From contig NZ_AP031573.1 in assembly GCF_041154745.1 (NCBI RefSeq), positions 496,001 to 560,000 on the forward strand: 64,000 nt of DNA, written 5' to 3'. Position numbers and translations under genes: made by a program. Below, piece by piece: positions 1 to 64,000 of the stretch. The notes under the pieces were generated by a model that saw nothing but the letters and a program-made list of their open reading frames with translations, did not search any database and was not told where the DNA came from. Within the stretch, counting starts at the first letter, position 1, and every line of letters begins with the position of its first letter. Origin of the DNA: Flavobacterium sp. CFS9 (GTDB lineage: Bacteria; Bacteroidota; Bacteroidia; Flavobacteriales; Flavobacteriaceae).

Positions 1-2
1 TC

Positions 3-578
3 CATGTTTTACTGGCTCCGCTTCGTACAATTTATGAAGAGATATTATACAAAATGCAGCATACCGGACAGGTCATTTATCTGGAAAAAATGCTTAATGA
101 TGCTTTTAATTCCTCAAAAAATTATGATCCTAATCTGAGTATGGAGCAAAAAAGGTTAGAAGAGTTAATCTACATAGACGAATCTGTCAGACCAACTGTA
201 CAATATGTGTATCTAAATAAAGAATATTACGAACCGGATATTATTTCTCCCGACAAAAAGGTAATAAAAGGGTCTTTAATGAGACCGCAATTAAGCATTT
301 TTAATAATAATGAACTTAAAAACAGAGATAACAAACCTGTTTTTCTCGCGCATCGCAAAGATTATACTAAAGTAAATTATGCCAATTTTAGGGTATTTAT
401 TCCTAAACATTTAATAGAAAGCGGAACTATAGAAATACAGCCTAATGAAGAGGTATGGATGTCAAAAACTGCAGCTATTCAGGTGACTGACACCGCATAC
501 CACAACTTACTCAATTTCTATAAACTGGCCGGAAAAAGTTACGAAAGCTATTGTTACGTACAGGAAATCATGGACTAA
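3..578 (+). CDS. Phage-module protein of unknown function, 5' end outside window
   Basis: The frame is open from the left edge with protein-like sequence before the first in-frame ATG at position 54 (residues such as APLRTIYEEILYKM), so the true start is probably upstream of the window and this is the C-terminal ~190 residues. No signal peptide or membrane segment is visible and I recognise no domain. The gene ends 84 bases before a tail-collar fiber gene on the same strand, so a phage structural or baseplate-associated role is inferred from context only. Confidence 0.6.
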   Translation, partial: HVLLAPLRTIYEEILYKMQHTGQVIYLEKMLNDAFNSSKNYDPNLSMEQKRLEELIYIDESVRPTVQYVYLNKEYYEPDIISPDKKVIKGSLMRPQLSIFNNNELKNRDNKPVFLAHRKDYTKVNYANFRVFIPKHLIESGTIEIQPNEEVWMSKTAAIQVTDTAYHNLLNFYKLAGKSYESYCYVQEIMD

Positions 579-662
579 AAAAACGCTTCAAAAAACTATT
601 AATGATTAACTAAATCATTGGCATTAAAACGAATAAACAACATATATTAAAACAAATAAAAA

Positions 663-2906
663 ATGAAACAAATAAATTTTAGCCATGAAGGAGGTTTTCC
701 TCTTGAACAGGAAACTTTAGAAAGACTTCAAACCGCCTACAGGACGGAGTTATTTGGAGCTTTAAAAGCTCATTTTGGCGTTGCAATCGGCGAAAATTGT
801 ATTATCACCGAACCAACAACCAATAGAGACGGTTGGGCTATAGTACATGATGAAAAAGATTTTTTAAAAGAAGGCGTTTTATATCCTATCCGAAATACTA
901 CTATAACAGGCTATCTAAAAACAATTCGAACAGGCACAAACCTGGTTTACGGAACAGGAAAATCTCAAACTGCTTATTTCGATTTTGAAGCCGTGTACAT
1001 TGAATTATCTGAATATACTGCGGGCAAAGCAGCTCCTGAAATCGACAGAGATGACTTAAAAGTAAGGTATTATCAGTTGAAAGATTTTAGAACGATTAAG
1101 GATATTCCTGCTGTCGAACGTATCTTGAAAACACTTCAGGATCAAATTGATGCGAATAAAGAAAAAATTCTAAAAGCAACTGATGATATTGCAGAAATTA
1201 ATAAATATTTTCCAGGTATCAAAACAGACGTAACTACTCTTAAGTCAGACGTCATCAATATTAAAAAAGATTATCTTCCTCTTGACGGCTCAAAAGCCAT
1301 GACGGGAAATTTAACTGTACAAGGAAAAGTAAATTTTAATAATGTAGACTTCACAGATGGCGGCACTTTGTTATTATTAAATAATGCAAATCAGGTTGTT
1401 AAGAATAATACATTAATCCAGTCGATATTAAACGAAATTGAAGCTTTAAAAAACAAATCTGCGACAGCAATACCAAAAGGAATGATTGCTATCTGGGGGC
1501 GACCTGCTAATCAAATCCCGGAAGGCTGGCAAGAATATGCTCCTTTGAGAGGAAGAATGCCTGTAGGATTTGATCACACTCAGTCAGAATTCAATCAAAT
1601 TGAAAAGCCAGGAGGTGCAAAAAATAAAACCTTAACAATTGATGAAATACCAAGTCACAGACATGCAGTTGGACTCTTTTCTGGTACAGGTTCTACTGGT
1701 AGTGAAGACTGGATATCTGAGCCTTATGAAGAAGACGCACGAAGAGCAGGTAATTATTCAGCTCCAGAAGGCGGAGGTCAGCAGTTTTCAATTCTTAACC
1801 CTTATAGTGTAGTTCATTTCATTGAATATACAGGACTTCCAAATAATACAACAAAACCAGCTCCTCCAACAAATCTAACAATAACAAAAGCTACCAGTTC
1901 CAATGTATCTCTAAGCTGGACAAAAGCTACTGGTAATGTAACGGTGACAAACTACTTATTATCTATAAACGAGGGTGATCCTATTTCAGTAGGTAACATT
2001 GATACTTACACTGCTACAGGGCTAACCGCAGAAAATTCCTATACTTTTACCGTTTTTGCTCAAGACGCTGCAGGAAATATTTCAAATGGCAGCACAATTA
2101 CTAAAATTACTCCTAAGGTAATTCCTGTACCAACTTTTATTTTACCCATTGATATCCAAGGCAATGAGGTTATTATTAAATGGAAACCTGTAGAAAGTTA
2201 CACCCCTATTAGTTATAGATTGATTAGAAGAATAGGAGATAAAACGGATGATTCTCCCGCAGAATTTGCTGACATAAGGTCTACCAGCCAAACAGACTTT
2301 TATGGTGGAAATCAAAAAGTATACACCTATTATTACAAAATACAAGCATTAGGTGAAGATGGGAATGAATCTGAATTTAGTGAAGAAGCTAGTAAAATTG
2401 TACCTCCGTATGATCCTCAATGTTTCGATATAGAATCTCTTGTAACAATGGCGTCAGGGCAATCCAAAAAGTTAAAAAATATTGTCATTGGCGATAAACT
2501 ACAAGGGTTCTCTTTTCCAAATGAAATTGATGAGTCTGAGGGCGACTATATGACTTGGAACGGAAAACTAACTGAAGCAGCCAAGGCGGAGGTAACTGTA
2601 ACCGACAAAAAAACAAGTATTCAACCCAATTTCTATGAAATTAAAACCCCAGATACCACAATTAAAGTTACAGGAGAACATCCGCTTTTGGTAACCGAAG
2701 ATGGTGAAAATCTAAAATGGATGCTTGCTAAAAATGTACAGCAAACGATGTTATTGATTGATAAACTCGGAAAAACTATACCTATTGCATCGATTGTATT
2801 CAGAGAAGAACCTCTTGAAGTTGCTCTTTTGGATGTTGAAAATGTAGACAATTACGTTATTTCAGGGATCGTTGCTCACAATACGAAAGAAACTCCACTA
2901 GAATAA
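663..2906 (+). CDS. Phage tail-collar fiber protein with FN3 repeats and C-terminal intein-like Hint domain
   Basis: 747 residues. The N-terminal ~270 residues look like a trimeric fiber shaft, with a helical stretch around 130-220 and a 'GNLTVQGKVNF' fiber motif. Residues ~275-335 match the tail-collar type (GMIAIWG...IPEGW...LRGRMPVG...SHRH). Two fibronectin type III-like domains follow (~400-485 and ~490-580). Residues 587-740 form a Hint domain: Cys587 opens it (CFDIESLV), a block-B motif TGEH ends at His673, and it closes with His739-Asn740 followed by Thr741 and only six more residues. These are the catalytic signatures of inteins and bacterial intein-like domains, so autocleavage or splicing near the C-terminus is inferred. 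No homing endonuclease is present. A perfect hairpin follows the stop codon. Confidence 0.8.
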   Translation: MKQINFSHEGGFPLEQETLERLQTAYRTELFGALKAHFGVAIGENCIITEPTTNRDGWAIVHDEKDFLKEGVLYPIRNTTITGYLKTIRTGTNLVYGTGKSQTAYFDFEAVYIELSEYTAGKAAPEIDRDDLKVRYYQLKDFRTIKDIPAVERILKTLQDQIDANKEKILKATDDIAEINKYFPGIKTDVTTLKSDVINIKKDYLPLDGSKAMTGNLTVQGKVNFNNVDFTDGGTLLLLNNANQVVKNNTLIQSILNEIEALKNKSATAIPKGMIAIWGRPANQIPEGWQEYAPLRGRMPVGFDHTQSEFNQIEKPGGAKNKTLTIDEIPSHRHAVGLFSGTGSTGSEDWISEPYEEDARRAGNYSAPEGGGQQFSILNPYSVVHFIEYTGLPNNTTKPAPPTNLTITKATSSNVSLSWTKATGNVTVTNYLLSINEGDPISVGNIDTYTATGLTAENSYTFTVFAQDAAGNISNGSTITKITPKVIPVPTFILPIDIQGNEVIIKWKPVESYTPISYRLIRRIGDKTDDSPAEFADIRSTSQTDFYGGNQKVYTYYYKIQALGEDGNESEFSEEASKIVPPYDPQCFDIESLVTMASGQSKKLKNIVIGDKLQGFSFPNEIDESEGDYMTWNGKLTEAAKAEVTVTDKKTSIQPNFYEIKTPDTTIKVTGEHPLLVTEDGENLKWMLAKNVQQTMLLIDKLGKTIPIASIVFREEPLEVALLDVENVDNYVISGIVAHNTKETPLE

Positions 2907-2917
2907 ACTCTATTACT

Positions 2918-2942
2918 CTTTTGGGGGAATATCCCCCAAAAG
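2918..2942 (+). terminator. Perfect 10-bp hairpin after the fiber gene
   Basis: The arms CTTTTGGGGG and CCCCCAAAAG flank a 5-base loop 11 bases after the fiber stop codon. There is no T-run behind it, so it may be a processing or attenuation hairpin rather than a strong terminator. Confidence 0.55.
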
Positions 2943-2978
2943 ATTCCTTATCTCCCTTTTCTAACCTAAACAAACTCT

Positions 2979-3443
2979 ATGAAAATTGTAAAATTTATTT
3001 TTACCACTCTAGCACTGCTGTGGCTTTTGATGACCATCCTGATCATAGCCCAAATAGCCGTTCTTATAATACCAATCCTTTTTATTTCGAAAAAACATTA
3101 CACCGAATGGATCCTTTTTTTGTTTGCCTTAATTTGCTCTTTTGGCGTTTACCCCATTTCTTTTATCTATGCCGCCATCAAATGGAAAGGTTTTCTCAAT
3201 TATTTAAGAAAACTCAGCTTAAGTATTGATATCAGTGGAAATATGGTCGCTGGTGCCTTACTTAACGACAATTTTATAACCAACTCTTCTGTCCATAAAT
3301 TTGGTGTTGTACAGGAAACGATCAGTGACAATCTAGGCGAAAACGAGAGAGACAATACCTTATCCGTTTTCGGAAAGAGATTTACCAACCTGCTAAGCGT
3401 AATTGATTTTGATCACGCTAAAAAATCTATAGTAGAAGATTAA
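2979..3443 (+). CDS. Small membrane protein of the phage module
   Basis: 154 residues. Two or three hydrophobic segments fill residues ~5-75, followed by a soluble tail of ~80 residues. I recognise no family. It lies between the tail-collar fiber and the holin, 15 bases before the holin start, so a role in lysis or host-membrane interaction is possible but not shown. An overlapping frame at 2921-3229 has weaker coding character and was discarded. Confidence 0.6.
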   Translation: MKIVKFIFTTLALLWLLMTILIIAQIAVLIIPILFISKKHYTEWILFLFALICSFGVYPISFIYAAIKWKGFLNYLRKLSLSIDISGNMVAGALLNDNFITNSSVHKFGVVQETISDNLGENERDNTLSVFGKRFTNLLSVIDFDHAKKSIVED

Positions 3444-3458
3444 TTCAACCCTAAACCT

Positions 3459-3932
3459 ATGATGATGCATAAAATTGCAGAATATTCAAATGAATTAAAA
3501 TTATTGCTTTACGGAATTTTTATTTACCTGGAAATGGATGCGGAAATTGTGAAAGTGCTGTTTTATTTAATGGTATTGGATACTTTTTTAGGCATTGTCA
3601 AAACCATCGTATTGAATAATCCTTTTAGCTTTAAAAAATTGGCCCTGGGATTTGTTTCCAAACTGGCTGTACTTTTAATCCCAACCGCTCTGGCCTTAAT
3701 GAGCAAGGGACTCAATTACAACTTCAAATGGTTTGTCACCATTGTAATGGACTTGCTAATTGTTAGTGACGGGATTTCAATCATCAGTAATATTATAGCT
3801 ATAAAGACAAAAAAAGAAGTAGAAAATTTCGATGCTATGACTTTGATTTTGAAGTCGATCAGAAATCGTTTGATACAGCTATTCAAAAGAATCCTCATCA
3901 CGATTGATCCCAAATACCATATTGAAGAATAA
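3459..3932 (+). CDS. Phage holin family protein
   Basis: 157 residues with three hydrophobic segments (about 15-50, 70-85 and 90-115) and a basic C-terminal tail. The pattern with 'DTFLGIVKT' in the first half and 'SDGISIISN' before the tail matches the phage_holin_4 (toxin-secretion/phage-lysis) type common in Bacteroidota prophages. Holins make inner-membrane holes that release the endolysin. No endolysin gene is seen beside it. The start is the first of several ATG codons (MMMHK), so it is uncertain by a few residues. Confidence 0.75.
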   Translation: MMMHKIAEYSNELKLLLYGIFIYLEMDAEIVKVLFYLMVLDTFLGIVKTIVLNNPFSFKKLALGFVSKLAVLLIPTALALMSKGLNYNFKWFVTIVMDLLIVSDGISIISNIIAIKTKKEVENFDAMTLILKSIRNRLIQLFKRILITIDPKYHIEE

Positions 3933-3973
3933 TCCAATACACTTTTAAACAAAAAAAATTAAAACAAGCAATA

Positions 3974-4384
3974 ATGGCAACAAATATAAATACTATTCTG
4001 AGCTGGTTCAAAACCAGATCAAAACCTACGCAAAAGCAGTTCCACGCTACATGGTTAAGCTTTTGGCATAAGGATGAACAGATCCCAACAGAAAAAATCA
4101 ATGGCTTACAGGATATTTTAGAAAATAAAGCCAATTTGCAAGCTTTACAAAACCACCAAACTGATTCAAACGCACACTCAGAATTTTTTATTAGATCTAA
4201 GTTTATTAGAACCGGGGAATTATCCGTTTTCAAGCATCCCAACAATACTGATGTTACAAAAGAATACACACTTGAAATAAATGATCTCGTTCAGGGCTTT
4301 GTTGAAAAAACCTGGATAAATGGATATTATATTGGCGGTGATACAAATTTACTTGAAAGTTTTAGCGTAAATACAAATGCATAA
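3974..4384 (+). CDS. Small phage structural-type protein, unknown function
   Basis: 136 residues, soluble, no signal peptide. The N-terminal half is helical and aromatic (LSWFKTRSKP, ATWLSFWHKDE). It is followed by a 'INGLQDILENKAN' segment typical of short fiber or fiber-adaptor proteins in flavobacterial tail modules. It sits 41 bases after the holin and 79 before the beta-helix protein, in the same direction. A tail-fiber accessory role is inferred from this context. Confidence 0.6.
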   Translation: MATNINTILSWFKTRSKPTQKQFHATWLSFWHKDEQIPTEKINGLQDILENKANLQALQNHQTDSNAHSEFFIRSKFIRTGELSVFKHPNNTDVTKEYTLEINDLVQGFVEKTWINGYYIGGDTNLLESFSVNTNA

Positions 4385-4463
4385 ATGTAAATACCCATAA
4401 AAAAAAAATCCTCACAGTTCTTGAAAAAAGAGCTCTAAAAATTACTAATCAACACATTTAATT

Positions 4464-5975
4464 ATGAAAAGAATACTTTTATTTTTACTCTTTGCTCTGT
4501 CATTTACAGCATTCGCGCAGGTGCAAATACCACAAGAATACACTATTCAAAAACCTTTACGTTTAGCCACTGTTAATCCTGGCAAAAAAGCAGATTCTGT
4601 CCTTGTTAGAGGCAGTGATAATATTGTAAAATTTATTCCTCAAAGCTCATTAAAAGGTTCTCCAAATTTAGATCAGGTTTTAGGAACAGGCAATTCAACT
4701 GATACAATTGTTAAAATCAGGACGATTGAAATCGGGAATGTGATTGTTGCGGGGGTAAATCCTCCTACCGATGGTATACTATTTGGACCTGCTTTAGAAG
4801 ATTCGGAATATTCAACGATTCAACGTGGTAGATTGACTAGCTATTACTATGGGTCAGAATCGCAAGTTAATGGAAAAGGGATTTATGTACAGAGTGATAA
4901 AGGTTCAGAAATGAGTTTAGACAGTAAATCCCTGACTTTTAGTGGCAATGGATTTAGTGCTGAATTAAGTTATGCCGGTGAAATCGAAAACCCTCACAGA
5001 AAAATTCTTATTCCAATGTGGGATCAGATTGATCCACTTGAACGAGAAAAAAACATTCCTCTTGTAATTAATGGACAATCAGCCGATGAATATGGTAATC
5101 TTGATATAGATTTAAATTCAGGGATACCCCCTGCATTTATAAAAATAAATGAGGGTAATGGTTTTGGCATCATTAGAGCCGACAGAAATGCAGCATATTT
5201 TGGAAACATTGGCGAAGATGCTGTAGATTTAAGTAATAGTTATGGAGAGAGTTCAACTGTAGGAGCTACTGGCTTTGGGTCGACTATTGGCGGTGGTTTC
5301 AACAACACAAATGCGAATAGCTTCGGTGTTATTTCTGGTGGTCACAATAACAAAATGATTGGCGGACATGACTCTTATATTGGAGGAGGTGATCGTAATT
5401 CAACAGACGGTGCAGACTATGCTGTTATTGTAGGAGGACAAGGAAACAAAGCTATTTCAAGGTCGTACGTCCTTGGAGGACAAAGTAATGAAGCTCTAGC
5501 GTATGGTTCTGTCATCTTAGGGGGAAATTCTAATAAAACTTTAGGTGAGTCATCATCTGTTCTCTCAGGTAGTGGCAACATCGCGCAATCATTGGCTGAG
5601 ACAGTACTAGGGCAATACAGTACCAATTATTCCCCTGGAAGTAATTCTGGTTATATTGGGACTGATAGAATTTTTAACATCGGAAATGGAAGAAGTGATT
5701 CAAGTACTGAATGGTCACCTTCCAGATCAGATGCCCTTACCGTTTTAAAAAACGGTCTAGCTACACTCCCAAGTGTAACGAATGCTCTTATCGAAGCTGA
5801 GCTTACGGGAAAAGCTGTGCTGACAAAAGAATATTTAGACGCTAGAATTGGAAAAATAGCTCCTGCCTCTGCCATAGATACAGGTAGTACTGGTGAAATA
5901 CGAATAGCCAACGGATACATCTACTGGTGCATAGCTCCAAATTCATGGATTAGAACTTCAGGTAATACTTGGTAA
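4464..5975 (+). CDS. Secreted beta-helix (YadA-head-like) repeat protein
   Basis: 503 residues. Residues 1-18 are a clear signal peptide (MKRILLFLLFALSFTAFAQ). Residues ~265-395 contain about nine degenerate repeats of ~14 residues with GG or SG and N turns (for example STIGGGFNNTNA, GVISGGHNNK, SYVLGGQSNEA, SVILGGNSNKT), the style of left-handed YadA/Hep-Hag adhesin heads. The C-terminus (~470-503) ends in a compact '...SWIRTSGNTW' fold. It resembles a fiber or adhesin, but a signal peptide is unexpected for a phage tail protein, so it could be a domesticated surface adhesin. It lies between small phage-type genes. Confidence 0.7.
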   Translation: MKRILLFLLFALSFTAFAQVQIPQEYTIQKPLRLATVNPGKKADSVLVRGSDNIVKFIPQSSLKGSPNLDQVLGTGNSTDTIVKIRTIEIGNVIVAGVNPPTDGILFGPALEDSEYSTIQRGRLTSYYYGSESQVNGKGIYVQSDKGSEMSLDSKSLTFSGNGFSAELSYAGEIENPHRKILIPMWDQIDPLEREKNIPLVINGQSADEYGNLDIDLNSGIPPAFIKINEGNGFGIIRADRNAAYFGNIGEDAVDLSNSYGESSTVGATGFGSTIGGGFNNTNANSFGVISGGHNNKMIGGHDSYIGGGDRNSTDGADYAVIVGGQGNKAISRSYVLGGQSNEALAYGSVILGGNSNKTLGESSSVLSGSGNIAQSLAETVLGQYSTNYSPGSNSGYIGTDRIFNIGNGRSDSSTEWSPSRSDALTVLKNGLATLPSVTNALIEAELTGKAVLTKEYLDARIGKIAPASAIDTGSTGEIRIANGYIYWCIAPNSWIRTSGNTW

Positions 5976-6011
5976 AGACACGATCCTCAAAAATAACTTT
6001 AATTTTTTTAT

Positions 6012-6203
6012 ATGAATAAATCAAAAATCGCAGTAATTGTAAGCTTACTTATCATTTTAACAGGTTTCATTGAGACAAAATTTGATCTTTTACAAGATGC
6101 AGGATTGTCACTAATGGTTATTAATAGAGTTAAACTCATTGGTTTAATTTTGTCAGCAGTATTACCAGGGATCAATCCTCTACTTACAAAAGAAGAAAAA
6201 TAA
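6012..6203 (+). CDS. Small two-TM holin-like protein
   Basis: 63 residues with two hydrophobic segments (about 7-22 and 42-57) and a charged C-terminus (KEEK). The size and topology fit a small holin or holin antagonist, but no family signature is recognisable. It is the last gene of the + strand phage-like module, 36 bases after the beta-helix gene and about 100 bases before a strong terminator. Confidence 0.55.
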   Translation: MNKSKIAVIVSLLIILTGFIETKFDLLQDAGLSLMVINRVKLIGLILSAVLPGINPLLTKEEK

Positions 6204-6309
6204 AAAAATCTACGGAGACATAAAAAAGTGACCTAAAACAATTATTGAGATATTTTTATAAAATCATTAATTAAATTACCACTAGCGAAGTATTGAACTT
6301 CAAACAAAT

Positions 6310-6341
6310 AGCCCTCTTACAAAACAGCAAGAGGGCTTTTG
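6310..6341 (+). terminator. Terminator between the phage module and the B12 operon
   Basis: AGCCCTCTT pairs with AAGAGGGCT around a 10-base loop and is followed by TTT on the + strand. It lies between the converging phage module and btuG-like gene and probably serves the + strand. Confidence 0.8.
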
Positions 6342-6371
6342 AAACGCTTTTTATATCTCACTTTTCACACC

Positions 6372-7517
6372 TCACTTTTTAGTTATAAAAGTAATATGTG
6401 CCGGAATATTACCTGCCGTAGTTTTCCATTTTAATTTTCCTTCGGGAGTGAAACAGTAGATGTAGCCTGTGACCACATAATTTTGGGCATCGGTAATATA
6501 TATTTCTTTCGTTTCGGGATTTACCTGTAAGCCATAAGGAATCATGATATGTTTATCGGTACCGTCTGTAATAATTTTGTTGTTAATCACTTTTTTAGTC
6601 TTTGTATCTAATATTCCGTACGAAACCTTATTACTGTTGGTCAGATAACTCCACGAAACACTGTAATAATAGAGTAAATCATCTACGAGACAGGTTGCTG
6701 AAACAGGAATATCAAGCTGCATTTTCTTTTCATCCGTCTTTGTATCAATCACAAAAAGATTAGATGGTGTGTTGTAATAATCACCTCTGGAACTTACATA
6801 AATATCGCCTCTGCTGTCTACCTGCATGCTGTGAAGGTTAATCCCCACATCAATTTTTTTGATTTCCGTAAAAGTTTCAAGATCGATAACGGATACTGTT
6901 CTGTCATAATTTGGCACTCTGTAACCTCCTGAATTGGCAACATACAATTTCCCGTTATACACCACCATTTGTTCAGGCTGATAACCAACGGTCACTTTGC
7001 GTTTTATTTCTAAGGAAGTCGTATCGATCTCCGCTACAAATCCAATTTCGGCATTGGGGTCAATGGCGACAGGGCCTGAATACGAACTTACGTAAGCTTT
7101 ATTTTTGTAAAAAGTAACATATCGGCAATTCGGAATGTCTATTTTTTTGATTCGTTTTGCGGACCATTTATCGATTACTTCAACCTTATTAGAACAGTTA
7201 ATCACTGCATACACTTTGTTTCCGTAAATTTTTATGTCGTTGCCCACATCACCCAGTTCTTTCACGACTGTTGGATTGCGTTCGGAATAAATATCAGTGG
7301 TATAATTTCCGGTTCTGTAATTGAAGACGTCAATACTGGCGCGGTTCATTCCCATATTGCCTTCGTTTAAAAGATAAAATCCTTCTATGTTACCATCGCT
7401 TCTGGGTGCGGCCACACTTTTATCTGAAGAGGAAAAAATAGTTTCTTCTTCTCTACAGGAAACCAAAAGAAGAGCAACAAATAAACTAAACAGGAATCGA
7501 ATACTTCTCTTTTTCAT
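6372..7517 (-). CDS. BtuG-like beta-propeller surface lipoprotein (DUF5074/YncE type)
   Basis: 381 residues. It has a lipoprotein signal peptide with lipobox LLVSC (Cys21), then repeated strands of the YncE/YVTN propeller kind (VEVIDKWSAKRIKKI, VAEIDTTSLEIKRKV, VSVIDLETFTEIKKI, LFVIDTKTDEKKM). The start codon overlaps the stop of the upstream TonB receptor by 4 bases, so the two are translationally coupled and share a cobalamin riboswitch. In Bacteroides the surface lipoprotein BtuG is a propeller that captures cobalamin for BtuB. The same role is inferred here from fold, lipidation and operon position; corrinoid-binding residues cannot be verified from sequence alone. Confidence 0.8.
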   Translation of the reverse strand: MKKRSIRFLFSLFVALLLVSCREEETIFSSSDKSVAAPRSDGNIEGFYLLNEGNMGMNRASIDVFNYRTGNYTTDIYSERNPTVVKELGDVGNDIKIYGNKVYAVINCSNKVEVIDKWSAKRIKKIDIPNCRYVTFYKNKAYVSSYSGPVAIDPNAEIGFVAEIDTTSLEIKRKVTVGYQPEQMVVYNGKLYVANSGGYRVPNYDRTVSVIDLETFTEIKKIDVGINLHSMQVDSRGDIYVSSRGDYYNTPSNLFVIDTKTDEKKMQLDIPVSATCLVDDLLYYYSVSWSYLTNSNKVSYGILDTKTKKVINNKIITDGTDKHIMIPYGLQVNPETKEIYITDAQNYVVTGYIYCFTPEGKLKWKTTAGNIPAHITFITKK

Positions 7518-9565
7518 AGTGCAATACTGATTATAAATTTTAAAGTACGGCCCGGCATCGGATAATTATAAATTACTTCGTACTGCTGATTTAGAGCGTT
7601 GTTCAATTCGATTGTTCCTTTTACTTTATACTGATGAAAAGTGAACATCTTCTGAACCGCCAAATCGTGCGTATACCAAGGCTGCACTTCATTAATTTTG
7701 ATATTGTTTACATTTCCATTGTATCGTTTCCCTACGTATATAAAGCTATAATTAAAATTCCATGACTTGTAATCCGCATTTAATATTCCGGATCCGCTAT
7801 GCCAGGGGGTATAAGGAATCTGATCTCCATAAGAGGATAATTCCAAACCGGCAAACTTGGTGTAATCCCGGCTTTCTGAATACGTATAGGTTAAATGTGT
7901 AGTCAGATTTACTTTGCCAAAATGCATTTTCATATCCACAGCCGACTCTATTCCTTTTCCTTTCACCTGCCCGATATTGGTCATCATCCAACGGAATAAA
8001 TTTCCGGTTGGTGCGGCAATTATTTTATCTTTAGTATTGGTGTAATACCCATCGACCTGAAGAGAAAACTGATCTAAGAAACCTTTCTCCACGGGTATGT
8101 TGTAGGTAAATCCAACATCATACTGATTCATGTATTCGGGTCTTAAAGTGCTCGAACCAACCATCGTATAATACAAATCATTAAAAGTGGGCATTCGGAA
8201 CATACGTTTTGCAAAAGCTCTTACATTAAAATCATACGCTTTAAAAGGAGTGTAACCCAAAAATACGGCGGGAGTAAATTCTGTTTTGTCAGGAGCTTTG
8301 GCGTTGTAACGTACTTCTTCCTGCACATGCGTACCCACGACACTTCCCAAAACTTTAAAACCATCCAGTCTGTAAGAACTTGCCAGTGCAAATAAAGCGG
8401 TATAACGCTCGGGATAAGAAAACAAGGTTTTTATCCCTTTTCTGTTGGCATTAAGACGGTTGTACTGAAAATCCGTTGACAATGAAATATCCCACGCAGG
8501 TAAAATTTTGTACAAATTGACTGCTGATACATAATATTCCTGTTGGTAATAACTATCGTCAGATTGAGCGCCTTCGGTAACCACTTCCCCCAATACACTG
8601 GTGGTGTCTCGGGCTACGTAATGCGTATAATCATAAGCATACTTTGCTTTAGCCTGAAATTTATATCTGTCGCTAAGATCTTTTATAAAAGTCCCCTGCA
8701 CGAAAAAATTCTTATCGTATTGTCTGAAACCATCCGAAAACTTATTTTCTACGATAGCTCCAGGTGCTCCTCTTTCGGAACCATAATAATACACTTTAGC
8801 GTCCCAGGTACCGTTCTTCATTTTCCCGTACAAACCAGACTCGAAACGAAATGCTTCAATATCACTATTGTGTCTCATGGCTGAGGTATCGTAGGCCACA
8901 GTACCGTCGAGATTGTTTCTTTTGTATCTGAATTTGTATTCGCCATTAGATTTGATATATTCAGAACTGGCACTCCAACTTACTTTATCACTTAATTTTT
9001 GCTCCAATCTAAAAGAAAGGTCATTGTAATTGATAGACATGGTTTTATAACGCAATAAGAAATTGGTCTTTCTGTTACTTTCAAAAACTGGTCGTTTGGT
9101 TCGCAAATAAATAGTAGAAGCGGCTGCAAAGTCTTTAGCCGACTGAAATATTTCACTCTTCTGACCATTGTACATGGTGAGGGATTCCATATCATCAAGG
9201 GAGTATTTTCCTAAATCCGTAACTCCGTTCTGGGCATTCCCCAACTGAATTCCGTCGTAAAAAACACCTACGTGATGCGTTCCCATATTACGTACATCTA
9301 CCGTTTTGAGTCCGCCCAAACCACCGTAATCCTTGATTTGTACTCCGGCAAAATAACGAAGTGCATCGGCAACATTATGGCTGGCTAAATTTTCAAGCAG
9401 TACTCCTGAAAGAGTTTGTACGGGAATTACTTCCTGATAAGGTTTTGTTTTTAAAAGTACTTCTTTCAAAACTCTCAGACTATCCTTAGTAGTTTGCGAT
9501 CGAAGCACGATGGGAGCTAACAATACGAAAAGAAATAAAAGTAATTTTCTGGTCTTACACATCAC
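7514..9565 (-). CDS. btuB: TonB-dependent cobalamin receptor (BtuB-like)
   Basis: 683 residues with an N-terminal signal peptide, a plug domain at ~55-165 (LRYFAGVQIKDYG, VDVRNMGTHHVGVFYDGI) and a long beta-barrel ending in a hydrophobic C-terminal strand (TLKFIISIAL). Receptors of this type import corrinoids across the outer membrane with TonB energy. Specificity for B12 rests on the cobalamin riboswitch directly upstream and the BtuG-like partner overlapping its 3' end. The length is slightly larger than enteric BtuB. No inner-membrane BtuCDF genes are in the window. Confidence 0.85.
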   Translation of the reverse strand: MMCKTRKLLLFLFVLLAPIVLRSQTTKDSLRVLKEVLLKTKPYQEVIPVQTLSGVLLENLASHNVADALRYFAGVQIKDYGGLGGLKTVDVRNMGTHHVGVFYDGIQLGNAQNGVTDLGKYSLDDMESLTMYNGQKSEIFQSAKDFAAASTIYLRTKRPVFESNRKTNFLLRYKTMSINYNDLSFRLEQKLSDKVSWSASSEYIKSNGEYKFRYKRNNLDGTVAYDTSAMRHNSDIEAFRFESGLYGKMKNGTWDAKVYYYGSERGAPGAIVENKFSDGFRQYDKNFFVQGTFIKDLSDRYKFQAKAKYAYDYTHYVARDTTSVLGEVVTEGAQSDDSYYQQEYYVSAVNLYKILPAWDISLSTDFQYNRLNANRKGIKTLFSYPERYTALFALASSYRLDGFKVLGSVVGTHVQEEVRYNAKAPDKTEFTPAVFLGYTPFKAYDFNVRAFAKRMFRMPTFNDLYYTMVGSSTLRPEYMNQYDVGFTYNIPVEKGFLDQFSLQVDGYYTNTKDKIIAAPTGNLFRWMMTNIGQVKGKGIESAVDMKMHFGKVNLTTHLTYTYSESRDYTKFAGLELSSYGDQIPYTPWHSGSGILNADYKSWNFNYSFIYVGKRYNGNVNNIKINEVQPWYTHDLAVQKMFTFHQYKVKGTIELNNALNQQYEVIYNYPMPGRTLKFIISIAL

Positions 9566-9616
9566 TGATTTAATTAAATAAACTTCGGGATGTGATCGTC
9601 AAAAAAGCAATAAGGC

Positions 9617-9642
9617 AGGATCCCGTTAAAAAATAACAGGTC
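9617..9642 (-). terminator. Expression-platform hairpin of the cobalamin riboswitch
   Basis: On the - strand GGACCTGTTA pairs with TAACGGGATCC (one bulge) between the riboswitch core and the btuB start. A run of T residues follows about 10 bases later. It could act as the regulated terminator or as a translational control element. Confidence 0.45.
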
Positions 9643-9687
9643 CGTTTATTGTTGTTCAACTTTACTCCACGAAAGTCTTAAACTATG

Positions 9688-9860
9688 TGATTCCGGCAGG
9701 TCTCCTGACTTGTTCCATCTTTAAACAGCCTTCTCATCCGCCGCGGCGAACAATGGCATTAGTAGCGTTAAAGACTTTTACAGAACTTACAGTAGCGGGT
9801 CTGTTCAGGATTTGCACCTGATTCCCTTTTAACTGTTTTCTCTAAAGAAAAAACAGACCT
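9688..9860 (-). promoter_or_regulatory. Cobalamin (AdoCbl) riboswitch
   Basis: Read on the - strand, the segment contains GGGAATCAGGTGCAAATCC, then ACCCGCTACTGTAAG and finally AAGTCAGGAGACCTGCC. These are the conserved core and B12-box elements of the cobalamin riboswitch in the right order and spacing. An extra hairpin (about 9833-9857) precedes it. It lies about 120 bases upstream of the BtuB-like gene and would turn the operon off when cobalamin is plentiful. Confidence 0.93.
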
Positions 9861-10157
9861 GAATCTGAGCGTAAAGATAGAATTATCTTTATAAAAACAA
9901 GAGTTAATTAATCCATATTGCACTTTTGACAATGACTGAGACCAAATCTCATTCATTTATTAAAAGAATGAGATTTTAAACTGAACCGTAACAAAAAAGC
10001 ATTTTTGCGACCAATTGTAAGTTCTGTTTTGGTTGCTTTTTGGTAAACATTGAAGAACTGAAACAAAATCATTCGAAACAGGATTTGATTTTATTAATAA
10101 TGAAGTGAAATAGAAATATTAAAAGTAAATTAACAAATCCCGAGATTTTTGCATCTT

Positions 10158-10165
10158 TATATTTG
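10158..10165 (+). promoter_or_regulatory. Candidate -7 element upstream of fabH
   Basis: TATATTTG matches the Bacteroidota TAnnTTTG consensus 137 bases before the fabH start. No convincing -33 TTTG is at the expected distance, so the call is weak. The rest of 9861-10302 holds a short hairpin at 10007-10036 followed by five T residues, and nothing else that I recognise. Confidence 0.3.
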
Positions 10166-10302
10166 TTAAATTGCGCCCCTGTAAATGAAGATGCCCCTCG
10201 TACTACATATTCTTCGAAAAACTCTTGTAAAATGGACTGAAGAAAGGTTTTGGGCCGAAAGTCAGAATATAAAAAAAACACTAAAAGAGAAACAAAAAAT
10301 CA

Positions 10303-11286
10303 ATGAATACAACAAAAGCTTCCATTATTGCTATTGGAGGATATGTACCGGAAACGGTTTTAAGCAATACTGATTTAGAAAAAAGAATAGATACAACAGA
10401 TGAGTGGATTACCTCCCGAACAGGCATAAAAGAAAGAAGAATATTAGATGACCCGGCACTGGCCACCTCAGACATGGCTTCTTTTGCCATTAAAGATTTA
10501 ATAAAAAATTATGATATAAATCCTCTGGATATTGATTGTCTTATCCTCGCAACATCAACACCCGATCATATTCTTACTCCCGCTGCCAGTTTGGTATGCG
10601 AAAAAGCAGGGCTAAAAAGTGCCTGGGGATTTGACCTTAACGCTGCCTGCAGCGGCTTTTTATATGCACTTTCAGTAGGTGCAAGTTTTGTTGAAAGCGG
10701 CAGATACAAAAATGTTATCGTAGTGGGTGCCGATAAAATGAGTTCGATCGTTAATTATGAAGACCGAAACAGCTGTATTTTATTTGGTGATGGTGCAGGT
10801 GCTGTACTTTTACAACCTACTACAGATGGTCGTGGTATTCATCAAAACATTTTCAGAACAGACGGAACAGGTGCTGAATTCCTTTCTGTACGTGCCGGAG
10901 GTTCTCTTTTGACCACAACTGAAGAAACCATTCAAAACAAACAGCACTTTGTACATCAGGAAGGAAGAACCGTTTTTAAACACGCTGTGAGAAACATGAG
11001 CGGTACTTCAAAAGAACTAATGGAAAAAGCTTCATTGACTCCTGAAATGGTGGACTGGGTAATCCCTCATCAGGCTAACTTAAGAATCATTCAGGCGGTA
11101 AGTGAGGAAATTGGAATTGACATTGAAAAGTTTAAAGTAAACATTCAAAGATACGGTAACACTACAGCGGCAACCATCCCGTTATGTCTTTGGGATTTCA
11201 AAAACGATTTCAAAAAAGGAGATAATCTTGTTATTACAGCTTTTGGAGCAGGGTTCTCCTGGGGCAGTATGTACATCAAATGGTAA
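10303..11286 (+). CDS. fabH: 3-oxoacyl-ACP synthase III (KAS III)
   Basis: 327 residues, the usual FabH length. The thiolase-fold catalytic triad is visible: Cys116 in NAACSGFL, His256 in IPHQANLRI and Asn286 in RYGNTTAA. The N-terminus carries the family pattern SRTGIKERR. The enzyme condenses acetyl-CoA (or a branched primer) with malonyl-ACP to start fatty acid synthesis in the cytoplasm. It stands alone here without plsX, rpmF or other fab genes, so it may be a second FabH copy or one dedicated to branched or specialised acyl chains. A terminator follows 77 bases downstream. Confidence 0.93.
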   Translation: MNTTKASIIAIGGYVPETVLSNTDLEKRIDTTDEWITSRTGIKERRILDDPALATSDMASFAIKDLIKNYDINPLDIDCLILATSTPDHILTPAASLVCEKAGLKSAWGFDLNAACSGFLYALSVGASFVESGRYKNVIVVGADKMSSIVNYEDRNSCILFGDGAGAVLLQPTTDGRGIHQNIFRTDGTGAEFLSVRAGGSLLTTTEETIQNKQHFVHQEGRTVFKHAVRNMSGTSKELMEKASLTPEMVDWVIPHQANLRIIQAVSEEIGIDIEKFKVNIQRYGNTTAATIPLCLWDFKNDFKKGDNLVITAFGAGFSWGSMYIKW

Positions 11287-11360
11287 ATAGTATATAAAAA
11301 AATTACGCTATATCCTTATGCTGAGGTAATTCATCATAAATTCAATACCGATTTTAAACA

Positions 11361-11397
11361 AAAACAATCAGTACATTTTGTCCTGATTGTTTTTTTA
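11361..11397 (+). terminator. Rho-independent terminator after fabH
   Basis: AAAACAATCAG pairs with CTGATTGTTTT across an 11-base loop and runs into more T residues. It lies 75 bases after the fabH stop, just before the converging amidohydrolase. Confidence 0.8.
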
Positions 11398-11422
11398 TGT
11401 TTTTAACTCAGATTAAATATAT

Positions 11423-12790
11423 TTACAATCCGCCGATCTGTCCCGCTATCATTTTACCCTTAAAAAATACGCCTTCTCTTTTTGGCAGACGGGCTACTGC
11501 TTCGGCAGAACAACTTGCTTTTACCAAAATAAAGTGTGCATCATCTCCTGTCGCCGGCCAGACTCTTGCGCCCGCATCGTTAAGCGGTAATATTTCATTT
11601 GTTGTCGCGATGTGCAAAGCGCGGCTCAGGCTGTATTCATCTGTCCAGCCATATAATTGTGCACATAATTTTGCTTTTTCCAGCATATCACAGGTTCCAA
11701 AAGGCATCCAATGGTCTACAATACTATCGGTACCGGTCATCAGTTTTACACCGTATTTCTTCAAAGTAGGAATAGGCATGATGGTTTTTCCCATTGGTAC
11801 TGTAGAAATTACTCCGATACCCAGTGCTCCCGTTTTTTCGGCTATTCCCTCTAAATCTTTTGGATCCATTCTGGCCAGTGCAAAACCATGGCTGATATAG
11901 GTTTTTCCTTGTAATTGTTTATTCTCTTCGGTTTTTTTAATGATGTACTCGATGGCCGACTTTCCTGAAGGTGGCGATTCGTGCAAATGAATATCGATTC
12001 CTTTATTGTGGTCTATTGCAATCTGAAACATGGTATCGAGCGATTTTTCCATATTTCCGTCAACTGTGGTAGGATCAAGTCCCCCAATAAAATCTACGCC
12101 CATTTTTGCAGCTTCTCTCAGTAAAGGTTCTGATTGCGAATATAAAATTCCATGTTGCGGAAAAGCTACAATCTCCCATCCAAAACTGTCTTTATTATTA
12201 TCCAAAGCCTTCAACAAATGCTCCAGACTTTTTAATCCGCTCACAGGATCAATATTACACTGGCAACGGGCGAAATAACTCCCTTGGCTTTTCATCAACT
12301 GAATGGCCTGCTCTGCTTTGTACTGAGAATCTACAAGCAAATCCGGAATAATCTTCTGTTCCAGCGTAATCATATCTTTTACCGTAAATCCTTTTCGAGG
12401 TGCAGCATTCCATTTTCCGCCGTAAAAAGTTTTATCAATATGGATGTGCATGTCACGCAATCCCGGAAGCATCAAAAGACCTTTGGCATCTACTTTTTTT
12501 AGTTTCCCATCAGGTTTAGCCGTCGTAATGTTTTTTATTTTTCCATCACCAATATGTATATTATACAAACTTGTTTTGGTCGCAATTACTTCTTTTTTTT
12601 CATTGTACTCAAAGCCGTCTTCCAGTCTTACATTGGTTAAAATATATTCTTTAGAAGTCACTGTACTATTTTCAGGCTCTTCGAGAGAATGTGCCATTGC
12701 TGTATTGCTTATTCCGGAAAACAATGCGGCTCCTGTTGCTGCCGCTCCCATTCTTAAAAATTGCTTTCGGTTGATTTTGTTGTCGCTCAT
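11423..12790 (-). CDS. Exported amidohydrolase, cytosine-deaminase-like
   Basis: 455 residues. The N-terminus looks like a Tat-type signal with an Arg-Lys pair (NRKQFLRMG) followed by an Ala/Gly-rich hydrophobic stretch to ~33. The amidohydrolase metal site is visible: a HIH motif in RDMHIHIDKTF, a later His in DIHLHESP, another in YISHGFA and an Asp in MTGTDSI. The HIDKTF context and the late D-S pattern resemble the cytosine deaminase/CodA group, which deaminates cytosine or related cyclic amidines. The substrate is uncertain, and periplasmic location is inferred from the signal. It is followed on the same strand by an AraC regulator gene located upstream, 96 bases away, which may control it. 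Confidence 0.8.
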   Translation of the reverse strand: MSDNKINRKQFLRMGAAATGAALFSGISNTAMAHSLEEPENSTVTSKEYILTNVRLEDGFEYNEKKEVIATKTSLYNIHIGDGKIKNITTAKPDGKLKKVDAKGLLMLPGLRDMHIHIDKTFYGGKWNAAPRKGFTVKDMITLEQKIIPDLLVDSQYKAEQAIQLMKSQGSYFARCQCNIDPVSGLKSLEHLLKALDNNKDSFGWEIVAFPQHGILYSQSEPLLREAAKMGVDFIGGLDPTTVDGNMEKSLDTMFQIAIDHNKGIDIHLHESPPSGKSAIEYIIKKTEENKQLQGKTYISHGFALARMDPKDLEGIAEKTGALGIGVISTVPMGKTIMPIPTLKKYGVKLMTGTDSIVDHWMPFGTCDMLEKAKLCAQLYGWTDEYSLSRALHIATTNEILPLNDAGARVWPATGDDAHFILVKASCSAEAVARLPKREGVFFKGKMIAGQIGGL

Positions 12791-12886
12791 CGGTTATTAA
12801 TATGTAATATTTCTAAGAAACTGATTCTCAAGAAATAATGGTGAACTGCAAAATTCACTTAATTTTTTAAAACCGGAACAGGAAGA

Positions 12887-13759
12887 TTAATGATAAGAAT
12901 GGTACAAATTATAATTTTCCTTAAAATCTGTTGGTGTTTTTCCGATATATTTTTTAAACACTTTGGCAAAGTAGCCATTATCGCTAAATCCTAACTGATA
13001 AGCAATCTCTTTTACAGATAAGTCCGTGCTGATCAGTAATCGTTTGGCTTCCAGAATGGTCCTTTCTTTAATAACATCTCCGGCAGACTTGTTCAAGAAT
13101 TTTTGAGAAAGAATATTCAAATAATTGGACGTCACATTCAATTCTCCGGCATAAAAATTCACCGAAAACTCTGTGGTAAAATGATCTTCAATCAGTGCTT
13201 TGAATTTTTTTATAATTTTTTCTGATTTCGCAGCAACATCATGATCGGGAAAATGAACTACATATTCTTTCTGCAATAATTTAAACAGCAAGTGTAATCT
13301 TAATAACACTATTTCTTTGTTCAATAGATCGTCTTTAAGCAAATCTGATTCTATTTCCTCCAACTGATTTTTAACTTTCTGAAAGTCCTTCTTATTTAAG
13401 GAAAGACAAAATGGTGAACTCTGTCCGAAAAAAGGCAGCTGCGACAAATTGGAAAAAACGGTCATTATTTCGGGCGAAATCATCAACTGAAAGCCATTGG
13501 TATTGACATCAAGCGACCAATTGTGTACCTGTCCCGATCCCACAAAATGAATCTGATAATCGGATACTTTGGTTTGTTTAAAATCGACACTGTGAAATCC
13601 GGAGCCGTTCTCTACGAAAAAAACAAGATAGAAATCGTGTTTATGAGGCTGTTCAAATTCGTTACGCCCTTTTACACTGTGTCGAAACAGGGTGATGCCA
13701 AACGTTTGCTCGCCAAGTATATTTAAAACAGACAAAGTGGGGATGGCAGTTTTGCTCAA
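12887..13759 (-). CDS. AraC-family transcriptional regulator
   Basis: 290 residues. An N-terminal cupin-like sensing domain (KHDFYLVFFVENGSG at ~40-55) is followed by a linker and a C-terminal double helix-turn-helix at ~195-285 (VKEIAYQLGFSDNGYFAKVFKKYIGKTPTDF). It is encoded directly upstream of the amidohydrolase in the same direction and divergent from the GH88 gene, so either could be its target. The effector is unknown. Confidence 0.88.
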   Translation of the reverse strand: MSKTAIPTLSVLNILGEQTFGITLFRHSVKGRNEFEQPHKHDFYLVFFVENGSGFHSVDFKQTKVSDYQIHFVGSGQVHNWSLDVNTNGFQLMISPEIMTVFSNLSQLPFFGQSSPFCLSLNKKDFQKVKNQLEEIESDLLKDDLLNKEIVLLRLHLLFKLLQKEYVVHFPDHDVAAKSEKIIKKFKALIEDHFTTEFSVNFYAGELNVTSNYLNILSQKFLNKSAGDVIKERTILEAKRLLISTDLSVKEIAYQLGFSDNGYFAKVFKKYIGKTPTDFKENYNLYHSYH

Positions 13760-14125
13760 GGGAATCGATAGTGTTGATTTGCTATTTTCAAAATTATATA
13801 ATTAATCGATAAGTAAACTATTGTGCTAAATTATTTGTTGCTCATTCTTTTCTGTGATAGTTCTTTTTACCACATAGGAAAATACATTCTCTAACTCAAG
13901 GTAAGTCCTTTTATACAATTAAATCTGATTCAAAAATTCCTTTTAAATCAACTTCTGAAAGGAATCAAATCTTTGAAAAACGCCTTAAGCCTGCAAAAAA
14001 CAGACTCTTTACACAAATTTGAAAGTTTTATGACAGAAACTGAAAGAGGGTTTTGAATCTCAAATCTAACTTCGCTGTATCAAAGCATTAGAACAAACAG
14101 ACTATAAATCTATAAAGAGTAAACA
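13760..14125. other. Intergenic region between AraC gene and GH88 gene
   Basis: This AT-rich 366-base gap separates two divergent genes and must hold both promoters. I could not identify a clear TTTG/TAnnTTTG pair, terminator or small gene in it. A TCGAT-containing sequence occurs twice (near 13766 and 13805), too short to interpret. Confidence 0.4.
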
Positions 14126-15328
14126 ATGAAAAAAAAACTAAGCCTGTTTTTAGCAATTTCTGCTATTACCATAAACTCCTTCGCGAATCTAAAACAGGAA
14201 GATCCTTCTTTGGTTTGGTTTAAAAAAGCAACCCAAACCATTCACTTTCAGTTAAACAAAGCGGCACAGACTTACCAGCCGGGAAAAAATCCACGTTCTG
14301 TGAATCCTAACGGAACGGTTAGACTGGCGGGCTTGACGGACTGGACAACCGGTTTTTTCCCGGGAAGTTTATGGTACGGCTACGAGCTTACGGGTGACAA
14401 AATTCTGGCCGATGAAGCTAAAAAGTTTACACTGGCTTTGGATTCTATTCGAAATATCAAAAACACACACGACGTAGGTTTTATGCTCTATTGTTCTTAT
14501 GGAAATGCCTACAGAATTACTCACGACAAGATTTATCTTCCGGCATTAGCAGATGGTGCCGCTAATCTTTACGCCCGTTTTAGTCCAACCGTGGGAACCA
14601 TTCGCTCCTGGGATTTTACCTGGCTGCACTATCCGGTGATTATCGACAATATGATGAATCTGGAATATTTGTATTGGAGTGCCAACGCTTTCAACAAACC
14701 TGAATACACCACTGCGGCCAATACCCATGCGCTGACCACCATAAAAAACCATTTTAGAAAAGATTACAGCTCGTATCATTTGGTCGATTACGATCTGAAA
14801 ACGGGTAAAGTATTGCGTAAAGGAACGCATCAGGGTGTTACCGACGAATCGGCTTGGGCACGCGGTCAGGCTTGGGGATTATACGGATATACCATGTGTT
14901 ATGCCAATACCAAAAATCCTAGGTTTTTACAGCAGGCTGAAAATATTGCTTCTTTTATTATGAATCATCCCCGCATGCCAAAAGACAAAATACCGGTTTG
15001 GGATTTTGACGTTCACAATGCTCTGGATACCGATGCCCTTGCACCAAGAGACGCTTCGGCAGCAGCTGTAATTGCTTCGGCATTGCTCGATTTGAGTACT
15101 CAGGTTAAAGACGGCAAAAAATATATAGATTATGCCGAAGACATTTTAAAATCCTTATCATCCGACACCTATCTGGCAAAACCGGGAGAAAACAGCTTCT
15201 TTTTGCTAAAACACAGTGTGGGAGCCTTTTTATACAATTCAGAAATTGACACTCCGCTTGACTATGCCGATTACTATTATTTGGAAGCCTTAAAAAGATA
15301 TGCAGCTCTCAAAAAGATTGAAATATAG
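14126..15328 (+). CDS. Unsaturated glucuronyl hydrolase, GH88
   Basis: 400 residues with a signal peptide ending near residue 20. The GH88 alpha/alpha-barrel is recognisable. Asp116 in THDVGFM and Asp174 in IIDNMMNLEYL correspond to the two catalytic acids of unsaturated glucuronyl hydrolases, and the 'ARGQAWGLYGY' motif near 250 is conserved. The enzyme removes the 4,5-unsaturated uronic acid that lyases leave at the non-reducing end of glycosaminoglycan oligosaccharides, probably in the periplasm. It is the first gene of the 26-kb same-strand locus with PL8, HepC and SusCD. Confidence 0.92.
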   Translation: MKKKLSLFLAISAITINSFANLKQEDPSLVWFKKATQTIHFQLNKAAQTYQPGKNPRSVNPNGTVRLAGLTDWTTGFFPGSLWYGYELTGDKILADEAKKFTLALDSIRNIKNTHDVGFMLYCSYGNAYRITHDKIYLPALADGAANLYARFSPTVGTIRSWDFTWLHYPVIIDNMMNLEYLYWSANAFNKPEYTTAANTHALTTIKNHFRKDYSSYHLVDYDLKTGKVLRKGTHQGVTDESAWARGQAWGLYGYTMCYANTKNPRFLQQAENIASFIMNHPRMPKDKIPVWDFDVHNALDTDALAPRDASAAAVIASALLDLSTQVKDGKKYIDYAEDILKSLSSDTYLAKPGENSFFLLKHSVGAFLYNSEIDTPLDYADYYYLEALKRYAALKKIEI

Positions 15329-15499
15329 GATGTTGAGGTTAATGCAATAAGCTGTCTGCGAAAAGAAATAAAACATGAAGTCCTTATGGTTAAATATTAA
15401 AAAAAGAAAAAACTTACAAAAATAATCAGTAGTTTGCCAACCAATATTTTCACTGGTATTTTCTTAAAGTAATTTCCTAACCATATCGACTTCATTACG

Positions 15500-15544
15500 A
15501 ACCCGCGAAACCTCTGATTTAAACGATCAGAAGTCTTGCGGGTT
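15500..15544 (+). terminator. Hairpin between GH88 and PL8 genes
   Basis: Outer arms AACCCGC/GCGGGTT and inner arms TCTGAT/ATCAGA form an imperfect 45-base hairpin in the 270-base gap. It lacks a T-run, so it may terminate, attenuate or stabilise the transcript. Confidence 0.45.
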
Positions 15545-15598
15545 AGTTGCTAAGAATACAATAAATTACTAACTACTAATCTATTAATAACCACTCTT

Positions 15599-18382
15599 AT
15601 GCACAAAAAATTCCTTTTATCCGTTGGGCTAATGGCCTTAGTTTTTAACTTTTCGTACGCTCAGTTGAGTGTTGTAAATGAGATTGCCGTCAAATATAGA
15701 AACTGGCTCACGGGCGAGAATCTCGATTATTCTAAAACAGAAGTCAACGAAAGATACAGTCGTTACCTCACTAATGGTATAGCCGCCAAAAACCTTTCCG
15801 CATATGACTTTACTAATCCGGGTCCGGCATGGAATTTTACGGTTAGTGCAGACCAAAATGCCTATCAGGTATTGGTGGAGCAAAAACTCATCCGATTGGT
15901 CTTTTTATACCAGTTGAAAGGATCAGCCACCAGTCCTAATCCTGACTATCACAGTACTGCACTGCGAGATGCTATCTTAGCACTTTTTAATTATATGAAA
16001 GCAAAAGGGATCAGCAGTACTACTGATTTTGCTTACCTCTCTATTCCCGCTACCGAAGAGGTTATCAGCAGTGGCCACGGGGTGTGTCTTCGTTCTTCGG
16101 GCTATGCTACTGCCGTTTTTTTAATGAAAGACGAACTGGTAGCTGCGGGAGAATTTGCACATCATTTGGGAGCGCTTAAAACGTTAACCGCTTTTATTGC
16201 TCCGGATTATCCTAATTTTAATTTTACCAATCCCGGTTTCAATTCAGATATTATCCGATCTTCAGTTCAGCAACGTCTTTGTTATGTACTCGCTCAGGAT
16301 GATACTTCAGGCACAAAAGTTACAGATATGGATTTTCTGAAACGTTTTATTGACCATGCTCTCAAAATAAGCCATGGCTGGAACGACTGTATTAAACCTG
16401 ATTTTATTACCTATCACCACAGAGGCGCTTATTCGAACTCGTATGGAGTAGATGCTCTACATCAGTCTTCGATTATGAATATGATGCTGAAAAATACAGC
16501 TTACGAACTAAGCAGTGAAGCACAAAGCAATCTAAAAAGTGCCATTTTAAACTACAGTAAATTCAGTAAAGGTTTTGAAATGCCTTTGGGGCTTGCCGGA
16601 AGATTCTTCACCAACACGGATGCGCTTAACGATTTACGACCTGCACTGGCATTTTTATACGTGGCCGACCCCGTAGCCAATCTGGAAGCAGGAAGAGAAT
16701 TTGTTCGTCTTTGGGGGCTTTCTGCAACCGCTAATACCAATTTACTAAGACAAAATGCGTTATCGATCACATTGGTCTATACACCCGGCGGTGTTATGGA
16801 CCTACTGCAAACTTTAAACTCGGGACTTAGCCCGCTTCCGGAAATAACCGAAGGACAGTTTAATTTTCCTTTTGCCGGTCTGAGCATCCACAAATACAAT
16901 GGTTTTCAGGCGAGTGTAAAAGGGACGAGCAAACACATTTGGCATTTTGAGGATTCTGCCACAGAAAATGTTTTCGGAAGATATACTTCCGCTGGTGCTT
17001 TAGAATTACTAACCAGCGGAACTCCTGTGACCCGAAGCTCAAACGGTTATACCGAAAACGGATGGGATTGGTCTCATCTTCCCGGAACAACGGTTGCTTA
17101 CCTTCCGTTACATGTACTTGAAACGGGTACTATGAGGGAAATGAACGGAAAATCGTTTCTGGCAGTCGGTTCTTTAGACCACAACGGTGTTTTTGGGATG
17201 GATTATAAAGATTACAATTCGGCTACCGGAATGACGGCGCTAAAATCTAATTTTTTCTTTAAAAATATGATTCTTTGTCTGGGTTCCAATATTAGAGATA
17301 CAAACGGAACCTACCCTATTCATACCACTTTGTTTCAAACAGCACTTGCTAACACAGCAACAGCAACTTATATAAATGGCACCTCTACAACGGGCAATAC
17401 GTTTACACTGACCCAAACGGGGGCTTTCTGGGCAACAGATGCCTTGGGCAATGGCTACGTTTTTCCCGCAAATTCAAGCAATGCGGATGCCATAACTGTT
17501 AACCGACTCGAACAAAACTCTCGTAACAACAGTAATACAGCCAATACGAGCGGCAATTTTACTACTGCTTTTATCAATCATGGTGTTGCACCGGTATCGG
17601 CCAAATTTCAATATGCTGTGGTGCTGCAAGGCGGCAAAACCGGTACACAGCAAGTGGCTGGTAATTTTGCTACTTATTTTAAAATCTATCATCAAAACAG
17701 TCAGGCACACATTGTACAATACTTGCCGGATGCTATATTTGGCTATGTTATTTTTACTCCGGTAACCGTATTTAGTTATGATGTAGTGGTAAGTGTAAAC
17801 AAACCGGCGGCTGTGATGACTCAGAAAACGGACAATGGGAATAAGTTGAAAGTTAGCCTTACCAATCCAAATTTAGGATTGTTGGCATCTAATGAAACTT
17901 ATACCTGGAGTCAGATTAGCAGTCAAAATTCCATTTTAAACAGAGTCGCACAAGCAGATCCGGTAAAATTAACGTTGGCGGGTCAGTGGCAACTTACAAC
18001 ACCTTCTTCCAATGTAACCGCCAATACTAATGGCACAAATACAGAAGTGACCTTCAACACCATAAACGGATTAACGATTCAAACAGAATTGGTAAAAACA
18101 TCCTCCTTAGGAATCAATGATCCTTCTGAACAATCTTCAAAAGAGTTACAAGTGATCGTCGCTCCCAATCCTTCAAAGGCCGATTTCAAAATGAATGTTA
18201 CAGGTGAACCGGGACTGGCTATTTTTGTAAATGTATTCGATACTTTGGGAAAACGTATCAACACCTTAAAATCAGATTACGGACAAACAATCAGTCTTGG
18301 AAGTGACTGGAGCCCGGGAATATACCTAGCTGAAATACGTCAGGGCAAACAAAAGAAAACCGTCAAACTAATGAAACAATAA
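15599..18382 (+). CDS. Polysaccharide lyase family 8, chondroitinase-ABC-like, secreted by type IX
   Basis: 927 residues: signal peptide (1-21), N-terminal alpha/alpha toroid to ~390, central and C-terminal beta domains, and a type IX sorting domain (~845-927, IVAPNPSK...GIYLAEIRQGKQKKTVKLMK). The active-site segment has His274 in TYHHRGAY and a Tyr at 278/282. A later 'ENVFGRY' with 'GWDWSHLPGTT' closely resembles the chondroitinase ABC type rather than the AC/hyaluronidase type. PL8 enzymes cleave chondroitin, dermatan or hyaluronan by beta-elimination. It is separated by only 9 bases from hepC, so the two are probably co-transcribed. Exact substrate is inferred. Confidence 0.87.
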   Translation: MHKKFLLSVGLMALVFNFSYAQLSVVNEIAVKYRNWLTGENLDYSKTEVNERYSRYLTNGIAAKNLSAYDFTNPGPAWNFTVSADQNAYQVLVEQKLIRLVFLYQLKGSATSPNPDYHSTALRDAILALFNYMKAKGISSTTDFAYLSIPATEEVISSGHGVCLRSSGYATAVFLMKDELVAAGEFAHHLGALKTLTAFIAPDYPNFNFTNPGFNSDIIRSSVQQRLCYVLAQDDTSGTKVTDMDFLKRFIDHALKISHGWNDCIKPDFITYHHRGAYSNSYGVDALHQSSIMNMMLKNTAYELSSEAQSNLKSAILNYSKFSKGFEMPLGLAGRFFTNTDALNDLRPALAFLYVADPVANLEAGREFVRLWGLSATANTNLLRQNALSITLVYTPGGVMDLLQTLNSGLSPLPEITEGQFNFPFAGLSIHKYNGFQASVKGTSKHIWHFEDSATENVFGRYTSAGALELLTSGTPVTRSSNGYTENGWDWSHLPGTTVAYLPLHVLETGTMREMNGKSFLAVGSLDHNGVFGMDYKDYNSATGMTALKSNFFFKNMILCLGSNIRDTNGTYPIHTTLFQTALANTATATYINGTSTTGNTFTLTQTGAFWATDALGNGYVFPANSSNADAITVNRLEQNSRNNSNTANTSGNFTTAFINHGVAPVSAKFQYAVVLQGGKTGTQQVAGNFATYFKIYHQNSQAHIVQYLPDAIFGYVIFTPVTVFSYDVVVSVNKPAAVMTQKTDNGNKLKVSLTNPNLGLLASNETYTWSQISSQNSILNRVAQADPVKLTLAGQWQLTTPSSNVTANTNGTNTEVTFNTINGLTIQTELVKTSSLGINDPSEQSSKELQVIVAPNPSKADFKMNVTGEPGLAIFVNVFDTLGKRINTLKSDYGQTISLGSDWSPGIYLAEIRQGKQKKTVKLMKQ

Positions 18383-18391
18383 CAAACACTA

Positions 18392-20374
18392 ATGAAAAAT
18401 CTAACCAAAACAATAACCTTATTATTCCTGTTCACCACCTTTTATTTTTCCCATGCTCAGGAAAATCCCGTGAACAAGGAAAGTTTTAATGTGGTCAACC
18501 TGTACTATCCGGGCTTAGAAAAAGTAAATCAGCTTTACAATTCCGGCAAATACGATGAAGCCGCAAGAGCCTTGCTTACGTATTACCGCGAGCGAAAAAA
18601 CATCAAAAATCCTGATTTTAATGTGGGTGATGAAGCCCGATTTAGAGGGAAAGATATCGGAAAAGCCAATCAATTAAAGGCCGATAATGCTTTATTGCAT
18701 CAGTTTCAGCCTCACAAAGGTTATGGCTATTTTGATTACGGAACCGATATTAACTGGGATTTCTGGCCAGTCAAAGACAATGAAGTACGCTGGCAGCTTC
18801 ACCGCGTTACCTGGTGGCAGCCCATGGGAATGGCTTACAGAAGCAGCGCCGACGAAAAATACGCCAAAGAATGGATCTTTCAATTTCGCGATTGGGAGAA
18901 GAAAAACTATTTAGGACGTTCAAAAGAAAACGATCAGATTGCCTGGCGTCCGTTAGAAGTATCAGAACGCATACAAAGCCTTCCGGGAACCTTCAATTTA
19001 TTTGTGGTTTCGGCACATTTTACCCCTGCTTTTCTTATGGAATTCCTGAACAGTTTTTCGAAGCAGACGGCCTATATCCCTAAAAACTACAGCAAAGAAG
19101 GCAATCATTTATTATTTGAAGCACAGCGTGTTTTGGGAGCAGGAGCTTCTTTTCCCGAACTCAAAGCAGCGGAAGAATGGCGCAAAAGCGGCATTGAAAT
19201 ACTCAATCGTGAAATCAAATTACAAGTTCTTCCTGACGGGATGCAATGGGAACTCTCACCCATTTATCACGTTGCCTGTATTGACATCTTTTTAAAAGCG
19301 TATAAATCGGCTAAAATGGCCGGAGTCGAAAAAGAATTTCCGGAATCTTACAGCAAGACCATCGAAAAAATGATAGTTGCAACCGCTAACCTCTCTTTCC
19401 CTGATTACAGTACGCCTATGTTTGGCGATTCATGGACGTTTGATAAAAATGCGCGAATTAAACAATTTCTGACTTGGGCAAAAATGTTCCCTGAAAACGG
19501 ACTTCTTCACTATTTTGGTACCGCCGGAGCCGAAGGAAAATTACCCGATTACAAATCCCACGCCTTGCCAGACGGAGGTTTTTATACTTTTAGAAACGGA
19601 TGGAACGAACAATCGACTGTTATGATTGTTAAAGCGGGACCTTCTGCTGAATTTCATGCACAACCGGATAACGGTACTTTTGAACTTTGGGTAAAAGGAC
19701 GCAATTTTACACCGGACACCGGCTGTTATATTTACAGCGGAGATGCTGAGGTAACCAAAATGAGAAACTGGTTTCGTCAAACCAAGGTACACAGTACGTT
19801 AACACTCGACAATCAGAACATGGTCATTACCAAAGCTGTTGAAAATAAATGGAGTACCTCAAAAAATCTGGATATATTAACCTATACTAATCCAAGTTAT
19901 ACTGACTTAAACCATCAACGTACTGTTCTTTTTATAGATCAGAAGTACTTTTTGATTCTTGATCAGGCGATTGGAAAAGCTACCGGAAACTTAGGGGTTC
20001 ATTTTCAATTAAAAGAAGACAGCAAACCTGTTTTCAACAAAACAAACAATAGTGTTACGACTACTTACGAAGACGGCAACAATCTTTTGATTCAATCCTT
20101 AAACACCAATAAAGTGGCTTTAAACGAAGAAGAAGGCAAAGTTTCTTATCAATATGCAAAAGAAATTTCACGTCCGGCTTTTGTTTTCGAAAAGGCTAAA
20201 ACCAATGGAGTGACACAGAGTTTTATTACGGTGGTATATCCTTATGAAGGAAATAAACCTCCTGAAATTAGCCTTAAACTAAACACAAACAATAATTTCG
20301 AAAAAGGCATTCTTGATCTCAGTTTACAAATTAATGGTAAGGTAAACGAGGTAAAAACAAATCTGAATAATTAA
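18392..20374 (+). CDS. hepC: Heparan-sulfate lyase, heparinase III (PL12)
   Basis: 660 residues with a signal peptide (1-22), an alpha/alpha toroid and a C-terminal beta-sandwich. The sequence is very close to the heparinase III known from Pedobacter heparinus in length and in long stretches (FQPHKGYGYFDYG, NEVRWQLHRV, FHAQPDNGTFEL). The catalytic residues are present as Asn238 (GNHLLFEAQR), Tyr292 (SPIYHVA) and His422 (EFHAQPDN), two positions earlier than in that enzyme. It eliminates at sparsely sulfated glucosamine-uronate bonds of heparan sulfate, in the periplasm. A terminator follows, ending the GH88-PL8-hepC block. Confidence 0.95.
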   Translation: MKNLTKTITLLFLFTTFYFSHAQENPVNKESFNVVNLYYPGLEKVNQLYNSGKYDEAARALLTYYRERKNIKNPDFNVGDEARFRGKDIGKANQLKADNALLHQFQPHKGYGYFDYGTDINWDFWPVKDNEVRWQLHRVTWWQPMGMAYRSSADEKYAKEWIFQFRDWEKKNYLGRSKENDQIAWRPLEVSERIQSLPGTFNLFVVSAHFTPAFLMEFLNSFSKQTAYIPKNYSKEGNHLLFEAQRVLGAGASFPELKAAEEWRKSGIEILNREIKLQVLPDGMQWELSPIYHVACIDIFLKAYKSAKMAGVEKEFPESYSKTIEKMIVATANLSFPDYSTPMFGDSWTFDKNARIKQFLTWAKMFPENGLLHYFGTAGAEGKLPDYKSHALPDGGFYTFRNGWNEQSTVMIVKAGPSAEFHAQPDNGTFELWVKGRNFTPDTGCYIYSGDAEVTKMRNWFRQTKVHSTLTLDNQNMVITKAVENKWSTSKNLDILTYTNPSYTDLNHQRTVLFIDQKYFLILDQAIGKATGNLGVHFQLKEDSKPVFNKTNNSVTTTYEDGNNLLIQSLNTNKVALNEEEGKVSYQYAKEISRPAFVFEKAKTNGVTQSFITVVYPYEGNKPPEISLKLNTNNNFEKGILDLSLQINGKVNEVKTNLNN

Positions 20375-20410
20375 GATTTTCTAATTCCCATAAAAATATT
20401 ATGTAATGCA

Positions 20411-20438
20411 AAGGCGTCTAAATTTAGGCGCTTTTTTT
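20411..20438 (+). terminator. Terminator after hepC
   Basis: GCGTCTAAATTTAGGCGC is nearly self-complementary (one G-T pair) and is followed by seven T residues. It ends the GH88-PL8-hepC transcription block. Confidence 0.75.
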
Positions 20439-20485
20439 CTGAAAAATCTACCGAAAAAACACTTCATAGAAGCAGCACATCAAGT

Positions 20486-20572
20486 AAAGCCCCAAAGGAG
20501 CAACATCTATATAGCAAAAGAATATTTACAAACAACACCCAAACAAAGCTCCAAAGGAGCGACATCTTTTGC
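20486..20572. repeat. Two copies of a 23-base intergenic repeat
   Basis: AAAGCCCCAAAGGAGCAACA at 20486 and AAAGCTCCAAAGGAGCGACA at 20545, each followed by TCT, differ at two of 23 positions. The unit belongs to the short intergenic repeats with a CC-n-AGGA-n-G-n-CA core that also occur at 40.6-40.9 kb. The open frame across it (20406-20666) overlaps the terminator and is not considered coding. Confidence 0.6.
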
Positions 20573-21312
20573 GCCATCAAATAAAAATTCCTTCACCCTG
20601 ATTATCCAATACAACCCAACCCGCTATTTTGCTTGTACAAAAAAACAAACACCCTTACTGCTTTAGTCAGTTTTATCTGAAAAGGGAGTGACAAACTGCT
20701 TTCTTTCCTTCATACATTCATTAAAAATTACATCGTTTTCGTTAATCTGTTATTGTCTTTAATTTAACTTTTACCCAACACAGGTAATCACAGAACAGCG
20801 CAGTAAAAACAGCGCTTTTGTGCCAAAAACAGAATCATAAAAACATTCAAAAATTTCAATTACACCAGTAATAACAAGGGTTTTAAAAACTCCATTCATC
20901 AAAATCAATAGTAATTTGGACATTTTCAAAACTGTCCTCTATAGTCGATTTATATATTTGTTTTTATTAAATCAAAAAAACATGACCAATTCCAAAAAAA
21001 TGAACCAGAAACTACAGAATCTATTTTTAATTGTCAGGCGGAAAATTCCGTTGCGAATTTAAGGAGTTAATAAATTGTTATAATTTTCGCCCAATAAAAT
21101 AATGAAGGCGATTTGTCAAACAAGAGTATGCACCAATAATTGATCCCAAACTTATTACAACGGTAATTCGGAATTTCGATCGAGCCCGCTCAACAGTCAT
21201 AAGAACAATAAGACAAAAGAGTGATGATAAATTCATTTAGCAAGATCTGATATCAACTTATATAACATCAATTAGGAAATAAGGTTCCCCTTATTCCGGT
21301 TTAAAAAAAATT
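20573..21312. other. Long leader region upstream of susC
   Basis: About 740 bases with no convincing gene. A TATATTTG at 20953-20960 fits the TAnnTTTG -7 element but lacks a TTTG at the usual distance. If it is the promoter, the susC transcript has a 5' leader of about 345 bases. The binding site of the hybrid two-component regulator encoded at 32 kb is expected here but I cannot define it. Confidence 0.4.
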
Positions 21313-24300
21313 ATGAAAAGGACTCTATTTTTATTTTTGCTGTTTGCCACCTGCAAAGTAATGTACGGGCAGGATATTATTACCGTAAAAGGTGTGGTAA
21401 CGGATGCTCAGAACATGCCTATGCCCGGAGCAACTGTTTCTGAAAAAGGAACCAAAAATGCCACTGTTACTGCCATGGACGGCGATTATCAAATTAAGGT
21501 AAAACCAAATGCGATCTTAGTCTTTTCGTTCATCGGAACTAAATCTAAAGAAGAACCTGTGAGAAACAGAACGCTTATCAATATTAAACTACTCGACGAC
21601 GCGAACAATCTTGATGAGGTAGTTGTAGTAGGTTACGGAACCAAAGCGAGAAAAGATCTTACGGGAGCTATTTCTTCTGTTAAAGGACAGGAGCTTGCTA
21701 AAATTCCGGTTCAAAATGTGGCACAGGCATTGCAGGGACGTATTGCCGGTATGCAGGTTACGATGTCTGATGGTACACCCGGATCTGAACCCTCTCTCAG
21801 AATCAGAGGCGGAACTTCGATTACACAAAGCAACGAGCCTTTGTATGTGGTCGACGGTGTAGCCCAAACCGGAGGATTGAGCTTTTTAGATCCGATGGAT
21901 ATTGAATCAATCGATGTGCTAAAAGACGCTTCTTCGACTTCTATTTATGGTGCGCAAGGGGCTAACGGAGTGGTGTTGGTAACCACCAAAAAAGCAAAGG
22001 GAGGAAAACTCACTTTAAGTTATGACACTTATGCCGGGATAAAGACTATTGCCAAAACCCTTCCGGTAATGAATCCTTACCAATACACCCAATTAATGTA
22101 TGAAGCAGCAACCGATGATGCCAGAATGCAAAAGTTTGTAAATGCTTTTGGTACTTACGATCAGCTTGAAGGTCTTTACCAAAACCGACTGGGAATTAAC
22201 TGGCAGGATGAGGTTTTTGGAAACGCTGTGGAAAGTCAATACCACAAACTAAGCATCAGCGGTGGGGAGAATGATACCAAATACAATGCTTTTTACTCGG
22301 TGAATAATGATCAGGGAATTATGTTGGGAAGTGCTTCGGTAAAAAATATTGCAAAACTAAACGTAACCAATTCCATCAGCAAAAAATTTACTGTCACCGC
22401 TATTGTCAACTACTCCAATCAAAAAATAACCGGATTATCAACAAACGATGGAGGAAATGCGCGTTTAAGCATGCTACAGAATTTATTGCAGTACAGACCG
22501 ACCATTGGAAAAACAGGATCTGATGAAGATCTTAAAACCCTAACCGTAGATCCGCTGGACAATCAGGATTCTCCAACATTCCAGAGTCCGCTGATTACAA
22601 TCGACAGCCAGGAAAGAGAAGCTATTACCCGATCGATCAATATGAGCTTACAGCTGCAATACAATATCACACCCAGTTTAATCTATCGCGGATTGGTAAA
22701 TTATACAGACAACAGCATGAAAAGCAAATATTTTAATGATTCCAGAGGTATACAAGCCATCAGAAGCGGTGGTGCAAATGGTGGGGTGACACACAATATA
22801 AGTACCCGATTAAATTACAACAACGTTCTGACGTACAACAAAACTTTCGGCAAAAAACACAAATTTGATGCTTCTCTCGGACAAGAATATATTTATAATT
22901 ATGCCGAAGGAATTACGGCTACAGCCTCGGCCTTTCCGGAGGTTAATTTAAGCTGGGACAAATTACAGCTGGGCACAATTGCCGGAATTCCATCAACTTA
23001 TGCAGAAGACGACAAAATGCTGTCCTTCTTTGGAAGAGCCAATTATTCGTTCAAAAACAAATATTTATTGTCTGCCACGTTAAGAGCTGATGGATCTTCT
23101 AAATTCGGAACAGAAAGTCAATGGGGTTACTTCCCTTCGGTTTCCGCAGCCTGGAGAATCATCGAAGAGCCTTTCATGGAGAAATTACCTGTCTTTTCTG
23201 ATCTAAAACTTCGTTTGAGTTATGGTGAAGCCGGAAATAACCGAATTGCCAATTATGCAGCTTTGGGGATCTTTAATTCAGGATCTTATCCTCTGAACAA
23301 TCAAATGAACATTACGGCATTTCAAAACAATCTTCCTAATCCTTACTTAAAATGGGAGGCCACAAAATCGACCAACATCGGTTTTGACTTAGGTTTTTTC
23401 AAGCAAAGAATAGCGCTTACTACAGAACTCTATGAAAACCGTTCTAAAGATTTATTATACAACACCCGCGTTCCGGCAAGTTCCGGTTTTAAGAAACAAT
23501 TTCAGAACATTGGAGCCACTTCTAATCGCGGTATCGAATTCACATTAAATACAATAAACGTAAAAACCAATAGCTTTAATTGGAGTTCCACCCTTAATAT
23601 TGCTTTTAATAAAACCAAAGTATTAAGTCTGAGCGAGGGCGAAAATTCACTTATTACCAACAGTTATACGGACAGAAACGACTACATTTTACAAGTTGGA
23701 AAACCGGTAGGTGTAATGTACGGTTATGTGAGAGACGGTTTGTATCAGGTAAATGATTTCGATTACAATGCAACAACCAGTACGTACACACTAAAGCCGG
23801 GTGTAGTAAGTGATAATATTGTGGTACAGCCCGGCTTTATTAAATTCAAAGACATCAGCGGTCCTAATGGTACCCCGGATGGTGTAATTAATGACTTGGA
23901 CCGAACCATCATAGGAGATGCCAATCCTAAATATACAGGAGGTCTGAACAATACGTTTAGTTACAAAGGAATTGATTTGAGCATATTCCTTGATTTTACA
24001 GTAGGAAACGACATTTATAACGCCAACGTATTAAACAATTCAAGACTGAATCTCGACAACTTAAACACACTGGCAATTTATGCAGACAGATGGACTACTA
24101 TTAATGCAGCGGGACAGCGTGTAACCGATCCTACTGAACTGGCTGCACTTAACGAAGGAAAAACCAATCCTGCCTTCAACGGAAATACTACGGGACGGTT
24201 GTACAGCGATATTATTGAGGACGGTTCGTTTTTAAGAATCAACAATATTAGTCTGGGATACACCTTGCCGAAAGAATGGCTTAAAAAATCTAAAATCTCT

Positions 24301-24465
24301 AATTTGAGAGTTTATTTTACAGCTTACAATCTTTATGTATTTACCAAGTACTCAGGCTATGATCCCGAAGTAAGTGTACTCAACAATGCCATTACCCGAG
24401 GAGTCGATTTTAGTGCATACCCTAGAAGCAAATCGTTTATTACAGGATTAAATATTTCGCTATAA
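21313..24465 (+). CDS. susC: SusC-type TonB-dependent oligosaccharide transporter
   Basis: 1050 residues. It has a signal peptide (1-19), a carboxypeptidase-regulatory-like domain at ~24-100 (VKGVVTDAQNMPMPGATV), and the SusC/RagA plug (LRIRGGTSI, LYVVDGV, DVLKDASSTSIYGAQGANGVVLVTTK). A long beta-barrel ends in GLNISL. It would import glycosaminoglycan oligosaccharides across the outer membrane using TonB energy. The SusD partner starts 16 bases downstream, and the flanking lyases and GH88 set the likely substrate. Confidence 0.95.
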   Translation: MKRTLFLFLLFATCKVMYGQDIITVKGVVTDAQNMPMPGATVSEKGTKNATVTAMDGDYQIKVKPNAILVFSFIGTKSKEEPVRNRTLINIKLLDDANNLDEVVVVGYGTKARKDLTGAISSVKGQELAKIPVQNVAQALQGRIAGMQVTMSDGTPGSEPSLRIRGGTSITQSNEPLYVVDGVAQTGGLSFLDPMDIESIDVLKDASSTSIYGAQGANGVVLVTTKKAKGGKLTLSYDTYAGIKTIAKTLPVMNPYQYTQLMYEAATDDARMQKFVNAFGTYDQLEGLYQNRLGINWQDEVFGNAVESQYHKLSISGGENDTKYNAFYSVNNDQGIMLGSASVKNIAKLNVTNSISKKFTVTAIVNYSNQKITGLSTNDGGNARLSMLQNLLQYRPTIGKTGSDEDLKTLTVDPLDNQDSPTFQSPLITIDSQEREAITRSINMSLQLQYNITPSLIYRGLVNYTDNSMKSKYFNDSRGIQAIRSGGANGGVTHNISTRLNYNNVLTYNKTFGKKHKFDASLGQEYIYNYAEGITATASAFPEVNLSWDKLQLGTIAGIPSTYAEDDKMLSFFGRANYSFKNKYLLSATLRADGSSKFGTESQWGYFPSVSAAWRIIEEPFMEKLPVFSDLKLRLSYGEAGNNRIANYAALGIFNSGSYPLNNQMNITAFQNNLPNPYLKWEATKSTNIGFDLGFFKQRIALTTELYENRSKDLLYNTRVPASSGFKKQFQNIGATSNRGIEFTLNTINVKTNSFNWSSTLNIAFNKTKVLSLSEGENSLITNSYTDRNDYILQVGKPVGVMYGYVRDGLYQVNDFDYNATTSTYTLKPGVVSDNIVVQPGFIKFKDISGPNGTPDGVINDLDRTIIGDANPKYTGGLNNTFSYKGIDLSIFLDFTVGNDIYNANVLNNSRLNLDNLNTLAIYADRWTTINAAGQRVTDPTELAALNEGKTNPAFNGNTTGRLYSDIIEDGSFLRINNISLGYTLPKEWLKKSKISNLRVYFTAYNLYVFTKYSGYDPEVSVLNNAITRGVDFSAYPRSKSFITGLNISL

Positions 24466-24481
24466 TTTAAAGTTTACAAAG

Positions 24482-26368
24482 ATGAAAAACAATATATTTT
24501 CCCGCAAAACACTTATAGCAGCCGGTATTACCTGCCTCTTATTACCGCTTAATTCCTGTGATAAAGAGCTTGAGGTTACCCCCTATTCTTACTTTACCAC
24601 GGCTAACTTTTTCTCCAATACCAACGAAGCCAACATGGCTACGCTTGGAGTTTACGAAACCATGTCGTCCATGGACAGTTATGGATGGAACATTTCGTTA
24701 ATTTTTGATGCTGATACGGATATCGAACAAATGAGCGGAATTGGTGCCGATGACTGGAGAACGATAGCACACTATCAGGGAATTTCTCAAACCAATACGT
24801 TCTACACCGTTTGGAGTAAATTGTATGAAGGAATAGACAGAGCCAATGTAGTAATCGAAAGAATTCCGCAAATGGATCTTTTTTCAAACGGCAATGCAAC
24901 TCAGAAAGAGCAGCTAAACCGATACCTGGGTGAAGCGAAATTCCTTCGTGGTTTCTATTATTCAGAACTCGTGCGTTTATGGGGAGATGTTCCGTTTAAA
25001 ACAAAAAGCTCACAATCCGGCAATAACTTAAAAGGAGCCCTTGTAGACCGTCAGGAAATTTATACCCAGATCATCAAAGACATGACCGAGGCCTCACTTC
25101 TCCTTCCGGAACAGCTGCCAACAGACGAGCGCATCAACAAATGGGGAGCCAAAGCCATGCTGGCCAGAATAGCTTTATTTGCCGGAGGATATTCTTTAAA
25201 CGCAGACGGAACAATGAATCGTCCTTCCAACTATAAAGACTATTACAAACTGGCTCAGCAGCAAATCAATGAGGTTATGGCGCAGAATCCGTACAAACTA
25301 AACCCATCCTACGCTAAAATTTTTAAAAACCAGTGTCAGCATGTACTGGAACCTACCGAGAATATTTTTCAGGTTGCTTTTTATAATCCGTCAGGAAACT
25401 TAGGAAACGCTTCCTGGGTGGGTAACTTCAACGGTCCCGCTACAGCCAGTGGTTTTTATCCCTCCAACATTTCGAGATGTTTAGTTCCAAAACCGTTCTA
25501 CAATAGTTTTAATCCCGCCGATCAGCGCAGAGACTTTTCAATTGCCACCTACTCCATCAACAATTTAGGAAACAAACTTCCGCTTTTAACCACCAATCAG
25601 GATGAAAGATGGACCGTTGGTAAATGGAGCAGAGAATATCAAACCAATGCAACGGCAGAAAGAGTTTACACACACATCAATTGGGTCATCATGCGCTATT
25701 CCGATTTGCTGCTGATGCGTGCTGAGGTAGAAAACGAATTAAACGAAGGCCCAAATACCATTGCTTACGATGCCATCAATCAGGTTCGCAAAAGAGCCTT
25801 TGGTGCCGACATACAGGGAAGCCGAATTGCTGTTGACTTAAAAACAAAAGGTTCCGGATATACCAATGCAGCCAATGTTTTAATACAAATCACAGGTGGC
25901 GGCGGAACCGATGCGGCAGCGGCAGTAATCAATCTTTCTTCAGGAGGAATCAATACCATCGGGATGTTACGTTCCGGAGATGGTTATACCACTGCTCCAA
26001 CGGTAACCATTACCACTACAGACGGAAAAGGTACCGGAGCAACTGCAACCGCAAGATTATTAGCGAAACCAACTACAGCCGAAATGAATTTAGCAACCGG
26101 TCTAAACAAAGACAATTTCCTTAAAGCCGTTCAGCAAGAAAGAGCCTGGGAACTTTCGGGAGAAGGAATGCGAAGAGCCGATTTGATCCGATGGGGAATC
26201 TTATCTGATAAACTAATCGAAACAAGCGCTGCAGTAAAGCAAATCCGATCGACTTACTTTTTCCCGGCCATTACCAACTTTGTGGCGGGCAAGCACGAAT
26301 TATACCCTTATCCGCAAAATGAAACCGATGTGAATAAAAGCATCACACGTCAGAATCCCAAGTACTAA
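24482..26368 (+). CDS. susD: SusD-type surface glycan-binding lipoprotein with a Gly/Thr-rich insertion
   Basis: 628 residues. The lipobox ends in Cys26 (LLPLNSC), and the SusD TPR-like core is seen in FLRGFYYSELVRLWGDVP, WGAKAMLARIAL and the C-terminal QQERAWELSGEGMRRADLIRWG. It caps the SusC transporter and captures oligosaccharides at the cell surface. Residues ~455-530 are an unusual insert of two related Gly/Thr/Ala-rich units (KGSGYTNAANVLIQITGGGG and SGDGYTTAPTVTITTTDGKG). It is inserted between two core helices just after the 'INQVRKRAFG' segment, making the protein longer than typical SusD. Confidence 0.93.
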   Translation: MKNNIFSRKTLIAAGITCLLLPLNSCDKELEVTPYSYFTTANFFSNTNEANMATLGVYETMSSMDSYGWNISLIFDADTDIEQMSGIGADDWRTIAHYQGISQTNTFYTVWSKLYEGIDRANVVIERIPQMDLFSNGNATQKEQLNRYLGEAKFLRGFYYSELVRLWGDVPFKTKSSQSGNNLKGALVDRQEIYTQIIKDMTEASLLLPEQLPTDERINKWGAKAMLARIALFAGGYSLNADGTMNRPSNYKDYYKLAQQQINEVMAQNPYKLNPSYAKIFKNQCQHVLEPTENIFQVAFYNPSGNLGNASWVGNFNGPATASGFYPSNISRCLVPKPFYNSFNPADQRRDFSIATYSINNLGNKLPLLTTNQDERWTVGKWSREYQTNATAERVYTHINWVIMRYSDLLLMRAEVENELNEGPNTIAYDAINQVRKRAFGADIQGSRIAVDLKTKGSGYTNAANVLIQITGGGGTDAAAAVINLSSGGINTIGMLRSGDGYTTAPTVTITTTDGKGTGATATARLLAKPTTAEMNLATGLNKDNFLKAVQQERAWELSGEGMRRADLIRWGILSDKLIETSAAVKQIRSTYFFPAITNFVAGKHELYPYPQNETDVNKSITRQNPKY

Positions 26369-26614
26369 ACAAATACTGTTTCTAAACCGTTAGATAAAAT
26401 TAATTTGAGCACATCGCAATGAAGTAAAAAATCATGCACAACAACAAAATGATAATGAAAAAGATTACAGTTATTTTGAATCGTTTAAATTATTAGAAAT
26501 AAATGATGAAACATTATTTAGAAATGAATAAGTTTATAACCGTTAATGCAGAACTTTGTTCTGCATTAATTGTTTGTAAGAGAAAAGAAAACACTAAAAA
26601 TAAAAAGGAACATT

Positions 26615-27580
26615 ATGGTTACCAAAAATGATGCACAAATGTCAAAATCGTACGCTATTGGAATAGACATTGGCGGTACTTCACTGAAATGTGGCGTTGT
26701 GAATGAACTCGGAGAAATTTTATTTTCATTTATAGTATCCTTAAAAGAAGCCCGCACCGAAAAAGAAATCATCAGCTTAATGGTCGATGCGATCACACAA
26801 TGTACCGATCAGTTAAACGAACCCATTGTCGGAATCGGAATTGGTTTTCCGGGTCTGATTGAAAATGACATTATCATTGGCGGAGGTGTTAACTTACCCG
26901 GTTTCGAACAATTAGCTTTAGGGAAAATTCTAAATGATTTAACAGGACATGCTGTTGTAATTGATAGTGATGCTAACTTAATGGGGCTTGCCGAATTGAT
27001 TTACGGAGCAGCCAAAGACAGTACCGATGCTGTTTTTCTGACCATTGGAACCGGAATTGGCGGTGCCATCATGATCAATAAAGGTCTGTACAGCGGTTTC
27101 AAAAATCGCGGTGGTGAATTAGGACATACGGTCATTCAGCAAAATGGTATTCCTTGCAATTGCGGTGGACGAGGCTGTCTGGAAACCTATGCTTCTGTAA
27201 CCGCTTTAATCAAATACTATCAATCTCAAAATCCTGCCGCAGACGAAAATATTGACGGTAAAACCATAATCGAAAAATACCTTGCCGGAGAAAATCATGC
27301 GATAAAAACCATGGAGCATCATTTTGATTACCTGGCTGCCGGAATTGTTAATTTTGTCAACATCTTCAGTCCGCAAAAAGTAATCATTGGAGGAGGTATC
27401 AGCGAAGCAGGTCAGTTTTATATTGACGAATTAACCCACAGAGTCAAAACCTTTGCCATCCCCATTGCCTTTGCACACACCCGTATAGTTGCAGCCGATC
27501 TGGGCAACAGAGCCGGATTATTGGGCGCCTGCGCCAATGCCTTTCAGAAATTTAAAAATCTGAAATGCAGTACGACATAA
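26615..27580 (+). CDS. ROK-family sugar kinase
   Basis: 321 residues from the ATG at 26615, chosen because it follows an AAAAAGGA sequence at good spacing and because upstream codons are weakly coding. An ATP-binding motif (GIDIGGTSLKCGVV) opens the protein. The ROK zinc motif is CNCGGRGCLETYAS, with a conserved 'GGELGHT' before it. ROK kinases phosphorylate hexoses such as glucose, N-acetylglucosamine, glucosamine or N-acetylmannosamine. Next to heparan lyases and a NagB fusion, a glucosamine or GlcNAc kinase that forms the 6-phosphate is the most plausible role, inferred from context. Confidence 0.88.
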   Translation: MVTKNDAQMSKSYAIGIDIGGTSLKCGVVNELGEILFSFIVSLKEARTEKEIISLMVDAITQCTDQLNEPIVGIGIGFPGLIENDIIIGGGVNLPGFEQLALGKILNDLTGHAVVIDSDANLMGLAELIYGAAKDSTDAVFLTIGTGIGGAIMINKGLYSGFKNRGGELGHTVIQQNGIPCNCGGRGCLETYASVTALIKYYQSQNPAADENIDGKTIIEKYLAGENHAIKTMEHHFDYLAAGIVNFVNIFSPQKVIIGGGISEAGQFYIDELTHRVKTFAIPIAFAHTRIVAADLGNRAGLLGACANAFQKFKNLKCSTT

Positions 27581-27594
27581 AAGAATATACTCGC

Positions 27595-27760
27595 GAAGGC
27601 GCAAAGATCTTAGTAAATTGCCTAAACGCACTGCGTAAAAAACTTTCCGACTTTGCGTCTCTGCCAGCAAAATCCACACAAACAACGTATCATTCTAATC
27701 CATTTAATCTGTGGCAAGAAACTTTGCGGCTTCGCGTCTCTGCGAGCAAATATTTTTAAG
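27595..27760. repeat. Degenerate flavobacterial intergenic repeat
   Basis: Two related half-units, one around 27628-27670 (AAAAAACTTTCCGACTTTGC... CTCTGCCAGCAAAA) and one around 27715-27752 (GAAACTTTGCGGCTTCGCG... CTCTGCGAGCAAAT), lie in the 334-base gap before the sulfatase. The CTTTGCG/CTTCGCG theme recurs near 48405-48435. The small open frames here are not convincing genes. Confidence 0.5.
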
Positions 27761-27914
27761 AATCACCTCACTAATTGCCCATTATTAAAGGTTTTAACTA
27801 AATTTAATATCATTTTAAACAAATTCAAAACCCCAATTGAAGCCTGATCCTTAAATTCGTTTTTGTATTTAAGAATTAACAACCTATAAAATAATCTATT
27901 TAAATCAGGCAGAT

Positions 27915-29291
27915 ATGATGTTTCGAAAAAGCATAGGACTTGTATGGCTATTGGGAATCATAAACATTCCTTTTTTCAGTGATGCCCAAACCACACGTCC
28001 GAACATCCTGATCATCATGACCGATCAGCAAACTGCCGATGCTATGAGTATTGCAGGAAACAAAGATCTCTATACCCCGGCCATGGACAAACTTGCGCAA
28101 AATGGAGTCCGTTTTACCAAAGCCTATTGCGCCCAGCCTTTATGCACTCCGTCACGCACCGCCCTCATGAGTGGAAAAATGCCTTTTGAAACCGGCTTCA
28201 CAGGCAACGCTCCCGAAAAAGACGGTCAATGGCCTGATGATTTACTAATGATGGGGAAAATTTTTCAAAACGGAGGATATAAAACCGGTTATGTAGGCAA
28301 ATGGCACCTTCCCGTTCCCTCTGCCAAGAAAAGTCAGCATGGTTTTGAGTACATCGAAAACACCAGTTTTCAGGATTACAACGATGCTGCCACACCTTCC
28401 TTTTGTGCTCGTTTCATTAAGGAAAATAAAAACACCCCATTTCTTTTGGTTGCCTCCTTTTTAAATCCCCATGACATTTGCGAATGGGCGCGCAACGAGG
28501 ATCTGAAAATGGATGTATTAGAAAAAGCGCCACCAGCCGATCAGTGTCCGCAATTGCCGGCCAACTGGAAAATCCCCGATTACGAACCTAAAATTGTCCG
28601 TGATCAGCAAAAAGTAAGTTTCAGAACCTACCCGACCGTAAACTGGACAGCAGATCAATGGCGCCAATACCGCTGGGCTTACAATCGCTTAGTTGAAAAA
28701 GTAGACAGTTACATCGAAATGGTACTCGCCTCTTTGAAAAAATACAACATCGAAAAAAATACGATTATTATTTTCACAGCAGATCACGGTGACGGATATG
28801 CCGGACACAGTTGGAACCAAAAACAGATACTATATGAAGAATCCGCCAAAATACCTTTTATCATTTCAAAAATAGGCGAATGGAAACCGTGCACCGACAA
28901 TCTTCTGGTTTGCAACGGCACAGACGTTATTCCAACCATTTGCGGCTTCACCGAAATACCAAAACCAAAATATTTAAAAGGAATTGACCTCAGTAAAAGA
29001 ATAACCAATCCATCAGAAAATCTGCGTGATACTTTGGTTATCGAAACCGATTTTGCCGATAACGAAGAGCTCTTAAACATTAGCGGACGTGCTGTCATTA
29101 CTCAAAATCTCAAATACATAGTGTACAACAAAGGCGACTTAAAAGAACAGCTTTTCGATCTCAGCACTGATCCCGGAGAAATCACCAATCTGGCCGTCAA
29201 CAAGGCATACAAAAAAGACCTAATGGCCATGCGTCGTTATTTAAAAAAATGGTGCAGAGAGAACGGAGATTCATTTCAATCCGGATTATAA
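27915..29291 (+). CDS. Sulfatase (S1, Cys-type)
   Basis: 458 residues with a signal peptide ending near residue 25 and the sulfatase signature PLCTPSRTALMSG at 75-87. Cys77 would be converted to formylglycine by an anaerobic-type maturase (Cys-type site), which is not in the window. A C-terminal HGDGYAGHSW segment carries metal ligands. It should remove sulfate from glycosaminoglycan oligosaccharides in the periplasm. Which position it attacks (N, 6-O, 2-O or 3-O) cannot be read from the sequence. It is followed after 22 bases by a lyase in the same direction. Confidence 0.9.
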   Translation: MMFRKSIGLVWLLGIINIPFFSDAQTTRPNILIIMTDQQTADAMSIAGNKDLYTPAMDKLAQNGVRFTKAYCAQPLCTPSRTALMSGKMPFETGFTGNAPEKDGQWPDDLLMMGKIFQNGGYKTGYVGKWHLPVPSAKKSQHGFEYIENTSFQDYNDAATPSFCARFIKENKNTPFLLVASFLNPHDICEWARNEDLKMDVLEKAPPADQCPQLPANWKIPDYEPKIVRDQQKVSFRTYPTVNWTADQWRQYRWAYNRLVEKVDSYIEMVLASLKKYNIEKNTIIIFTADHGDGYAGHSWNQKQILYEESAKIPFIISKIGEWKPCTDNLLVCNGTDVIPTICGFTEIPKPKYLKGIDLSKRITNPSENLRDTLVIETDFADNEELLNISGRAVITQNLKYIVYNKGDLKEQLFDLSTDPGEITNLAVNKAYKKDLMAMRRYLKKWCRENGDSFQSGL

Positions 29292-29313
29292 ATTGGTCTA
29301 AAGAAAAAATAAT

Positions 29314-31998
29314 ATGATTCAGAAAAAAATATTCTCATTAGCCGCATCACTTATATTGTTGCCTGCTTTTAGTCAACAGCCATCGGCAATTCTAAAACTG
29401 ACCGCCGAAAAGCTGCATTCAAGAGTGCGCGAATGGCCCTATCCTGTAAACGGAATCACGGTACCCACCAATGCTCCCGCTCTGCTTTGGCCGGGAACCA
29501 ACGGCAAAAAAATGGTAACCCCAATGGAAAGTGGGAGTGATATTCCTGAAGATCCTAATATTGGCAATATACGTTACAAAGTAATGCTGGCAAGCGATAC
29601 GAACTTTAGTAAAGACCTGCTCACCAGTTCCGAACAGCGCTGGGCAGTTTATCCCCTGCATCAGAGTTTAAAAGCCGGAAAATGGTACTGGAAGTATGGT
29701 TATGCTTTAAAGGGCAGCAATCAATGGACCTGGTCTCCGGTTTATGATTTCGTTGTGGATGCGAAATATGCTTCCCAAAAAGTATCGCCTCCAATTGCGG
29801 AAGTCCTTAAACGAAACGAAGGCGCACACCCTCTTTTGTGGGACATGAACCGTATTGGAGAAGACTTTTACCGCAACAATCTGAACAATCCCGAAGCTAA
29901 AAAATTTATTGCTTTCGCAGAAAAGCTAATGCTGGCTCCTCTTCCCACAGAGAAACCGCAGAGAGTAATTGATACCACAGGCAAAAATCCGTTAGAGAAA
30001 AAAATTATTATAGAAAGAATGTATCACGGTTTTGGAGATGCTGTTGGAAACCCTGTTCGAAATTTATGTATCGCCTATCAGCTCACCAAAGACAAACGCT
30101 TCATTTTAGATGCCAAACGCAGAGCCTTAAACATCGCCGGTATGAATCCTGACGGATTAGCAACCGGTGATGATTTTACAAGCGGTGCCGTACTGGAAGC
30201 CTTGGGATGGTTTTACGACAGCGGTTATGATTTTTTAACTCCTCAGGAAAAAGAAACCTTCAAAAACATCATTACGATCAGAGCCAAAAGGGTTTACGAC
30301 CATTTGCCCAATCGTTTTGAGCTGCATGTAAGCGACAATCATGTTTGGCAAATCACCTTACGCAACCTTGCCATCGCAACCGTAGCCGTAATTAATGATG
30401 TTCCGGAAGCCAAAGAATGGCTTGCCTACATGTACGAAGTCTGGTCGGCGCGTTTTCCGGTCTTGGGCACTACCGATGGCGGCTGGCATGAAGGAAACGG
30501 TTATTTCAGAGTCAACTTTAAATCGATTGTTTACCTTTCGCAAATGTTTGGTGATTTTAGCGGTGTCGATTATTTTCAACTGCCCTGGATGCAAAATCTT
30601 CCATATTACATGCTGTACACACATCTAAACGGTGCCGCGAGTACCGCAATTGGTGACATGTGGGAAAACATTCCGTATATCGTAAAAGGTGAAGCATGGT
30701 TTGCTGATGCCCTGACGTACCGAATGAATAATCCTTATCTGAACTGGTATGTGGGAGAAATCAAAAGAGACTATCCGTCCTATTATCATGGCACCGATGA
30801 TTTTTTATTCTTCAGGTTATTGAATTACAAACCGAACAGAAACTTACCCGCTGTCTCTCCGGAAAAACTGCCTAAAACACGCAAATTTGCTGATGTTGGC
30901 GTCGTAGCCATGCACGAAAATCTGTCAAAAGCCAATACTACCCTGAGCAGTTATTTGTTCAGCAGTCCGTTTGGTTCTTCCGGTCATGGTCATGCTTCCC
31001 AAAATGCTTTTACGATTAATTATAAAGGAAAAGTCCTCTTTGGCGGAACAGGCTACTACAGTAATTTCAGCGACAAACACAATCTTTTATACTACAGATC
31101 CTCAAAAGCTTATAACACTATTTTAGCCGACAGTCTGAATCAGAAAATTGGAGAAGAAGGTTACGGATGGATCCCAAGAGCTCTTTCCGGTCAACACATT
31201 CAGTACGCTTTAGGAGATGCCAGTAATGCTTATGGAGACATCAAAAGTGATTTCTGGCTGAACAGATTCAAACAAATAAACGTAGTACCCAATAAAGCAA
31301 ACGGTTACGGAGAATCGGGTGTGACCTTGTACCGCAGACATATGCTGCAACTGGAAGGCGGCTATATTCTTTTGTATGATGAACTGGAAGCTAAAAATCC
31401 CGTAAAATGGACTACTCAGTTTCATTGTCCGTATTATACCATCGAGGGGCAAAATTCGACGAATGCCAAACAGCAAAACTTCACGGTACAAACAGATTTA
31501 GGAAATGTAAACGCCAGTATTTTTGCCAACAGTCCGCTAAAAATGGCTGTACACCATCAATTTTACGAAGCCGCTGTCAACTGGAATAAGGTAACCAACG
31601 ACGAAGGTCAAATCAAAGAATTTAAAGACCAATGGCATGCCGGAATCACTTCTGAAGCCAAACAAAAATTCAGATATTTAACCATCATACAAATAAAAGA
31701 CGGCAAAACGGGAGTAATCAAAACAAGATCAGACAACGGTGGTTTATCACATTTTCAGGTGGGCGACTGGGACATACAGGTACAATTGGACGGCGAAAAA
31801 CCCGCTGCTTTACAAGTTACCGGAAAAACTGCAAAATCATTATTTAGCTATGGAAGTTTACCCATTACGTTTGAAGGTAAAGCATTTTCGCCTAAAGTTA
31901 CAGGAAGTTCGGTCTTACTGGAAATGAAGGATTCCAAAATAGACCAACAGGAAGCAATAGACGAACTGCCTGATGTAGCCAAATACGACAAGAATTAA
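29314..31998 (+). CDS. Heparinase II/III-fold polysaccharide lyase (DUF4962 type, PL15/PL21-like)
   Basis: 894 residues. Signal peptide 1-20, DUF4962-like N-terminal beta domain (~45-150), alpha/alpha toroid (~165-470) and C-terminal beta-sheet domain. Candidate catalytic residues are His343 in SDNHVWQ, Tyr397 in GNGYFRVN and His558/His560 in GHGHASQNAF, the usual His/Tyr/His set of the heparinase II/III fold. Heparinase II-like PL21 and exolytic PL15 enzymes share this architecture, so the exact family is open. It probably acts in the periplasm on heparin/heparan oligosaccharides. Length is larger than the ~770-residue heparinase II. Confidence 0.85.
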   Translation: MIQKKIFSLAASLILLPAFSQQPSAILKLTAEKLHSRVREWPYPVNGITVPTNAPALLWPGTNGKKMVTPMESGSDIPEDPNIGNIRYKVMLASDTNFSKDLLTSSEQRWAVYPLHQSLKAGKWYWKYGYALKGSNQWTWSPVYDFVVDAKYASQKVSPPIAEVLKRNEGAHPLLWDMNRIGEDFYRNNLNNPEAKKFIAFAEKLMLAPLPTEKPQRVIDTTGKNPLEKKIIIERMYHGFGDAVGNPVRNLCIAYQLTKDKRFILDAKRRALNIAGMNPDGLATGDDFTSGAVLEALGWFYDSGYDFLTPQEKETFKNIITIRAKRVYDHLPNRFELHVSDNHVWQITLRNLAIATVAVINDVPEAKEWLAYMYEVWSARFPVLGTTDGGWHEGNGYFRVNFKSIVYLSQMFGDFSGVDYFQLPWMQNLPYYMLYTHLNGAASTAIGDMWENIPYIVKGEAWFADALTYRMNNPYLNWYVGEIKRDYPSYYHGTDDFLFFRLLNYKPNRNLPAVSPEKLPKTRKFADVGVVAMHENLSKANTTLSSYLFSSPFGSSGHGHASQNAFTINYKGKVLFGGTGYYSNFSDKHNLLYYRSSKAYNTILADSLNQKIGEEGYGWIPRALSGQHIQYALGDASNAYGDIKSDFWLNRFKQINVVPNKANGYGESGVTLYRRHMLQLEGGYILLYDELEAKNPVKWTTQFHCPYYTIEGQNSTNAKQQNFTVQTDLGNVNASIFANSPLKMAVHHQFYEAAVNWNKVTNDEGQIKEFKDQWHAGITSEAKQKFRYLTIIQIKDGKTGVIKTRSDNGGLSHFQVGDWDIQVQLDGEKPAALQVTGKTAKSLFSYGSLPITFEGKAFSPKVTGSSVLLEMKDSKIDQQEAIDELPDVAKYDKN

Positions 31999-32117
31999 AA
32001 ACGAAAAAGACGTTTGCATTTTCTTTAATTTTAGAGTTGAATTACCCAATGGAGGTCAAACACAATTCTTTCCGGCTTAGAGAAACACAGACAAAAATAA
32101 TTATAATTGAAACTTTC

Positions 32118-35100
32118 ATGAAGAAAACGATTGCTATCCTTGCGCTTTTCTATCTCATGCTTTTTACTGCTAAAAACGAGGCTCAGATACAGGACCGCTA
32201 TTTCCGCACCATTTCGGTTGATAAAGGCCTGTCTCAAAGTTCTGTTTTTGCCATTGAGCAGGATACACTGGGTTTTGTCTGGATAGGAACTCAGGACGGA
32301 CTGAATCGTTATGACAGTAAAGGTTTTAAAGTGTATCGTCCCGTAAGGAATGTTAAAAACAGTTTGCAATCGTACTACATCCGAAGCTTGTTTACCGATC
32401 ATAAAGGACGATTATGGGTGGGCGGTAATCAGGGGATTAGTGTTTACAATTACAGTACCGACAGCTTTACCAATTACAAGCTTCCGCGAACAATTGGCGA
32501 ATGGTACATCTCGTCGATCACAGAAGATCCTGCGCATAGAATTTGGGCCACCTCGATTACCGGAGAAGTCTTTGTTCTGAATCCTGAAGGACAGAATTTT
32601 TCAGTCCTCCGATTTAACGCCTCTTCACACGAAATCAAAAAAATTGCCTATATCGGCGTTTGGCAAAAACAAATCATTCTGGGAACAGATGTTGGTCTGT
32701 TTAAATTAAATCCTAACACACATCAGCTTATAAAAATTAATTTAGGCCTAAAAAAGCCGTATATCAATGCAGTTTATGTTGACGGCAAAAAACTATGGAT
32801 CGCAACCGAAGGTGAAGGACTAATTTGCTACAATGCCGAAAATGGTCAGACCTCTTCTCTGCTCCACACCGCCGGAGCCAAGAGTATTGCAGACAACAAC
32901 ATCAGATGTATTGGAAAAGATACGGAAGGAAACATCTGGCTCGGTACTTTTAAAGGACTCACCATTTTTAATGCTAAAACCAACTCTTTCAGTAATTATT
33001 ACCATCAGATCGCACAGCCTTATACCATCAGTCAAAACTCAGTTCGCTGTTTCTTTAGAGACAAACAAAACGGAATCTGGCTGGGAACGTATTACGGAGG
33101 TGTAAATTATTATCATAAAAACGATATTAAATTCAATCTGTTAAGTCAAAACTCAGGAAAACCTTCTTTGAATGATGAGGTAATTGGTGCAATCAAACAA
33201 GATTCAAAAGGCAATTTCTGGATTGGAAGCAATGACAAAGGTGTGAATTACTGGAAAAAAAATGCCAATACCATCAGCTATTTTTCAAATAGCGAAAACA
33301 ACCCAAACAGCTTAAGTTCGAACAATATCAAAGCCATTGAATTTGATGATACTGGGAATGTATTAATTGGTACCCACAACGGCGGATTGAATCTACTTAA
33401 CCCTAATACCGGTTTTGTACAGCGTTTTCGCCACAACGAAAACAATCCCAATTCCATTGCAGGCGATTTGGTTTACAGCCTGTTAAAAGATTCAAAAGGC
33501 CGTATCTGGGTGGGCACGCGATCAGGATTGGACCAGTTTCATCCCGAAACAAAATCGTTTACACACCTTCATTTGGACAAAGCCGGAAAGCGGCTGGCAT
33601 CAGATGATATTACTTTTCTTTTTGAAGACAGCAAACACCGAATCTGGATTGGAACGACCAATGGCGTCACGCTTTTTTACCCGGACACTAATCTGTTTGC
33701 CGCTATTGGTCACGGCAAATTAAGCGATGATATCATCAATTGCATAACCGAAGATCCAAAACACCGAATCTGGATGGGTACCCGAGAAGGATTGCGATTG
33801 TATGATGAAACTCAGGAATCTTTCAAAAATAGTAAAGCCCGAAAAGATTTCGTTAAAGAAAACATTTACGGCATCCTTCCGGACGACGAAGGAAATTTAT
33901 GGATTTCAACCAACAGCGGCTTAATCAAATTTAATCCCGACAAAGGTTCTGTACAGACTTTTGACGAAAGTGATGGTTTGCAGAACAAACAATTTAACGA
34001 TTATGCCTTTTGCAAAGCCAAAGACGGTATGCTGCTTTTTGGCGGAATCAAAGGACTTTCTTATTTCTATCCGACTATTGTAAAGCAGCAGCTACTCCCT
34101 TTAAAATTAAGTTTTACCGCTTTAGAAGTACTGAATAAAACTGTTGCCGCCGGTGATGATACCGACATACTCGAAGGACATATTGACCAAACCGACGAAT
34201 TGGAAATTGGACCTGAATACAAACAGTTCAGCCTCTTTTTTAATACGTTTAATTACATTTCTTCCAATCGAACGTATTACTACTACAAACTGGAAGGAAT
34301 CGACAAAGACTGGCAGCGAACAGATGAGCTTAAAGTAAGTTACAGCAACTTATCTGCAGGAAACTACAACTTCCAGATCAAAGCCATTGGACCGAACGGA
34401 GAAATGAGTGCTGTTCGAAACTTAAAAATTGTTATACTTCCGCCCTGGTATAAAACCATCTGGTTTTCATTGTTATTACTAGCCATCATTGGTACCGCAG
34501 CTTATATTGGTTTTAAAATTATAAAAGAAAGAATAAAAGCCGTTCAGCAATTAAAACTGGAACGCATCGATAAAGAACGCGCCAACTACATCAATCAGGT
34601 TAAGATGGATTTCTTTACCAATGTTTCTCATGAACTAAGAACTCCTTTAACCCTGATCTTAGCACCTCTTGAAGAACTTTTAAAAATGCCTTTTGCTGAT
34701 AAGATCTCCAAAAAGAAACATGAACTCATGTTTATCAATGCCAAAAGACTGTACAATTTGGTCGATCAGCTTTTTGAGTTTCGAAAAACCGAAATGGGTA
34801 CCCGACAATTAAAGGTAGGCAAAGGGGATATTGTAAGCTTTACACAAGAAATTTTTGAGTCTTTCAAACCGCTCTCAGAGAAAAACAGCATTCATTATAC
34901 TTATCATTCCGAAGAACCACAATTGTCGTTCAATTTTGATAAAGATGCGATGGAAAAAATCCTCTTCAATCTTTTATCCAACGCTTTTAAATATACTAAA
35001 ACCGGGCAAAGTATTGCTGTGACACTATTACAGAAAAAGGATACAGTACAAATAAAAGTCGCTGACACGGGGGTCGGAATTAGTGCTGAAGATTTATCGA

Positions 35101-36161
35101 AGGTTTTCGACCGTTTTTATCAGGTAAACAATCGCGAAATGAATTTGGGTTCCGGTGTTGGTCTGGCCTTTACCAAACGTCTGGTCGAATTGCATCACGG
35201 CGAAATTACCGCCGAAAGTAAAATGCAGGAAGGAAGCAGTTTTACGGTCACCATTCCAATTTCAGATAGTGTTTATAAAAACGATCAGCATGTGGAAGAA
35301 TCTGCTTATGACCTCGCAATCCTGTCAGACAACGACCTTGAAAATGAAGATGCCTTACTGCCGGAAGAAAATGAAATCATTGAAAAAAATCAACCGGTTA
35401 AACTTCTTATCGTTGACGACAACAAAGAAATTTTAGATTATCTGCAGGATTATTTCAGTAAAATATACGAGGTTACCGTAGCTCATAACGGACAAATGGC
35501 ACTGGAACTTTTGGAGATCCAGCCTTATGACCTGATCATAAGTGATGTCATGATGCCCGAACTGGATGGTTTACACTTTTGCAAACGCGTCAAACAAAAC
35601 ATCAATACTTCCCACATTCCGCTGATGCTGCTAACGGCACGAACCGAAACCAGCCAGCAGATAAAAGGACTCGAAATGGGTGCCGATGATTATATTACCA
35701 AACCCTTTTCGACACCTTTGCTCGCCGCAAAAATCACCAATCTGTTGCGCTCCCGTAAAAGACTGAAAGAATATTATGCGGTTGGAAAAGAAATGGTTCC
35801 GGAAAATATTGCTTTTAATACTCTTGATGAGGAATTTCTAAAACAGGCTATTCGTATCGTGGAAGATCATCTGGCAAATTCTGAATTTTCAGTGGATCAG
35901 TTTAGCAGAGAAATTGGCATGAGCCGATCGAATCTGTATTTAAAATTAAAAGCCATTACCGGAGAATCGGCTATGGATTTTATCAAACGAATCCGATTTA
36001 AAAAAGCAGTCGAATTGATGCAGAGCAAACGCTATACGATTGCGCAAATCACGTATATGTGCGGCTTTAACTCTCCTTCTTATTTTTCAACAGCCTTTAA
36101 ACAGCATTATGGCTGTATGCCAAGTGAGTACTTAGCCAAAATCGACGATACCAAAGAATAA
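32118..36161 (+). CDS. Hybrid two-component system sensor-regulator (HTCS)
   Basis: 1347 residues from ATG 32118, chosen because it begins a clean signal peptide (MKKTIAILALFYLMLF). An earlier TTG at 32037 adds uncharged leader only. The order is: periplasmic two-propeller sensor (~30-700, repeated WIGTQDGLNRYD-type blades), Y_Y_Y domain (~710-790), one TM (~795-815), HisKA with His838 (NVSHELRTPL), HATPase, receiver with Asp1143 (ISDVMMPELDG), and AraC-type HTH (~1240-1340). HTCS proteins bind an oligosaccharide in the periplasm and activate their own utilization locus. Here the likely ligand is an unsaturated glycosaminoglycan di- or oligosaccharide. Confidence 0.94.
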   Translation: MKKTIAILALFYLMLFTAKNEAQIQDRYFRTISVDKGLSQSSVFAIEQDTLGFVWIGTQDGLNRYDSKGFKVYRPVRNVKNSLQSYYIRSLFTDHKGRLWVGGNQGISVYNYSTDSFTNYKLPRTIGEWYISSITEDPAHRIWATSITGEVFVLNPEGQNFSVLRFNASSHEIKKIAYIGVWQKQIILGTDVGLFKLNPNTHQLIKINLGLKKPYINAVYVDGKKLWIATEGEGLICYNAENGQTSSLLHTAGAKSIADNNIRCIGKDTEGNIWLGTFKGLTIFNAKTNSFSNYYHQIAQPYTISQNSVRCFFRDKQNGIWLGTYYGGVNYYHKNDIKFNLLSQNSGKPSLNDEVIGAIKQDSKGNFWIGSNDKGVNYWKKNANTISYFSNSENNPNSLSSNNIKAIEFDDTGNVLIGTHNGGLNLLNPNTGFVQRFRHNENNPNSIAGDLVYSLLKDSKGRIWVGTRSGLDQFHPETKSFTHLHLDKAGKRLASDDITFLFEDSKHRIWIGTTNGVTLFYPDTNLFAAIGHGKLSDDIINCITEDPKHRIWMGTREGLRLYDETQESFKNSKARKDFVKENIYGILPDDEGNLWISTNSGLIKFNPDKGSVQTFDESDGLQNKQFNDYAFCKAKDGMLLFGGIKGLSYFYPTIVKQQLLPLKLSFTALEVLNKTVAAGDDTDILEGHIDQTDELEIGPEYKQFSLFFNTFNYISSNRTYYYYKLEGIDKDWQRTDELKVSYSNLSAGNYNFQIKAIGPNGEMSAVRNLKIVILPPWYKTIWFSLLLLAIIGTAAYIGFKIIKERIKAVQQLKLERIDKERANYINQVKMDFFTNVSHELRTPLTLILAPLEELLKMPFADKISKKKHELMFINAKRLYNLVDQLFEFRKTEMGTRQLKVGKGDIVSFTQEIFESFKPLSEKNSIHYTYHSEEPQLSFNFDKDAMEKILFNLLSNAFKYTKTGQSIAVTLLQKKDTVQIKVADTGVGISAEDLSKVFDRFYQVNNREMNLGSGVGLAFTKRLVELHHGEITAESKMQEGSSFTVTIPISDSVYKNDQHVEESAYDLAILSDNDLENEDALLPEENEIIEKNQPVKLLIVDDNKEILDYLQDYFSKIYEVTVAHNGQMALELLEIQPYDLIISDVMMPELDGLHFCKRVKQNINTSHIPLMLLTARTETSQQIKGLEMGADDYITKPFSTPLLAAKITNLLRSRKRLKEYYAVGKEMVPENIAFNTLDEEFLKQAIRIVEDHLANSEFSVDQFSREIGMSRSNLYLKLKAITGESAMDFIKRIRFKKAVELMQSKRYTIAQITYMCGFNSPSYFSTAFKQHYGCMPSEYLAKIDDTKE

Positions 36162-36388
36162 TTCAAACGACACAAACTACTATAAATGCAAAAAGAAAAA
36201 ACTATCCCTTAAAAACCCTAATGTTATTGCATTAGAAATCCTTTAAGCCATTTCCGAATTTCAATTTTAGAAATCAAAATCTCGTTCAGATGAAACCTTC
36301 ATTTTAGAACGGGACGGCCAAAACTATGTCTTAACGGAACACATTTATTAGAAAAAAGCAGCCCGCCATACAACGTTTAAAAATTAAA

Positions 36389-37534
36389 ATGCCCTTTATG
36401 AAAACAATTCAATTCTTTCTTTTACTGGCTTTCATTGCACCCTTTACCGCCATCGCACAAACCAAAGCAACAGTTACGCTTCACAATACATCAGCCTTAG
36501 ACCGTAAAGAAACTGTGATATCCATCAATTGGAAATCTTTGCTTTCCTCCTATTCGCAAATAGATACGGCCAATTTTATAGTACTGAACAACAGCACCAA
36601 AAAACAAATTCCTTATCAACTGGAACATCATGGCAATCGCGCCATTCAAAATCTGTTGGTACAGGTTGATCTAAAAGCTAAATCATCTCTACATCTCACA
36701 ATACAAAAGGGAAAACCGGAACCTTTTGCTGTCAAAACCTATGCGCGTTATGTCCCGGAACGTCTGGACGATTTTGCCTGGGAAAATGATAAAATTGCCT
36801 TTCGTGCTTACGGAAAGGCGCTCGAAAAAACAGAAGGTGATGCTTATGGTTATGACGTTTGGGTAAAACGAACCGATAAACTCGTCCTGAACGATCGCTA
36901 CAAACGCAACGATTATCATATCGATCATGGCGACGGACTGGATTATTATCATGTTGGGCACACCCTAGGCGCAGGAAACATGGCTCCATACGTAAAAGAT
37001 ACTATTCGATATTCAGGCAATTATCACCAATGGAAAATTTTAGACAACGGACCCCTCCGCACTACTTTTCAACTAACTTATGACTCCTGGAATGCCGGTG
37101 GAATCCCCGTTAAAGCAACGAAAATCATTTCTATTGATGCCGGTTCACAACTCAACCGAATTGAAAATACGTATACATTCGAGGATAAAAATCCTTTAGC
37201 GGTTGTAGTTGGAATCATCAAACGAGAAAAAGCCGGAGTGCTTTCTTTAAACGAACAACAAGGTATTATGGGCTATTGGGAACCAATTTTTGATAAAGAA
37301 GGTACCACCGGAGTGGCCTCAATCTTAACAACACCTGCAAATGCCATGTGGGTCACCAAAGAACAATTACTTACCCAAACCACCGTCAGAAGCAATGAAG
37401 CTTTAGTGTACTACACCGGTGCGGTCTGGGATAAAGCGGGAAAAATTACCTCGGCCAAACAATGGTTCAATTACCTGGAGCACTTTAATGAAGAGCTTAA
37501 AAACCCTTTAACGATCAGTGTAAAAAAATATTAA
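36389..37534 (+). CDS. DUF4861-family secreted protein
   Basis: 381 residues with a signal peptide ending around residue 23 (IAPFTAIAQ). The body is beta-rich, with motifs such as WKSLLSSYS, DFAWENDKIAFRAYG and YHVGHTLGAGNMAPY that fit DUF4861, a family found in uronic-acid polysaccharide loci. A carbohydrate-acting or -binding role is likely, but no catalytic residues can be assigned. It is placed between the HTCS and the KduD-like gene. The start could alternatively be the ATG at 36398, three codons in. Confidence 0.72.
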   Translation: MPFMKTIQFFLLLAFIAPFTAIAQTKATVTLHNTSALDRKETVISINWKSLLSSYSQIDTANFIVLNNSTKKQIPYQLEHHGNRAIQNLLVQVDLKAKSSLHLTIQKGKPEPFAVKTYARYVPERLDDFAWENDKIAFRAYGKALEKTEGDAYGYDVWVKRTDKLVLNDRYKRNDYHIDHGDGLDYYHVGHTLGAGNMAPYVKDTIRYSGNYHQWKILDNGPLRTTFQLTYDSWNAGGIPVKATKIISIDAGSQLNRIENTYTFEDKNPLAVVVGIIKREKAGVLSLNEQQGIMGYWEPIFDKEGTTGVASILTTPANAMWVTKEQLLTQTTVRSNEALVYYTGAVWDKAGKITSAKQWFNYLEHFNEELKNPLTISVKKY

Positions 37535-37748
37535 AACAACTTTAGGCAGATTCTTTAACACATAAAAATAAGTTTACTTGACGTATAAAAAACGTTACAC
37601 TCCAAATAAACCGCAAAGAACTATGAGAAAGAAATGGATTTCTTTTTAGCATTCTTTTAGTTTCAAAAAATCTATGTCTCTATGTGTTTAAATAAACGAA
37701 CAAGACGATAATAAATTAAAATTACTAATCACCAAAAACAAACAAAAA

Positions 37749-38543
37749 ATGTCAATTAACTTATTTGATTTAACGGGAAAAACAGCCCTCATTACCGGAG
37801 GAGTTCATGGTTTAGGAATGGCAATGGCCAAAGGACTGGGACATGCAGGAGCAAAAATTGTAGTAAACGATCATTCCTCACAACAAGCAGTTGATGATGC
37901 AATTGCTGAATACAAATCAGAAGGAATTGAGGCTTTCGGGTATCTGTTTGATGTCACAGATGAAGCTGCTGTAATTGCCGCTATCAGCAAAATAGAGGCC
38001 GAAGCAGGACCAATCGATATTTTAATCAACAATGCCGGAATCATCAAAAGAACCCCAATTATAGAAATGGAAGTTGCCGATTTTGAAGCGGTAGTAAAAG
38101 TAGATTTGACCGGTCCTTTTATTGTTTCAAAAAATATAGTAAAAGGCATGATCGCACGCGGAGGAGGAAAAATCATCAACATGTGTTCAATGATGAGCGA
38201 ACTGGGAAGAGACTCCGTGAGCGCTTACGCTTCTGCAAAAGGCGGACTAAAAATGCTAACCAAAAATATGGCTACCGAATGGGCTAAATTTAACATTCAG
38301 ACCAACGGGATTGGGCCAGGTTATTTCGCCACAAGTCAAACGGCGCCCATCAGAGTAAACGGAAACCCTTTTAATGAATTTATTATAGGCAGAACTCCTG
38401 CAGGCCGTTGGGGAAATCCGGATGATTTACAGGGAGCCGCCATCTTTTTAAGTTCAAAAGCAAGTGATTTTGTAAACGGTCATATTGTGTATGTTGACGG
38501 CGGAATATTGGCAACAATAGGAAAACCTTCAAACGAAGACTAA
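37749..38543 (+). CDS. kduD: KduD-like short-chain dehydrogenase (2-dehydro-3-deoxy-D-gluconate / gluconate 5-dehydrogenase type)
   Basis: 264 residues with SDR features: cofactor motif TGGVHGLGMA (16-25), NNAGII (94-99) and the Ser147-Tyr160-Lys164 triad in CSMMSELGRDSVSAYASAK. The C-terminal pattern 'RTPAGRWGNPDDLQGAAIFL' matches KduD and gluconate 5-dehydrogenases. It would reduce the 4-deoxy-5-keto uronate arising from unsaturated uronic acids, leading to KDG. No KduI isomerase, KDG kinase or aldolase is in the window. It precedes the NagB fusion by 46 bases, consistent with a catabolic operon. Confidence 0.85.
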   Translation: MSINLFDLTGKTALITGGVHGLGMAMAKGLGHAGAKIVVNDHSSQQAVDDAIAEYKSEGIEAFGYLFDVTDEAAVIAAISKIEAEAGPIDILINNAGIIKRTPIIEMEVADFEAVVKVDLTGPFIVSKNIVKGMIARGGGKIINMCSMMSELGRDSVSAYASAKGGLKMLTKNMATEWAKFNIQTNGIGPGYFATSQTAPIRVNGNPFNEFIIGRTPAGRWGNPDDLQGAAIFLSSKASDFVNGHIVYVDGGILATIGKPSNED

Positions 38544-38589
38544 TACTTTCCCTTTGGATAATCCCTTAAAAGGTCAAAACTAAACTAAA

Positions 38590-40518
38590 ATGATAAAAAG
38601 TAATATTGATAAAGCGACGGGTTTTGAAAAACGATTTGAAAACATCGATACGGTTGTTTTCGAAAATTCAACCGAAGCTTCTAAAGCAGTCGCTCAACAA
38701 ATTGCAGCACTTATTCAATCCAAACAAAAAAACAACGAATCTTGTGTATTAGGCCTGGCAACCGGCTCTTCACCAAAAGGACTGTATGCCGAACTGGTTC
38801 GTTTGCACAAAGAAGAAAGTTTAAGTTTCAAAAACGTAATTACTTTCAATCTCGACGAATACTATCCAATGGAACCGGATTCTGTGAACAGTTATGTTCG
38901 GTTTATGAAAGAATTGCTGTTGGATCAGATAGACATCTTACCCGAAAACTGCCACATTCCCGACGGAACACTATCCAAAGAAGAAATCGCTGATTATTGC
39001 TACGAATATGAAGCTAAAATTGAAGCTTTGGGCGGAATCGATCTGCAGATTCTTGGAATCGGAGGAAACGGTCATATTGGATTTAACGAATCGGGATCAC
39101 TACAAAACTCAAAAACGCGTCTGGTGGCTTTGGATCACATTACCAGAGTAGCAGCCAGCGGAGACTTTTCCGGATTGAGTAATACCCCCCGAACTGCCAT
39201 TACACTTGGAGTTAAAAAAATAATGGAGGCCAAACAGGTTATTTTAATGGCCTGGGGAGAAGGAAAATCCAACATCATTAAAAAATCGGTTGAAGGAGAA
39301 GTAACCAATCAAATTCCTGCTTCTTTTTTACAGGAACACAACCATGTCGTTTTTGTACTGGACAAAGAAGCTTCGTCAAAACTAACGCGTATCAACAGAC
39401 CCTGGCTGGTTGAAAAAATCATCTGGACCGATAAACTGATTCGAAAAGCGGTTTTAGGGCTGGCTCTCGATTTAAAGAAACCAATTTTAATGCTTACCGA
39501 TGCCGACTATATTGAAAACGGAATGAGCGATTTACTGGCCGATTCAGGTCCGGCTTATGATATCAACATCAGGATTTTCAATAAACTTCAAAATACAATC
39601 ACAGGTTGGCCCGGCGGTAAACCGAATGCTGACGACACTCACCGCCCGGAAAGAGCAGAACCAATCCGAAAAAAAGTATTGCTTTTTAGTCCACATCCGG
39701 ATGATGATATTATCAGCATGGGCGGAACTTTTATGCGTTTGCAGGAACAGGGACACGAGGTACATGTGGCCTATCAAACCTCCGGAAATATTGCTGTTGC
39801 GGATGATGAAGCCTTGAGGTTTGCCAAATTTGTTTGTGATTACAATGACAAATTTAAAATACAAAGTACCGAAGCCGAAAACATCTGCAAAAAAGCGGAA
39901 CACTTTTTAAAAAACAAAAAAGCCAGTGAAATTGATATTCCGGAAGTTCGCTATTTAAAAGGATTGATCCGAAAAGGAGAAGCGCGTGCCACCAGCCAAT
40001 TTGTAGGTTTACCGGAAGAACAGATTCATTTTATGGAACTACCTTTTTACGAAACCGGAACGATTGAAAAAAAGCCTTTGGGTAGTGAAGATATTCAACT
40101 CACCATAGATTTAATTGAAAAAATCAAACCGCATCAAATCTATGCAGCAGGAGATTTAGCCGATCCGCACGGAACTCATAAGGTTTGTCTGGACGCAATC
40201 TTTGAAGCTGTAAAAACATTAAAACCCAAAACTTTTATGAACGATTGCTGGGTGTGGCTCTACCGTGGAGCGTGGCAGGAATGGGGAATCGATGAGGTAG
40301 AAATGGCCGTACCCATGAGTCCCGATCAGGTATTGGCAAAACGCCATGGAATTTTCAAACATCAGTCGCAAAAAGACGGTGTTGTTTTTCAGGGAAGCGA
40401 TGCCAGAGAATTTTGGCAAAGAGCCGAAGACCGTAACAGCGAAACGGCTCTCTTGTACAATCAGCTAGGTTTGTCGCGTTATGCCGCAATGGAAGCTTTT
40501 GTGCGCTGGCAGTTTTAA
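38590..40518 (+). CDS. nagB: Glucosamine-6-phosphate deaminase fused to a PIG-L/LmbE deacetylase domain
   Basis: 642 residues. The N-terminal ~280 residues are NagB: LATGSSPKGLY, FNLDEYYPM (Asp89) and GIGGNGHIGFNESGS (His162, Glu167) are the catalytic motifs. The C-terminal ~280 residues are PIG-L-like, with the metal motif SPHPDDDI at 367-374 and a later 'DPHGTHK' motif. NagB converts glucosamine-6-P to fructose-6-P and ammonia. The added domain could deacetylate GlcNAc-6-P or be non-catalytic. This fusion is known in Bacteroidota, and it ends the locus, taking amino sugars released from the chains into glycolysis. Confidence 0.9.
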   Translation: MIKSNIDKATGFEKRFENIDTVVFENSTEASKAVAQQIAALIQSKQKNNESCVLGLATGSSPKGLYAELVRLHKEESLSFKNVITFNLDEYYPMEPDSVNSYVRFMKELLLDQIDILPENCHIPDGTLSKEEIADYCYEYEAKIEALGGIDLQILGIGGNGHIGFNESGSLQNSKTRLVALDHITRVAASGDFSGLSNTPRTAITLGVKKIMEAKQVILMAWGEGKSNIIKKSVEGEVTNQIPASFLQEHNHVVFVLDKEASSKLTRINRPWLVEKIIWTDKLIRKAVLGLALDLKKPILMLTDADYIENGMSDLLADSGPAYDINIRIFNKLQNTITGWPGGKPNADDTHRPERAEPIRKKVLLFSPHPDDDIISMGGTFMRLQEQGHEVHVAYQTSGNIAVADDEALRFAKFVCDYNDKFKIQSTEAENICKKAEHFLKNKKASEIDIPEVRYLKGLIRKGEARATSQFVGLPEEQIHFMELPFYETGTIEKKPLGSEDIQLTIDLIEKIKPHQIYAAGDLADPHGTHKVCLDAIFEAVKTLKPKTFMNDCWVWLYRGAWQEWGIDEVEMAVPMSPDQVLAKRHGIFKHQSQKDGVVFQGSDAREFWQRAEDRNSETALLYNQLGLSRYAAMEAFVRWQF

Positions 40519-40643
40519 CTTACTAATTCAATCATACCTTTATTTTGTTCAAAAATTGACAGATTATAAAATCGTCAATTTAAAAAGAAGCCTTCTCAGA
40601 TTATTTTTGGGGAGGTTTTTTGATTTTTCAAAAATAATGATGC

Positions 40644-40930
40644 TTTTGATATATACCATTCCTACGGAATTCAAATGTTGCGTTATGGATCTATTTTTGG
40701 ACGGATTAAAATCCATCCCTACAAAATGGATCGAGCCGAAGGCTCTTTTCGAAAACTCAAAAGAGCAATACATATCACAACAATGAGTTTCGATCCGTTG
40801 AAAAAAATACAACATCAAAAATCCAAAAAGTTCCGGAGGAACGGCAAATATTGTAACAACGGATTTTAATCCGTTGAAAACAAATCGACAACACAGCATT
40901 TGAATTCCGTAGGAATGGCACATATCAAAA
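40644..40930. repeat. 287-base nested inverted-repeat element
   Basis: A 34-base arm at 40644-40677 is the reverse complement of 40897-40930 with two mismatches (TTTTGATAT...CCTACGGAATTCAAATG). Inside it, CGGATTAAAATCC at 40702-40714 and its exact reverse complement at 40861-40873 form a second pair. The interior carries further short GATCCGTTGA and CCGGAGGAACGG motifs. It fills the 461-base gap after nagB. It could be a non-autonomous mobile element or RNA-structure repeat; no coding role is seen. Confidence 0.75.
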
Positions 40931-40979
40931 ATAATTGGTAACTTTTCAGACCATTTCGAGTCAAACCTATTAAAAACCA

Positions 40980-41858
40980 ATGACAACAGATATTATAGAA
41001 TTAAATGATTTTATTGTTTTAATCGAACAATCGAATACCTCTAAGACTTTCATACAGCAATGTGAAATTGACGGAGATGCTGTTGGCTTTGCCTTTTATG
41101 GCTCCGGAAATGTCGAACTGGAAATCAAACACAACAATCAGACTAAGTATCTGACCAATACAACCGGGCTCGCTATTTGTTTTTTTGGCAATCAAAAGGT
41201 CGAGTTCTCTCATAAAATAGAACCTGACAAACCGCTGCAATCCATTAGCATCTTCACCAAACCAAAACATTTACATTCCCTGCCTCAGGCCGAGAAAGAG
41301 ATTTTCGAAAATTACCTTCCCGAATTATTAAATCCGCAGGAACATTTTGTACAAGGCCCTTCTTTTTATATGACTTTGGAAATGCAGGTAGCGGTTCAAA
41401 AGATTTTCAATACCACCTACACCGGCAATACGAGATTATTGTTTTTAAGAAGTCAGGTCAACGAACTTTTGGCTCACTTCTATGCATTGCTCGCGACAGG
41501 TACCAAAATTGATCTTTCGGAAATTGATAAAAACAAGCTTTTCAAAGCAAAAGAAATTGTAACCAACAGCTATTCAAAACCACCATCAATCACACAATTG
41601 TCGCAAATGGTAGGTTTGAACAGTAACAAACTAAAAAAGAATTTTAAAGAGCTTTTTGGTATTCCTGTTTTCAAATACGTTCAGGAAGAAAGACTGCACA
41701 AGGCTTACGAATTGCTGCGTGACAACGAAAAAACAGTTCAGGAATCGGCCTGGGAAGTGGGTTATGACAGTCTGAGTTCGTTTTCGAATGCCTTTCATAA
41801 AAAATTCGGTATGCGTCCAAATGAAGTTCGGCAGCAATTCTTTTCAAACAAATCATAA
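40980..41858 (+). CDS. AraC-family transcriptional regulator
   Basis: 292 residues. The N-terminal half is a small-molecule sensing domain without membrane segments. The C-terminal ~100 residues are a double HTH (ITQLSQMVGLNSNKLKKNFKELFG, VQESAWEVGYDSLSSFSNAFHKKFGMRPNEVRQ). It sits 72 bases upstream of an NmrA-like reductase gene in the same direction and probably regulates it. The ligand is unknown. Confidence 0.88.
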   Translation: MTTDIIELNDFIVLIEQSNTSKTFIQQCEIDGDAVGFAFYGSGNVELEIKHNNQTKYLTNTTGLAICFFGNQKVEFSHKIEPDKPLQSISIFTKPKHLHSLPQAEKEIFENYLPELLNPQEHFVQGPSFYMTLEMQVAVQKIFNTTYTGNTRLLFLRSQVNELLAHFYALLATGTKIDLSEIDKNKLFKAKEIVTNSYSKPPSITQLSQMVGLNSNKLKKNFKELFGIPVFKYVQEERLHKAYELLRDNEKTVQESAWEVGYDSLSSFSNAFHKKFGMRPNEVRQQFFSNKS

Positions 41859-41930
41859 TTCTTTTGCGACAAATGAATCCGTTTTAATCTGAACACCTTT
41901 GTATCAGCAATCATTTAAAAAAATACTGAT

Positions 41931-42758
41931 ATGAAAAATACCAAAATTTTAGTTCTGGGTTCTAATGGAAAAACAGGACGCAGAGTAGCCGAAAGACTGG
42001 CAAAAATGGATAACGTTGAAACTCGTTTGGGATCCAGAAACGAAAAAATACCTTTTGACTGGGAAGACTCTGAAACCTGGCCTGCTGTTCTTCAGGGAAT
42101 CGATACGGTTTATATTACTTTTCAACCCGACCTGGCCATTCCTTCAGCGGTGGAAACGATTCAGAATTTTACTGGTCTTGCCACAAAACTTGGGGTACAG
42201 AAAATGGTTTTACTTTCGGGAAGAGGTGAAAAAGAAGCACAGCTTTGTGAGGAAATCGTAAAATCGACTGCTAAAAACTGGGCCATTATTCGTGCCAGCT
42301 GGTTCAATCAGAACTTTAGCGAAAGTTTCTTTTTAGATCCGATATTAGCTGGGGTTGTCGCCTTACCAAGGGCTGAAGCACTGGAACCCTTTACCGATGC
42401 CGATGATATTGCCGATGTGGTTACTGCCGCTCTTTTAGAAGACAAACACAACGGACAAACTTATGAATTAACCGGTCCGAGGTTATTGACGTTCCAACAA
42501 GCTGTAAATGAAATTGCCGAAGCCAGTGGCCGAAATATCACCTTTCAGGGACTGTCGTTAGAAGAATACAATCAGCTTTTGCAGGAATATCAGGTTCCGG
42601 AAGATCATATCTGGCTCATCAACTATCTTTTTGAACAGGTTTTAGACGGTCGCAATTCCAGTATCACCTCAGATATAGAAACCATTTTAGGCCGAAAAGC
42701 AAAGGATTTTTCCGCCTACGCGAAAGAAACTGCCAAGACCGAAATCTGGAACTCCTAA
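41931..42758 (+). CDS. NmrA-like NAD(P)-binding oxidoreductase
   Basis: 275 residues with an N-terminal Rossmann motif (ILVLGSNGKTGRRVAERL). Downstream patterns such as GVQKMVLLSGRGEKEAQ and IIRASWFNQNFSESF are typical of the NmrA/quinone-reductase-like atypical SDR group. The family includes redox sensors and NADPH-quinone reductases; the substrate is unknown. It lies directly behind an AraC regulator and 10 bases before a small membrane protein, suggesting one operon. Confidence 0.82.
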   Translation: MKNTKILVLGSNGKTGRRVAERLAKMDNVETRLGSRNEKIPFDWEDSETWPAVLQGIDTVYITFQPDLAIPSAVETIQNFTGLATKLGVQKMVLLSGRGEKEAQLCEEIVKSTAKNWAIIRASWFNQNFSESFFLDPILAGVVALPRAEALEPFTDADDIADVVTAALLEDKHNGQTYELTGPRLLTFQQAVNEIAEASGRNITFQGLSLEEYNQLLQEYQVPEDHIWLINYLFEQVLDGRNSSITSDIETILGRKAKDFSAYAKETAKTEIWNS

Positions 42759-42768
42759 AACTAGATTT

Positions 42769-43149
42769 ATGAAATATCTCAGAGGAATACTTTCCGGTTG
42801 TATCGTTTGGTTGTGCGTCAGTAGTTCCTTTTATCTTTTAGGAAATATTGCTCTTCTAAAAAATCACTTTTGGATACAAGCCTTAATCGTTATGGTGCTT
42901 ATTATTTTTTATGCGATTGCGGCTGCCAAATTCTATTATCAGAAAAAACACAACATCAACGGTTTTTCACTTGGAATATTAATGTCGGGAACAGCTTTGT
43001 TTTTGGACGTTTTGATCACCGTTCCTTTTGTTGAAATTCCCGAAGGAAGAAGTTACGAGAGCTTTTTCACCAGTCCAATTTTATGGGCACTGGCTTTTAT
43101 AAACACTTTTTCAGTGTATCTGTATTGGAAGAGAAAAATTAAACCTTGA
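42769..43149 (+). CDS. Four-TM small membrane protein (DUF5367-like)
   Basis: 126 residues with four hydrophobic segments at about 7-28, 36-54, 66-88 and 100-120. Length and topology fit DUF5367 membrane proteins, but without a conserved catalytic motif the assignment is tentative. It follows the NmrA-like gene by 10 bases and is probably co-transcribed with it. Function unknown. Confidence 0.65.
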   Translation: MKYLRGILSGCIVWLCVSSSFYLLGNIALLKNHFWIQALIVMVLIIFYAIAAAKFYYQKKHNINGFSLGILMSGTALFLDVLITVPFVEIPEGRSYESFFTSPILWALAFINTFSVYLYWKRKIKP

Positions 43150-43218
43150 TCATCAACTTCCAATTTAGTAGTACAACAAAAGGCAGGTAGTATGGTTCTA
43201 AATACTTCCTTTTATTCG

Positions 43219-43355
43219 ACGCGGATAAAACGGGTTTACTTCGTAAAAACGGGGATGAAAACGGATTCTTTCCGCATTTGAAAGATTTTTAATTTTAAAA
43301 TCCGTTTTCATCAGTGTCTTCGCGATAGCGAATCCGTTAAATCAGCGTTGAATTA
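43219..43355. repeat. Inverted-repeat intergenic element
   Basis: GATGAAAACGGATT at 43254-43267 has an exact inverted copy at 43299-43312. Imperfect outer arms around 43219-43240 and 43331-43351 (ACGC-GAT-AAACGG type) extend the structure. It is a fold-back repeat in the 330-base gap between a + strand gene and the converging MFS gene. Confidence 0.6.
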
Positions 43356-43422
43356 AGATTCAGAATTTTTATTGATCAAGCGGAAACTACTTTTCAATTA
43401 TAATTCCATCTAAAATGCTTAT

Positions 43423-43458
43423 ACACAAAAAAAGCTTGTCCTTAACAGACAAGCTTTC
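43423..43458 (-). terminator. Terminator of the TetR-MFS operon
   Basis: AAAGCTTGTC pairs with GACAAGCTTT around a 7-base loop. On the - strand a run of T residues follows the stem. It lies just beyond the MFS stop codon. Confidence 0.85.
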
Positions 43459-43479
43459 TTATGATTTGAAATCTAAAAA

Positions 43480-44757
43480 TTAAACTTCTGCCATTTCCGG
43501 AACCGGAGCAGGAACTGGAACATCTGTATCTTTTGATTTCACTAATTTATTGACTCTCCAAATCAAAAATATAGTCGAAAGTGTAATTACCGCAATTACA
43601 TATCCTAAAATATCATAATTTTCGAGAGGTGATGTTTTTGTTTTCTGATGCACAATAAATCCGGCACAAACCGCGGCAATTCCACCTGCAATTTGCTGCA
43701 AAGAAGACGAAATCGACATATAAGCACCTCGATCCTCAAGCCCCGGAATAGCAGTATTTAAAGTTGTGGCAGGAATCATTCGGCTCATGATACCCATAAA
43801 CATAATCATAGTAAGCACTACGATCTCCCATAATGGCACCGGACCAAGATTGGTGTAAATGATAACCATAATAACCGAAAGTACAGATCCGGCGGCAAAC
43901 AGTTTAAATTTGCTCACTTTATCACTCAATTTACCCACCAAAGGCATGATGAAAAGTACCGAAAGTCCGGTAAAGAAAAAGACCATTGGCAATTCAAGCT
44001 GGCTGATATGAATATTGTTGACTAAAAAGGCACTTCCAAACGGCTGTAACATAAAACCTCCAACCGAAAGAAAAGCAATAGACATAAAACCAACCTGATA
44101 GTGTTTGTTACTTAGGGTATGCCAAAGATGCAGAAAAGGACTTTTGTCTGACTGTACTTCTAAATGTTTGGTGATTGGTTCCATTTGAGTCATGATTGCA
44201 ACAAGAATCAATACGGCCAAAACCGCAATCATAATAAAAGCCGAATGCCATCCCCAGTGATTGGCAAAATACAAGCCTACCGGAATTCCTAAAATCTGAC
44301 TGGAAGCAAATGCCATTTGAATAAATCCCATCACACGTCCGCGTTGGTGAATCACAAACAAATCGGTTACAATGGCCAAAGAAATAGATCCTATAACTCC
44401 TCCAAAAAGTCCGGTTACAATTCTTGCCAATAAAAGCATCATATAACTGGTTGAAAGTGCACAGAAAACAGTACCAATAATAAATCCGATGTAAAAGAAA
44501 ATCAAAAGTTTCTTTCGGTCAAACTTATCTGCAAAACCTGCAGCGAGTAATCCTGAAGCTCCCGCACTAAAGGCGTAGGCAGAAACGGTAAAACCAAAAT
44601 TTGCCGGTGTCATATTCAGGGTTTTCATTAAAATATCTCCCAGGGGAGAAATAACCATAAAATCGAGTATCACAGTGAACTGCAAAAGCGCTAAGATCGC
44701 AATAATGATTTTTTGATGTGTCGAGAAAGCCGGGCTTTCTGTAGTGTTTTTTTTCAT
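43480..44757 (-). CDS. MFS efflux transporter
   Basis: 425 residues with about twelve membrane segments. Typical MFS motifs are present: a 'GFADKFDRKKLLIF' loop-2/3 motif near residue 80 and a 'GKLSDKVSKFKLF' repeat near 270. The family pumps drugs or metabolites out across the inner membrane by proton antiport. It is downstream of a TetR repressor gene and a 75-residue gene in the same direction, the usual layout of inducible drug efflux. Substrate unknown. Confidence 0.9.
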   Translation of the reverse strand: MKKNTTESPAFSTHQKIIIAILALLQFTVILDFMVISPLGDILMKTLNMTPANFGFTVSAYAFSAGASGLLAAGFADKFDRKKLLIFFYIGFIIGTVFCALSTSYMMLLLARIVTGLFGGVIGSISLAIVTDLFVIHQRGRVMGFIQMAFASSQILGIPVGLYFANHWGWHSAFIMIAVLAVLILVAIMTQMEPITKHLEVQSDKSPFLHLWHTLSNKHYQVGFMSIAFLSVGGFMLQPFGSAFLVNNIHISQLELPMVFFFTGLSVLFIMPLVGKLSDKVSKFKLFAAGSVLSVIMVIIYTNLGPVPLWEIVVLTMIMFMGIMSRMIPATTLNTAIPGLEDRGAYMSISSSLQQIAGGIAAVCAGFIVHQKTKTSPLENYDILGYVIAVITLSTIFLIWRVNKLVKSKDTDVPVPAPVPEMAEV

Positions 44758-44777
44758 TCTTTATAAAATGTATTAGT

Positions 44778-45005
44778 TTAGTCTAACTCTTGGCATTCGT
44801 GGCCAAATGATGTGACCATATTGATAATAGTTTCAGGATGCAATGTTTCTGAAACAACTCTGAGGACGCAATCAACATCTTCGCAGTCAATGCTCCATTG
44901 CTGAATATCTGAATGAGTGTCAAGTTTTTGACGGATGGGACAATTGGGGTCTTTGTCACCAATGTTAGTTTTAAAAATATGTATTGTACTTAAATTTGTT
45001 TCCAT
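44778..45005 (-). CDS. Small soluble protein of unknown function
   Basis: 75 residues, no signal peptide or membrane segment, with cysteines at about 22, 41, 46 and 70 and a beta-alpha-beta-like pattern. It resembles a small HMA-style or ferredoxin-like fold, but without a CxxC metal site. It lies between the TetR and MFS genes with gaps of 6 and 20 bases, so it belongs to their operon. Confidence 0.65.
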   Translation of the reverse strand: METNLSTIHIFKTNIGDKDPNCPIRQKLDTHSDIQQWSIDCEDVDCVLRVVSETLHPETIINMVTSFGHECQELD

Positions 45006-45011
45006 AATTTT

Positions 45012-45608
45012 TCATGGTTTTAGTCCTTTTACAGTGACCTGAAAGGCTTCTTTCATAATTTCCTTAGTAAGAGTAAAGGGCTTTCCCCCCATGCTCTTTC
45101 CTTCAGTATGTAAGTTCAATAAAGTGTACAAAGGCCCGTAGGCAACACTCCAAAAAGCCTCAAATGTCATAGGAATCAGCTCGTTATTGCGCAAGCCGTT
45201 GTCTATAAACGTTTTCATAATCCTTCTAAAATCTGCAAACTCCTGAATAGAATCCAGAATGATCTCTGAATGAGGGGAATGTTTGACAATTTCAAAAAAT
45301 GCAACTTCCTTGGGATACTTCATGGTAAAGTTGGCGCGGTTTTCCCACTGTTTCCATAAACCTTCCTCAAATGACATTTCAGGCGAAAAGTTCTTCACGG
45401 TGCTGGTAAAAAACTTCAGCGCGATAATGGCACCTATTTTTTGAATCAAATCATCTTTGTCTTTGTAATAGATGTAGAGCGTGCCAACAGAAATAGAACA
45501 GGCCTTCGCCAGCTTGTTCATACTAAAACCCTGAAATCCTTCCTGGACAATCTGGTCAATTGCCATTTCGATTACTAATTTTTCCTTGTCGACATCTCTT
45601 GCTCTCAT
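45012..45608 (-). CDS. TetR-family transcriptional repressor
   Basis: 198 residues from the ATG at 45608, chosen over an upstream ATG at 45653 because the family's N-terminal DNA-binding helices begin with MRARDVDKEKLVIEMAID. The HTH is at ~15-60 (FSMNKLAKACSISVGTLYIYYKDKDDLI), followed by an all-helical ligand domain. It is the first gene of the operon with the 75-residue protein and the MFS pump and likely represses it until the pump substrate binds. Confidence 0.9.
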   Translation of the reverse strand: MRARDVDKEKLVIEMAIDQIVQEGFQGFSMNKLAKACSISVGTLYIYYKDKDDLIQKIGAIIALKFFTSTVKNFSPEMSFEEGLWKQWENRANFTMKYPKEVAFFEIVKHSPHSEIILDSIQEFADFRRIMKTFIDNGLRNNELIPMTFEAFWSVAYGPLYTLLNLHTEGKSMGGKPFTLTKEIMKEAFQVTVKGLKP

Positions 45609-46008
45609 ACTGATTATTTTAGAACAAATATAGCATAATAAATGAATGAACATTCTTTTATTTAAAATTATTTTTATGACACATAAAAAAATAGTTATAC
45701 CAATAAAATTTTCTTTCCGAAAAATTCTATTTCATACGAGATCAAAAAAGGAACGACTTTCAACACATAAGTCACTTAGTAAAAGATCAAACAACCATAT
45801 TCTTGTAAAACAGTAACGATTGTACTTCTCAAAATCTAACTTAAAAAATAATCAATTATTCCCTAAACAGTACCAATTGTTACACTCCCGAAACTAAATG
45901 TGAATAAGTTTTTTAACTTTGTCCGAAATTGCCCCAAAAACAATACTTAAAAATTTATGTAAACAACAACATTTTTTTATATAAACCCAAATTTAACCTA
46001 CTAATCCT
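45609..46008. other. Divergent intergenic region with a candidate promoter
   Basis: This 400-base gap separates the TetR operon from the metzincin-like lipoprotein gene. TAACTTTG at 45914-45921 fits the TAnnTTTG element 88 bases before the lipoprotein start, but no good TTTG lies at the -33 distance. No small gene or terminator is evident. Confidence 0.35.
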
Positions 46009-47235
46009 ATGAGAAAACCCATTTCTTATTTTTTACCTTTTGTCTTTTTCGCAAGCATATTATTCGGATGCAGCGATGATGATTCAAAAGGTGACAGCTA
46101 CAAAGCAAATTATTTGCCCGCCATTGATGCGACAACTTTACCTAAAGAAAATAGGCCAATGACCATGTTTGAAGACAATGAAGATCCTTCAAAAATGTAT
46201 GACAACAAAGACCGTTGGTTCCGTATGAATCAGCTGATGCAAGTAATTCAAAAAGGAAAAGATTCTGTACAAGTTTCTCTTTATTCTCCAGTGGGGCTTA
46301 AAGATGTAAAAGTGTATGCAAAATTACCTAACTACGACAAGCGATTTTTACTTTTTGAATTTACAACCGTCCCTGCTTTTCACCGTTCCGCACATCAAAT
46401 TCCTTTAGTAAACGGAACTCATGACTATCAGCTTGAAAATGGTAAGGCAGTTACTATTGATAAAATTGATGGCTTCTCGTCAGGAGCAATTGAATTTTCG
46501 GTAGAATCAACTGATCCTTTATTTGCTATGTTCAAAAAAATCAAATCAACCAGATTTGTTCAGTTTAATGATGCATTTCACAAAAATGAACCTAACAAAT
46601 TCTCGCCAATGAATCCAGTTTTGGCTAAAGAAGCAATCACGATGATGATTAATTATTCTTACGCTATAAGTCATCCTTTGTATTATGATACGTTCATGAA
46701 CTTTGATCGATTCAAAAAAGAGCAGGCAGATGCAGCGGGAACGGCAATAAACGGTGCTTTAAACTGGCACGGGAATGCAACAGACACAGATGGCGTTTAT
46801 GATTATTTGACCAAAACTCAAATTGAACAGGCTTATAATACTTATATTGACAACAGAACTTTGAGCATAGCCATGGTTAATGGTGATGCTGCTCTGGGTG
46901 GGGGCACATTAGCCTCACAATGGGAATCCGGTTTTGTTACCGGACACTGGGCTGGTGACATGGACGTTTGGACACACGAATACTCTCACCATTCAGGTTA
47001 CAGCCACAGCAGTAATTTATGCAACAGTGGCGAAGGTGGTGGTCAACAGGGAATGTTTAGTGCTTTTTATAAGTATTTGATTTATTTAAATGACCTTCCT
47101 TTTACAGATCCTGATATATTAAAAGGATATACAAAAACAAGCTATCTAAGTCAATCTTATAAAAAGCCTGTTTTTAAAATTGATCCTAAAAACCCATTTT
47201 TAGTAAAATATAAAGGAGAAGGAAAATGGAAATAA
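46009..47235 (+). CDS. Lipoprotein with an extended metzincin-type zinc motif
   Basis: 408 residues. The lipobox ends in Cys21 (ILFGCSDDDS). Near the C-terminus residues 323-333 read HEYSHHSGYSH, an exact HExxHxxGxxH metzincin zinc-binding motif. A Met at 349 (GQQGM) sits about where a Met-turn would be. The segments before it ('DMDVWTHEYSHH') are typical of zinc metallopeptidases. It should be a surface or periplasmic lipid-anchored protease, but the N-terminal ~300 residues match no family that I recognise. The downstream lipoprotein gene overlaps its 3' end only if an early ATG is used; a linked function is likely. Confidence 0.72.
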   Translation: MRKPISYFLPFVFFASILFGCSDDDSKGDSYKANYLPAIDATTLPKENRPMTMFEDNEDPSKMYDNKDRWFRMNQLMQVIQKGKDSVQVSLYSPVGLKDVKVYAKLPNYDKRFLLFEFTTVPAFHRSAHQIPLVNGTHDYQLENGKAVTIDKIDGFSSGAIEFSVESTDPLFAMFKKIKSTRFVQFNDAFHKNEPNKFSPMNPVLAKEAITMMINYSYAISHPLYYDTFMNFDRFKKEQADAAGTAINGALNWHGNATDTDGVYDYLTKTQIEQAYNTYIDNRTLSIAMVNGDAALGGGTLASQWESGFVTGHWAGDMDVWTHEYSHHSGYSHSSNLCNSGEGGGQQGMFSAFYKYLIYLNDLPFTDPDILKGYTKTSYLSQSYKKPVFKIDPKNPFLVKYKGEGKWK

Positions 47236-47249
47236 CCTACAAAACTATC

Positions 47250-48260
47250 ATGAACAAAATACCTTTCTTATTAGTCCTGCTCTGTCTTTTTACAGCTTGT
47301 AGCGATGATTCTTCAAACGGAAGTGAACCAACCAAATACGATTATTACTTTCCAACTGAAGAAGCTTCCATCACAGCGGCTCAAATTGGAGCAGGAACAG
47401 GAACTTTAGATCCTAAAGGAATTACAATTGCCAACAATAAACTATACGTTTGTAATGGTGACGTACTGGAAGTTTTTGATGCTGTTTCGATGGCTTATAT
47501 CAAAACGATCTCGGCTTATACTAAAGGAGCGACTACGATTCCGTTTACCAAACTTACTTCGGTTTGTGTAGATAGCGGCCGTCTTTACATCGGGAGTGTC
47601 GATTCCAGACTATTTGTACTGGATGAAGTAACCAATGCAGGAATCAATACGGTTGGAAACGGTCAGTGGTGGAATACTTTTGTACACGTTTTTGGTGTTG
47701 TGGTTAAAGATGGTTTAATCTTCGTAAAAGAAAAAGAAACCTCAATCAAAGTTTTTCAAACTACCCAAATTACCGATAGCAGTGATTGGAATTTAAAGCC
47801 AATTGCCAAGCTAAATACTTTAAACGGCTGGGATGAGGTGTATTCGATGGATATAGATGCAGGCAATCTGGTAGTAGCCGGAAGAGATGCCAAAAGTTAC
47901 TTGTATTACAACATTGAGGCTATTAAAACGAATGCTGCTGCCTCTTTGACTGAGCCTATAAAACCGGTAACAGCAGTTTTTGCTGCTGCGGAACCTATTG
48001 CCATAAGTTTTTCTAAAGACTGGGCTATTACATCCGAAAATATAGGGAGCAATAACTACTTACGTTTGTATCCAAAAGGAGAATTCAAGGATCGCATCTA
48101 CACTCCAAGAGTAAATGCTCTTGATATCATGGGACAAAATCCATTTGGAAGTATCGTTGGTGTAGCCCAATTAAACGATCGTTTGTATCTATCTGATAAC
48201 ACCAATAAAAAAATCAGAGTTATAAAGCTTAATAAAGCAACAATTGCAGAACAGCCATAA
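47250..48260 (+). CDS. Beta-propeller-like lipoprotein
   Basis: 336 residues from the ATG at 47250 (MNKIPFLLVLL), chosen over an ATG at 47226 because it gives a clean lipoprotein signal ending LFTAC. The body has repeated 'LYVCNGDVLEVFD', 'LYIGSVDSRLFVLDE' and 'LYLSDNTNKKIRVI' strands of a propeller. It starts 14 bases after the stop of the metzincin-like lipoprotein gene. The function is unknown; it could be a substrate-binding or partner protein of that protease. Confidence 0.8.
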   Translation: MNKIPFLLVLLCLFTACSDDSSNGSEPTKYDYYFPTEEASITAAQIGAGTGTLDPKGITIANNKLYVCNGDVLEVFDAVSMAYIKTISAYTKGATTIPFTKLTSVCVDSGRLYIGSVDSRLFVLDEVTNAGINTVGNGQWWNTFVHVFGVVVKDGLIFVKEKETSIKVFQTTQITDSSDWNLKPIAKLNTLNGWDEVYSMDIDAGNLVVAGRDAKSYLYYNIEAIKTNAAASLTEPIKPVTAVFAAAEPIAISFSKDWAITSENIGSNNYLRLYPKGEFKDRIYTPRVNALDIMGQNPFGSIVGVAQLNDRLYLSDNTNKKIRVIKLNKATIAEQP

Positions 48261-48284
48261 TCGTTCTCGCTTTTAAAATATTCG

Positions 48285-48319
48285 AAACCTCTAAACTTAA
48301 AAACTTTAGAGGTTTTTTA
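48285..48319 (+). terminator. Terminator after the lipoprotein pair
   Basis: AAACCTCTAAA pairs with TTTAGAGGTTT around a 9-base loop, running into T residues 25 bases after the propeller lipoprotein stop. Confidence 0.88.
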
Positions 48320-48329
48320 TTGAAACAAA

Positions 48330-48584
48330 GTATAATAATCAGAATTGCTTCTCCCATTCTCCATAATACAGATAAGTCCATTTTATTACAACTCTCCAGT
48401 GATCTTCGCGTAAACCTTTGCGCACCTGGCGGTTAAAAAACAGCACAAGAATCATACGACTTCATACTCTTTCCTTTTTATATCCCAATTCCTAACATTC
48501 TAAAAATAAAAAACTCCCACTCAAATGAGAAGGAGTCCTAAAAAAACAAAGCAATTTCTATTTTTTTAATTACAATATTTTTTT
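48330..48584. repeat. Repeat-like intergenic sequence
   Basis: The segment around 48400-48440 (GTGATCTTCGCGTAAACCTT, then TGCGCACCTGGCGGTTAAAA) resembles the degenerate CTTCGCG/CTTTGCG repeat seen at 27.6-27.8 kb. I see no gene here. Confidence 0.3.
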
Positions 48585-50039
48585 CTAAGCCAATCCACGG
48601 GTCAACCAACCTTTTTTATTGGCTGTAACGATAGCATACGGTGTAATCCAAAACAAACTGAAGGTATAAAAAACACTGTACGAATAAGCCCAAAGTGAAT
48701 CGGCAAAATTATATCTTTTGGTGTAAAATAATACCGGAAAACTCGATACGATTAAAATCGCTAAAAGTGTAGAACTTAAAAACAATATCGGATGTACCGC
48801 AATGAAAAAGAACATAAAAAACATAAACGGATACGCCATAATCATTTTCATCGATTGACTCACAAATAAAAGACGTGCTCCAAATTTAGATTCACTTCTA
48901 AAATCTGTAAAAACGTATTTTGCCATTGCGATGTTCTCACGTACGTTACTTCTGCTCCATCTGATAAACATCTTATACAATCCCGTATATTCTTCCGGTA
49001 CATTCGTAAGTACATATGCATTTCTCTGAAACAACACGTGCTGTCCTTGTTTCAAAATCATATTCGTCATCGCACGATCTTCACCAATATCGGATGGCTG
49101 CCCCATAAAAGTTTGATTGATCCATTCGTCCAGACAAGAAAAAACCGAAGTTTTTCTGTAAGCAGCCGCTGCTCCCGGAGTACAAAGCACAGACCCTAAC
49201 TGACTTTCGGCAGAACGCATGAATTCAAAACTCATTACAAAACTCACATTCAGCATTTTTGGCAAAATTGCTTTTTTATTGTTCAGTACATGAACATTTC
49301 CGGCTACTGCTCCACATTTTTCATCTACTACAAACGGACTCACCAAGTTCCTTAAAGTATCTTTTTTTACGATCGAATCACTATCAACCGTAACAAAAAT
49401 CTCTCCCGTTCCCAATTCAAATCCACGGTGCAATGCGTGACGTTTACCTCTGTTTTCAGGTTGCTGAAAAATCGTCAAACGATCTCCCAATTTTATTTTT
49501 GCCTGCTGCATCCAGTACCAGGTATCGTCTTTACTTCCGTCATCAACCGCTAATATTTGCATCTTTTGTTCCGGAAAATCACTGTCAGCAAGGCTCATCA
49601 AAGTATCCCAAACCAATTTCCCTTCATTGTACGCAGGAACAATCACGGTACAAGTTGGCAACAGCTCATCCGAAACAGATTCAATTGGTTTATAGGTAAA
49701 GTACAAGTATAAATTGTACAAGAAAACTCCGGCCTGAAACACAAACAATACACCTGCCAGTATCAGGAAAGGGAATCCCCAGCTTGAATTTATTCGCTCC
49801 ATCTGAAACTGATCAAAGTCAGATTGCAGCTGATAAGTAGTAAAAGCACCAATAAACAATAGCATGAATGTACTTATCAGTACAAACAAACCCGTCTTAC
49901 TTTTGGTTCGCTCGCTTATTTTATTTGAAGTTACATTGGCATTACTAATACGAAAAATGGAACTGTTTAAGGCTTGTTGGTTATTAAGATCTGGATTTGA
50001 AGTATAAAACTGTTCTGATGTTAAGGTTTCACTTTTCAT
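48585..50039 (-). CDS. Membrane glycosyltransferase, GT2 (NodC/hyaluronan-synthase-like)
   Basis: 484 residues. One or two N-terminal membrane segments (~45-115) precede a cytosolic GT-A domain with an early CTVIVPAYNEG motif near 128, a DSDS metal motif near 219, 'GEDRAMTNMIL' near 318 and 'RWSRSNVREN' near 358. Three or four membrane segments follow. The combination resembles processive polysaccharide synthases such as NodC, IcaA and class I hyaluronan synthase; the last motif is RW without the usual Q-x-x spacing. The product could be a surface polysaccharide. No regulatory BcsB- or Pga-type partner gene is adjacent. Confidence 0.8.
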   Translation of the reverse strand: MKSETLTSEQFYTSNPDLNNQQALNSSIFRISNANVTSNKISERTKSKTGLFVLISTFMLLFIGAFTTYQLQSDFDQFQMERINSSWGFPFLILAGVLFVFQAGVFLYNLYLYFTYKPIESVSDELLPTCTVIVPAYNEGKLVWDTLMSLADSDFPEQKMQILAVDDGSKDDTWYWMQQAKIKLGDRLTIFQQPENRGKRHALHRGFELGTGEIFVTVDSDSIVKKDTLRNLVSPFVVDEKCGAVAGNVHVLNNKKAILPKMLNVSFVMSFEFMRSAESQLGSVLCTPGAAAAYRKTSVFSCLDEWINQTFMGQPSDIGEDRAMTNMILKQGQHVLFQRNAYVLTNVPEEYTGLYKMFIRWSRSNVRENIAMAKYVFTDFRSESKFGARLLFVSQSMKMIMAYPFMFFMFFFIAVHPILFLSSTLLAILIVSSFPVLFYTKRYNFADSLWAYSYSVFYTFSLFWITPYAIVTANKKGWLTRGLA

Positions 50040-50528
50040 ATGACATTACTTTTGATTGCTTTCTAATGGCTCTTATTTAATTCTTCCCTCCGATGCTACA
50101 TTTTGATTAATGGAGGGAATTTATACTAATGCCATTTTGCAAGCGTTATGCCATAATTATTCTTTTACTGATTCCTAGATAATTAGCGGTTTTATATCAT
50201 TTTCAAGTGTGTAATTATTACACGTTTTAGTAAACAGTATACAGTTTTATTGGAGTTTTTGCAGTCTTTGGACGTGACGAAGTTTGGAAATAACGCTTTC
50301 CGTAGTTTATTATTGTTGTTCCGACCGAAGTTAAATGATTTTTGGAATTTGGAATTTTAAAATCTTGGAATTTTCGAATATCTTTTCCGAAGCCGTTTCC
50401 AGCCATCTGCTCTATCTTTTCCTTGCTAAAGAAGCAAGAAAAAGGATGCCGCTCCTGTCTGGGCTAGGGCAATTGTGCGTACAAGAAGTTTTACGGTACG
50501 AAATCAATCGTTCTAATTAAAAAACCAT
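50040..50528. other. Intergenic region with a repeat-like hairpin
   Basis: The 489-base gap includes a segment at ~50390-50470 with a hairpin (CTTTTCCTTGCT against AGCAAGAAAAAG, one mismatch, 50416-50444) that looks like a dispersed flavobacterial intergenic repeat. An open frame at 50335-50520 runs through it and is rejected. No promoter or small gene is assigned. Confidence 0.4.
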
Positions 50529-52679
50529 CTAAACCAAATTTTGTTTACTCCAAAGATTATAATATTCCAATCTCTGATCCAACAATTCGAAATGATTTCC
50601 CGATTCGACGATCGTTCCGTTTTTCATAACCAATATCGTATCTGCATTCGCAATTGTACTTAAACGGTGGGCAATCACAATGATTGTTTTTCCCTGAGTT
50701 TTAAAATTGTCAATAACCTCTTTCACCATTTTTTCAGAGGCTGTGTCTAATGATGCTGTAGCTTCATCCATCAATAAAATATCCGGATTTTTGTATAATG
50801 CTCTGGCAATGGCAATTCTTTGTTTTTGCCCGCCTGACAACATCGCACCATTTTCTCCAATCTGTGTTTCGAATCCATTGGGTAATTTCTCAACAAAATC
50901 CGTTATTCCCAATTGTTTGGACAGGTCCAAAATTCTTTGAATATTCGGAAACGAATCGCCTAAGGCAATATTCTCAATAATATTTCCGGAAAATAAATTA
51001 AGCTGTTGCGGAATAACTCCTATCACTTTACGCAAGCTTTGATAATGAACAAACTGTGAATCATATTCTCCAATATAAATCTTACCTTCTTTAACAGGAT
51101 ACAAATTTTGAAGCAATGAAATTAAAGTGGTTTTTCCGCTGCCGCTTTCCCCTACTATGGCCGTTGTTTGATTCTTTTTGAAAACCGCATTAAAGTTTTT
51201 AAATACCTCCAGACGGGATCCATATCTGAAAGAGACATTTTCAAATCGGATATCTCCTAAATGTTCTTTCTGCAATTCAATTTTATTTTCTGTTTCTTCT
51301 CTTTCCAAATCCATAATTTCAAAGAGCCGATCTGCCGCAATTAAAGCATTCTGAGCTGTTTTGTTCATGTTGATTAAAGAGGCAACCGGAGACGTAAAAT
51401 ACCCAATCAGCGCATAAAAAGAAAATAATTCTCCAGGAGTAATGGATCTGTCGATTACATAACCCGATCCAATCCACATTAAAACTACAGTAAAGGCCGA
51501 AGCTAAAAATTGTGTAGAAGTTCCTGCAAAGATTCCGTTTAAACCTGACTTGTAGGTTGTAAACAACAGTTTAACAAACTTGTTTTCTGTTTTTAAATTA
51601 GAGAAATCCTCGATTCCAAATTCTTTTACAGTCCTTACATGGGTAATACTCTCTACTAATTGTGTTTGAAGTTCGGCAGCATTCTCCATAATAGTCCTTT
51701 CCACTTTTTTGTTGAATTTATTTAAAACAAAGTAGATCACAGCATAAAACGGAATCACCAGAACAATTACCAAAGCCAGTTTCCAGTAATAGGTAAACAT
51801 TAATACAAATGAGAAAACGACAATAAATAGATTGACAATCATTTCAATGGCAACTTCGTTTATAAACGAGCGAATTTTTACGGCGTCACTTATTCTTGAA
51901 GTAATTTCTCCTATTTGCATGGTGTCAAAAAAACGCTGTGGCAGATGCAGCAAATGTTTATAATACCCCAGAATTAATTTTGCGTCAATTAGCTGTCCGG
52001 TTTTCATCACAAAAATGCTTTTTTTCGATCCAATATAGGCTTGCAGCAAGATTATCACAATCATAGAAAGGCTCAATAAATTAAGCAGTTTTCTATTGCC
52101 ATCTACCAAAACATAGTCCGTTATTTTTTGAATGTAAATGGACATCGCCAGTCCTAAAACGGTAAACAAAATAGCTCCAACCAGAGCCTGAAGTAAGATG
52201 GTCTTATGGGGTTGGATTAAATTCCAAAACCTTTTTAAAGGTGCTGTTTTCTCATTTACTGTTTTAAAATCGTCATTGGGAGCAAAGAGAATTAATACCC
52301 CTGACCAGATTTTCTGAAATTCTTCGAAGGTATAGTTTTCCATTTTGCCCAAACCCGGATCCATGACCGTAATTTTAGATTTTTCTACCTTATAAATTAC
52401 CACATAGTGCTGTAACTGTTCTTTGATGACAACATGCGCAATTGCCGGAAGTGGAATTTTATCTAAAGCATCTAAACCGCCTTTAACTCCTTTGGCGGTA
52501 AACCCCATTTTTTCGGCACCTTCAATGATCCCCAGAATATTGGTCCCTCGTTTATCGGTATTCGCAAACTGACGTATTCTGGCTATAGGCAGATTAACTT
52601 TGAAATGACTTCCAATAGAAGACAGACAAGCAGCGCCACAATCTTTAACATCATGTTGTTTTATTTTTATTGAACTCAT
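50529..52679 (-). CDS. Bacteriocin exporter: ABC transporter with C39 peptidase domain
   Basis: 716 residues. The N-terminal C39 peptidase has catalytic Cys14 in KDCGAAC, His91 in LQHYVV and Asp107 in MDPG. Six membrane segments lie at ~155-430 (ABC exporter type), followed by an ATPase with Walker A GESGSGKTT near 507, LSGGQKQRIAIARAL and Walker B ILLMDEATASLD. Proteins of this type cleave double-glycine leaders and export the mature peptide. It would process all six leader peptides encoded at 55.9-59.3 kb. The HlyD adaptor gene ends 2 bases upstream, so both are co-transcribed. Confidence 0.95.
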   Translation of the reverse strand: MSSIKIKQHDVKDCGAACLSSIGSHFKVNLPIARIRQFANTDKRGTNILGIIEGAEKMGFTAKGVKGGLDALDKIPLPAIAHVVIKEQLQHYVVIYKVEKSKITVMDPGLGKMENYTFEEFQKIWSGVLILFAPNDDFKTVNEKTAPLKRFWNLIQPHKTILLQALVGAILFTVLGLAMSIYIQKITDYVLVDGNRKLLNLLSLSMIVIILLQAYIGSKKSIFVMKTGQLIDAKLILGYYKHLLHLPQRFFDTMQIGEITSRISDAVKIRSFINEVAIEMIVNLFIVVFSFVLMFTYYWKLALVIVLVIPFYAVIYFVLNKFNKKVERTIMENAAELQTQLVESITHVRTVKEFGIEDFSNLKTENKFVKLLFTTYKSGLNGIFAGTSTQFLASAFTVVLMWIGSGYVIDRSITPGELFSFYALIGYFTSPVASLINMNKTAQNALIAADRLFEIMDLEREETENKIELQKEHLGDIRFENVSFRYGSRLEVFKNFNAVFKKNQTTAIVGESGSGKTTLISLLQNLYPVKEGKIYIGEYDSQFVHYQSLRKVIGVIPQQLNLFSGNIIENIALGDSFPNIQRILDLSKQLGITDFVEKLPNGFETQIGENGAMLSGGQKQRIAIARALYKNPDILLMDEATASLDTASEKMVKEVIDNFKTQGKTIIVIAHRLSTIANADTILVMKNGTIVESGNHFELLDQRLEYYNLWSKQNLV

Positions 52680-52680
52680 T

Positions 52681-53823
52681 CTACTTATTATTTGCTATTT
52701 GTTTTGGATTTAGCCAATTGTCTATTTTGTCAAATAACAAATCAAACAAACTTCTTCGGGTAATGATGTATCTGGCTGTCAAGGTCATTCCTTTAGAAAT
52801 ATTGGCCTTATAACCTGACTTAAGTTGTAAAGTCCTTGAATTTAAGGCGCATCGCACCTTAAAAAAAGCCTGATCGTTTTGCAGCGTAATATTACGATCA
52901 ACATCAATCACTTTTCCTTCTAACAAACCCCATTGATTGTAGTTGAAGGCGTCTAACTGAAACTTTACTTCCTGATTTTTCCTGATAAGACCAATATCAT
53001 TGGGAGAAACATTGCACTCAACAATAAGATGATCTGCCGACGAAATGGCTGCAATAGACTGTGAAGCATTTATAAAGGAGCCTTTTTGAATACCTGAATA
53101 ATTTTCTATAGTTCCGGAAACTGGAGCTAAAACGACATAATTGTTTGATTCCGCATTTATCTTAGCGACTGCTCCATTGAGGTTCTTTAAACGATCTACT
53201 AAATCTCTCTTTTGATTTTCCCAGGTTAATTTTTGCTGACTAATGAAACTTTGCAATGCCTGTTTCGACAGACGTAATTCATATTCAAGTTTTTCAAAAT
53301 CGGCTCTGGCAATAATTTCTTTATCGTATAAAATTTTATTGCGGTTATAATTGATTTGTGCCTGCGAGATTTTACTTTGCAATTCATTCTTTCCGGACTG
53401 AAATTTCAAAAGATCCTCTCGTGCCGCAGTAGTCAATAAATAACTGGTTTTATTCTGTAAGAGGTCCGAAACATCTCTGAGCAAAGCTGAAACGGATTTT
53501 GATAAGGTATCCTGAGTCCTTTTATCACTCTCCAGATTTTCTTTGGCAATTTTTAAAATTGTGTCCCCTTTTTGTACAACTGCATTATTCTTTAAATCGA
53601 TCCAATTCACCCGGCCGCTCACCATTGTTGCAACAGGAACATTCTCCGTTTTACTGCGAACAATACCACGACTCTGACTGCTGATATCGAGTTTAATAAC
53701 CGGTAAAAGCGCTAAAAAAACTATGAAAAATAAAAGGATAACAAAATAAATTGAAAAACTTTTTGTTTTATTTTTAGCAATTAGATTTTCAAGGGTGTTT
53801 ATTGGATCTGAACTGAAGTTCAT
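52681..53823 (-). CDS. HlyD-family membrane fusion protein of the peptide exporter
   Basis: 380 residues with one membrane segment at ~25-45, a biotinyl-lipoyl-like beta domain (~65-95), a long coiled-coil hairpin (~100-210) and a C-terminal beta domain. It forms the periplasmic adaptor linking the C39 ABC exporter to an outer-membrane channel of TolC type. No TolC gene is in the window. The gene is placed directly before the exporter in the same operon. Confidence 0.92.
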   Translation of the reverse strand: MNFSSDPINTLENLIAKNKTKSFSIYFVILLFFIVFLALLPVIKLDISSQSRGIVRSKTENVPVATMVSGRVNWIDLKNNAVVQKGDTILKIAKENLESDKRTQDTLSKSVSALLRDVSDLLQNKTSYLLTTAAREDLLKFQSGKNELQSKISQAQINYNRNKILYDKEIIARADFEKLEYELRLSKQALQSFISQQKLTWENQKRDLVDRLKNLNGAVAKINAESNNYVVLAPVSGTIENYSGIQKGSFINASQSIAAISSADHLIVECNVSPNDIGLIRKNQEVKFQLDAFNYNQWGLLEGKVIDVDRNITLQNDQAFFKVRCALNSRTLQLKSGYKANISKGMTLTARYIITRRSLFDLLFDKIDNWLNPKQIANNK

Positions 53824-54108
53824 GAGATATCGATGTATTACATACAGATTGTTCTGTAAAAATTAGTCTAAAAAAGTAAGCTGTAGATTTTCAAAAAGGC
53901 AATAGACATCCCCTTCCTCTTTTTTCAGAAAAAAGAAGTCTTTTGACATTTATAAAAAATAGGGGGAAAAAATTTAAAGTACAGAAAAACCTCAGCGATA
54001 AATTTTCACTCTAAAACTGAAAGTAGTTTTATCTTGTTGATTTATCTGCCAATGATACGATGATCTGAAATGAAAAATGATCAAAGTTCTGGTCTAAGGT
54101 TTATAAGT

Positions 54109-54210
54109 TTATTTTAGAATATACCCCGCAACATATCCAATGAAATAGATCGCTATTCCAATCGAAATGACGATATTAATACGTTTTAATAATTTTAGAT
54201 CGAGGTTCAT
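54109..54210 (-). CDS. 33-residue hydrophobic membrane peptide
   Basis: The ATG at 54210 gives a peptide with charged N-terminus (MNLDLKLLKRINI) followed by one membrane segment of about 20 residues ending IGYVAGYILK. It lies 9 bases after a similar 38-residue frame in the same direction and close to two CPBP genes of the bacteriocin island. Leaderless peptide, immunity peptide or small regulatory protein are all possible; the function is unknown. Confidence 0.4.
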   Translation of the reverse strand: MNLDLKLLKRINIVISIGIAIYFIGYVAGYILK

Positions 54211-54219
54211 AAGGCATAA

Positions 54220-54336
54220 TTAGTTTAATAAATAATATAGTGCCTCTCCACATACCATCCCTGCAAAGTAGAATACAACCGGAAAGATTATTAGTGCATA
54301 AATTAAGTACGTTATTTCGTTGTCTTTTTTATTCAA
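54220..54336 (-). CDS. 38-residue membrane peptide, TTG start
   Basis: The only available start is a TTG at 54336, which lowers confidence. The peptide (NKKDNEITYLIYALIIFP...YFAGMVCGEALYYLLN) has one or two membrane segments and its C-terminal half resembles the neighbouring 33-residue peptide (Y-F-x-G-x-V-x-G pattern). The two could be a related pair of tiny membrane proteins. Confidence 0.33.
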   Translation of the reverse strand: MNKKDNEITYLIYALIIFPVVFYFAGMVCGEALYYLLN

Positions 54337-54384
54337 AAAAGGCTCATTTGTTATATATAGGTTTCATATTTCTATTTTTCATAT

Positions 54385-54519
54385 TTAAAATAAATGTTTA
54401 AAAAATTCTTCAATACTATTCCATTTGTAAAAAATACATAGAAGAAAAATGAAAAGAATTAACTTTTTAGCCACAATCTTAAACTCTTTCTTTTGAATAT
54501 TTTTAAATTTATCTCTCAT
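54385..54519 (-). CDS. 44-residue cationic single-TM peptide
   Basis: The ATG at 54519 starts 8 bases after the stop of the CPBP gene on the same strand. The N-terminal ~20 residues are strongly basic (MRDKFKNIQKKEFKIVAKK), followed by a membrane segment (LILFIFLLCIFY) and a short tail. Position and size suggest an immunity or accessory peptide of the island. I recognise no family. Confidence 0.42.
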   Translation of the reverse strand: MRDKFKNIQKKEFKIVAKKLILFIFLLCIFYKWNSIEEFFKHLF

Positions 54520-54527
54520 ACTTTTTA

Positions 54528-55337
54528 TTATAAAAACTCTTTTCCATTCACTTCAGAAATCTCGTTAGTTTTTAACTGGTATATAAAGAAACCAGATATT
54601 AAAAAAACTATAGTCGTTACAATAGATCCTTCAAATCCAAATTCCCCTCCGCTTAAAAAGTCAGGCTTCTCAGGATAGTATTGCAAGAGACTAATGGTTT
54701 TAATACCACTTATATTACTACCCAATATACAACCAATTGCGAAGTTCCAAAAAGCGTGGATAAAGCTACAGAAGAAGATTGAATTACTCTTTAAATATAT
54801 CAAACTAAAAAAAACTCCTGCTACCACAATATTGATTAAACCTGTAATATTAACATTAGGGTTAAACAAATGAAAGAAACTGAAAAATACCGAAACTAAT
54901 ATTATGTTCTTAACTGAAACTTCTTTTACCAGTATTTTATAAGGAATATATCTGAATAGAATCTCCTCTAATAGTGCCGAAAGAAATATCAAAATAAAAT
55001 AACCAACAATTTCAATGTCCCAATTTATTTCATTTTCTACTTTAATCCATTTAAATAAAATTAGAGAAAAATATACAATGAATGGCGTCAAACAGCTAAA
55101 TAGAGCTAACCAATAGTTACAACTTTTACCAAAAAAATTATTTTTAAAATCGTCATACCATTTTTGCGTTTTAAATAAATATACCGTATAAATCAATTGA
55201 GGAAAAAACGTAGCGATCCACATTTTATAACTAAAACTATTTGTCTTAAAATCCTCAAAAGCAATGAATATAAAAGGTATCGATATAAAAGATACAATTA
55301 AAAAGGCACGAATATAGAAGTTTATTATTTTTTTCAT
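54528..55337 (-). CDS. CPBP (Abi) intramembrane metalloprotease
   Basis: 269 residues with about seven membrane segments. The three family motifs are complete: EEILFR with Glu124, Glu125 and Arg129, His156 in FFHLF, and His194/Asn198 in HAFWN. CPBP/Abi proteins act as prenyl-type proteases or as immunity proteins of bacteriocins. It is encoded in the bacteriocin island 42 bases after a second CPBP gene, so immunity or peptide processing is inferred. Confidence 0.85.
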   Translation of the reverse strand: MKKIINFYIRAFLIVSFISIPFIFIAFEDFKTNSFSYKMWIATFFPQLIYTVYLFKTQKWYDDFKNNFFGKSCNYWLALFSCLTPFIVYFSLILFKWIKVENEINWDIEIVGYFILIFLSALLEEILFRYIPYKILVKEVSVKNIILVSVFFSFFHLFNPNVNITGLINIVVAGVFFSLIYLKSNSIFFCSFIHAFWNFAIGCILGSNISGIKTISLLQYYPEKPDFLSGGEFGFEGSIVTTIVFLISGFFIYQLKTNEISEVNGKEFL

Positions 55338-55379
55338 TTTTTATCAAAATAGCATTATCATGTTGTGATTTGTTACTAG

Positions 55380-55847
55380 TTAAGGAAAGTAAACATTCAT
55401 GATAAATATTATACCATTATAAATAGTATGTGCAATTAATGTTAGTAAGAATGCGTTTTTTACACTTCTGCCCTTTACATACAAAATGGCTAATAACATC
55501 CCAGCAACAAAGGCAAATAAAAAATAAAAAACATTATAGAGATGCGTTGAGGCAAAAACCAAAGCAGATAGTAAACAACAATACTTGAGTGCCATTTTTC
55601 CACTTTTGCAAATTTCAATAACTGCGTATTGAAATAAAACAGTTTCTAGAAGCGGACCTACAATAACAAATAAAACTAGTTTTTCATTAATAGTGTAATT
55701 TTCATTAAACCCTCTCCCTAAATCACTATTAAAAAGCTTTGCAATAACGTAAAAAATATAACTATTTAAAAAGTTCAAAATAATTACAATTAATGCAAGT
55801 TGCCATTGGTGAAGATTCTTAATAGTTTCTTTTATTTTTAATATCAT
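55380..55847 (-). CDS. Short, degenerate CPBP-family membrane protein
   Basis: 155 residues with four membrane segments. Motif 1 reads LLETVLFQ: Glu68 is kept but the second Glu is Thr69 and the Arg is Gln73. Motifs 2 (His102 in STHLYN) and 3 (His140/Asn144 in HTIYN) are intact. It is much shorter than a full CPBP protein and may be non-catalytic. Located between the first peptide pair and the complete CPBP protein, it fits an immunity role; this is inference. Confidence 0.72.
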   Translation of the reverse strand: MILKIKETIKNLHQWQLALIVIILNFLNSYIFYVIAKLFNSDLGRGFNENYTINEKLVLFVIVGPLLETVLFQYAVIEICKSGKMALKYCCLLSALVFASTHLYNVFYFLFAFVAGMLLAILYVKGRSVKNAFLLTLIAHTIYNGIIFIMNVYFP

Positions 55848-55863
55848 ATATTATTTTATTCAA

Positions 55864-55895
55864 TAAAGAGGCTGTTTTGTATAGCAGCCTCTTTA
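55864..55895 (-). terminator. Hairpin after peptide pair 1
   Basis: TAAAGAGGCTG pairs with CAGCCTCTTTA around a 10-base loop, 37 bases after the last peptide stop on the - strand. It may partly terminate the peptide transcript before the CPBP genes. Confidence 0.65.
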
Positions 55896-55931
55896 GATTT
55901 TATAAAAAATCGTTTTTTAAGCTATTATTGT

Positions 55932-56099
55932 CTACCATCTTTGGGCAACTTGCGGCTCAATATCTCGTAAGGAACGATAGAAAGAACCGGCTGCGTAGCC
56001 AATTCCATAGGCAACATCTCCCCAAAATCCTCCCGCATCTATTGATACCATTTCACTAAAAGTCAATTCGTTTAAGTTCAAATTATTTAAATTTTCCAT
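55932..56099 (-). CDS. Double-glycine-leader bacteriocin-like peptide 1a
   Basis: 55 residues from the ATG at 56099; an upstream in-frame ATG at 56144 overlaps the previous gene and is less likely. The leader is MENLNNLNLNELTFSEMVSI with DAGG at its end, giving a cut after residue 24 and a mature peptide of 31 residues (FWGDVAYGIGYAAGSFYRS...). The mature part holds the helix-helix GxxxG motif GYAAG. It is separated by 23 bases from peptide 1b, upstream, so the two could form a two-peptide (class IIb) bacteriocin exported by the C39 ABC transporter. Confidence 0.8.
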   Translation of the reverse strand: MENLNNLNLNELTFSEMVSIDAGGFWGDVAYGIGYAAGSFYRSLRDIEPQVAQRW

Positions 56100-56122
56100 T
56101 TTCTTTATTTTTTTATTATTTA

Positions 56123-56287
56123 CTAATGACTGGCTGCTTCCCAACCTTCTCTAAATCCTTTTTTAATTTCATCCCAATGATCAATAACTTGACCTAGAAC
56201 CCATTTCCCCCAACCATTACTGCCGGCTTCAATTGAAAGGAGTTCTTGAGTATTAAGCTCTTCTAATCTTAATTTTTTTAAATCCAT
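56123..56287 (-). CDS. Double-glycine-type leader bacteriocin-like peptide 1b
   Basis: 54 residues from ATG 56287. The leader MDLKKLRLEELNTQELLSI ends in EAG, with Ser instead of the second Gly; the cut would follow residue 22. The mature 32 residues (SNGWGKWVLGQVIDHWDE...) contain GFREG, a GxxxG motif. It shares leader wording with the peptides at 57.4 and 59.2 kb. It is the first gene behind the promoter at 56471-56502 and precedes 1a. Confidence 0.78.
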   Translation of the reverse strand: MDLKKLRLEELNTQELLSIEAGSNGWGKWVLGQVIDHWDEIKKGFREGWEAASH

Positions 56288-56470
56288 AGTTCTCTATTTT
56301 AAATTGATTAATACTTATGCGGTTTATTTTTTTACCGCGATCATCAAGTTCTTTTTTAGATTCATTAAATCTTGAATCATTGTTTTGTAATGGCCACTTA
56401 CATTTAAGAAAATAATCTAATTCCTGCAGTGACGTCTTACTGTAAAAATCATTTCTATTTTTCTTACTTT

Positions 56471-56502
56471 CAAAACTAGACAAACACATTAACACTTACA
56501 AA
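56471..56502 (-). promoter_or_regulatory. Bacteroidota promoter for peptide pair 1
   Basis: On the - strand TTTG (56499-56502), a 20-base spacer and TAGTTTTG (56471-56478) match the TTTG-N20-TAnnTTTG consensus. It lies about 180 bases before peptide 1b. Confidence 0.75.
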
Positions 56503-56508
56503 AATTGA

Positions 56509-56534
56509 ATATCGAAATTCCTGAATTTCGATAT
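56509..56534. promoter_or_regulatory. Perfect 12+12 palindrome upstream of promoter 1
   Basis: ATATCGAAATTC, two spacer bases and GAATTTCGATAT. It ends 7 bases before the -33 element and is preserved in the second copy at 59469-59494. It is a candidate binding site for the AraC-type regulator encoded at 59.6 kb. Confidence 0.72.
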
Positions 56535-56675
56535 CAAAATCAAAAACACCATACAACCAAAAACACAAATAATTCAAAGTCAACACATTAAACAGTGTGA
56601 TCCATTTTAAGTTTTATTGAGTTTCGTTTCAGCCTTTTAGCAATAAACTATACTTTTGTAAGAAACCAAATAATT

Positions 56676-56696
56676 ATGATTTCTTATACTTCTTAA
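56676..56696 (+). pseudogene. Remnant of the regulator gene start
   Basis: ATG followed by ISYTS and a stop, at the end of repeat copy 1. The intact regulator at 59637 begins with the same MISYT. This shows that the control module was copied together with the gene start but not the body. Confidence 0.75.
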
Positions 56697-56787
56697 GCAC
56701 TAGATTAAATTAATTATTTCATATTTTATTAAATTATCTACTCCCTATCTAGTTGCTTTCAAGCAAATCAAGTTCGAGCTAAAAAGT

Positions 56788-56985
56788 TCATTCTTTCCTT
56801 ATTTTAAAATATATCATTGCAAATATTAGTATTTGTATAATCTCATAAATTCTATAAATCCAAACATTTACAACAAAACCAGAGAAATTATATACTAACT
56901 TTGGTTCTACTATAGATTTTATCAAATGAATAACTGCCATTGTCAAAAATAAGAGTAACAATATTTTAATTATTTTCGCTTTCAA
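56788..56985 (-). CDS. 65-residue two-TM membrane protein, TTG start
   Basis: The frame begins at a TTG; no ATG is available before an in-frame stop. The product is hydrophobic, with membrane segments at ~5-22 and ~40-58 and a basic end (KIRKE). Its position downstream of peptide pair 2 and its size suggest an immunity protein. Low confidence because of the start codon. Confidence 0.42.
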   Translation of the reverse strand: MKAKIIKILLLLFLTMAVIHLIKSIVEPKLVYNFSGFVVNVWIYRIYEIIQILIFAMIYFKIRKE

Positions 56986-57025
56986 TTTTAAGTTTTATTA
57001 ACTATTAAATCATTTTAACATATTA

Positions 57026-57062
57026 AGAGTTGTTTTATTTTCTAAAAAAACAAAACAACTCT
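57026..57062 (-). terminator. Hairpin after peptide pair 2
   Basis: AGAGTTGTTTT and AAAACAACTCT pair perfectly over 11 bases 20 bases after the peptide 2b stop on the - strand. Confidence 0.65.
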
Positions 57063-57082
57063 ATTTCTAAGATAATCTATAA

Positions 57083-57235
57083 TTAAAGTGCAAAAATCGC
57101 AACAACACCAAATAAAGTAGAACACTGTTTAACTGTTGTAGCCAATGCCCTTCCCATTCGATATCCCCATTCTTCAGAAGACCCACCTTCAATATTCAGC
57201 AATTCAAATTCATTTAATTCAATCAACTTTTCCAT
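57083..57235 (-). CDS. Double-glycine-leader bacteriocin-like peptide 2b
   Basis: 50 residues from ATG 57235. The leader MEKLIELNEFELLNI ends in EGG; cutting after residue 18 leaves 32 residues (SSEEWGYRMGRALATTVK...) with GYRMG as a GxxxG motif and one cysteine. It starts 15 bases after the stop of peptide 2a. Confidence 0.8.
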   Translation of the reverse strand: MEKLIELNEFELLNIEGGSSEEWGYRMGRALATTVKQCSTLFGVVAIFAL

Positions 57236-57250
57236 AATTATTTAATTTAG

Positions 57251-57409
57251 TTAAAGATTATCTAAAAATCCATTAATAAATCCCTTAGCAAAACTTAAAG
57301 CTTCTCTACCAGCCCATATTGTACCACCTGTAAACGGCAAAACTCCTCCTTCTACTAACTGTACTTCTTGAGCATTAAGCTCTACTAAATTCAATTTTTC
57401 TAAATCCAT
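57251..57409 (-). CDS. Double-glycine-leader bacteriocin-like peptide 2a
   Basis: 52 residues from ATG 57409; an upstream in-frame ATG at 57454 is less likely because it lies outside the leader pattern. The leader MDLEKLNLVELNAQEVQLV ends in EGG. The mature 30 residues (VLPFTGGTIWAGREALSFAK...) contain GFING, a GxxxG motif, and a GGTIWAG segment. It pairs with 2b. Confidence 0.83.
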   Translation of the reverse strand: MDLEKLNLVELNAQEVQLVEGGVLPFTGGTIWAGREALSFAKGFINGFLDNL

Positions 57410-57564
57410 AATTTTAAAATTTAAGCGGTTAATTAATAATTTAAACAAAATCATCTTCCCTAGAATTATTTTGTAAGAACAGACTTACTATACTTATATC
57501 TAATAACATTGGAGGGAAGTACTAATTTTTCGAATAACTCCAGGAATATTGAAGTCAATATTTT

Positions 57565-58806
57565 CTAACTTTTATTTTTCATAGATATAATAATCCCTAA
57601 ATAGATCTGAAAATCGTTAGATAAAGAAGGCGCTTCAGGAAGAAATCCATTTGTTTTATAGGACATTCCTAAATTAAAATATGCTGATGGTTTTGTATCA
57701 TTTTCTCCTTTAGAGAATCTCATCGCTAATTCAGATTTTACACCTAATCCGACTTCTTTTTCTTTTGTTCTAAATTCTAAATTTCTTGGTTGCTCCCAAA
57801 AATCTATCGACGAATTCAATAAAAATTTATCATCTAAGAAAGAATAATTATGCAAACCAATACCACCTGCTAGAAAAGTATAACTTTTGTTGAAGTACTG
57901 TCTGAAATAAGGATTAAGTTTATATTTATCGCTGATCTTTAAGTACGCGTTTTGTTCTATAAAATCGCCGAAAGGCGCCAAAGAATAACTAACCGAAAAA
58001 TTTCCGGTGACAATATCTGAAATCCTATAATTTCTGCTCTTCCAAAGATTTGGATTTAAAAAATTAACTAATGACATATAACCTATTCTTCTGGCATATG
58101 ATTTCTCCTCTTTGGTTAAATCCTCTCTTTGCGTATAACGATAAAATTCCATAGAAAGTCTGTGCAAATGCCGGATCATTCCATATACATCATGTCCAAC
58201 AATATCACGATCAAGTTCATTACTGTCAACTTCTTTAATTTTTGTTTTTGAATCAAAGAAACTGGTTAAATAATAAAATTGAGTAGCCAATTTTCTTATT
58301 ACATAGTCTGGATAAAGAACTTTATAATCTTCTTCATTAAAACTAAAGTAACTATCAGATTTTCTCAAATAAGCATAATCCGACTCCAATCCGGCTGTAT
58401 GAAGCCTAATGTAATTGGGAAAGGAGTTATTCCTTAAATTGATAAGCGTTTCATTAGTTACTCCTGTTACTTTAGCCACTAAATTTTTATCCATAAAAGG
58501 TTTACTAATACTTCCTATACCAAGTTCAGAAAGTACAGACTGATGGCCTGCTTCATGGGTAATTGCCTGTCCGATTAAAGATGTAAAGATCAATAACCCT
58601 CCTGTATATAATTTTTCTTCTTTTTTTGTATTCTGTGAATTATTTATTTGACCACCTATAAAACGAATAGAATTTAGCATTAAATCATTGCTTTGATCCA
58701 TCGTAAATAAATAAGACTTTCCTTCATATAAATTATAATTATAGTACTTTGATTGAGCACTATTTATAAAAGGCACCACTAGAAAAACAATAAGTATATG
58801 TTTCAT
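57565..58806 (-). CDS. Outer-membrane-type protein with HExxH metallopeptidase motif
   Basis: 413 residues with a signal peptide ending near residue 17 (INSAQ). Residues 84-88 read HEAGH in a helix-like segment (IGQAITHEAGHQSVL), the zinc motif of metallopeptidases. The C-terminal ~150 residues are beta-strand rich with alternating aromatic residues and end in a hydrophobic strand (FQIYLGIIISMK), like a small outer-membrane barrel. It lies between peptide pairs 3 and 2 in the same direction. A role in peptide maturation, degradation or self-protection is possible; no known family is assigned. Confidence 0.72.
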   Translation of the reverse strand: MKHILIVFLVVPFINSAQSKYYNYNLYEGKSYLFTMDQSNDLMLNSIRFIGGQINNSQNTKKEEKLYTGGLLIFTSLIGQAITHEAGHQSVLSELGIGSISKPFMDKNLVAKVTGVTNETLINLRNNSFPNYIRLHTAGLESDYAYLRKSDSYFSFNEEDYKVLYPDYVIRKLATQFYYLTSFFDSKTKIKEVDSNELDRDIVGHDVYGMIRHLHRLSMEFYRYTQREDLTKEEKSYARRIGYMSLVNFLNPNLWKSRNYRISDIVTGNFSVSYSLAPFGDFIEQNAYLKISDKYKLNPYFRQYFNKSYTFLAGGIGLHNYSFLDDKFLLNSSIDFWEQPRNLEFRTKEKEVGLGVKSELAMRFSKGENDTKPSAYFNLGMSYKTNGFLPEAPSLSNDFQIYLGIIISMKNKS

Positions 58807-58836
58807 AAATTATTAAAATATTCTTTTTCTATAAAA

Positions 58837-58903
58837 ATGACTACCACTATTTGAGTTAGATCCAAAAAATATTAAAAATTAAATTCAAATAGTAAATAGT
58901 CAT
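58837..58903 (-). terminator. Hairpin after peptide pair 3
   Basis: Arms of 16 bases (ATGACTA and ACTATTTGA against TCAAATAGT and TAGTCAT, one internal loop) lie 78 bases after peptide 3b, with several T residues beyond on the - strand. Confidence 0.55.
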
Positions 58904-58980
58904 TTCTTTAATTAAATATTATTGACTAGACTCTTATTACGATGATAAACCGTATAAAAGCAAAAAAGTTTCTTTTAACA

Positions 58981-59115
58981 TTAATCCAAAAGATCAAGAA
59001 GGAAACGTGTTCCCAAGGCTGCTAAAAAAACTAACCCCCATATAAAACCTCCAGAGATTTCCGTTTGTTCTTGGAGAGGCATTTCTGTAACCCCAATTTT
59101 GTCTAAGTCTATCAT
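58981..59115 (-). CDS. Double-glycine-leader bacteriocin-like peptide 3b
   Basis: 44 residues from ATG 59115. The leader MIDLDKIGVTEMPLQEQTEI ends in SGG. The mature 21 residues (FIWGLVFLAALGTRFLLDLL) are strongly hydrophobic. It starts 14 bases after peptide 3a stops. Confidence 0.7.
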   Translation of the reverse strand: MIDLDKIGVTEMPLQEQTEISGGFIWGLVFLAALGTRFLLDLLD

Positions 59116-59129
59116 AATCTTTATTTTTT

Positions 59130-59258
59130 TTAAGTTGTTAACATATACGCAATTGCCCCTATAAGAACTCCTACAAGAATTTCTAGAAGAAACCCTCCTT
59201 CAATATCTTCCATTTCTTGAGCATTAAGCTCCACTAACCCTAAATTTTCTAAATTCAT
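59130..59258 (-). CDS. Double-glycine-leader bacteriocin-like peptide 3a
   Basis: 42 residues from ATG 59258. The leader MNLENLGLVELNAQEMEDI ends in EGG. The mature 20 residues (FLLEILVGVLIGAIAYMLTT) are hydrophobic and contain GVLIG, a GxxxG motif. The leader matches those of peptides 2a and 1b. Confidence 0.77.
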   Translation of the reverse strand: MNLENLGLVELNAQEMEDIEGGFLLEILVGVLIGAIAYMLTT

Positions 59259-59431
59259 GACATTATGATTTAAAATGTTAATTATTATACGGTTTATTTT
59301 TCCGCGTCCTTTTTTTTTAGATTCATTACTTTTCGAATCTATGGTGTAGTAATGGTCATTTACATTTAAGAATACAATCTAATTCTTGCAGTGACGTCTT
59401 ACTGTAAAAATCATCTCTATTTTCTTACTTT

Positions 59432-59463
59432 CAAAACTAGACAAACACATTAATACTTACAAA
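59432..59463 (-). promoter_or_regulatory. Bacteroidota promoter for peptide pair 3
   Basis: TTTG (59460-59463), a 20-base spacer and TAGTTTTG (59432-59439) on the - strand match the consensus exactly as in copy 1. It lies about 170 bases before peptide 3a. Confidence 0.75.
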
Positions 59464-59468
59464 AATTG

Positions 59469-59494
59469 AATATCGAAATTCCTGAATTTCGATA
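59469..59494. promoter_or_regulatory. Perfect 12+12 palindrome upstream of promoter 3
   Basis: Identical to the palindrome at 56509-56534. It lies 6 bases upstream of the -33 element and between divergent genes, as expected for an operator of the adjacent regulator. Confidence 0.72.
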
Positions 59495-59636
59495 TCAAAA
59501 TCAAAAATATTATACAAAATAAAATACAAACAAATCATTATCAATGCTTTACGAAATTCAAATCGTATTAAGTTTTATTGAGTTTCGTTTCAGCCTTTTA
59601 GCAATAAACTATACTTTTGTAAGAAACCAAATAGTT

Positions 59637-60359
59637 ATGATTTCTTATACGCACTACAATCACGAATTTTTACTACTCTTTACAATACCCCTCTACGCAC
59701 AAAATCTAAAAAAAGACCTTACCTATATCACTCCTTATTTAGTTCTAGAAAAAGAGAATGTGATACAATCACTCACTAATGATCAAACCAAATCCTATTG
59801 GAGTATTGGGTTATTATTTCTATTGGTAATTATTGCACTAAGTTTTGGGATCTATCAGTATTTAATCAAAAAGAGACAGTCCTCTCAATTTGAAAAAATA
59901 ATGGATAAATCATCAAATAATGAAATACAAACCGTTGAAATAAATAAACAGGAAACCAAAACAACTAAACCTGGAATAGAAGGTATTGGTATTAATGAAG
60001 AATTAGTTGAACAAATATTAGAAAAACTAACTCATTTTGAACTAACAAAGGGATATTTAGGATCAAACATTACCGTTCAGTCCCTATCTTATACTTTTGA
60101 AACTAATAGTAAATATATTTCCAAAGTAGTTAATAGCTATAAAGAAAAAACATTTGTTCAATATATTAATGATCTAAGAATCGAACATGCTTTAGAATCT
60201 TTAGAAAAAGATCCTAAATTACAGAAATATACTATTCGAGCGTTGGCTATTGAGTTCGGCTTTAATAACGCTGAATCATTTTCTACCGCTTTTTATAAAA
60301 AATCAGGTATTAAGCCTGTTAACTTTATCAAACAATTGGAAAAAACTACTAATAGTTAA
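59637..60359 (+). CDS. Membrane-anchored AraC-type regulator of the bacteriocin island
   Basis: 240 residues from ATG 59637, chosen because the TACTTTTG element lies just before it; a frame start at 59544 would lie inside the promoter region. An N-terminal hydrophobic stretch (1-22, ending PLYAQ) is followed by a short charged part and a membrane segment at ~57-77 (IGLLFLLVIIALSFGIYQYLI). A cytosolic AraC HTH domain follows (~150-238, ITVQSLSYTFETNSKYISKVV, IRALAIEFGFNNAESFSTAFYKKSG). Related flavobacterial regulators carry long TPR sensors before the membrane segment; here that part is nearly absent, which looks like an internal deletion. It likely acts at the palindromes. Confidence 0.82.
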   Translation: MISYTHYNHEFLLLFTIPLYAQNLKKDLTYITPYLVLEKENVIQSLTNDQTKSYWSIGLLFLLVIIALSFGIYQYLIKKRQSSQFEKIMDKSSNNEIQTVEINKQETKTTKPGIEGIGINEELVEQILEKLTHFELTKGYLGSNITVQSLSYTFETNSKYISKVVNSYKEKTFVQYINDLRIEHALESLEKDPKLQKYTIRALAIEFGFNNAESFSTAFYKKSGIKPVNFIKQLEKTTNS

Positions 60360-60465
60360 ATGCATAAAATGACCAATCCTTATTTTATAAAAATTACTCT
60401 AACCAAATTTTATTACATCCGACATCGCAAATACTCTAAAAAAAATTACATTTGAAGCTTAATTT

Positions 60466-62826
60466 ATGCCTCAAATTATGATTCGCAACAGAAATCTTAT
60501 CAGTGTACTTGCTTTACTGGCTGTCTTTTTTTATATCCCAACTGCCTATTCGCAAACTACTCCTCCAAAAACAGAAACCAAATCAAAACTATTTGAAGAA
60601 ACCACGACAGATAGTGATTATCTGATGGCTATTGAAAAAGCGGGAGAAGTTTTGGAATCTGCTCATAACGATACTGAATTTGATGGAAACAGTCATCGGT
60701 TATTTAGCGAAATTAAAGGAACGCAAAGCAAACTCGATCTTATTCTGGCCAGTTTGAAAGGGGCAAACCCAAACGTACGCAATCAACAAATGTATCGTAT
60801 TGTACTTAAAGAAATTGAGCAGGAACTTGACGAACAAAATACAGCCATAAACTCACGAAATCTGGCACTTGAAAAAATCAAAAGCAGAGTAATTGATTTG
60901 CGTAAGGACAAAACTTTGATGGGGCTTTTGAAAGACACCATTCGCCGAAAGCAATTTAAAAGTGAGTTTGCGAATCTGAAAAGAAGATATCTGAGTACCG
61001 ACAGTCTGATGACCAAAAATCAAAGTATTTTAAACCATAATAAACGTCTGACAGTTGAAAGAAAAATAGCCGTATCAAATGCCTTAATTACTGTAGAAAG
61101 CAAACTGGAAAAATCCGGAATCCGTATGCTTAAAAAAGAATACCCGGTTTTATGGAGTACAAACGATTCTGTAGCAAAAAAGATTGTAGGTAAAAACATT
61201 AAAGCCAAAATAATTATTGAAGAAAACGTTGCAGAGTATTACTTAAGTTACCGAGCGGGCGGTTTAATTACACTGGTTTTACTGATGGGATTATTGGGCT
61301 GGTATATTTCCCGCAATTTAAAATACCTCAACAGTAATGCACATGCCGAAAACCTGAATCAGTTTAATTTTAAATACTTAAATCGCGGAGTTGTGGTTCC
61401 GGTCGCTGTCATTGGTCTTAACATTGCTGTCGTAAGCAATTTATATGCTCCTGCTCTGTTTATCGAGTCAATTCAATTGGTTCTTCTGGGACTTTTAACT
61501 GTACTTTTCAAAAACAAATGGTCAGCAATCGCGATGCGAAACTGGTTGTTTCTGGTAGTGCTATTTTTTGTGTTATGTTTTCTGGACTTATTTATTCCGG
61601 TTGGCTTTTTACAGCGCAGTGCCTTTATTATAATTAATATTTTAGGAATACGATACGGTTTAGTACAAATTAAAACGTTAAAAGAACAGCTTTATATCAA
61701 AGGCTTTTTTAAATGGGCCACCATCATTTTTATTGGTTTAAATGTTTTATCCATTATCGATAATCTTTTGGGGAGAGTTTCTCTTGCCAATATGTTAAGC
61801 CTAACCGCTTTTATATCGCTGACACAGATCGTAGCACTAAGCGTACTCTTAAAAATCGTATTAGAGATCATTCTTTTACAAATTTATACCACCCGAATTA
61901 AGCGTGGTATCGAAAAGATTTTTGACCACGAAAGTTTGTCCGATACACTAAAAAGACCTTTCATTATTGTAATCAGCTATATGTGGATCGTGGTCATCGC
62001 GGCCAATTTAAACATTTGGGAATCCTTGCGTACCGGTTTGGGTTCTTTACTAAGCCATCCAAATACAATTGGAAGTGTCACTTTTACTTTAGGGAATATA
62101 GTGTTGTTCTTTATTATTATCTGGGTTGCACACTTGTTACAAAACTATGTAGCCTACTTTTTTGGAGAAATTGACGATGAGAACGAAGAAACCATCAATA
62201 AAAGACAGCATTCTAAATTACTCATCACAAGACTTGTGGTTTTAATAAGCGGTTATCTTTTGGCTGTCGCTGCTTCGGGAATGCCATTAGACAAACTAAG
62301 TATTTTACTGGGAGCATTGGGTGTCGGTGTTGGTCTTGGACTTCAGAATGTCGTTAATAATTTCGTTTCGGGCATTATCCTGATTTTTGATAAACCCATT
62401 CAGGTTGGAGATGTCATCGACATCAGTTCTGAATCTGGCCGCGTAAAATCAATGGGATTGCGTACCACCAAAATCAATGCGCCAAACGGTGCCGAAATCA
62501 TTATCCCGAATGGTAATCTACTCTCGCAAAACATTACCAACTGGACGTATACTGATAATTTTAAACTGGTAGAAATTACCGCTGAGGTTACAGCTGATGT
62601 ACTGCCCGAAAAAATCAATTCTATTATTCTAGAGTCACTTGAAGGTATGGCATTGGTCAATACTACAAAAGTTCCTCAGATTTATTACAGTTCTATCTCA
62701 GATGGAAAATTCAAATTGCAAATAAAATTCTGGTGCAGCATTTACCGTACTGAAGAAACGATCAGCAATGCGAGACAGGTTCTTTTCAGTAATTTTAAAG
62801 AGAAAGGTTTAACGCTGTCAACCTAA
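60466..62826 (+). CDS. Large mechanosensitive channel, MscS family
   Basis: 786 residues with a signal peptide (1-27), a periplasmic coiled region (~60-260), several membrane segments and a C-terminal MscS domain. The pore helix is recognisable near 615-640 (LLGALGVGVGLGLQNVVNNFVSG) and the beta domain by DKPIQVGDVIDI and INAPNGAEIIIPNG. It opens under membrane tension to protect against hypo-osmotic shock, like the large MscK-type channels. A candidate TACATTTG element lies 12 bases upstream of the start. It converges on a terminator shared with the next gene. Confidence 0.92.
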   Translation: MPQIMIRNRNLISVLALLAVFFYIPTAYSQTTPPKTETKSKLFEETTTDSDYLMAIEKAGEVLESAHNDTEFDGNSHRLFSEIKGTQSKLDLILASLKGANPNVRNQQMYRIVLKEIEQELDEQNTAINSRNLALEKIKSRVIDLRKDKTLMGLLKDTIRRKQFKSEFANLKRRYLSTDSLMTKNQSILNHNKRLTVERKIAVSNALITVESKLEKSGIRMLKKEYPVLWSTNDSVAKKIVGKNIKAKIIIEENVAEYYLSYRAGGLITLVLLMGLLGWYISRNLKYLNSNAHAENLNQFNFKYLNRGVVVPVAVIGLNIAVVSNLYAPALFIESIQLVLLGLLTVLFKNKWSAIAMRNWLFLVVLFFVLCFLDLFIPVGFLQRSAFIIINILGIRYGLVQIKTLKEQLYIKGFFKWATIIFIGLNVLSIIDNLLGRVSLANMLSLTAFISLTQIVALSVLLKIVLEIILLQIYTTRIKRGIEKIFDHESLSDTLKRPFIIVISYMWIVVIAANLNIWESLRTGLGSLLSHPNTIGSVTFTLGNIVLFFIIIWVAHLLQNYVAYFFGEIDDENEETINKRQHSKLLITRLVVLISGYLLAVAASGMPLDKLSILLGALGVGVGLGLQNVVNNFVSGIILIFDKPIQVGDVIDISSESGRVKSMGLRTTKINAPNGAEIIIPNGNLLSQNITNWTYTDNFKLVEITAEVTADVLPEKINSIILESLEGMALVNTTKVPQIYYSSISDGKFKLQIKFWCSIYRTEETISNARQVLFSNFKEKGLTLST

Positions 62827-62859
62827 AGATCATTCGACTTTCAAATTCAAAAGGAATAA

Positions 62860-62898
62860 AAAAACGGAAATGACTTTTTAAAGTTATTTCCGTTTTTG
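62860..62898. terminator. Bidirectional terminator
   Basis: AACGGAAATGACTT and AAGTTATTTCCGTT pair over 14 bases (one G-T), flanked by A-runs and T-runs. It serves both the MscS gene and the converging 335-residue gene. Confidence 0.9.
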
Positions 62899-62922
62899 TT
62901 TTTAATCTTCCGGTGAAGCATT

Positions 62923-63930
62923 TCACTTATTTACATACTTGTTCAAAATATAACGTGTTACAGGCCGCAACGGACTATTAGTCTCCGGATGTCTGCCGTG
63001 TGCATCAAAAAACTCAACTCCATTTGCCGTCTTGGCATACCATATAATCGCTACTCCGTTTTTATCAAAATAAGTCGTCGTATCGCAAACCTTAATCTTT
63101 TTAAGATTTACAAGCGTTGGATCTAGTATTTCAATATTAGCAGACTTCGCATACCCTTGTATTTTCAAATCACAATCTACCATTTCATAGTGATCTCCTG
63201 ACCACTGCATGCATTCCTTATCTTGAAAAGCGAAATAAGTAATTAAACCTAATAAACACAAAACAGCAACGATACCTATAGCAGTCCTTGGTATTCTAAC
63301 CCCAAGTTTTGAAACAGAATTTCGATTTTTTTCCGCATTTACATTAACAAATGAATTAATTGATGGCTTTATTATTTCAATACCATTTACTTCTTCCTTT
63401 CCGCTTATCTTTTCTTTTTCCTTTCTATCCAGAAATTTCCCCAGAATTCCAGAGTCCGTACTTAGTTCCTTTTGTGAATTCAATACTTCTATTTTTTCTT
63501 CCTCTTCAATCTGGCCTTCCTCTTCAATTGGATCTCCCTCTTCAATTAGATCATCTTCTTTAAATAACGCATGCATTCTAAATTTAATAAAAGGTCTTTC
63601 CCTAAAATCGACCAAAATTGCAGCCATATTTACGGCATCCACATTTGCAGGATCGGTTTCTCCTTTAAAAAAAGTTTCAATGGGTCTGAATTTATCAATT
63701 TGCTTATCAAAGCTGTTCTTTTTGTTCACATCAAAAGCCAGTCCTAACAAAGAACTAAAAACGGTTAAATCATCCTGATTTCTGTTTTGTTGCTGAAATA
63801 ATTCCCAACATAAACTGCGAAGTTTGGCTCTGGTAGGGTTTTCCAAAAAAACAGCATGTTCGCCTTTTTTTTCTGTCTCATATTTCTTTTTAACCGCTTT
63901 TTTATAATCTTCAAAAGTATTGTTTGGCAT
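62923..63930 (-). CDS. Single-pass membrane protein of unknown function
   Basis: 335 residues. The N-terminal ~130 residues are helical and soluble (YETEKKGEHAV, LRSLCWELFQQ, DKFRPIETFFKGET). An acidic Glu-rich linker (~130-155) and a membrane segment at ~217-236 (AIGIVAVLCLLGLITYFAF) follow. The C-terminal ~100 residues lie on the far side of the membrane and contain several cysteines and a 'YFDKNGVAIIWYAK' motif. I do not recognise a family; a membrane-linked regulatory or protein-binding role is possible. Confidence 0.72.
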   Translation of the reverse strand: MPNNTFEDYKKAVKKKYETEKKGEHAVFLENPTRAKLRSLCWELFQQQNRNQDDLTVFSSLLGLAFDVNKKNSFDKQIDKFRPIETFFKGETDPANVDAVNMAAILVDFRERPFIKFRMHALFKEDDLIEEGDPIEEEGQIEEEEKIEVLNSQKELSTDSGILGKFLDRKEKEKISGKEEVNGIEIIKPSINSFVNVNAEKNRNSVSKLGVRIPRTAIGIVAVLCLLGLITYFAFQDKECMQWSGDHYEMVDCDLKIQGYAKSANIEILDPTLVNLKKIKVCDTTTYFDKNGVAIIWYAKTANGVEFFDAHGRHPETNSPLRPVTRYILNKYVNK

Positions 63931-64000
63931 GATATCTTAGGGTTTTTAAGGATTTCTAAATTGGAATTTCAAGGACTTTTACGGAATTATAAGGACTTTA

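Follow-up and report, generated by a model that had tools for sequence, protein, structure and literature searches.

The island in this window (the whole 64 kb stretch of DNA that was analysed) contains six short open reading frames (ORFs) on the minus strand, which encode peptides of 42 to 55 residues, together with an exporter, larger and smaller membrane-protein genes and a divergent regulator (Table 1). All six frames listed in the preliminary description are present, and their arrangement in three pairs is real, with gaps between partners of 14 nt in pair A, 15 nt in pair B and 23 nt in pair C. The leader type L-x-E-L-x-x-Q-E that was assigned to them holds in general but not strictly in every peptide: A2 reads VTEMPLQE and B2 lacks the QE. 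The leaders end in GG in A1, A2, B1 and B2 and in AG in C1 and C2. Relatives of C2 read ..IDGG followed by KFW, and C2 is consequently likely to be cut between ..IDAG and GFW.

Table 1. Positions of genes and sequence elements of the island within the window
Feature	Positions	Strand	Remarks
C39 peptidase-ABC exporter, 716 aa	50529..52679	-	PF03412, PF00664, PF00005
HlyD-type adaptor, 380 aa	52681..53823	-	PF13437
s33, candidate leaderless single-TM core mimic, possible cognate C2	54109..54210	-	matches L043 core
s38, candidate leaderless single-TM core mimic	54220..54336	-	TTG start; matches L042 core
s44, leaderless small membrane protein, possible C1-like core mimic	54385..54519	-	
CPBP (Rce1-like) protein, 269 aa	54528..55337	-	PF02517, 57 bits
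CPBP (Rce1-like) protein, 155 aa, candidate protective gene of pair C	55380..55847	-	PF02517, 42 bits
C2, peptide 2 of pair C	55932..56099	-	55 aa
C1, peptide 1 of pair C	56123..56287	-	54 aa, leader end EAG
Inverted repeat upstream of C1, same as that upstream of A1	56509..56534	.	within duplicated stretch
65-aa protein, apparently two TM, candidate protective gene of pair B	56788..56985	-	TTG start
B2, peptide 2 of pair B	57083..57235	-	50 aa
B1, peptide 1 of pair B	57251..57409	-	52 aa
HExGH protein, 413 aa, candidate protective gene of pair A	57565..58806	-	linkage
A2, peptide 2 of pair A	58981..59115	-	44 aa
A1, peptide 1 of pair A	59130..59258	-	42 aa, leader ..VELNAQEMEDIEGG
Inverted repeat upstream of A1	59470..59495	.	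perfect, 12-bp arms
AraC-type regulator, divergent	59544..60359	+	PF12833, 41.5 bits

Leaders, cores and conservation of the pairs

A regular expression for the leader, applied to the whole 64 kb, returned the six peptides and one spurious ORF, and in 80 named relatives (loci designated here by L numbers) it gave 144 matches on the cluster strand and none on the opposite one. The leader profile built from the regex matches and used at a threshold of at least 8 bits on the 80 named relatives plus window bases 48001-62000 found 189 ORFs on the cluster strand versus 1 on the opposite strand, a ratio that rules out a chance origin of the leaders; in 14 held-out loci all 37 leaders found lay on the cluster strand. 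The GxxxG motif occurs, as noted earlier, in five of the six mature parts (A1, B1, B2, C1 and C2, with A2 lacking it), compared to 1.8 expected from shuffled mature parts (P(>=5) = 0.0036). Among 168 distinct cores, which are highly diverse from locus to locus, 97 carry the motif versus 50.4 +- 4.7 after shuffling, and no enrichment was found at other G-to-G spacings in the same cores.

The class IIb model TIGR03949 accepts A1 (25.5 bits, cut-off 21.5), and peptides of this kind are thus already known; B1 falls slightly below the cut-off at 20.2 bits, and the profile gave no match for A2, B2, C1 and C2. Conservation of leader and core in related genomes, on which the preliminary description had made its reading depend, is borne out by orthologues of the pairs in other species. 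Orthologues of A1 (71-76% identity) are found in L019 and L033, directly followed by orthologues of A2 (70-73%), which also occur in held-out L096. B1 has a relative in held-out L107, and behind it lies a close orthologue of B2, with 17 synonymous and 5 non-synonymous codon differences. Relatives of C1 are found in L072, L065, L047, L050, L031 and held-out L106, and C2 is 84% identical in L072, 60-66% identical in L050, L065 and L047, and also found in L106.

Downstream genes, exporter and regulation

Each pair recurs together with its downstream gene: pair A with the HExxH protein at three other loci (L019, L033, L096), pair B with the 65-aa two-TM protein at one (L107), and pair C with a CPBP protein at six (L072, L065, L050, L047, L031, L106). 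Judged from sequence, these three units look like toxin-immunity cassettes placed on one exporter. Relatives of the 413-aa protein lie behind GG peptides in 5 of 5 loci and in held-out L096, and HExGH is invariant in 6 of 6 of them; searches of Pfam and NCBIfam with this protein gave no match. Apart from the relative behind pair B in L107, the 65-aa protein shows weaker similarity to proteins that follow other GG units in L036, L064 and L090. The 155-aa CPBP protein also occurs in L039, there without pair C, and the 269-aa CPBP protein is 57-58% identical in L050 and L047. The usual EExxxR site reads, by eye, EEILFR in the 269-aa and ETVLFQ in the 155-aa protein. An Rce1-like domain is thus combined with linkage to a bacteriocin pair, as in a CPBP immunity protein, the protection itself being putative.

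The C39 exporter scores 516.9 bits against TIGR01193 (cut-off 523.85). It had been described, with the HlyD gene, as the only export machinery, which is correct within the window but not for the genome, where two further ABC proteins can be aligned over residues 6-7 to 712, a span that takes in the C39 part. Nor are three pairs per exporter unusual, as had been supposed: at least two units are found in 32 of 91 loci and at least three in 10 of 91.

The inverted repeat upstream of A1 is followed within a few nucleotides by the start of a promoter-like site, and palindrome and promoter-like site are both present in duplicate. Homologues of the AraC-type regulator were found in 23 of 80 loci; the relative in L039 is 574 aa long and has weak TPR matches, whereas a domain search found no TPR match in the window protein, unlike its relatives. 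A small HTH regulator, sought in the same genome, yielded two chance-level matches (E 0.24 and 0.31). Transcription would probably begin at two starts, one for A and then B, the other for C and then the exporter genes, and both starts would lie at copies of a single promoter-palindrome module, beside the gene of the AraC-type regulator.

Leaderless copies of peptide cores

More unusual than the three pairs, as far as the sequences indicate, is a new element seen in the relatives, namely leaderless proteins that copy cores. The gene directly 3' of a pair often encodes a leaderless small membrane protein that resembles part of one core of its own pair across 20-30 residues, often including the GxxxG (GHAVGEAYYHYTH / GHAIGEAYYNFTH); we refer to such proteins as core mimics. 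Searches with the cores gave 25 matches on the cluster strand versus 1 on the other, compared to 0 for reversed cores and 1-2 for local shuffles on the cluster strand, single E-values being weak (1.5e-6 to 0.05). For the permutation test of cognate similarity 43 units were merged to 34 non-redundant ones; separately, L103-L105 were dropped as duplicates of L081, L046 and L045. The own-pair score was 31.0 versus 20.5 in permuted units and 0 of 20,000 permutations reached the real score, values that are optimistic because related species are not independent; 18 of the 34 adjacent proteins rank below second place among the matches to the pair that they adjoin. Adjacent genes in the 14 held-out loci gave a combined p of 0.0008 (n = 9 genes), where ten of the loci had been inspected by eye beforehand and were also among the 34 units, the only new ones being L114-L117, which supply one of the nine genes. 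This test used a distance of 150 nt (versus 250 in the 34-unit test), accepted any small TM ORF within that distance (versus the first gene) and counted large ORFs from 100 aa (versus 85). In L097 the reading frame of the first peptide is disrupted, and this locus was therefore scored as a miss. Restricted to the held-out loci, a coarser same-locus test did not reach significance (375 of 2000).

The window itself holds three proteins of this type. The protein s44 has a relative (61%) in L072, where pair C is also present, and relatives located between both GG genes in L023 and L048; against s44, 12 of 176 reference cores score higher than C1. For s33, which has an 85% identical ORF in L039, the score to C2 is exceeded by 8 of 176. 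An 89% identical ORF for s38 is also found in L039; the idea that s38 mimics one of the window's peptides was rejected, 47 of the 176 reference cores exceeding its best window score. No clear cognate for s44, s38 or s33 emerged from these scores. The L042-type core is present in L096, but no mimic lies directly behind it. The 65-aa protein of pair B was likewise rejected as a core mimic, since 11 other units outscore its own pair. Neither the mimic/core alignment nor C1 led anywhere when used to query PDB sequences, and the L042 mimic, searched against a protein database, retrieved nothing but an identical sequence.

We consider the chances even that the mimics confer immunity as leaderless, membrane-anchored helix copies that exist in many specificity types, co-vary with the toxin and in places form orphan arrays. 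Protection in many relatives, possibly also in the s44-s38-s33 array, would then come from a membrane copy of one core that keeps the specificity-bearing GxxxG face and pairs with or replaces that helix, leaving the partner peptide or the receptor occupied; orphan arrays such as that in the window would protect against rivals. Antiholins and other dominant-negative membrane helices, in which a membrane-active helix is blocked by its own copy, offer an analogy alone, no homology being claimed and the function of the mimics being putative. The charge distribution counts against immunity by core copies: in 25 adjacent proteins of at most 50 aa, the more positive flank is N-terminal in 16, C-terminal in 6 and equal in 3. 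It is unlikely that the leaderless proteins are instead decayed bacteriocin genes or extra toxin peptides. Decay would explain why they can be aligned with cores over such a length, and broken peptide genes do occur (L097), but the mimics are found across species and immediately follow the pair to which they belong, and in 12 of 14 pairs their hydrophobicity exceeds that of the core. Some have also accumulated many synonymous changes, with synonymous versus non-synonymous differences of 8 to 4 in s38 and 9 to 7 between L039 and L048; s44 behaves contrarily (7 to 18).

Interpretation and comparison with known systems

Taken as a whole, the island is probably a multi-cassette locus for class IIb-like (two-peptide) bacteriocins, in which pairs with private protective genes share one exporter. 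The pairing and class assignment proposed earlier, with killing putative, are supported by the conservation of pairs in other species, the spacing-specific enrichment of GxxxG, the acceptance of A1 by TIGR03949 and the private downstream genes, and the locus has the features of the class: two adjacent peptide genes (three times over), double-glycine leaders with a C39 ABC exporter (pair C ending in AG) and GxxxG in most mature peptides. Against this reading, only A1 passes the class IIb model, pair B is found in only one other locus, and, of 127 units across all loci, 61 have a single detected GG peptide compared to 60 with two. The leaders of each pair would be cut at C39-type sites and the peptides exported through the single C39 ABC protein and HlyD; the mature partners probably associate by their GxxxG helices and damage the inner membrane of related bacteria, while the producer is probably protected by the HExxH protein (A), the 65-aa protein (B) and the 155-aa CPBP protein (C).

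A role of the GG peptides as signals or as secreted factors other than toxins, with the adjoining membrane genes as receptors or modulators, seems to us distinctly improbable. Pheromones too leave by C39 exporters, and C2 weakly matches the BlpC pheromone leader model (15.7 bits, cut-off 70); however, the diversity of the cores and the strong enrichment of GxxxG argue against such a role, no sensor kinase was seen adjoining the GG peptide genes, and the pairs are accompanied by CPBP proteins, a family reported for plantaricin immunity in the portion of PMC8538875 cited here. Least credible of all is that mimics resemble cores through shared membrane-helix composition, for although TM segments are biased in composition, single E-values are weak and the coarse held-out test failed, the reversed and shuffled controls, the composition-preserving permutation and the held-out adjacent genes all contradict it.

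As a bacteriocin locus, the island shares adjacent peptide genes, double-glycine leaders, a C39 exporter and GxxxG with the lactobin A/cerein 7B family (class IIb, TIGR03949), and differs in its Bacteroidota host, four of six peptides without a model match, the AG cleavage sites of pair C and several unlike candidate immunity types. The plantaricin locus also combines several class IIb peptides and immunity genes with one exporter. The pneumococcal blp locus, which likewise has several class IIb peptides and immunity genes, has a modular bacteriocin-immunity region and one ABC exporter in common with the island (PMC4860687, part cited), whereas here we saw no BlpC/BlpH-type quorum sensing and found core mimics and AraC-type or small HTH regulators with palindromes. 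Bacteroidetocins likewise come from Bacteroidetes, carry GG leaders and have a C39-type exporter, but in the cited part of PMC6671954 they are single peptides, class IIa-like and with two or more cysteines, for which no immunity gene was found; the six cores hold 0, 0, 0, 1, 0 and 0 cysteines, and membership was rejected.

Immunity to two-peptide bacteriocins is only partly understood, and immunity proteins vary widely in size and topology (PMC6957408, part cited). According to the same portion, CbnZ, the carnobacteriocin XY immunity protein, has 42 aa and a single TM segment with a measured N-in, C-out orientation; like the mimics it is a very small single-TM protein encoded directly 3' of its pair, and likeness to CbnX or CbnY is not stated there. 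In a set where the protein likely to protect can be recognised as a copy of one toxin helix, matched to it in specificity, the immunity mechanism becomes directly testable. If immunity by core copies is real, it would give a route to immunity genes in Bacteroidota genomes, and orphan arrays would predict the rivals that a strain resists. Genes of 30-50 codons are easily missed in these genomes.

Double-glycine peptides, their pairing and their downstream genes

The double-glycine (GG) leaders of the cluster open reading frames (ORFs) are real, as judged from strand asymmetry. A regular expression for the leader recovers the six peptide ORFs and one spurious ORF in the 64-kb window, and in 80 relative loci (the best 80 of 319 relatives from a HlyD search of named genomes) it matches 144 ORFs on the cluster strand and 0 on the opposite strand. 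A profile built from the matches gives 189 versus 1 at 8 bits or more (80 loci plus window bases 48001-62000) and, at 7.5 bits, 37 versus 0 in 14 held-out loci, i.e., loci outside the discovery set. The six peptides, partner gaps and leaders of the preliminary description are borne out, apart from the strict form L-x-E-L-x-x-Q-E: A2 has VTEMPLQE and B2 lacks QE.

Layout and coordinates of the island and related features (L numbers, loci from other genomes; L110 and L112, other loci of the CFS9 genome)
Feature	Position	Remarks
Island		minus strand, in order: A1-A2; 413-aa; B1-B2; 65-aa; C1-C2; CPBP 155 aa; CPBP 269 aa; s44, s38, s33; HlyD; C39-ABC
AraC-type regulator	59544-60359	divergent to A1
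Repeat	56308-56689; 59278-59650	in pieces, 83-89% identity
Copy of AraC-type gene start and upstream region	56459-56689	88% to 59420-59650
Palindrome TTCCGTCCAA-N5-TTGGACGGAA	L027:8112-8136; L042:9016-9040; L110:6188-6216; others
Small HTH-like regulator	L015:8871-9191	and homologues, in many loci just upstream of first GG gene
Second GG pair, own genome	L110:6296-6780	genome ~3,500,300-3,500,780
Four short ORFs, own genome	L112:4595-5373
Tandem GG peptides	L089:14339-15684	Aquimarina

Each pair travels as a pair together with its particular downstream gene, as seen when the window genes were compared with the 80 loci by tblastn and ten held-out loci were mapped, and the pairing originally proposed is supported for A, B and C, each recurring as a pair elsewhere. 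Pair A and the 413-aa HExxH protein occur together in L019, L033 and held-out L096, and L063, L059 and L057 have a relative of the 413-aa protein behind other GG peptides. Among these loci, pair B and the 65-aa protein are found elsewhere only in held-out L107; weaker relatives of the 65-aa protein lie behind other GG units in L036, L064 and L090. Pair C accompanies the 155-aa protein of the Rce1-like CPBP family in L072, L065, L050, L047, the more distant L031 and held-out L106, and L039 has the CPBP protein (75%) but lacks pair C.

Three pairs on one exporter had been thought unusual, which unit counts do not support: of 91 loci (the 80, the window and 10 held-out), 50 carry a single unit, 22 carry two, 7 three and 3 four, and the remaining 9 have none, so several units per exporter are common. 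Two peptides were detected in 60 of 127 units, one in 61 and more in 6; some single-peptide units may hide a partner whose leader score is too low. The VEL leader motif is present in the first peptide of 48 of the 60 two-peptide units and in the second of 9, which indicates partners of different types. One Aquimarina locus has one different first peptide and then six identical GG peptides in tandem.

Judging by its HlyD, 94% identical to that of Flavobacterium sp. UGB4466 and 91% to that of F. collinsii, the window (positions 496001-560000 of a 5.37-Mb genome in one contig) is Flavobacterium. HlyD is present at E<=1e-100 in 50 of 398 Flavobacterium genomes and, when the most complete ones are taken, in 55 of 397. 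In a sample of 397 genomes from across the family, 8 have it, two of those 8 being Flavobacterium.

By sequence, the pairs are candidate class IIb-like two-peptide bacteriocins, because A1 exceeds the cut-off of NCBIfam TIGR03949 (class IIb, lactobin A/cerein 7B), GxxxG is enriched, and CPBP (Abi) proteins have been reported as immunity proteins of plantaricins EF and JK and sakacin 23K (PMC8538875). The earlier class IIb assignment stands in part: B1 falls narrowly below the TIGR03949 cut-off, and A2, B2, C1 and C2 do not match this model. Of 168 distinct cores (mature parts after the leader), 97 contain GxxxG versus 50.4 +- 4.7 in shuffles, and none of the neighbouring spacings tested in these cores is enriched, as expected if the helices pack through that motif.

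Small membrane proteins resembling the mature peptides

Leaderless small membrane proteins that resemble a core, here called mimics, are as a group specificity-matched to their own pair. When cores of at least 18 residues, from a set of 178, were searched at E<=0.05 against the 13,124 small ORFs without a leader in these loci, 26 ORFs matched, all but 1 of them on the cluster strand; on that strand, reversed cores gave 0 matches and locally shuffled cores 1-2 (five rounds). Maps of 11 chosen loci explain this excess: a gene shortly behind the pair frequently encodes a protein of 33-48 aa that has one transmembrane (TM) segment and reproduces, in its C-terminal half, the final part of one core. 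Examples, core before neighbour, are GYVCGKAYYYATH and GYVTGKVFYYCTH in L015, GRACGEALYYATH and GRIVGEAFFYFTH in L042, FDKGEAFGRHLA and FNKGEIFGRALA in L039, and FEKGEAYGRSLA and FEFGENYGRTLA in L066. Among 14 strong pairs, core and mimic share an aligned GxxxG in 10, and in 12 the mimic exceeds the core in hydrophobicity. In seven chosen core/mimic pairs, 29 of 58 identical residues share a codon, so these mimics are not recent DNA copies.

For 34 non-redundant units whose next gene encodes a small TM protein, this protein scored on average 31.0 against its own unit versus 20.5 when units were permuted, and the real value was reached in 0 of 20,000 permutations; the own unit ranked first of 34 in 12 units and in the top two in 16. 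Nine adjacent genes from the 14 held-out loci gave a combined p of 0.0008, the best case (GHAVGEAYYHYTH / GHAIGEAYYNFTH) coming from L117, a locus added for this purpose. In a coarser test, every small TM ORF of a locus was compared with every core of that locus; it reached significance in the discovery loci (0 of 2000) but not in eight held-out loci (375 of 2000).

In the window, s38 and s33 each fall in one of two mimic types (alignment A2 for s38), and their best-matching cores are found in other species; s38 also matches the lactococcin G-alpha model weakly (E 0.018, 15.1 bits, cut-off 37). Cognate links s33-C2 (score 33; 8 of 176 reference cores score higher) and s44-C1 (score 23; 12 of 176 score higher) are suggestive only. 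The array would protect against pairs that the strain has lost or never owned.

Leaders, exporter domains, conserved pairs, linked genes and specificity-matched mimics are observed; in the mechanism we propose, the C39 protein would cut and export the peptides, the mature helices of a pair would associate, the paired peptides would damage the membrane, and the linked gene or mimic would protect the producer. A membrane-anchored leaderless helix copy might attach to the partner peptide or to its receptor, leaving no active pair. CbnZ, with 42 aa, one TM segment, N-in and C-out, and its gene directly after its pair (PMC6957408), is a precedent for the mimic format only; the accessible text of that article does not state a resemblance of CbnZ to its own peptides. 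Of the matches listed in a literature search, with many subscription papers outside it, none reported class IIb pairs from Flavobacterium or an immunity protein copying a bacteriocin core. A genome-mining atlas of class II bacteriocins exists (PMC12648078), so single precursors may be listed elsewhere.

Regulatory sequences and other loci of the genome

The window's AraC-type regulator is missing the TPR part of relatives such as that in L039 (574 aa); this short form is not unique, because L072 has a match of the same reduced length (64% over 267 residues). Each copy of the repeat holds a perfect 12-bp inverted repeat, with a TTTG-N-TAnnTTTG site, which we take to be a promoter consensus, just downstream. 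The copied AraC-type gene start is a trace of cassette duplication. Seven such promoter-like sites lie on the window's minus strand, 3 of them within 400 nt upstream of A1 and 1 upstream of C1; B1, the HExxH, 65-aa and CPBP genes, s44 and HlyD have no such site upstream. The distribution of the sites points to two transcription units, A-B and C-exporter.

A different palindrome, TTCCGTCCAA-N5-TTGGACGGAA, occurs in loci with a small HTH regulator, where it is located in the 3'-terminal part of the regulator gene and codes for the conserved NFRPILLDG of the protein. Among 398 genomes, 9 contain the palindrome, with 11 places in all (backward control, one genome); by coordinates, ten are GG loci of this set and the eleventh, L113, adjoins a small HTH regulator. 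Such regulators number 42 ORFs in 41 of 91 loci, and the one in L015 matched no family in Pfam or NCBIfam. A leader-like stretch (D-E-S-K-E-I-F-G-G) ends the protein, the motif being present in 36 of the 42; a regulator imitating an export leader could sense exporter load.

The second GG pair of the own genome, in L110, has the palindrome upstream and no exporter gene within the 14 kb examined. A frame-disrupted small gene lies behind this pair. The second core of the pair, AVWCCYELEAACAAYDARHN, shows similarity (E 0.16) to a leaderless L048 protein that is intact, AVFCFYLGSECAKYDLNHS. The four short ORFs in L112 have a different GG leader (..LSKKEQ....GGD..) and lie near another C39-type ABC gene.
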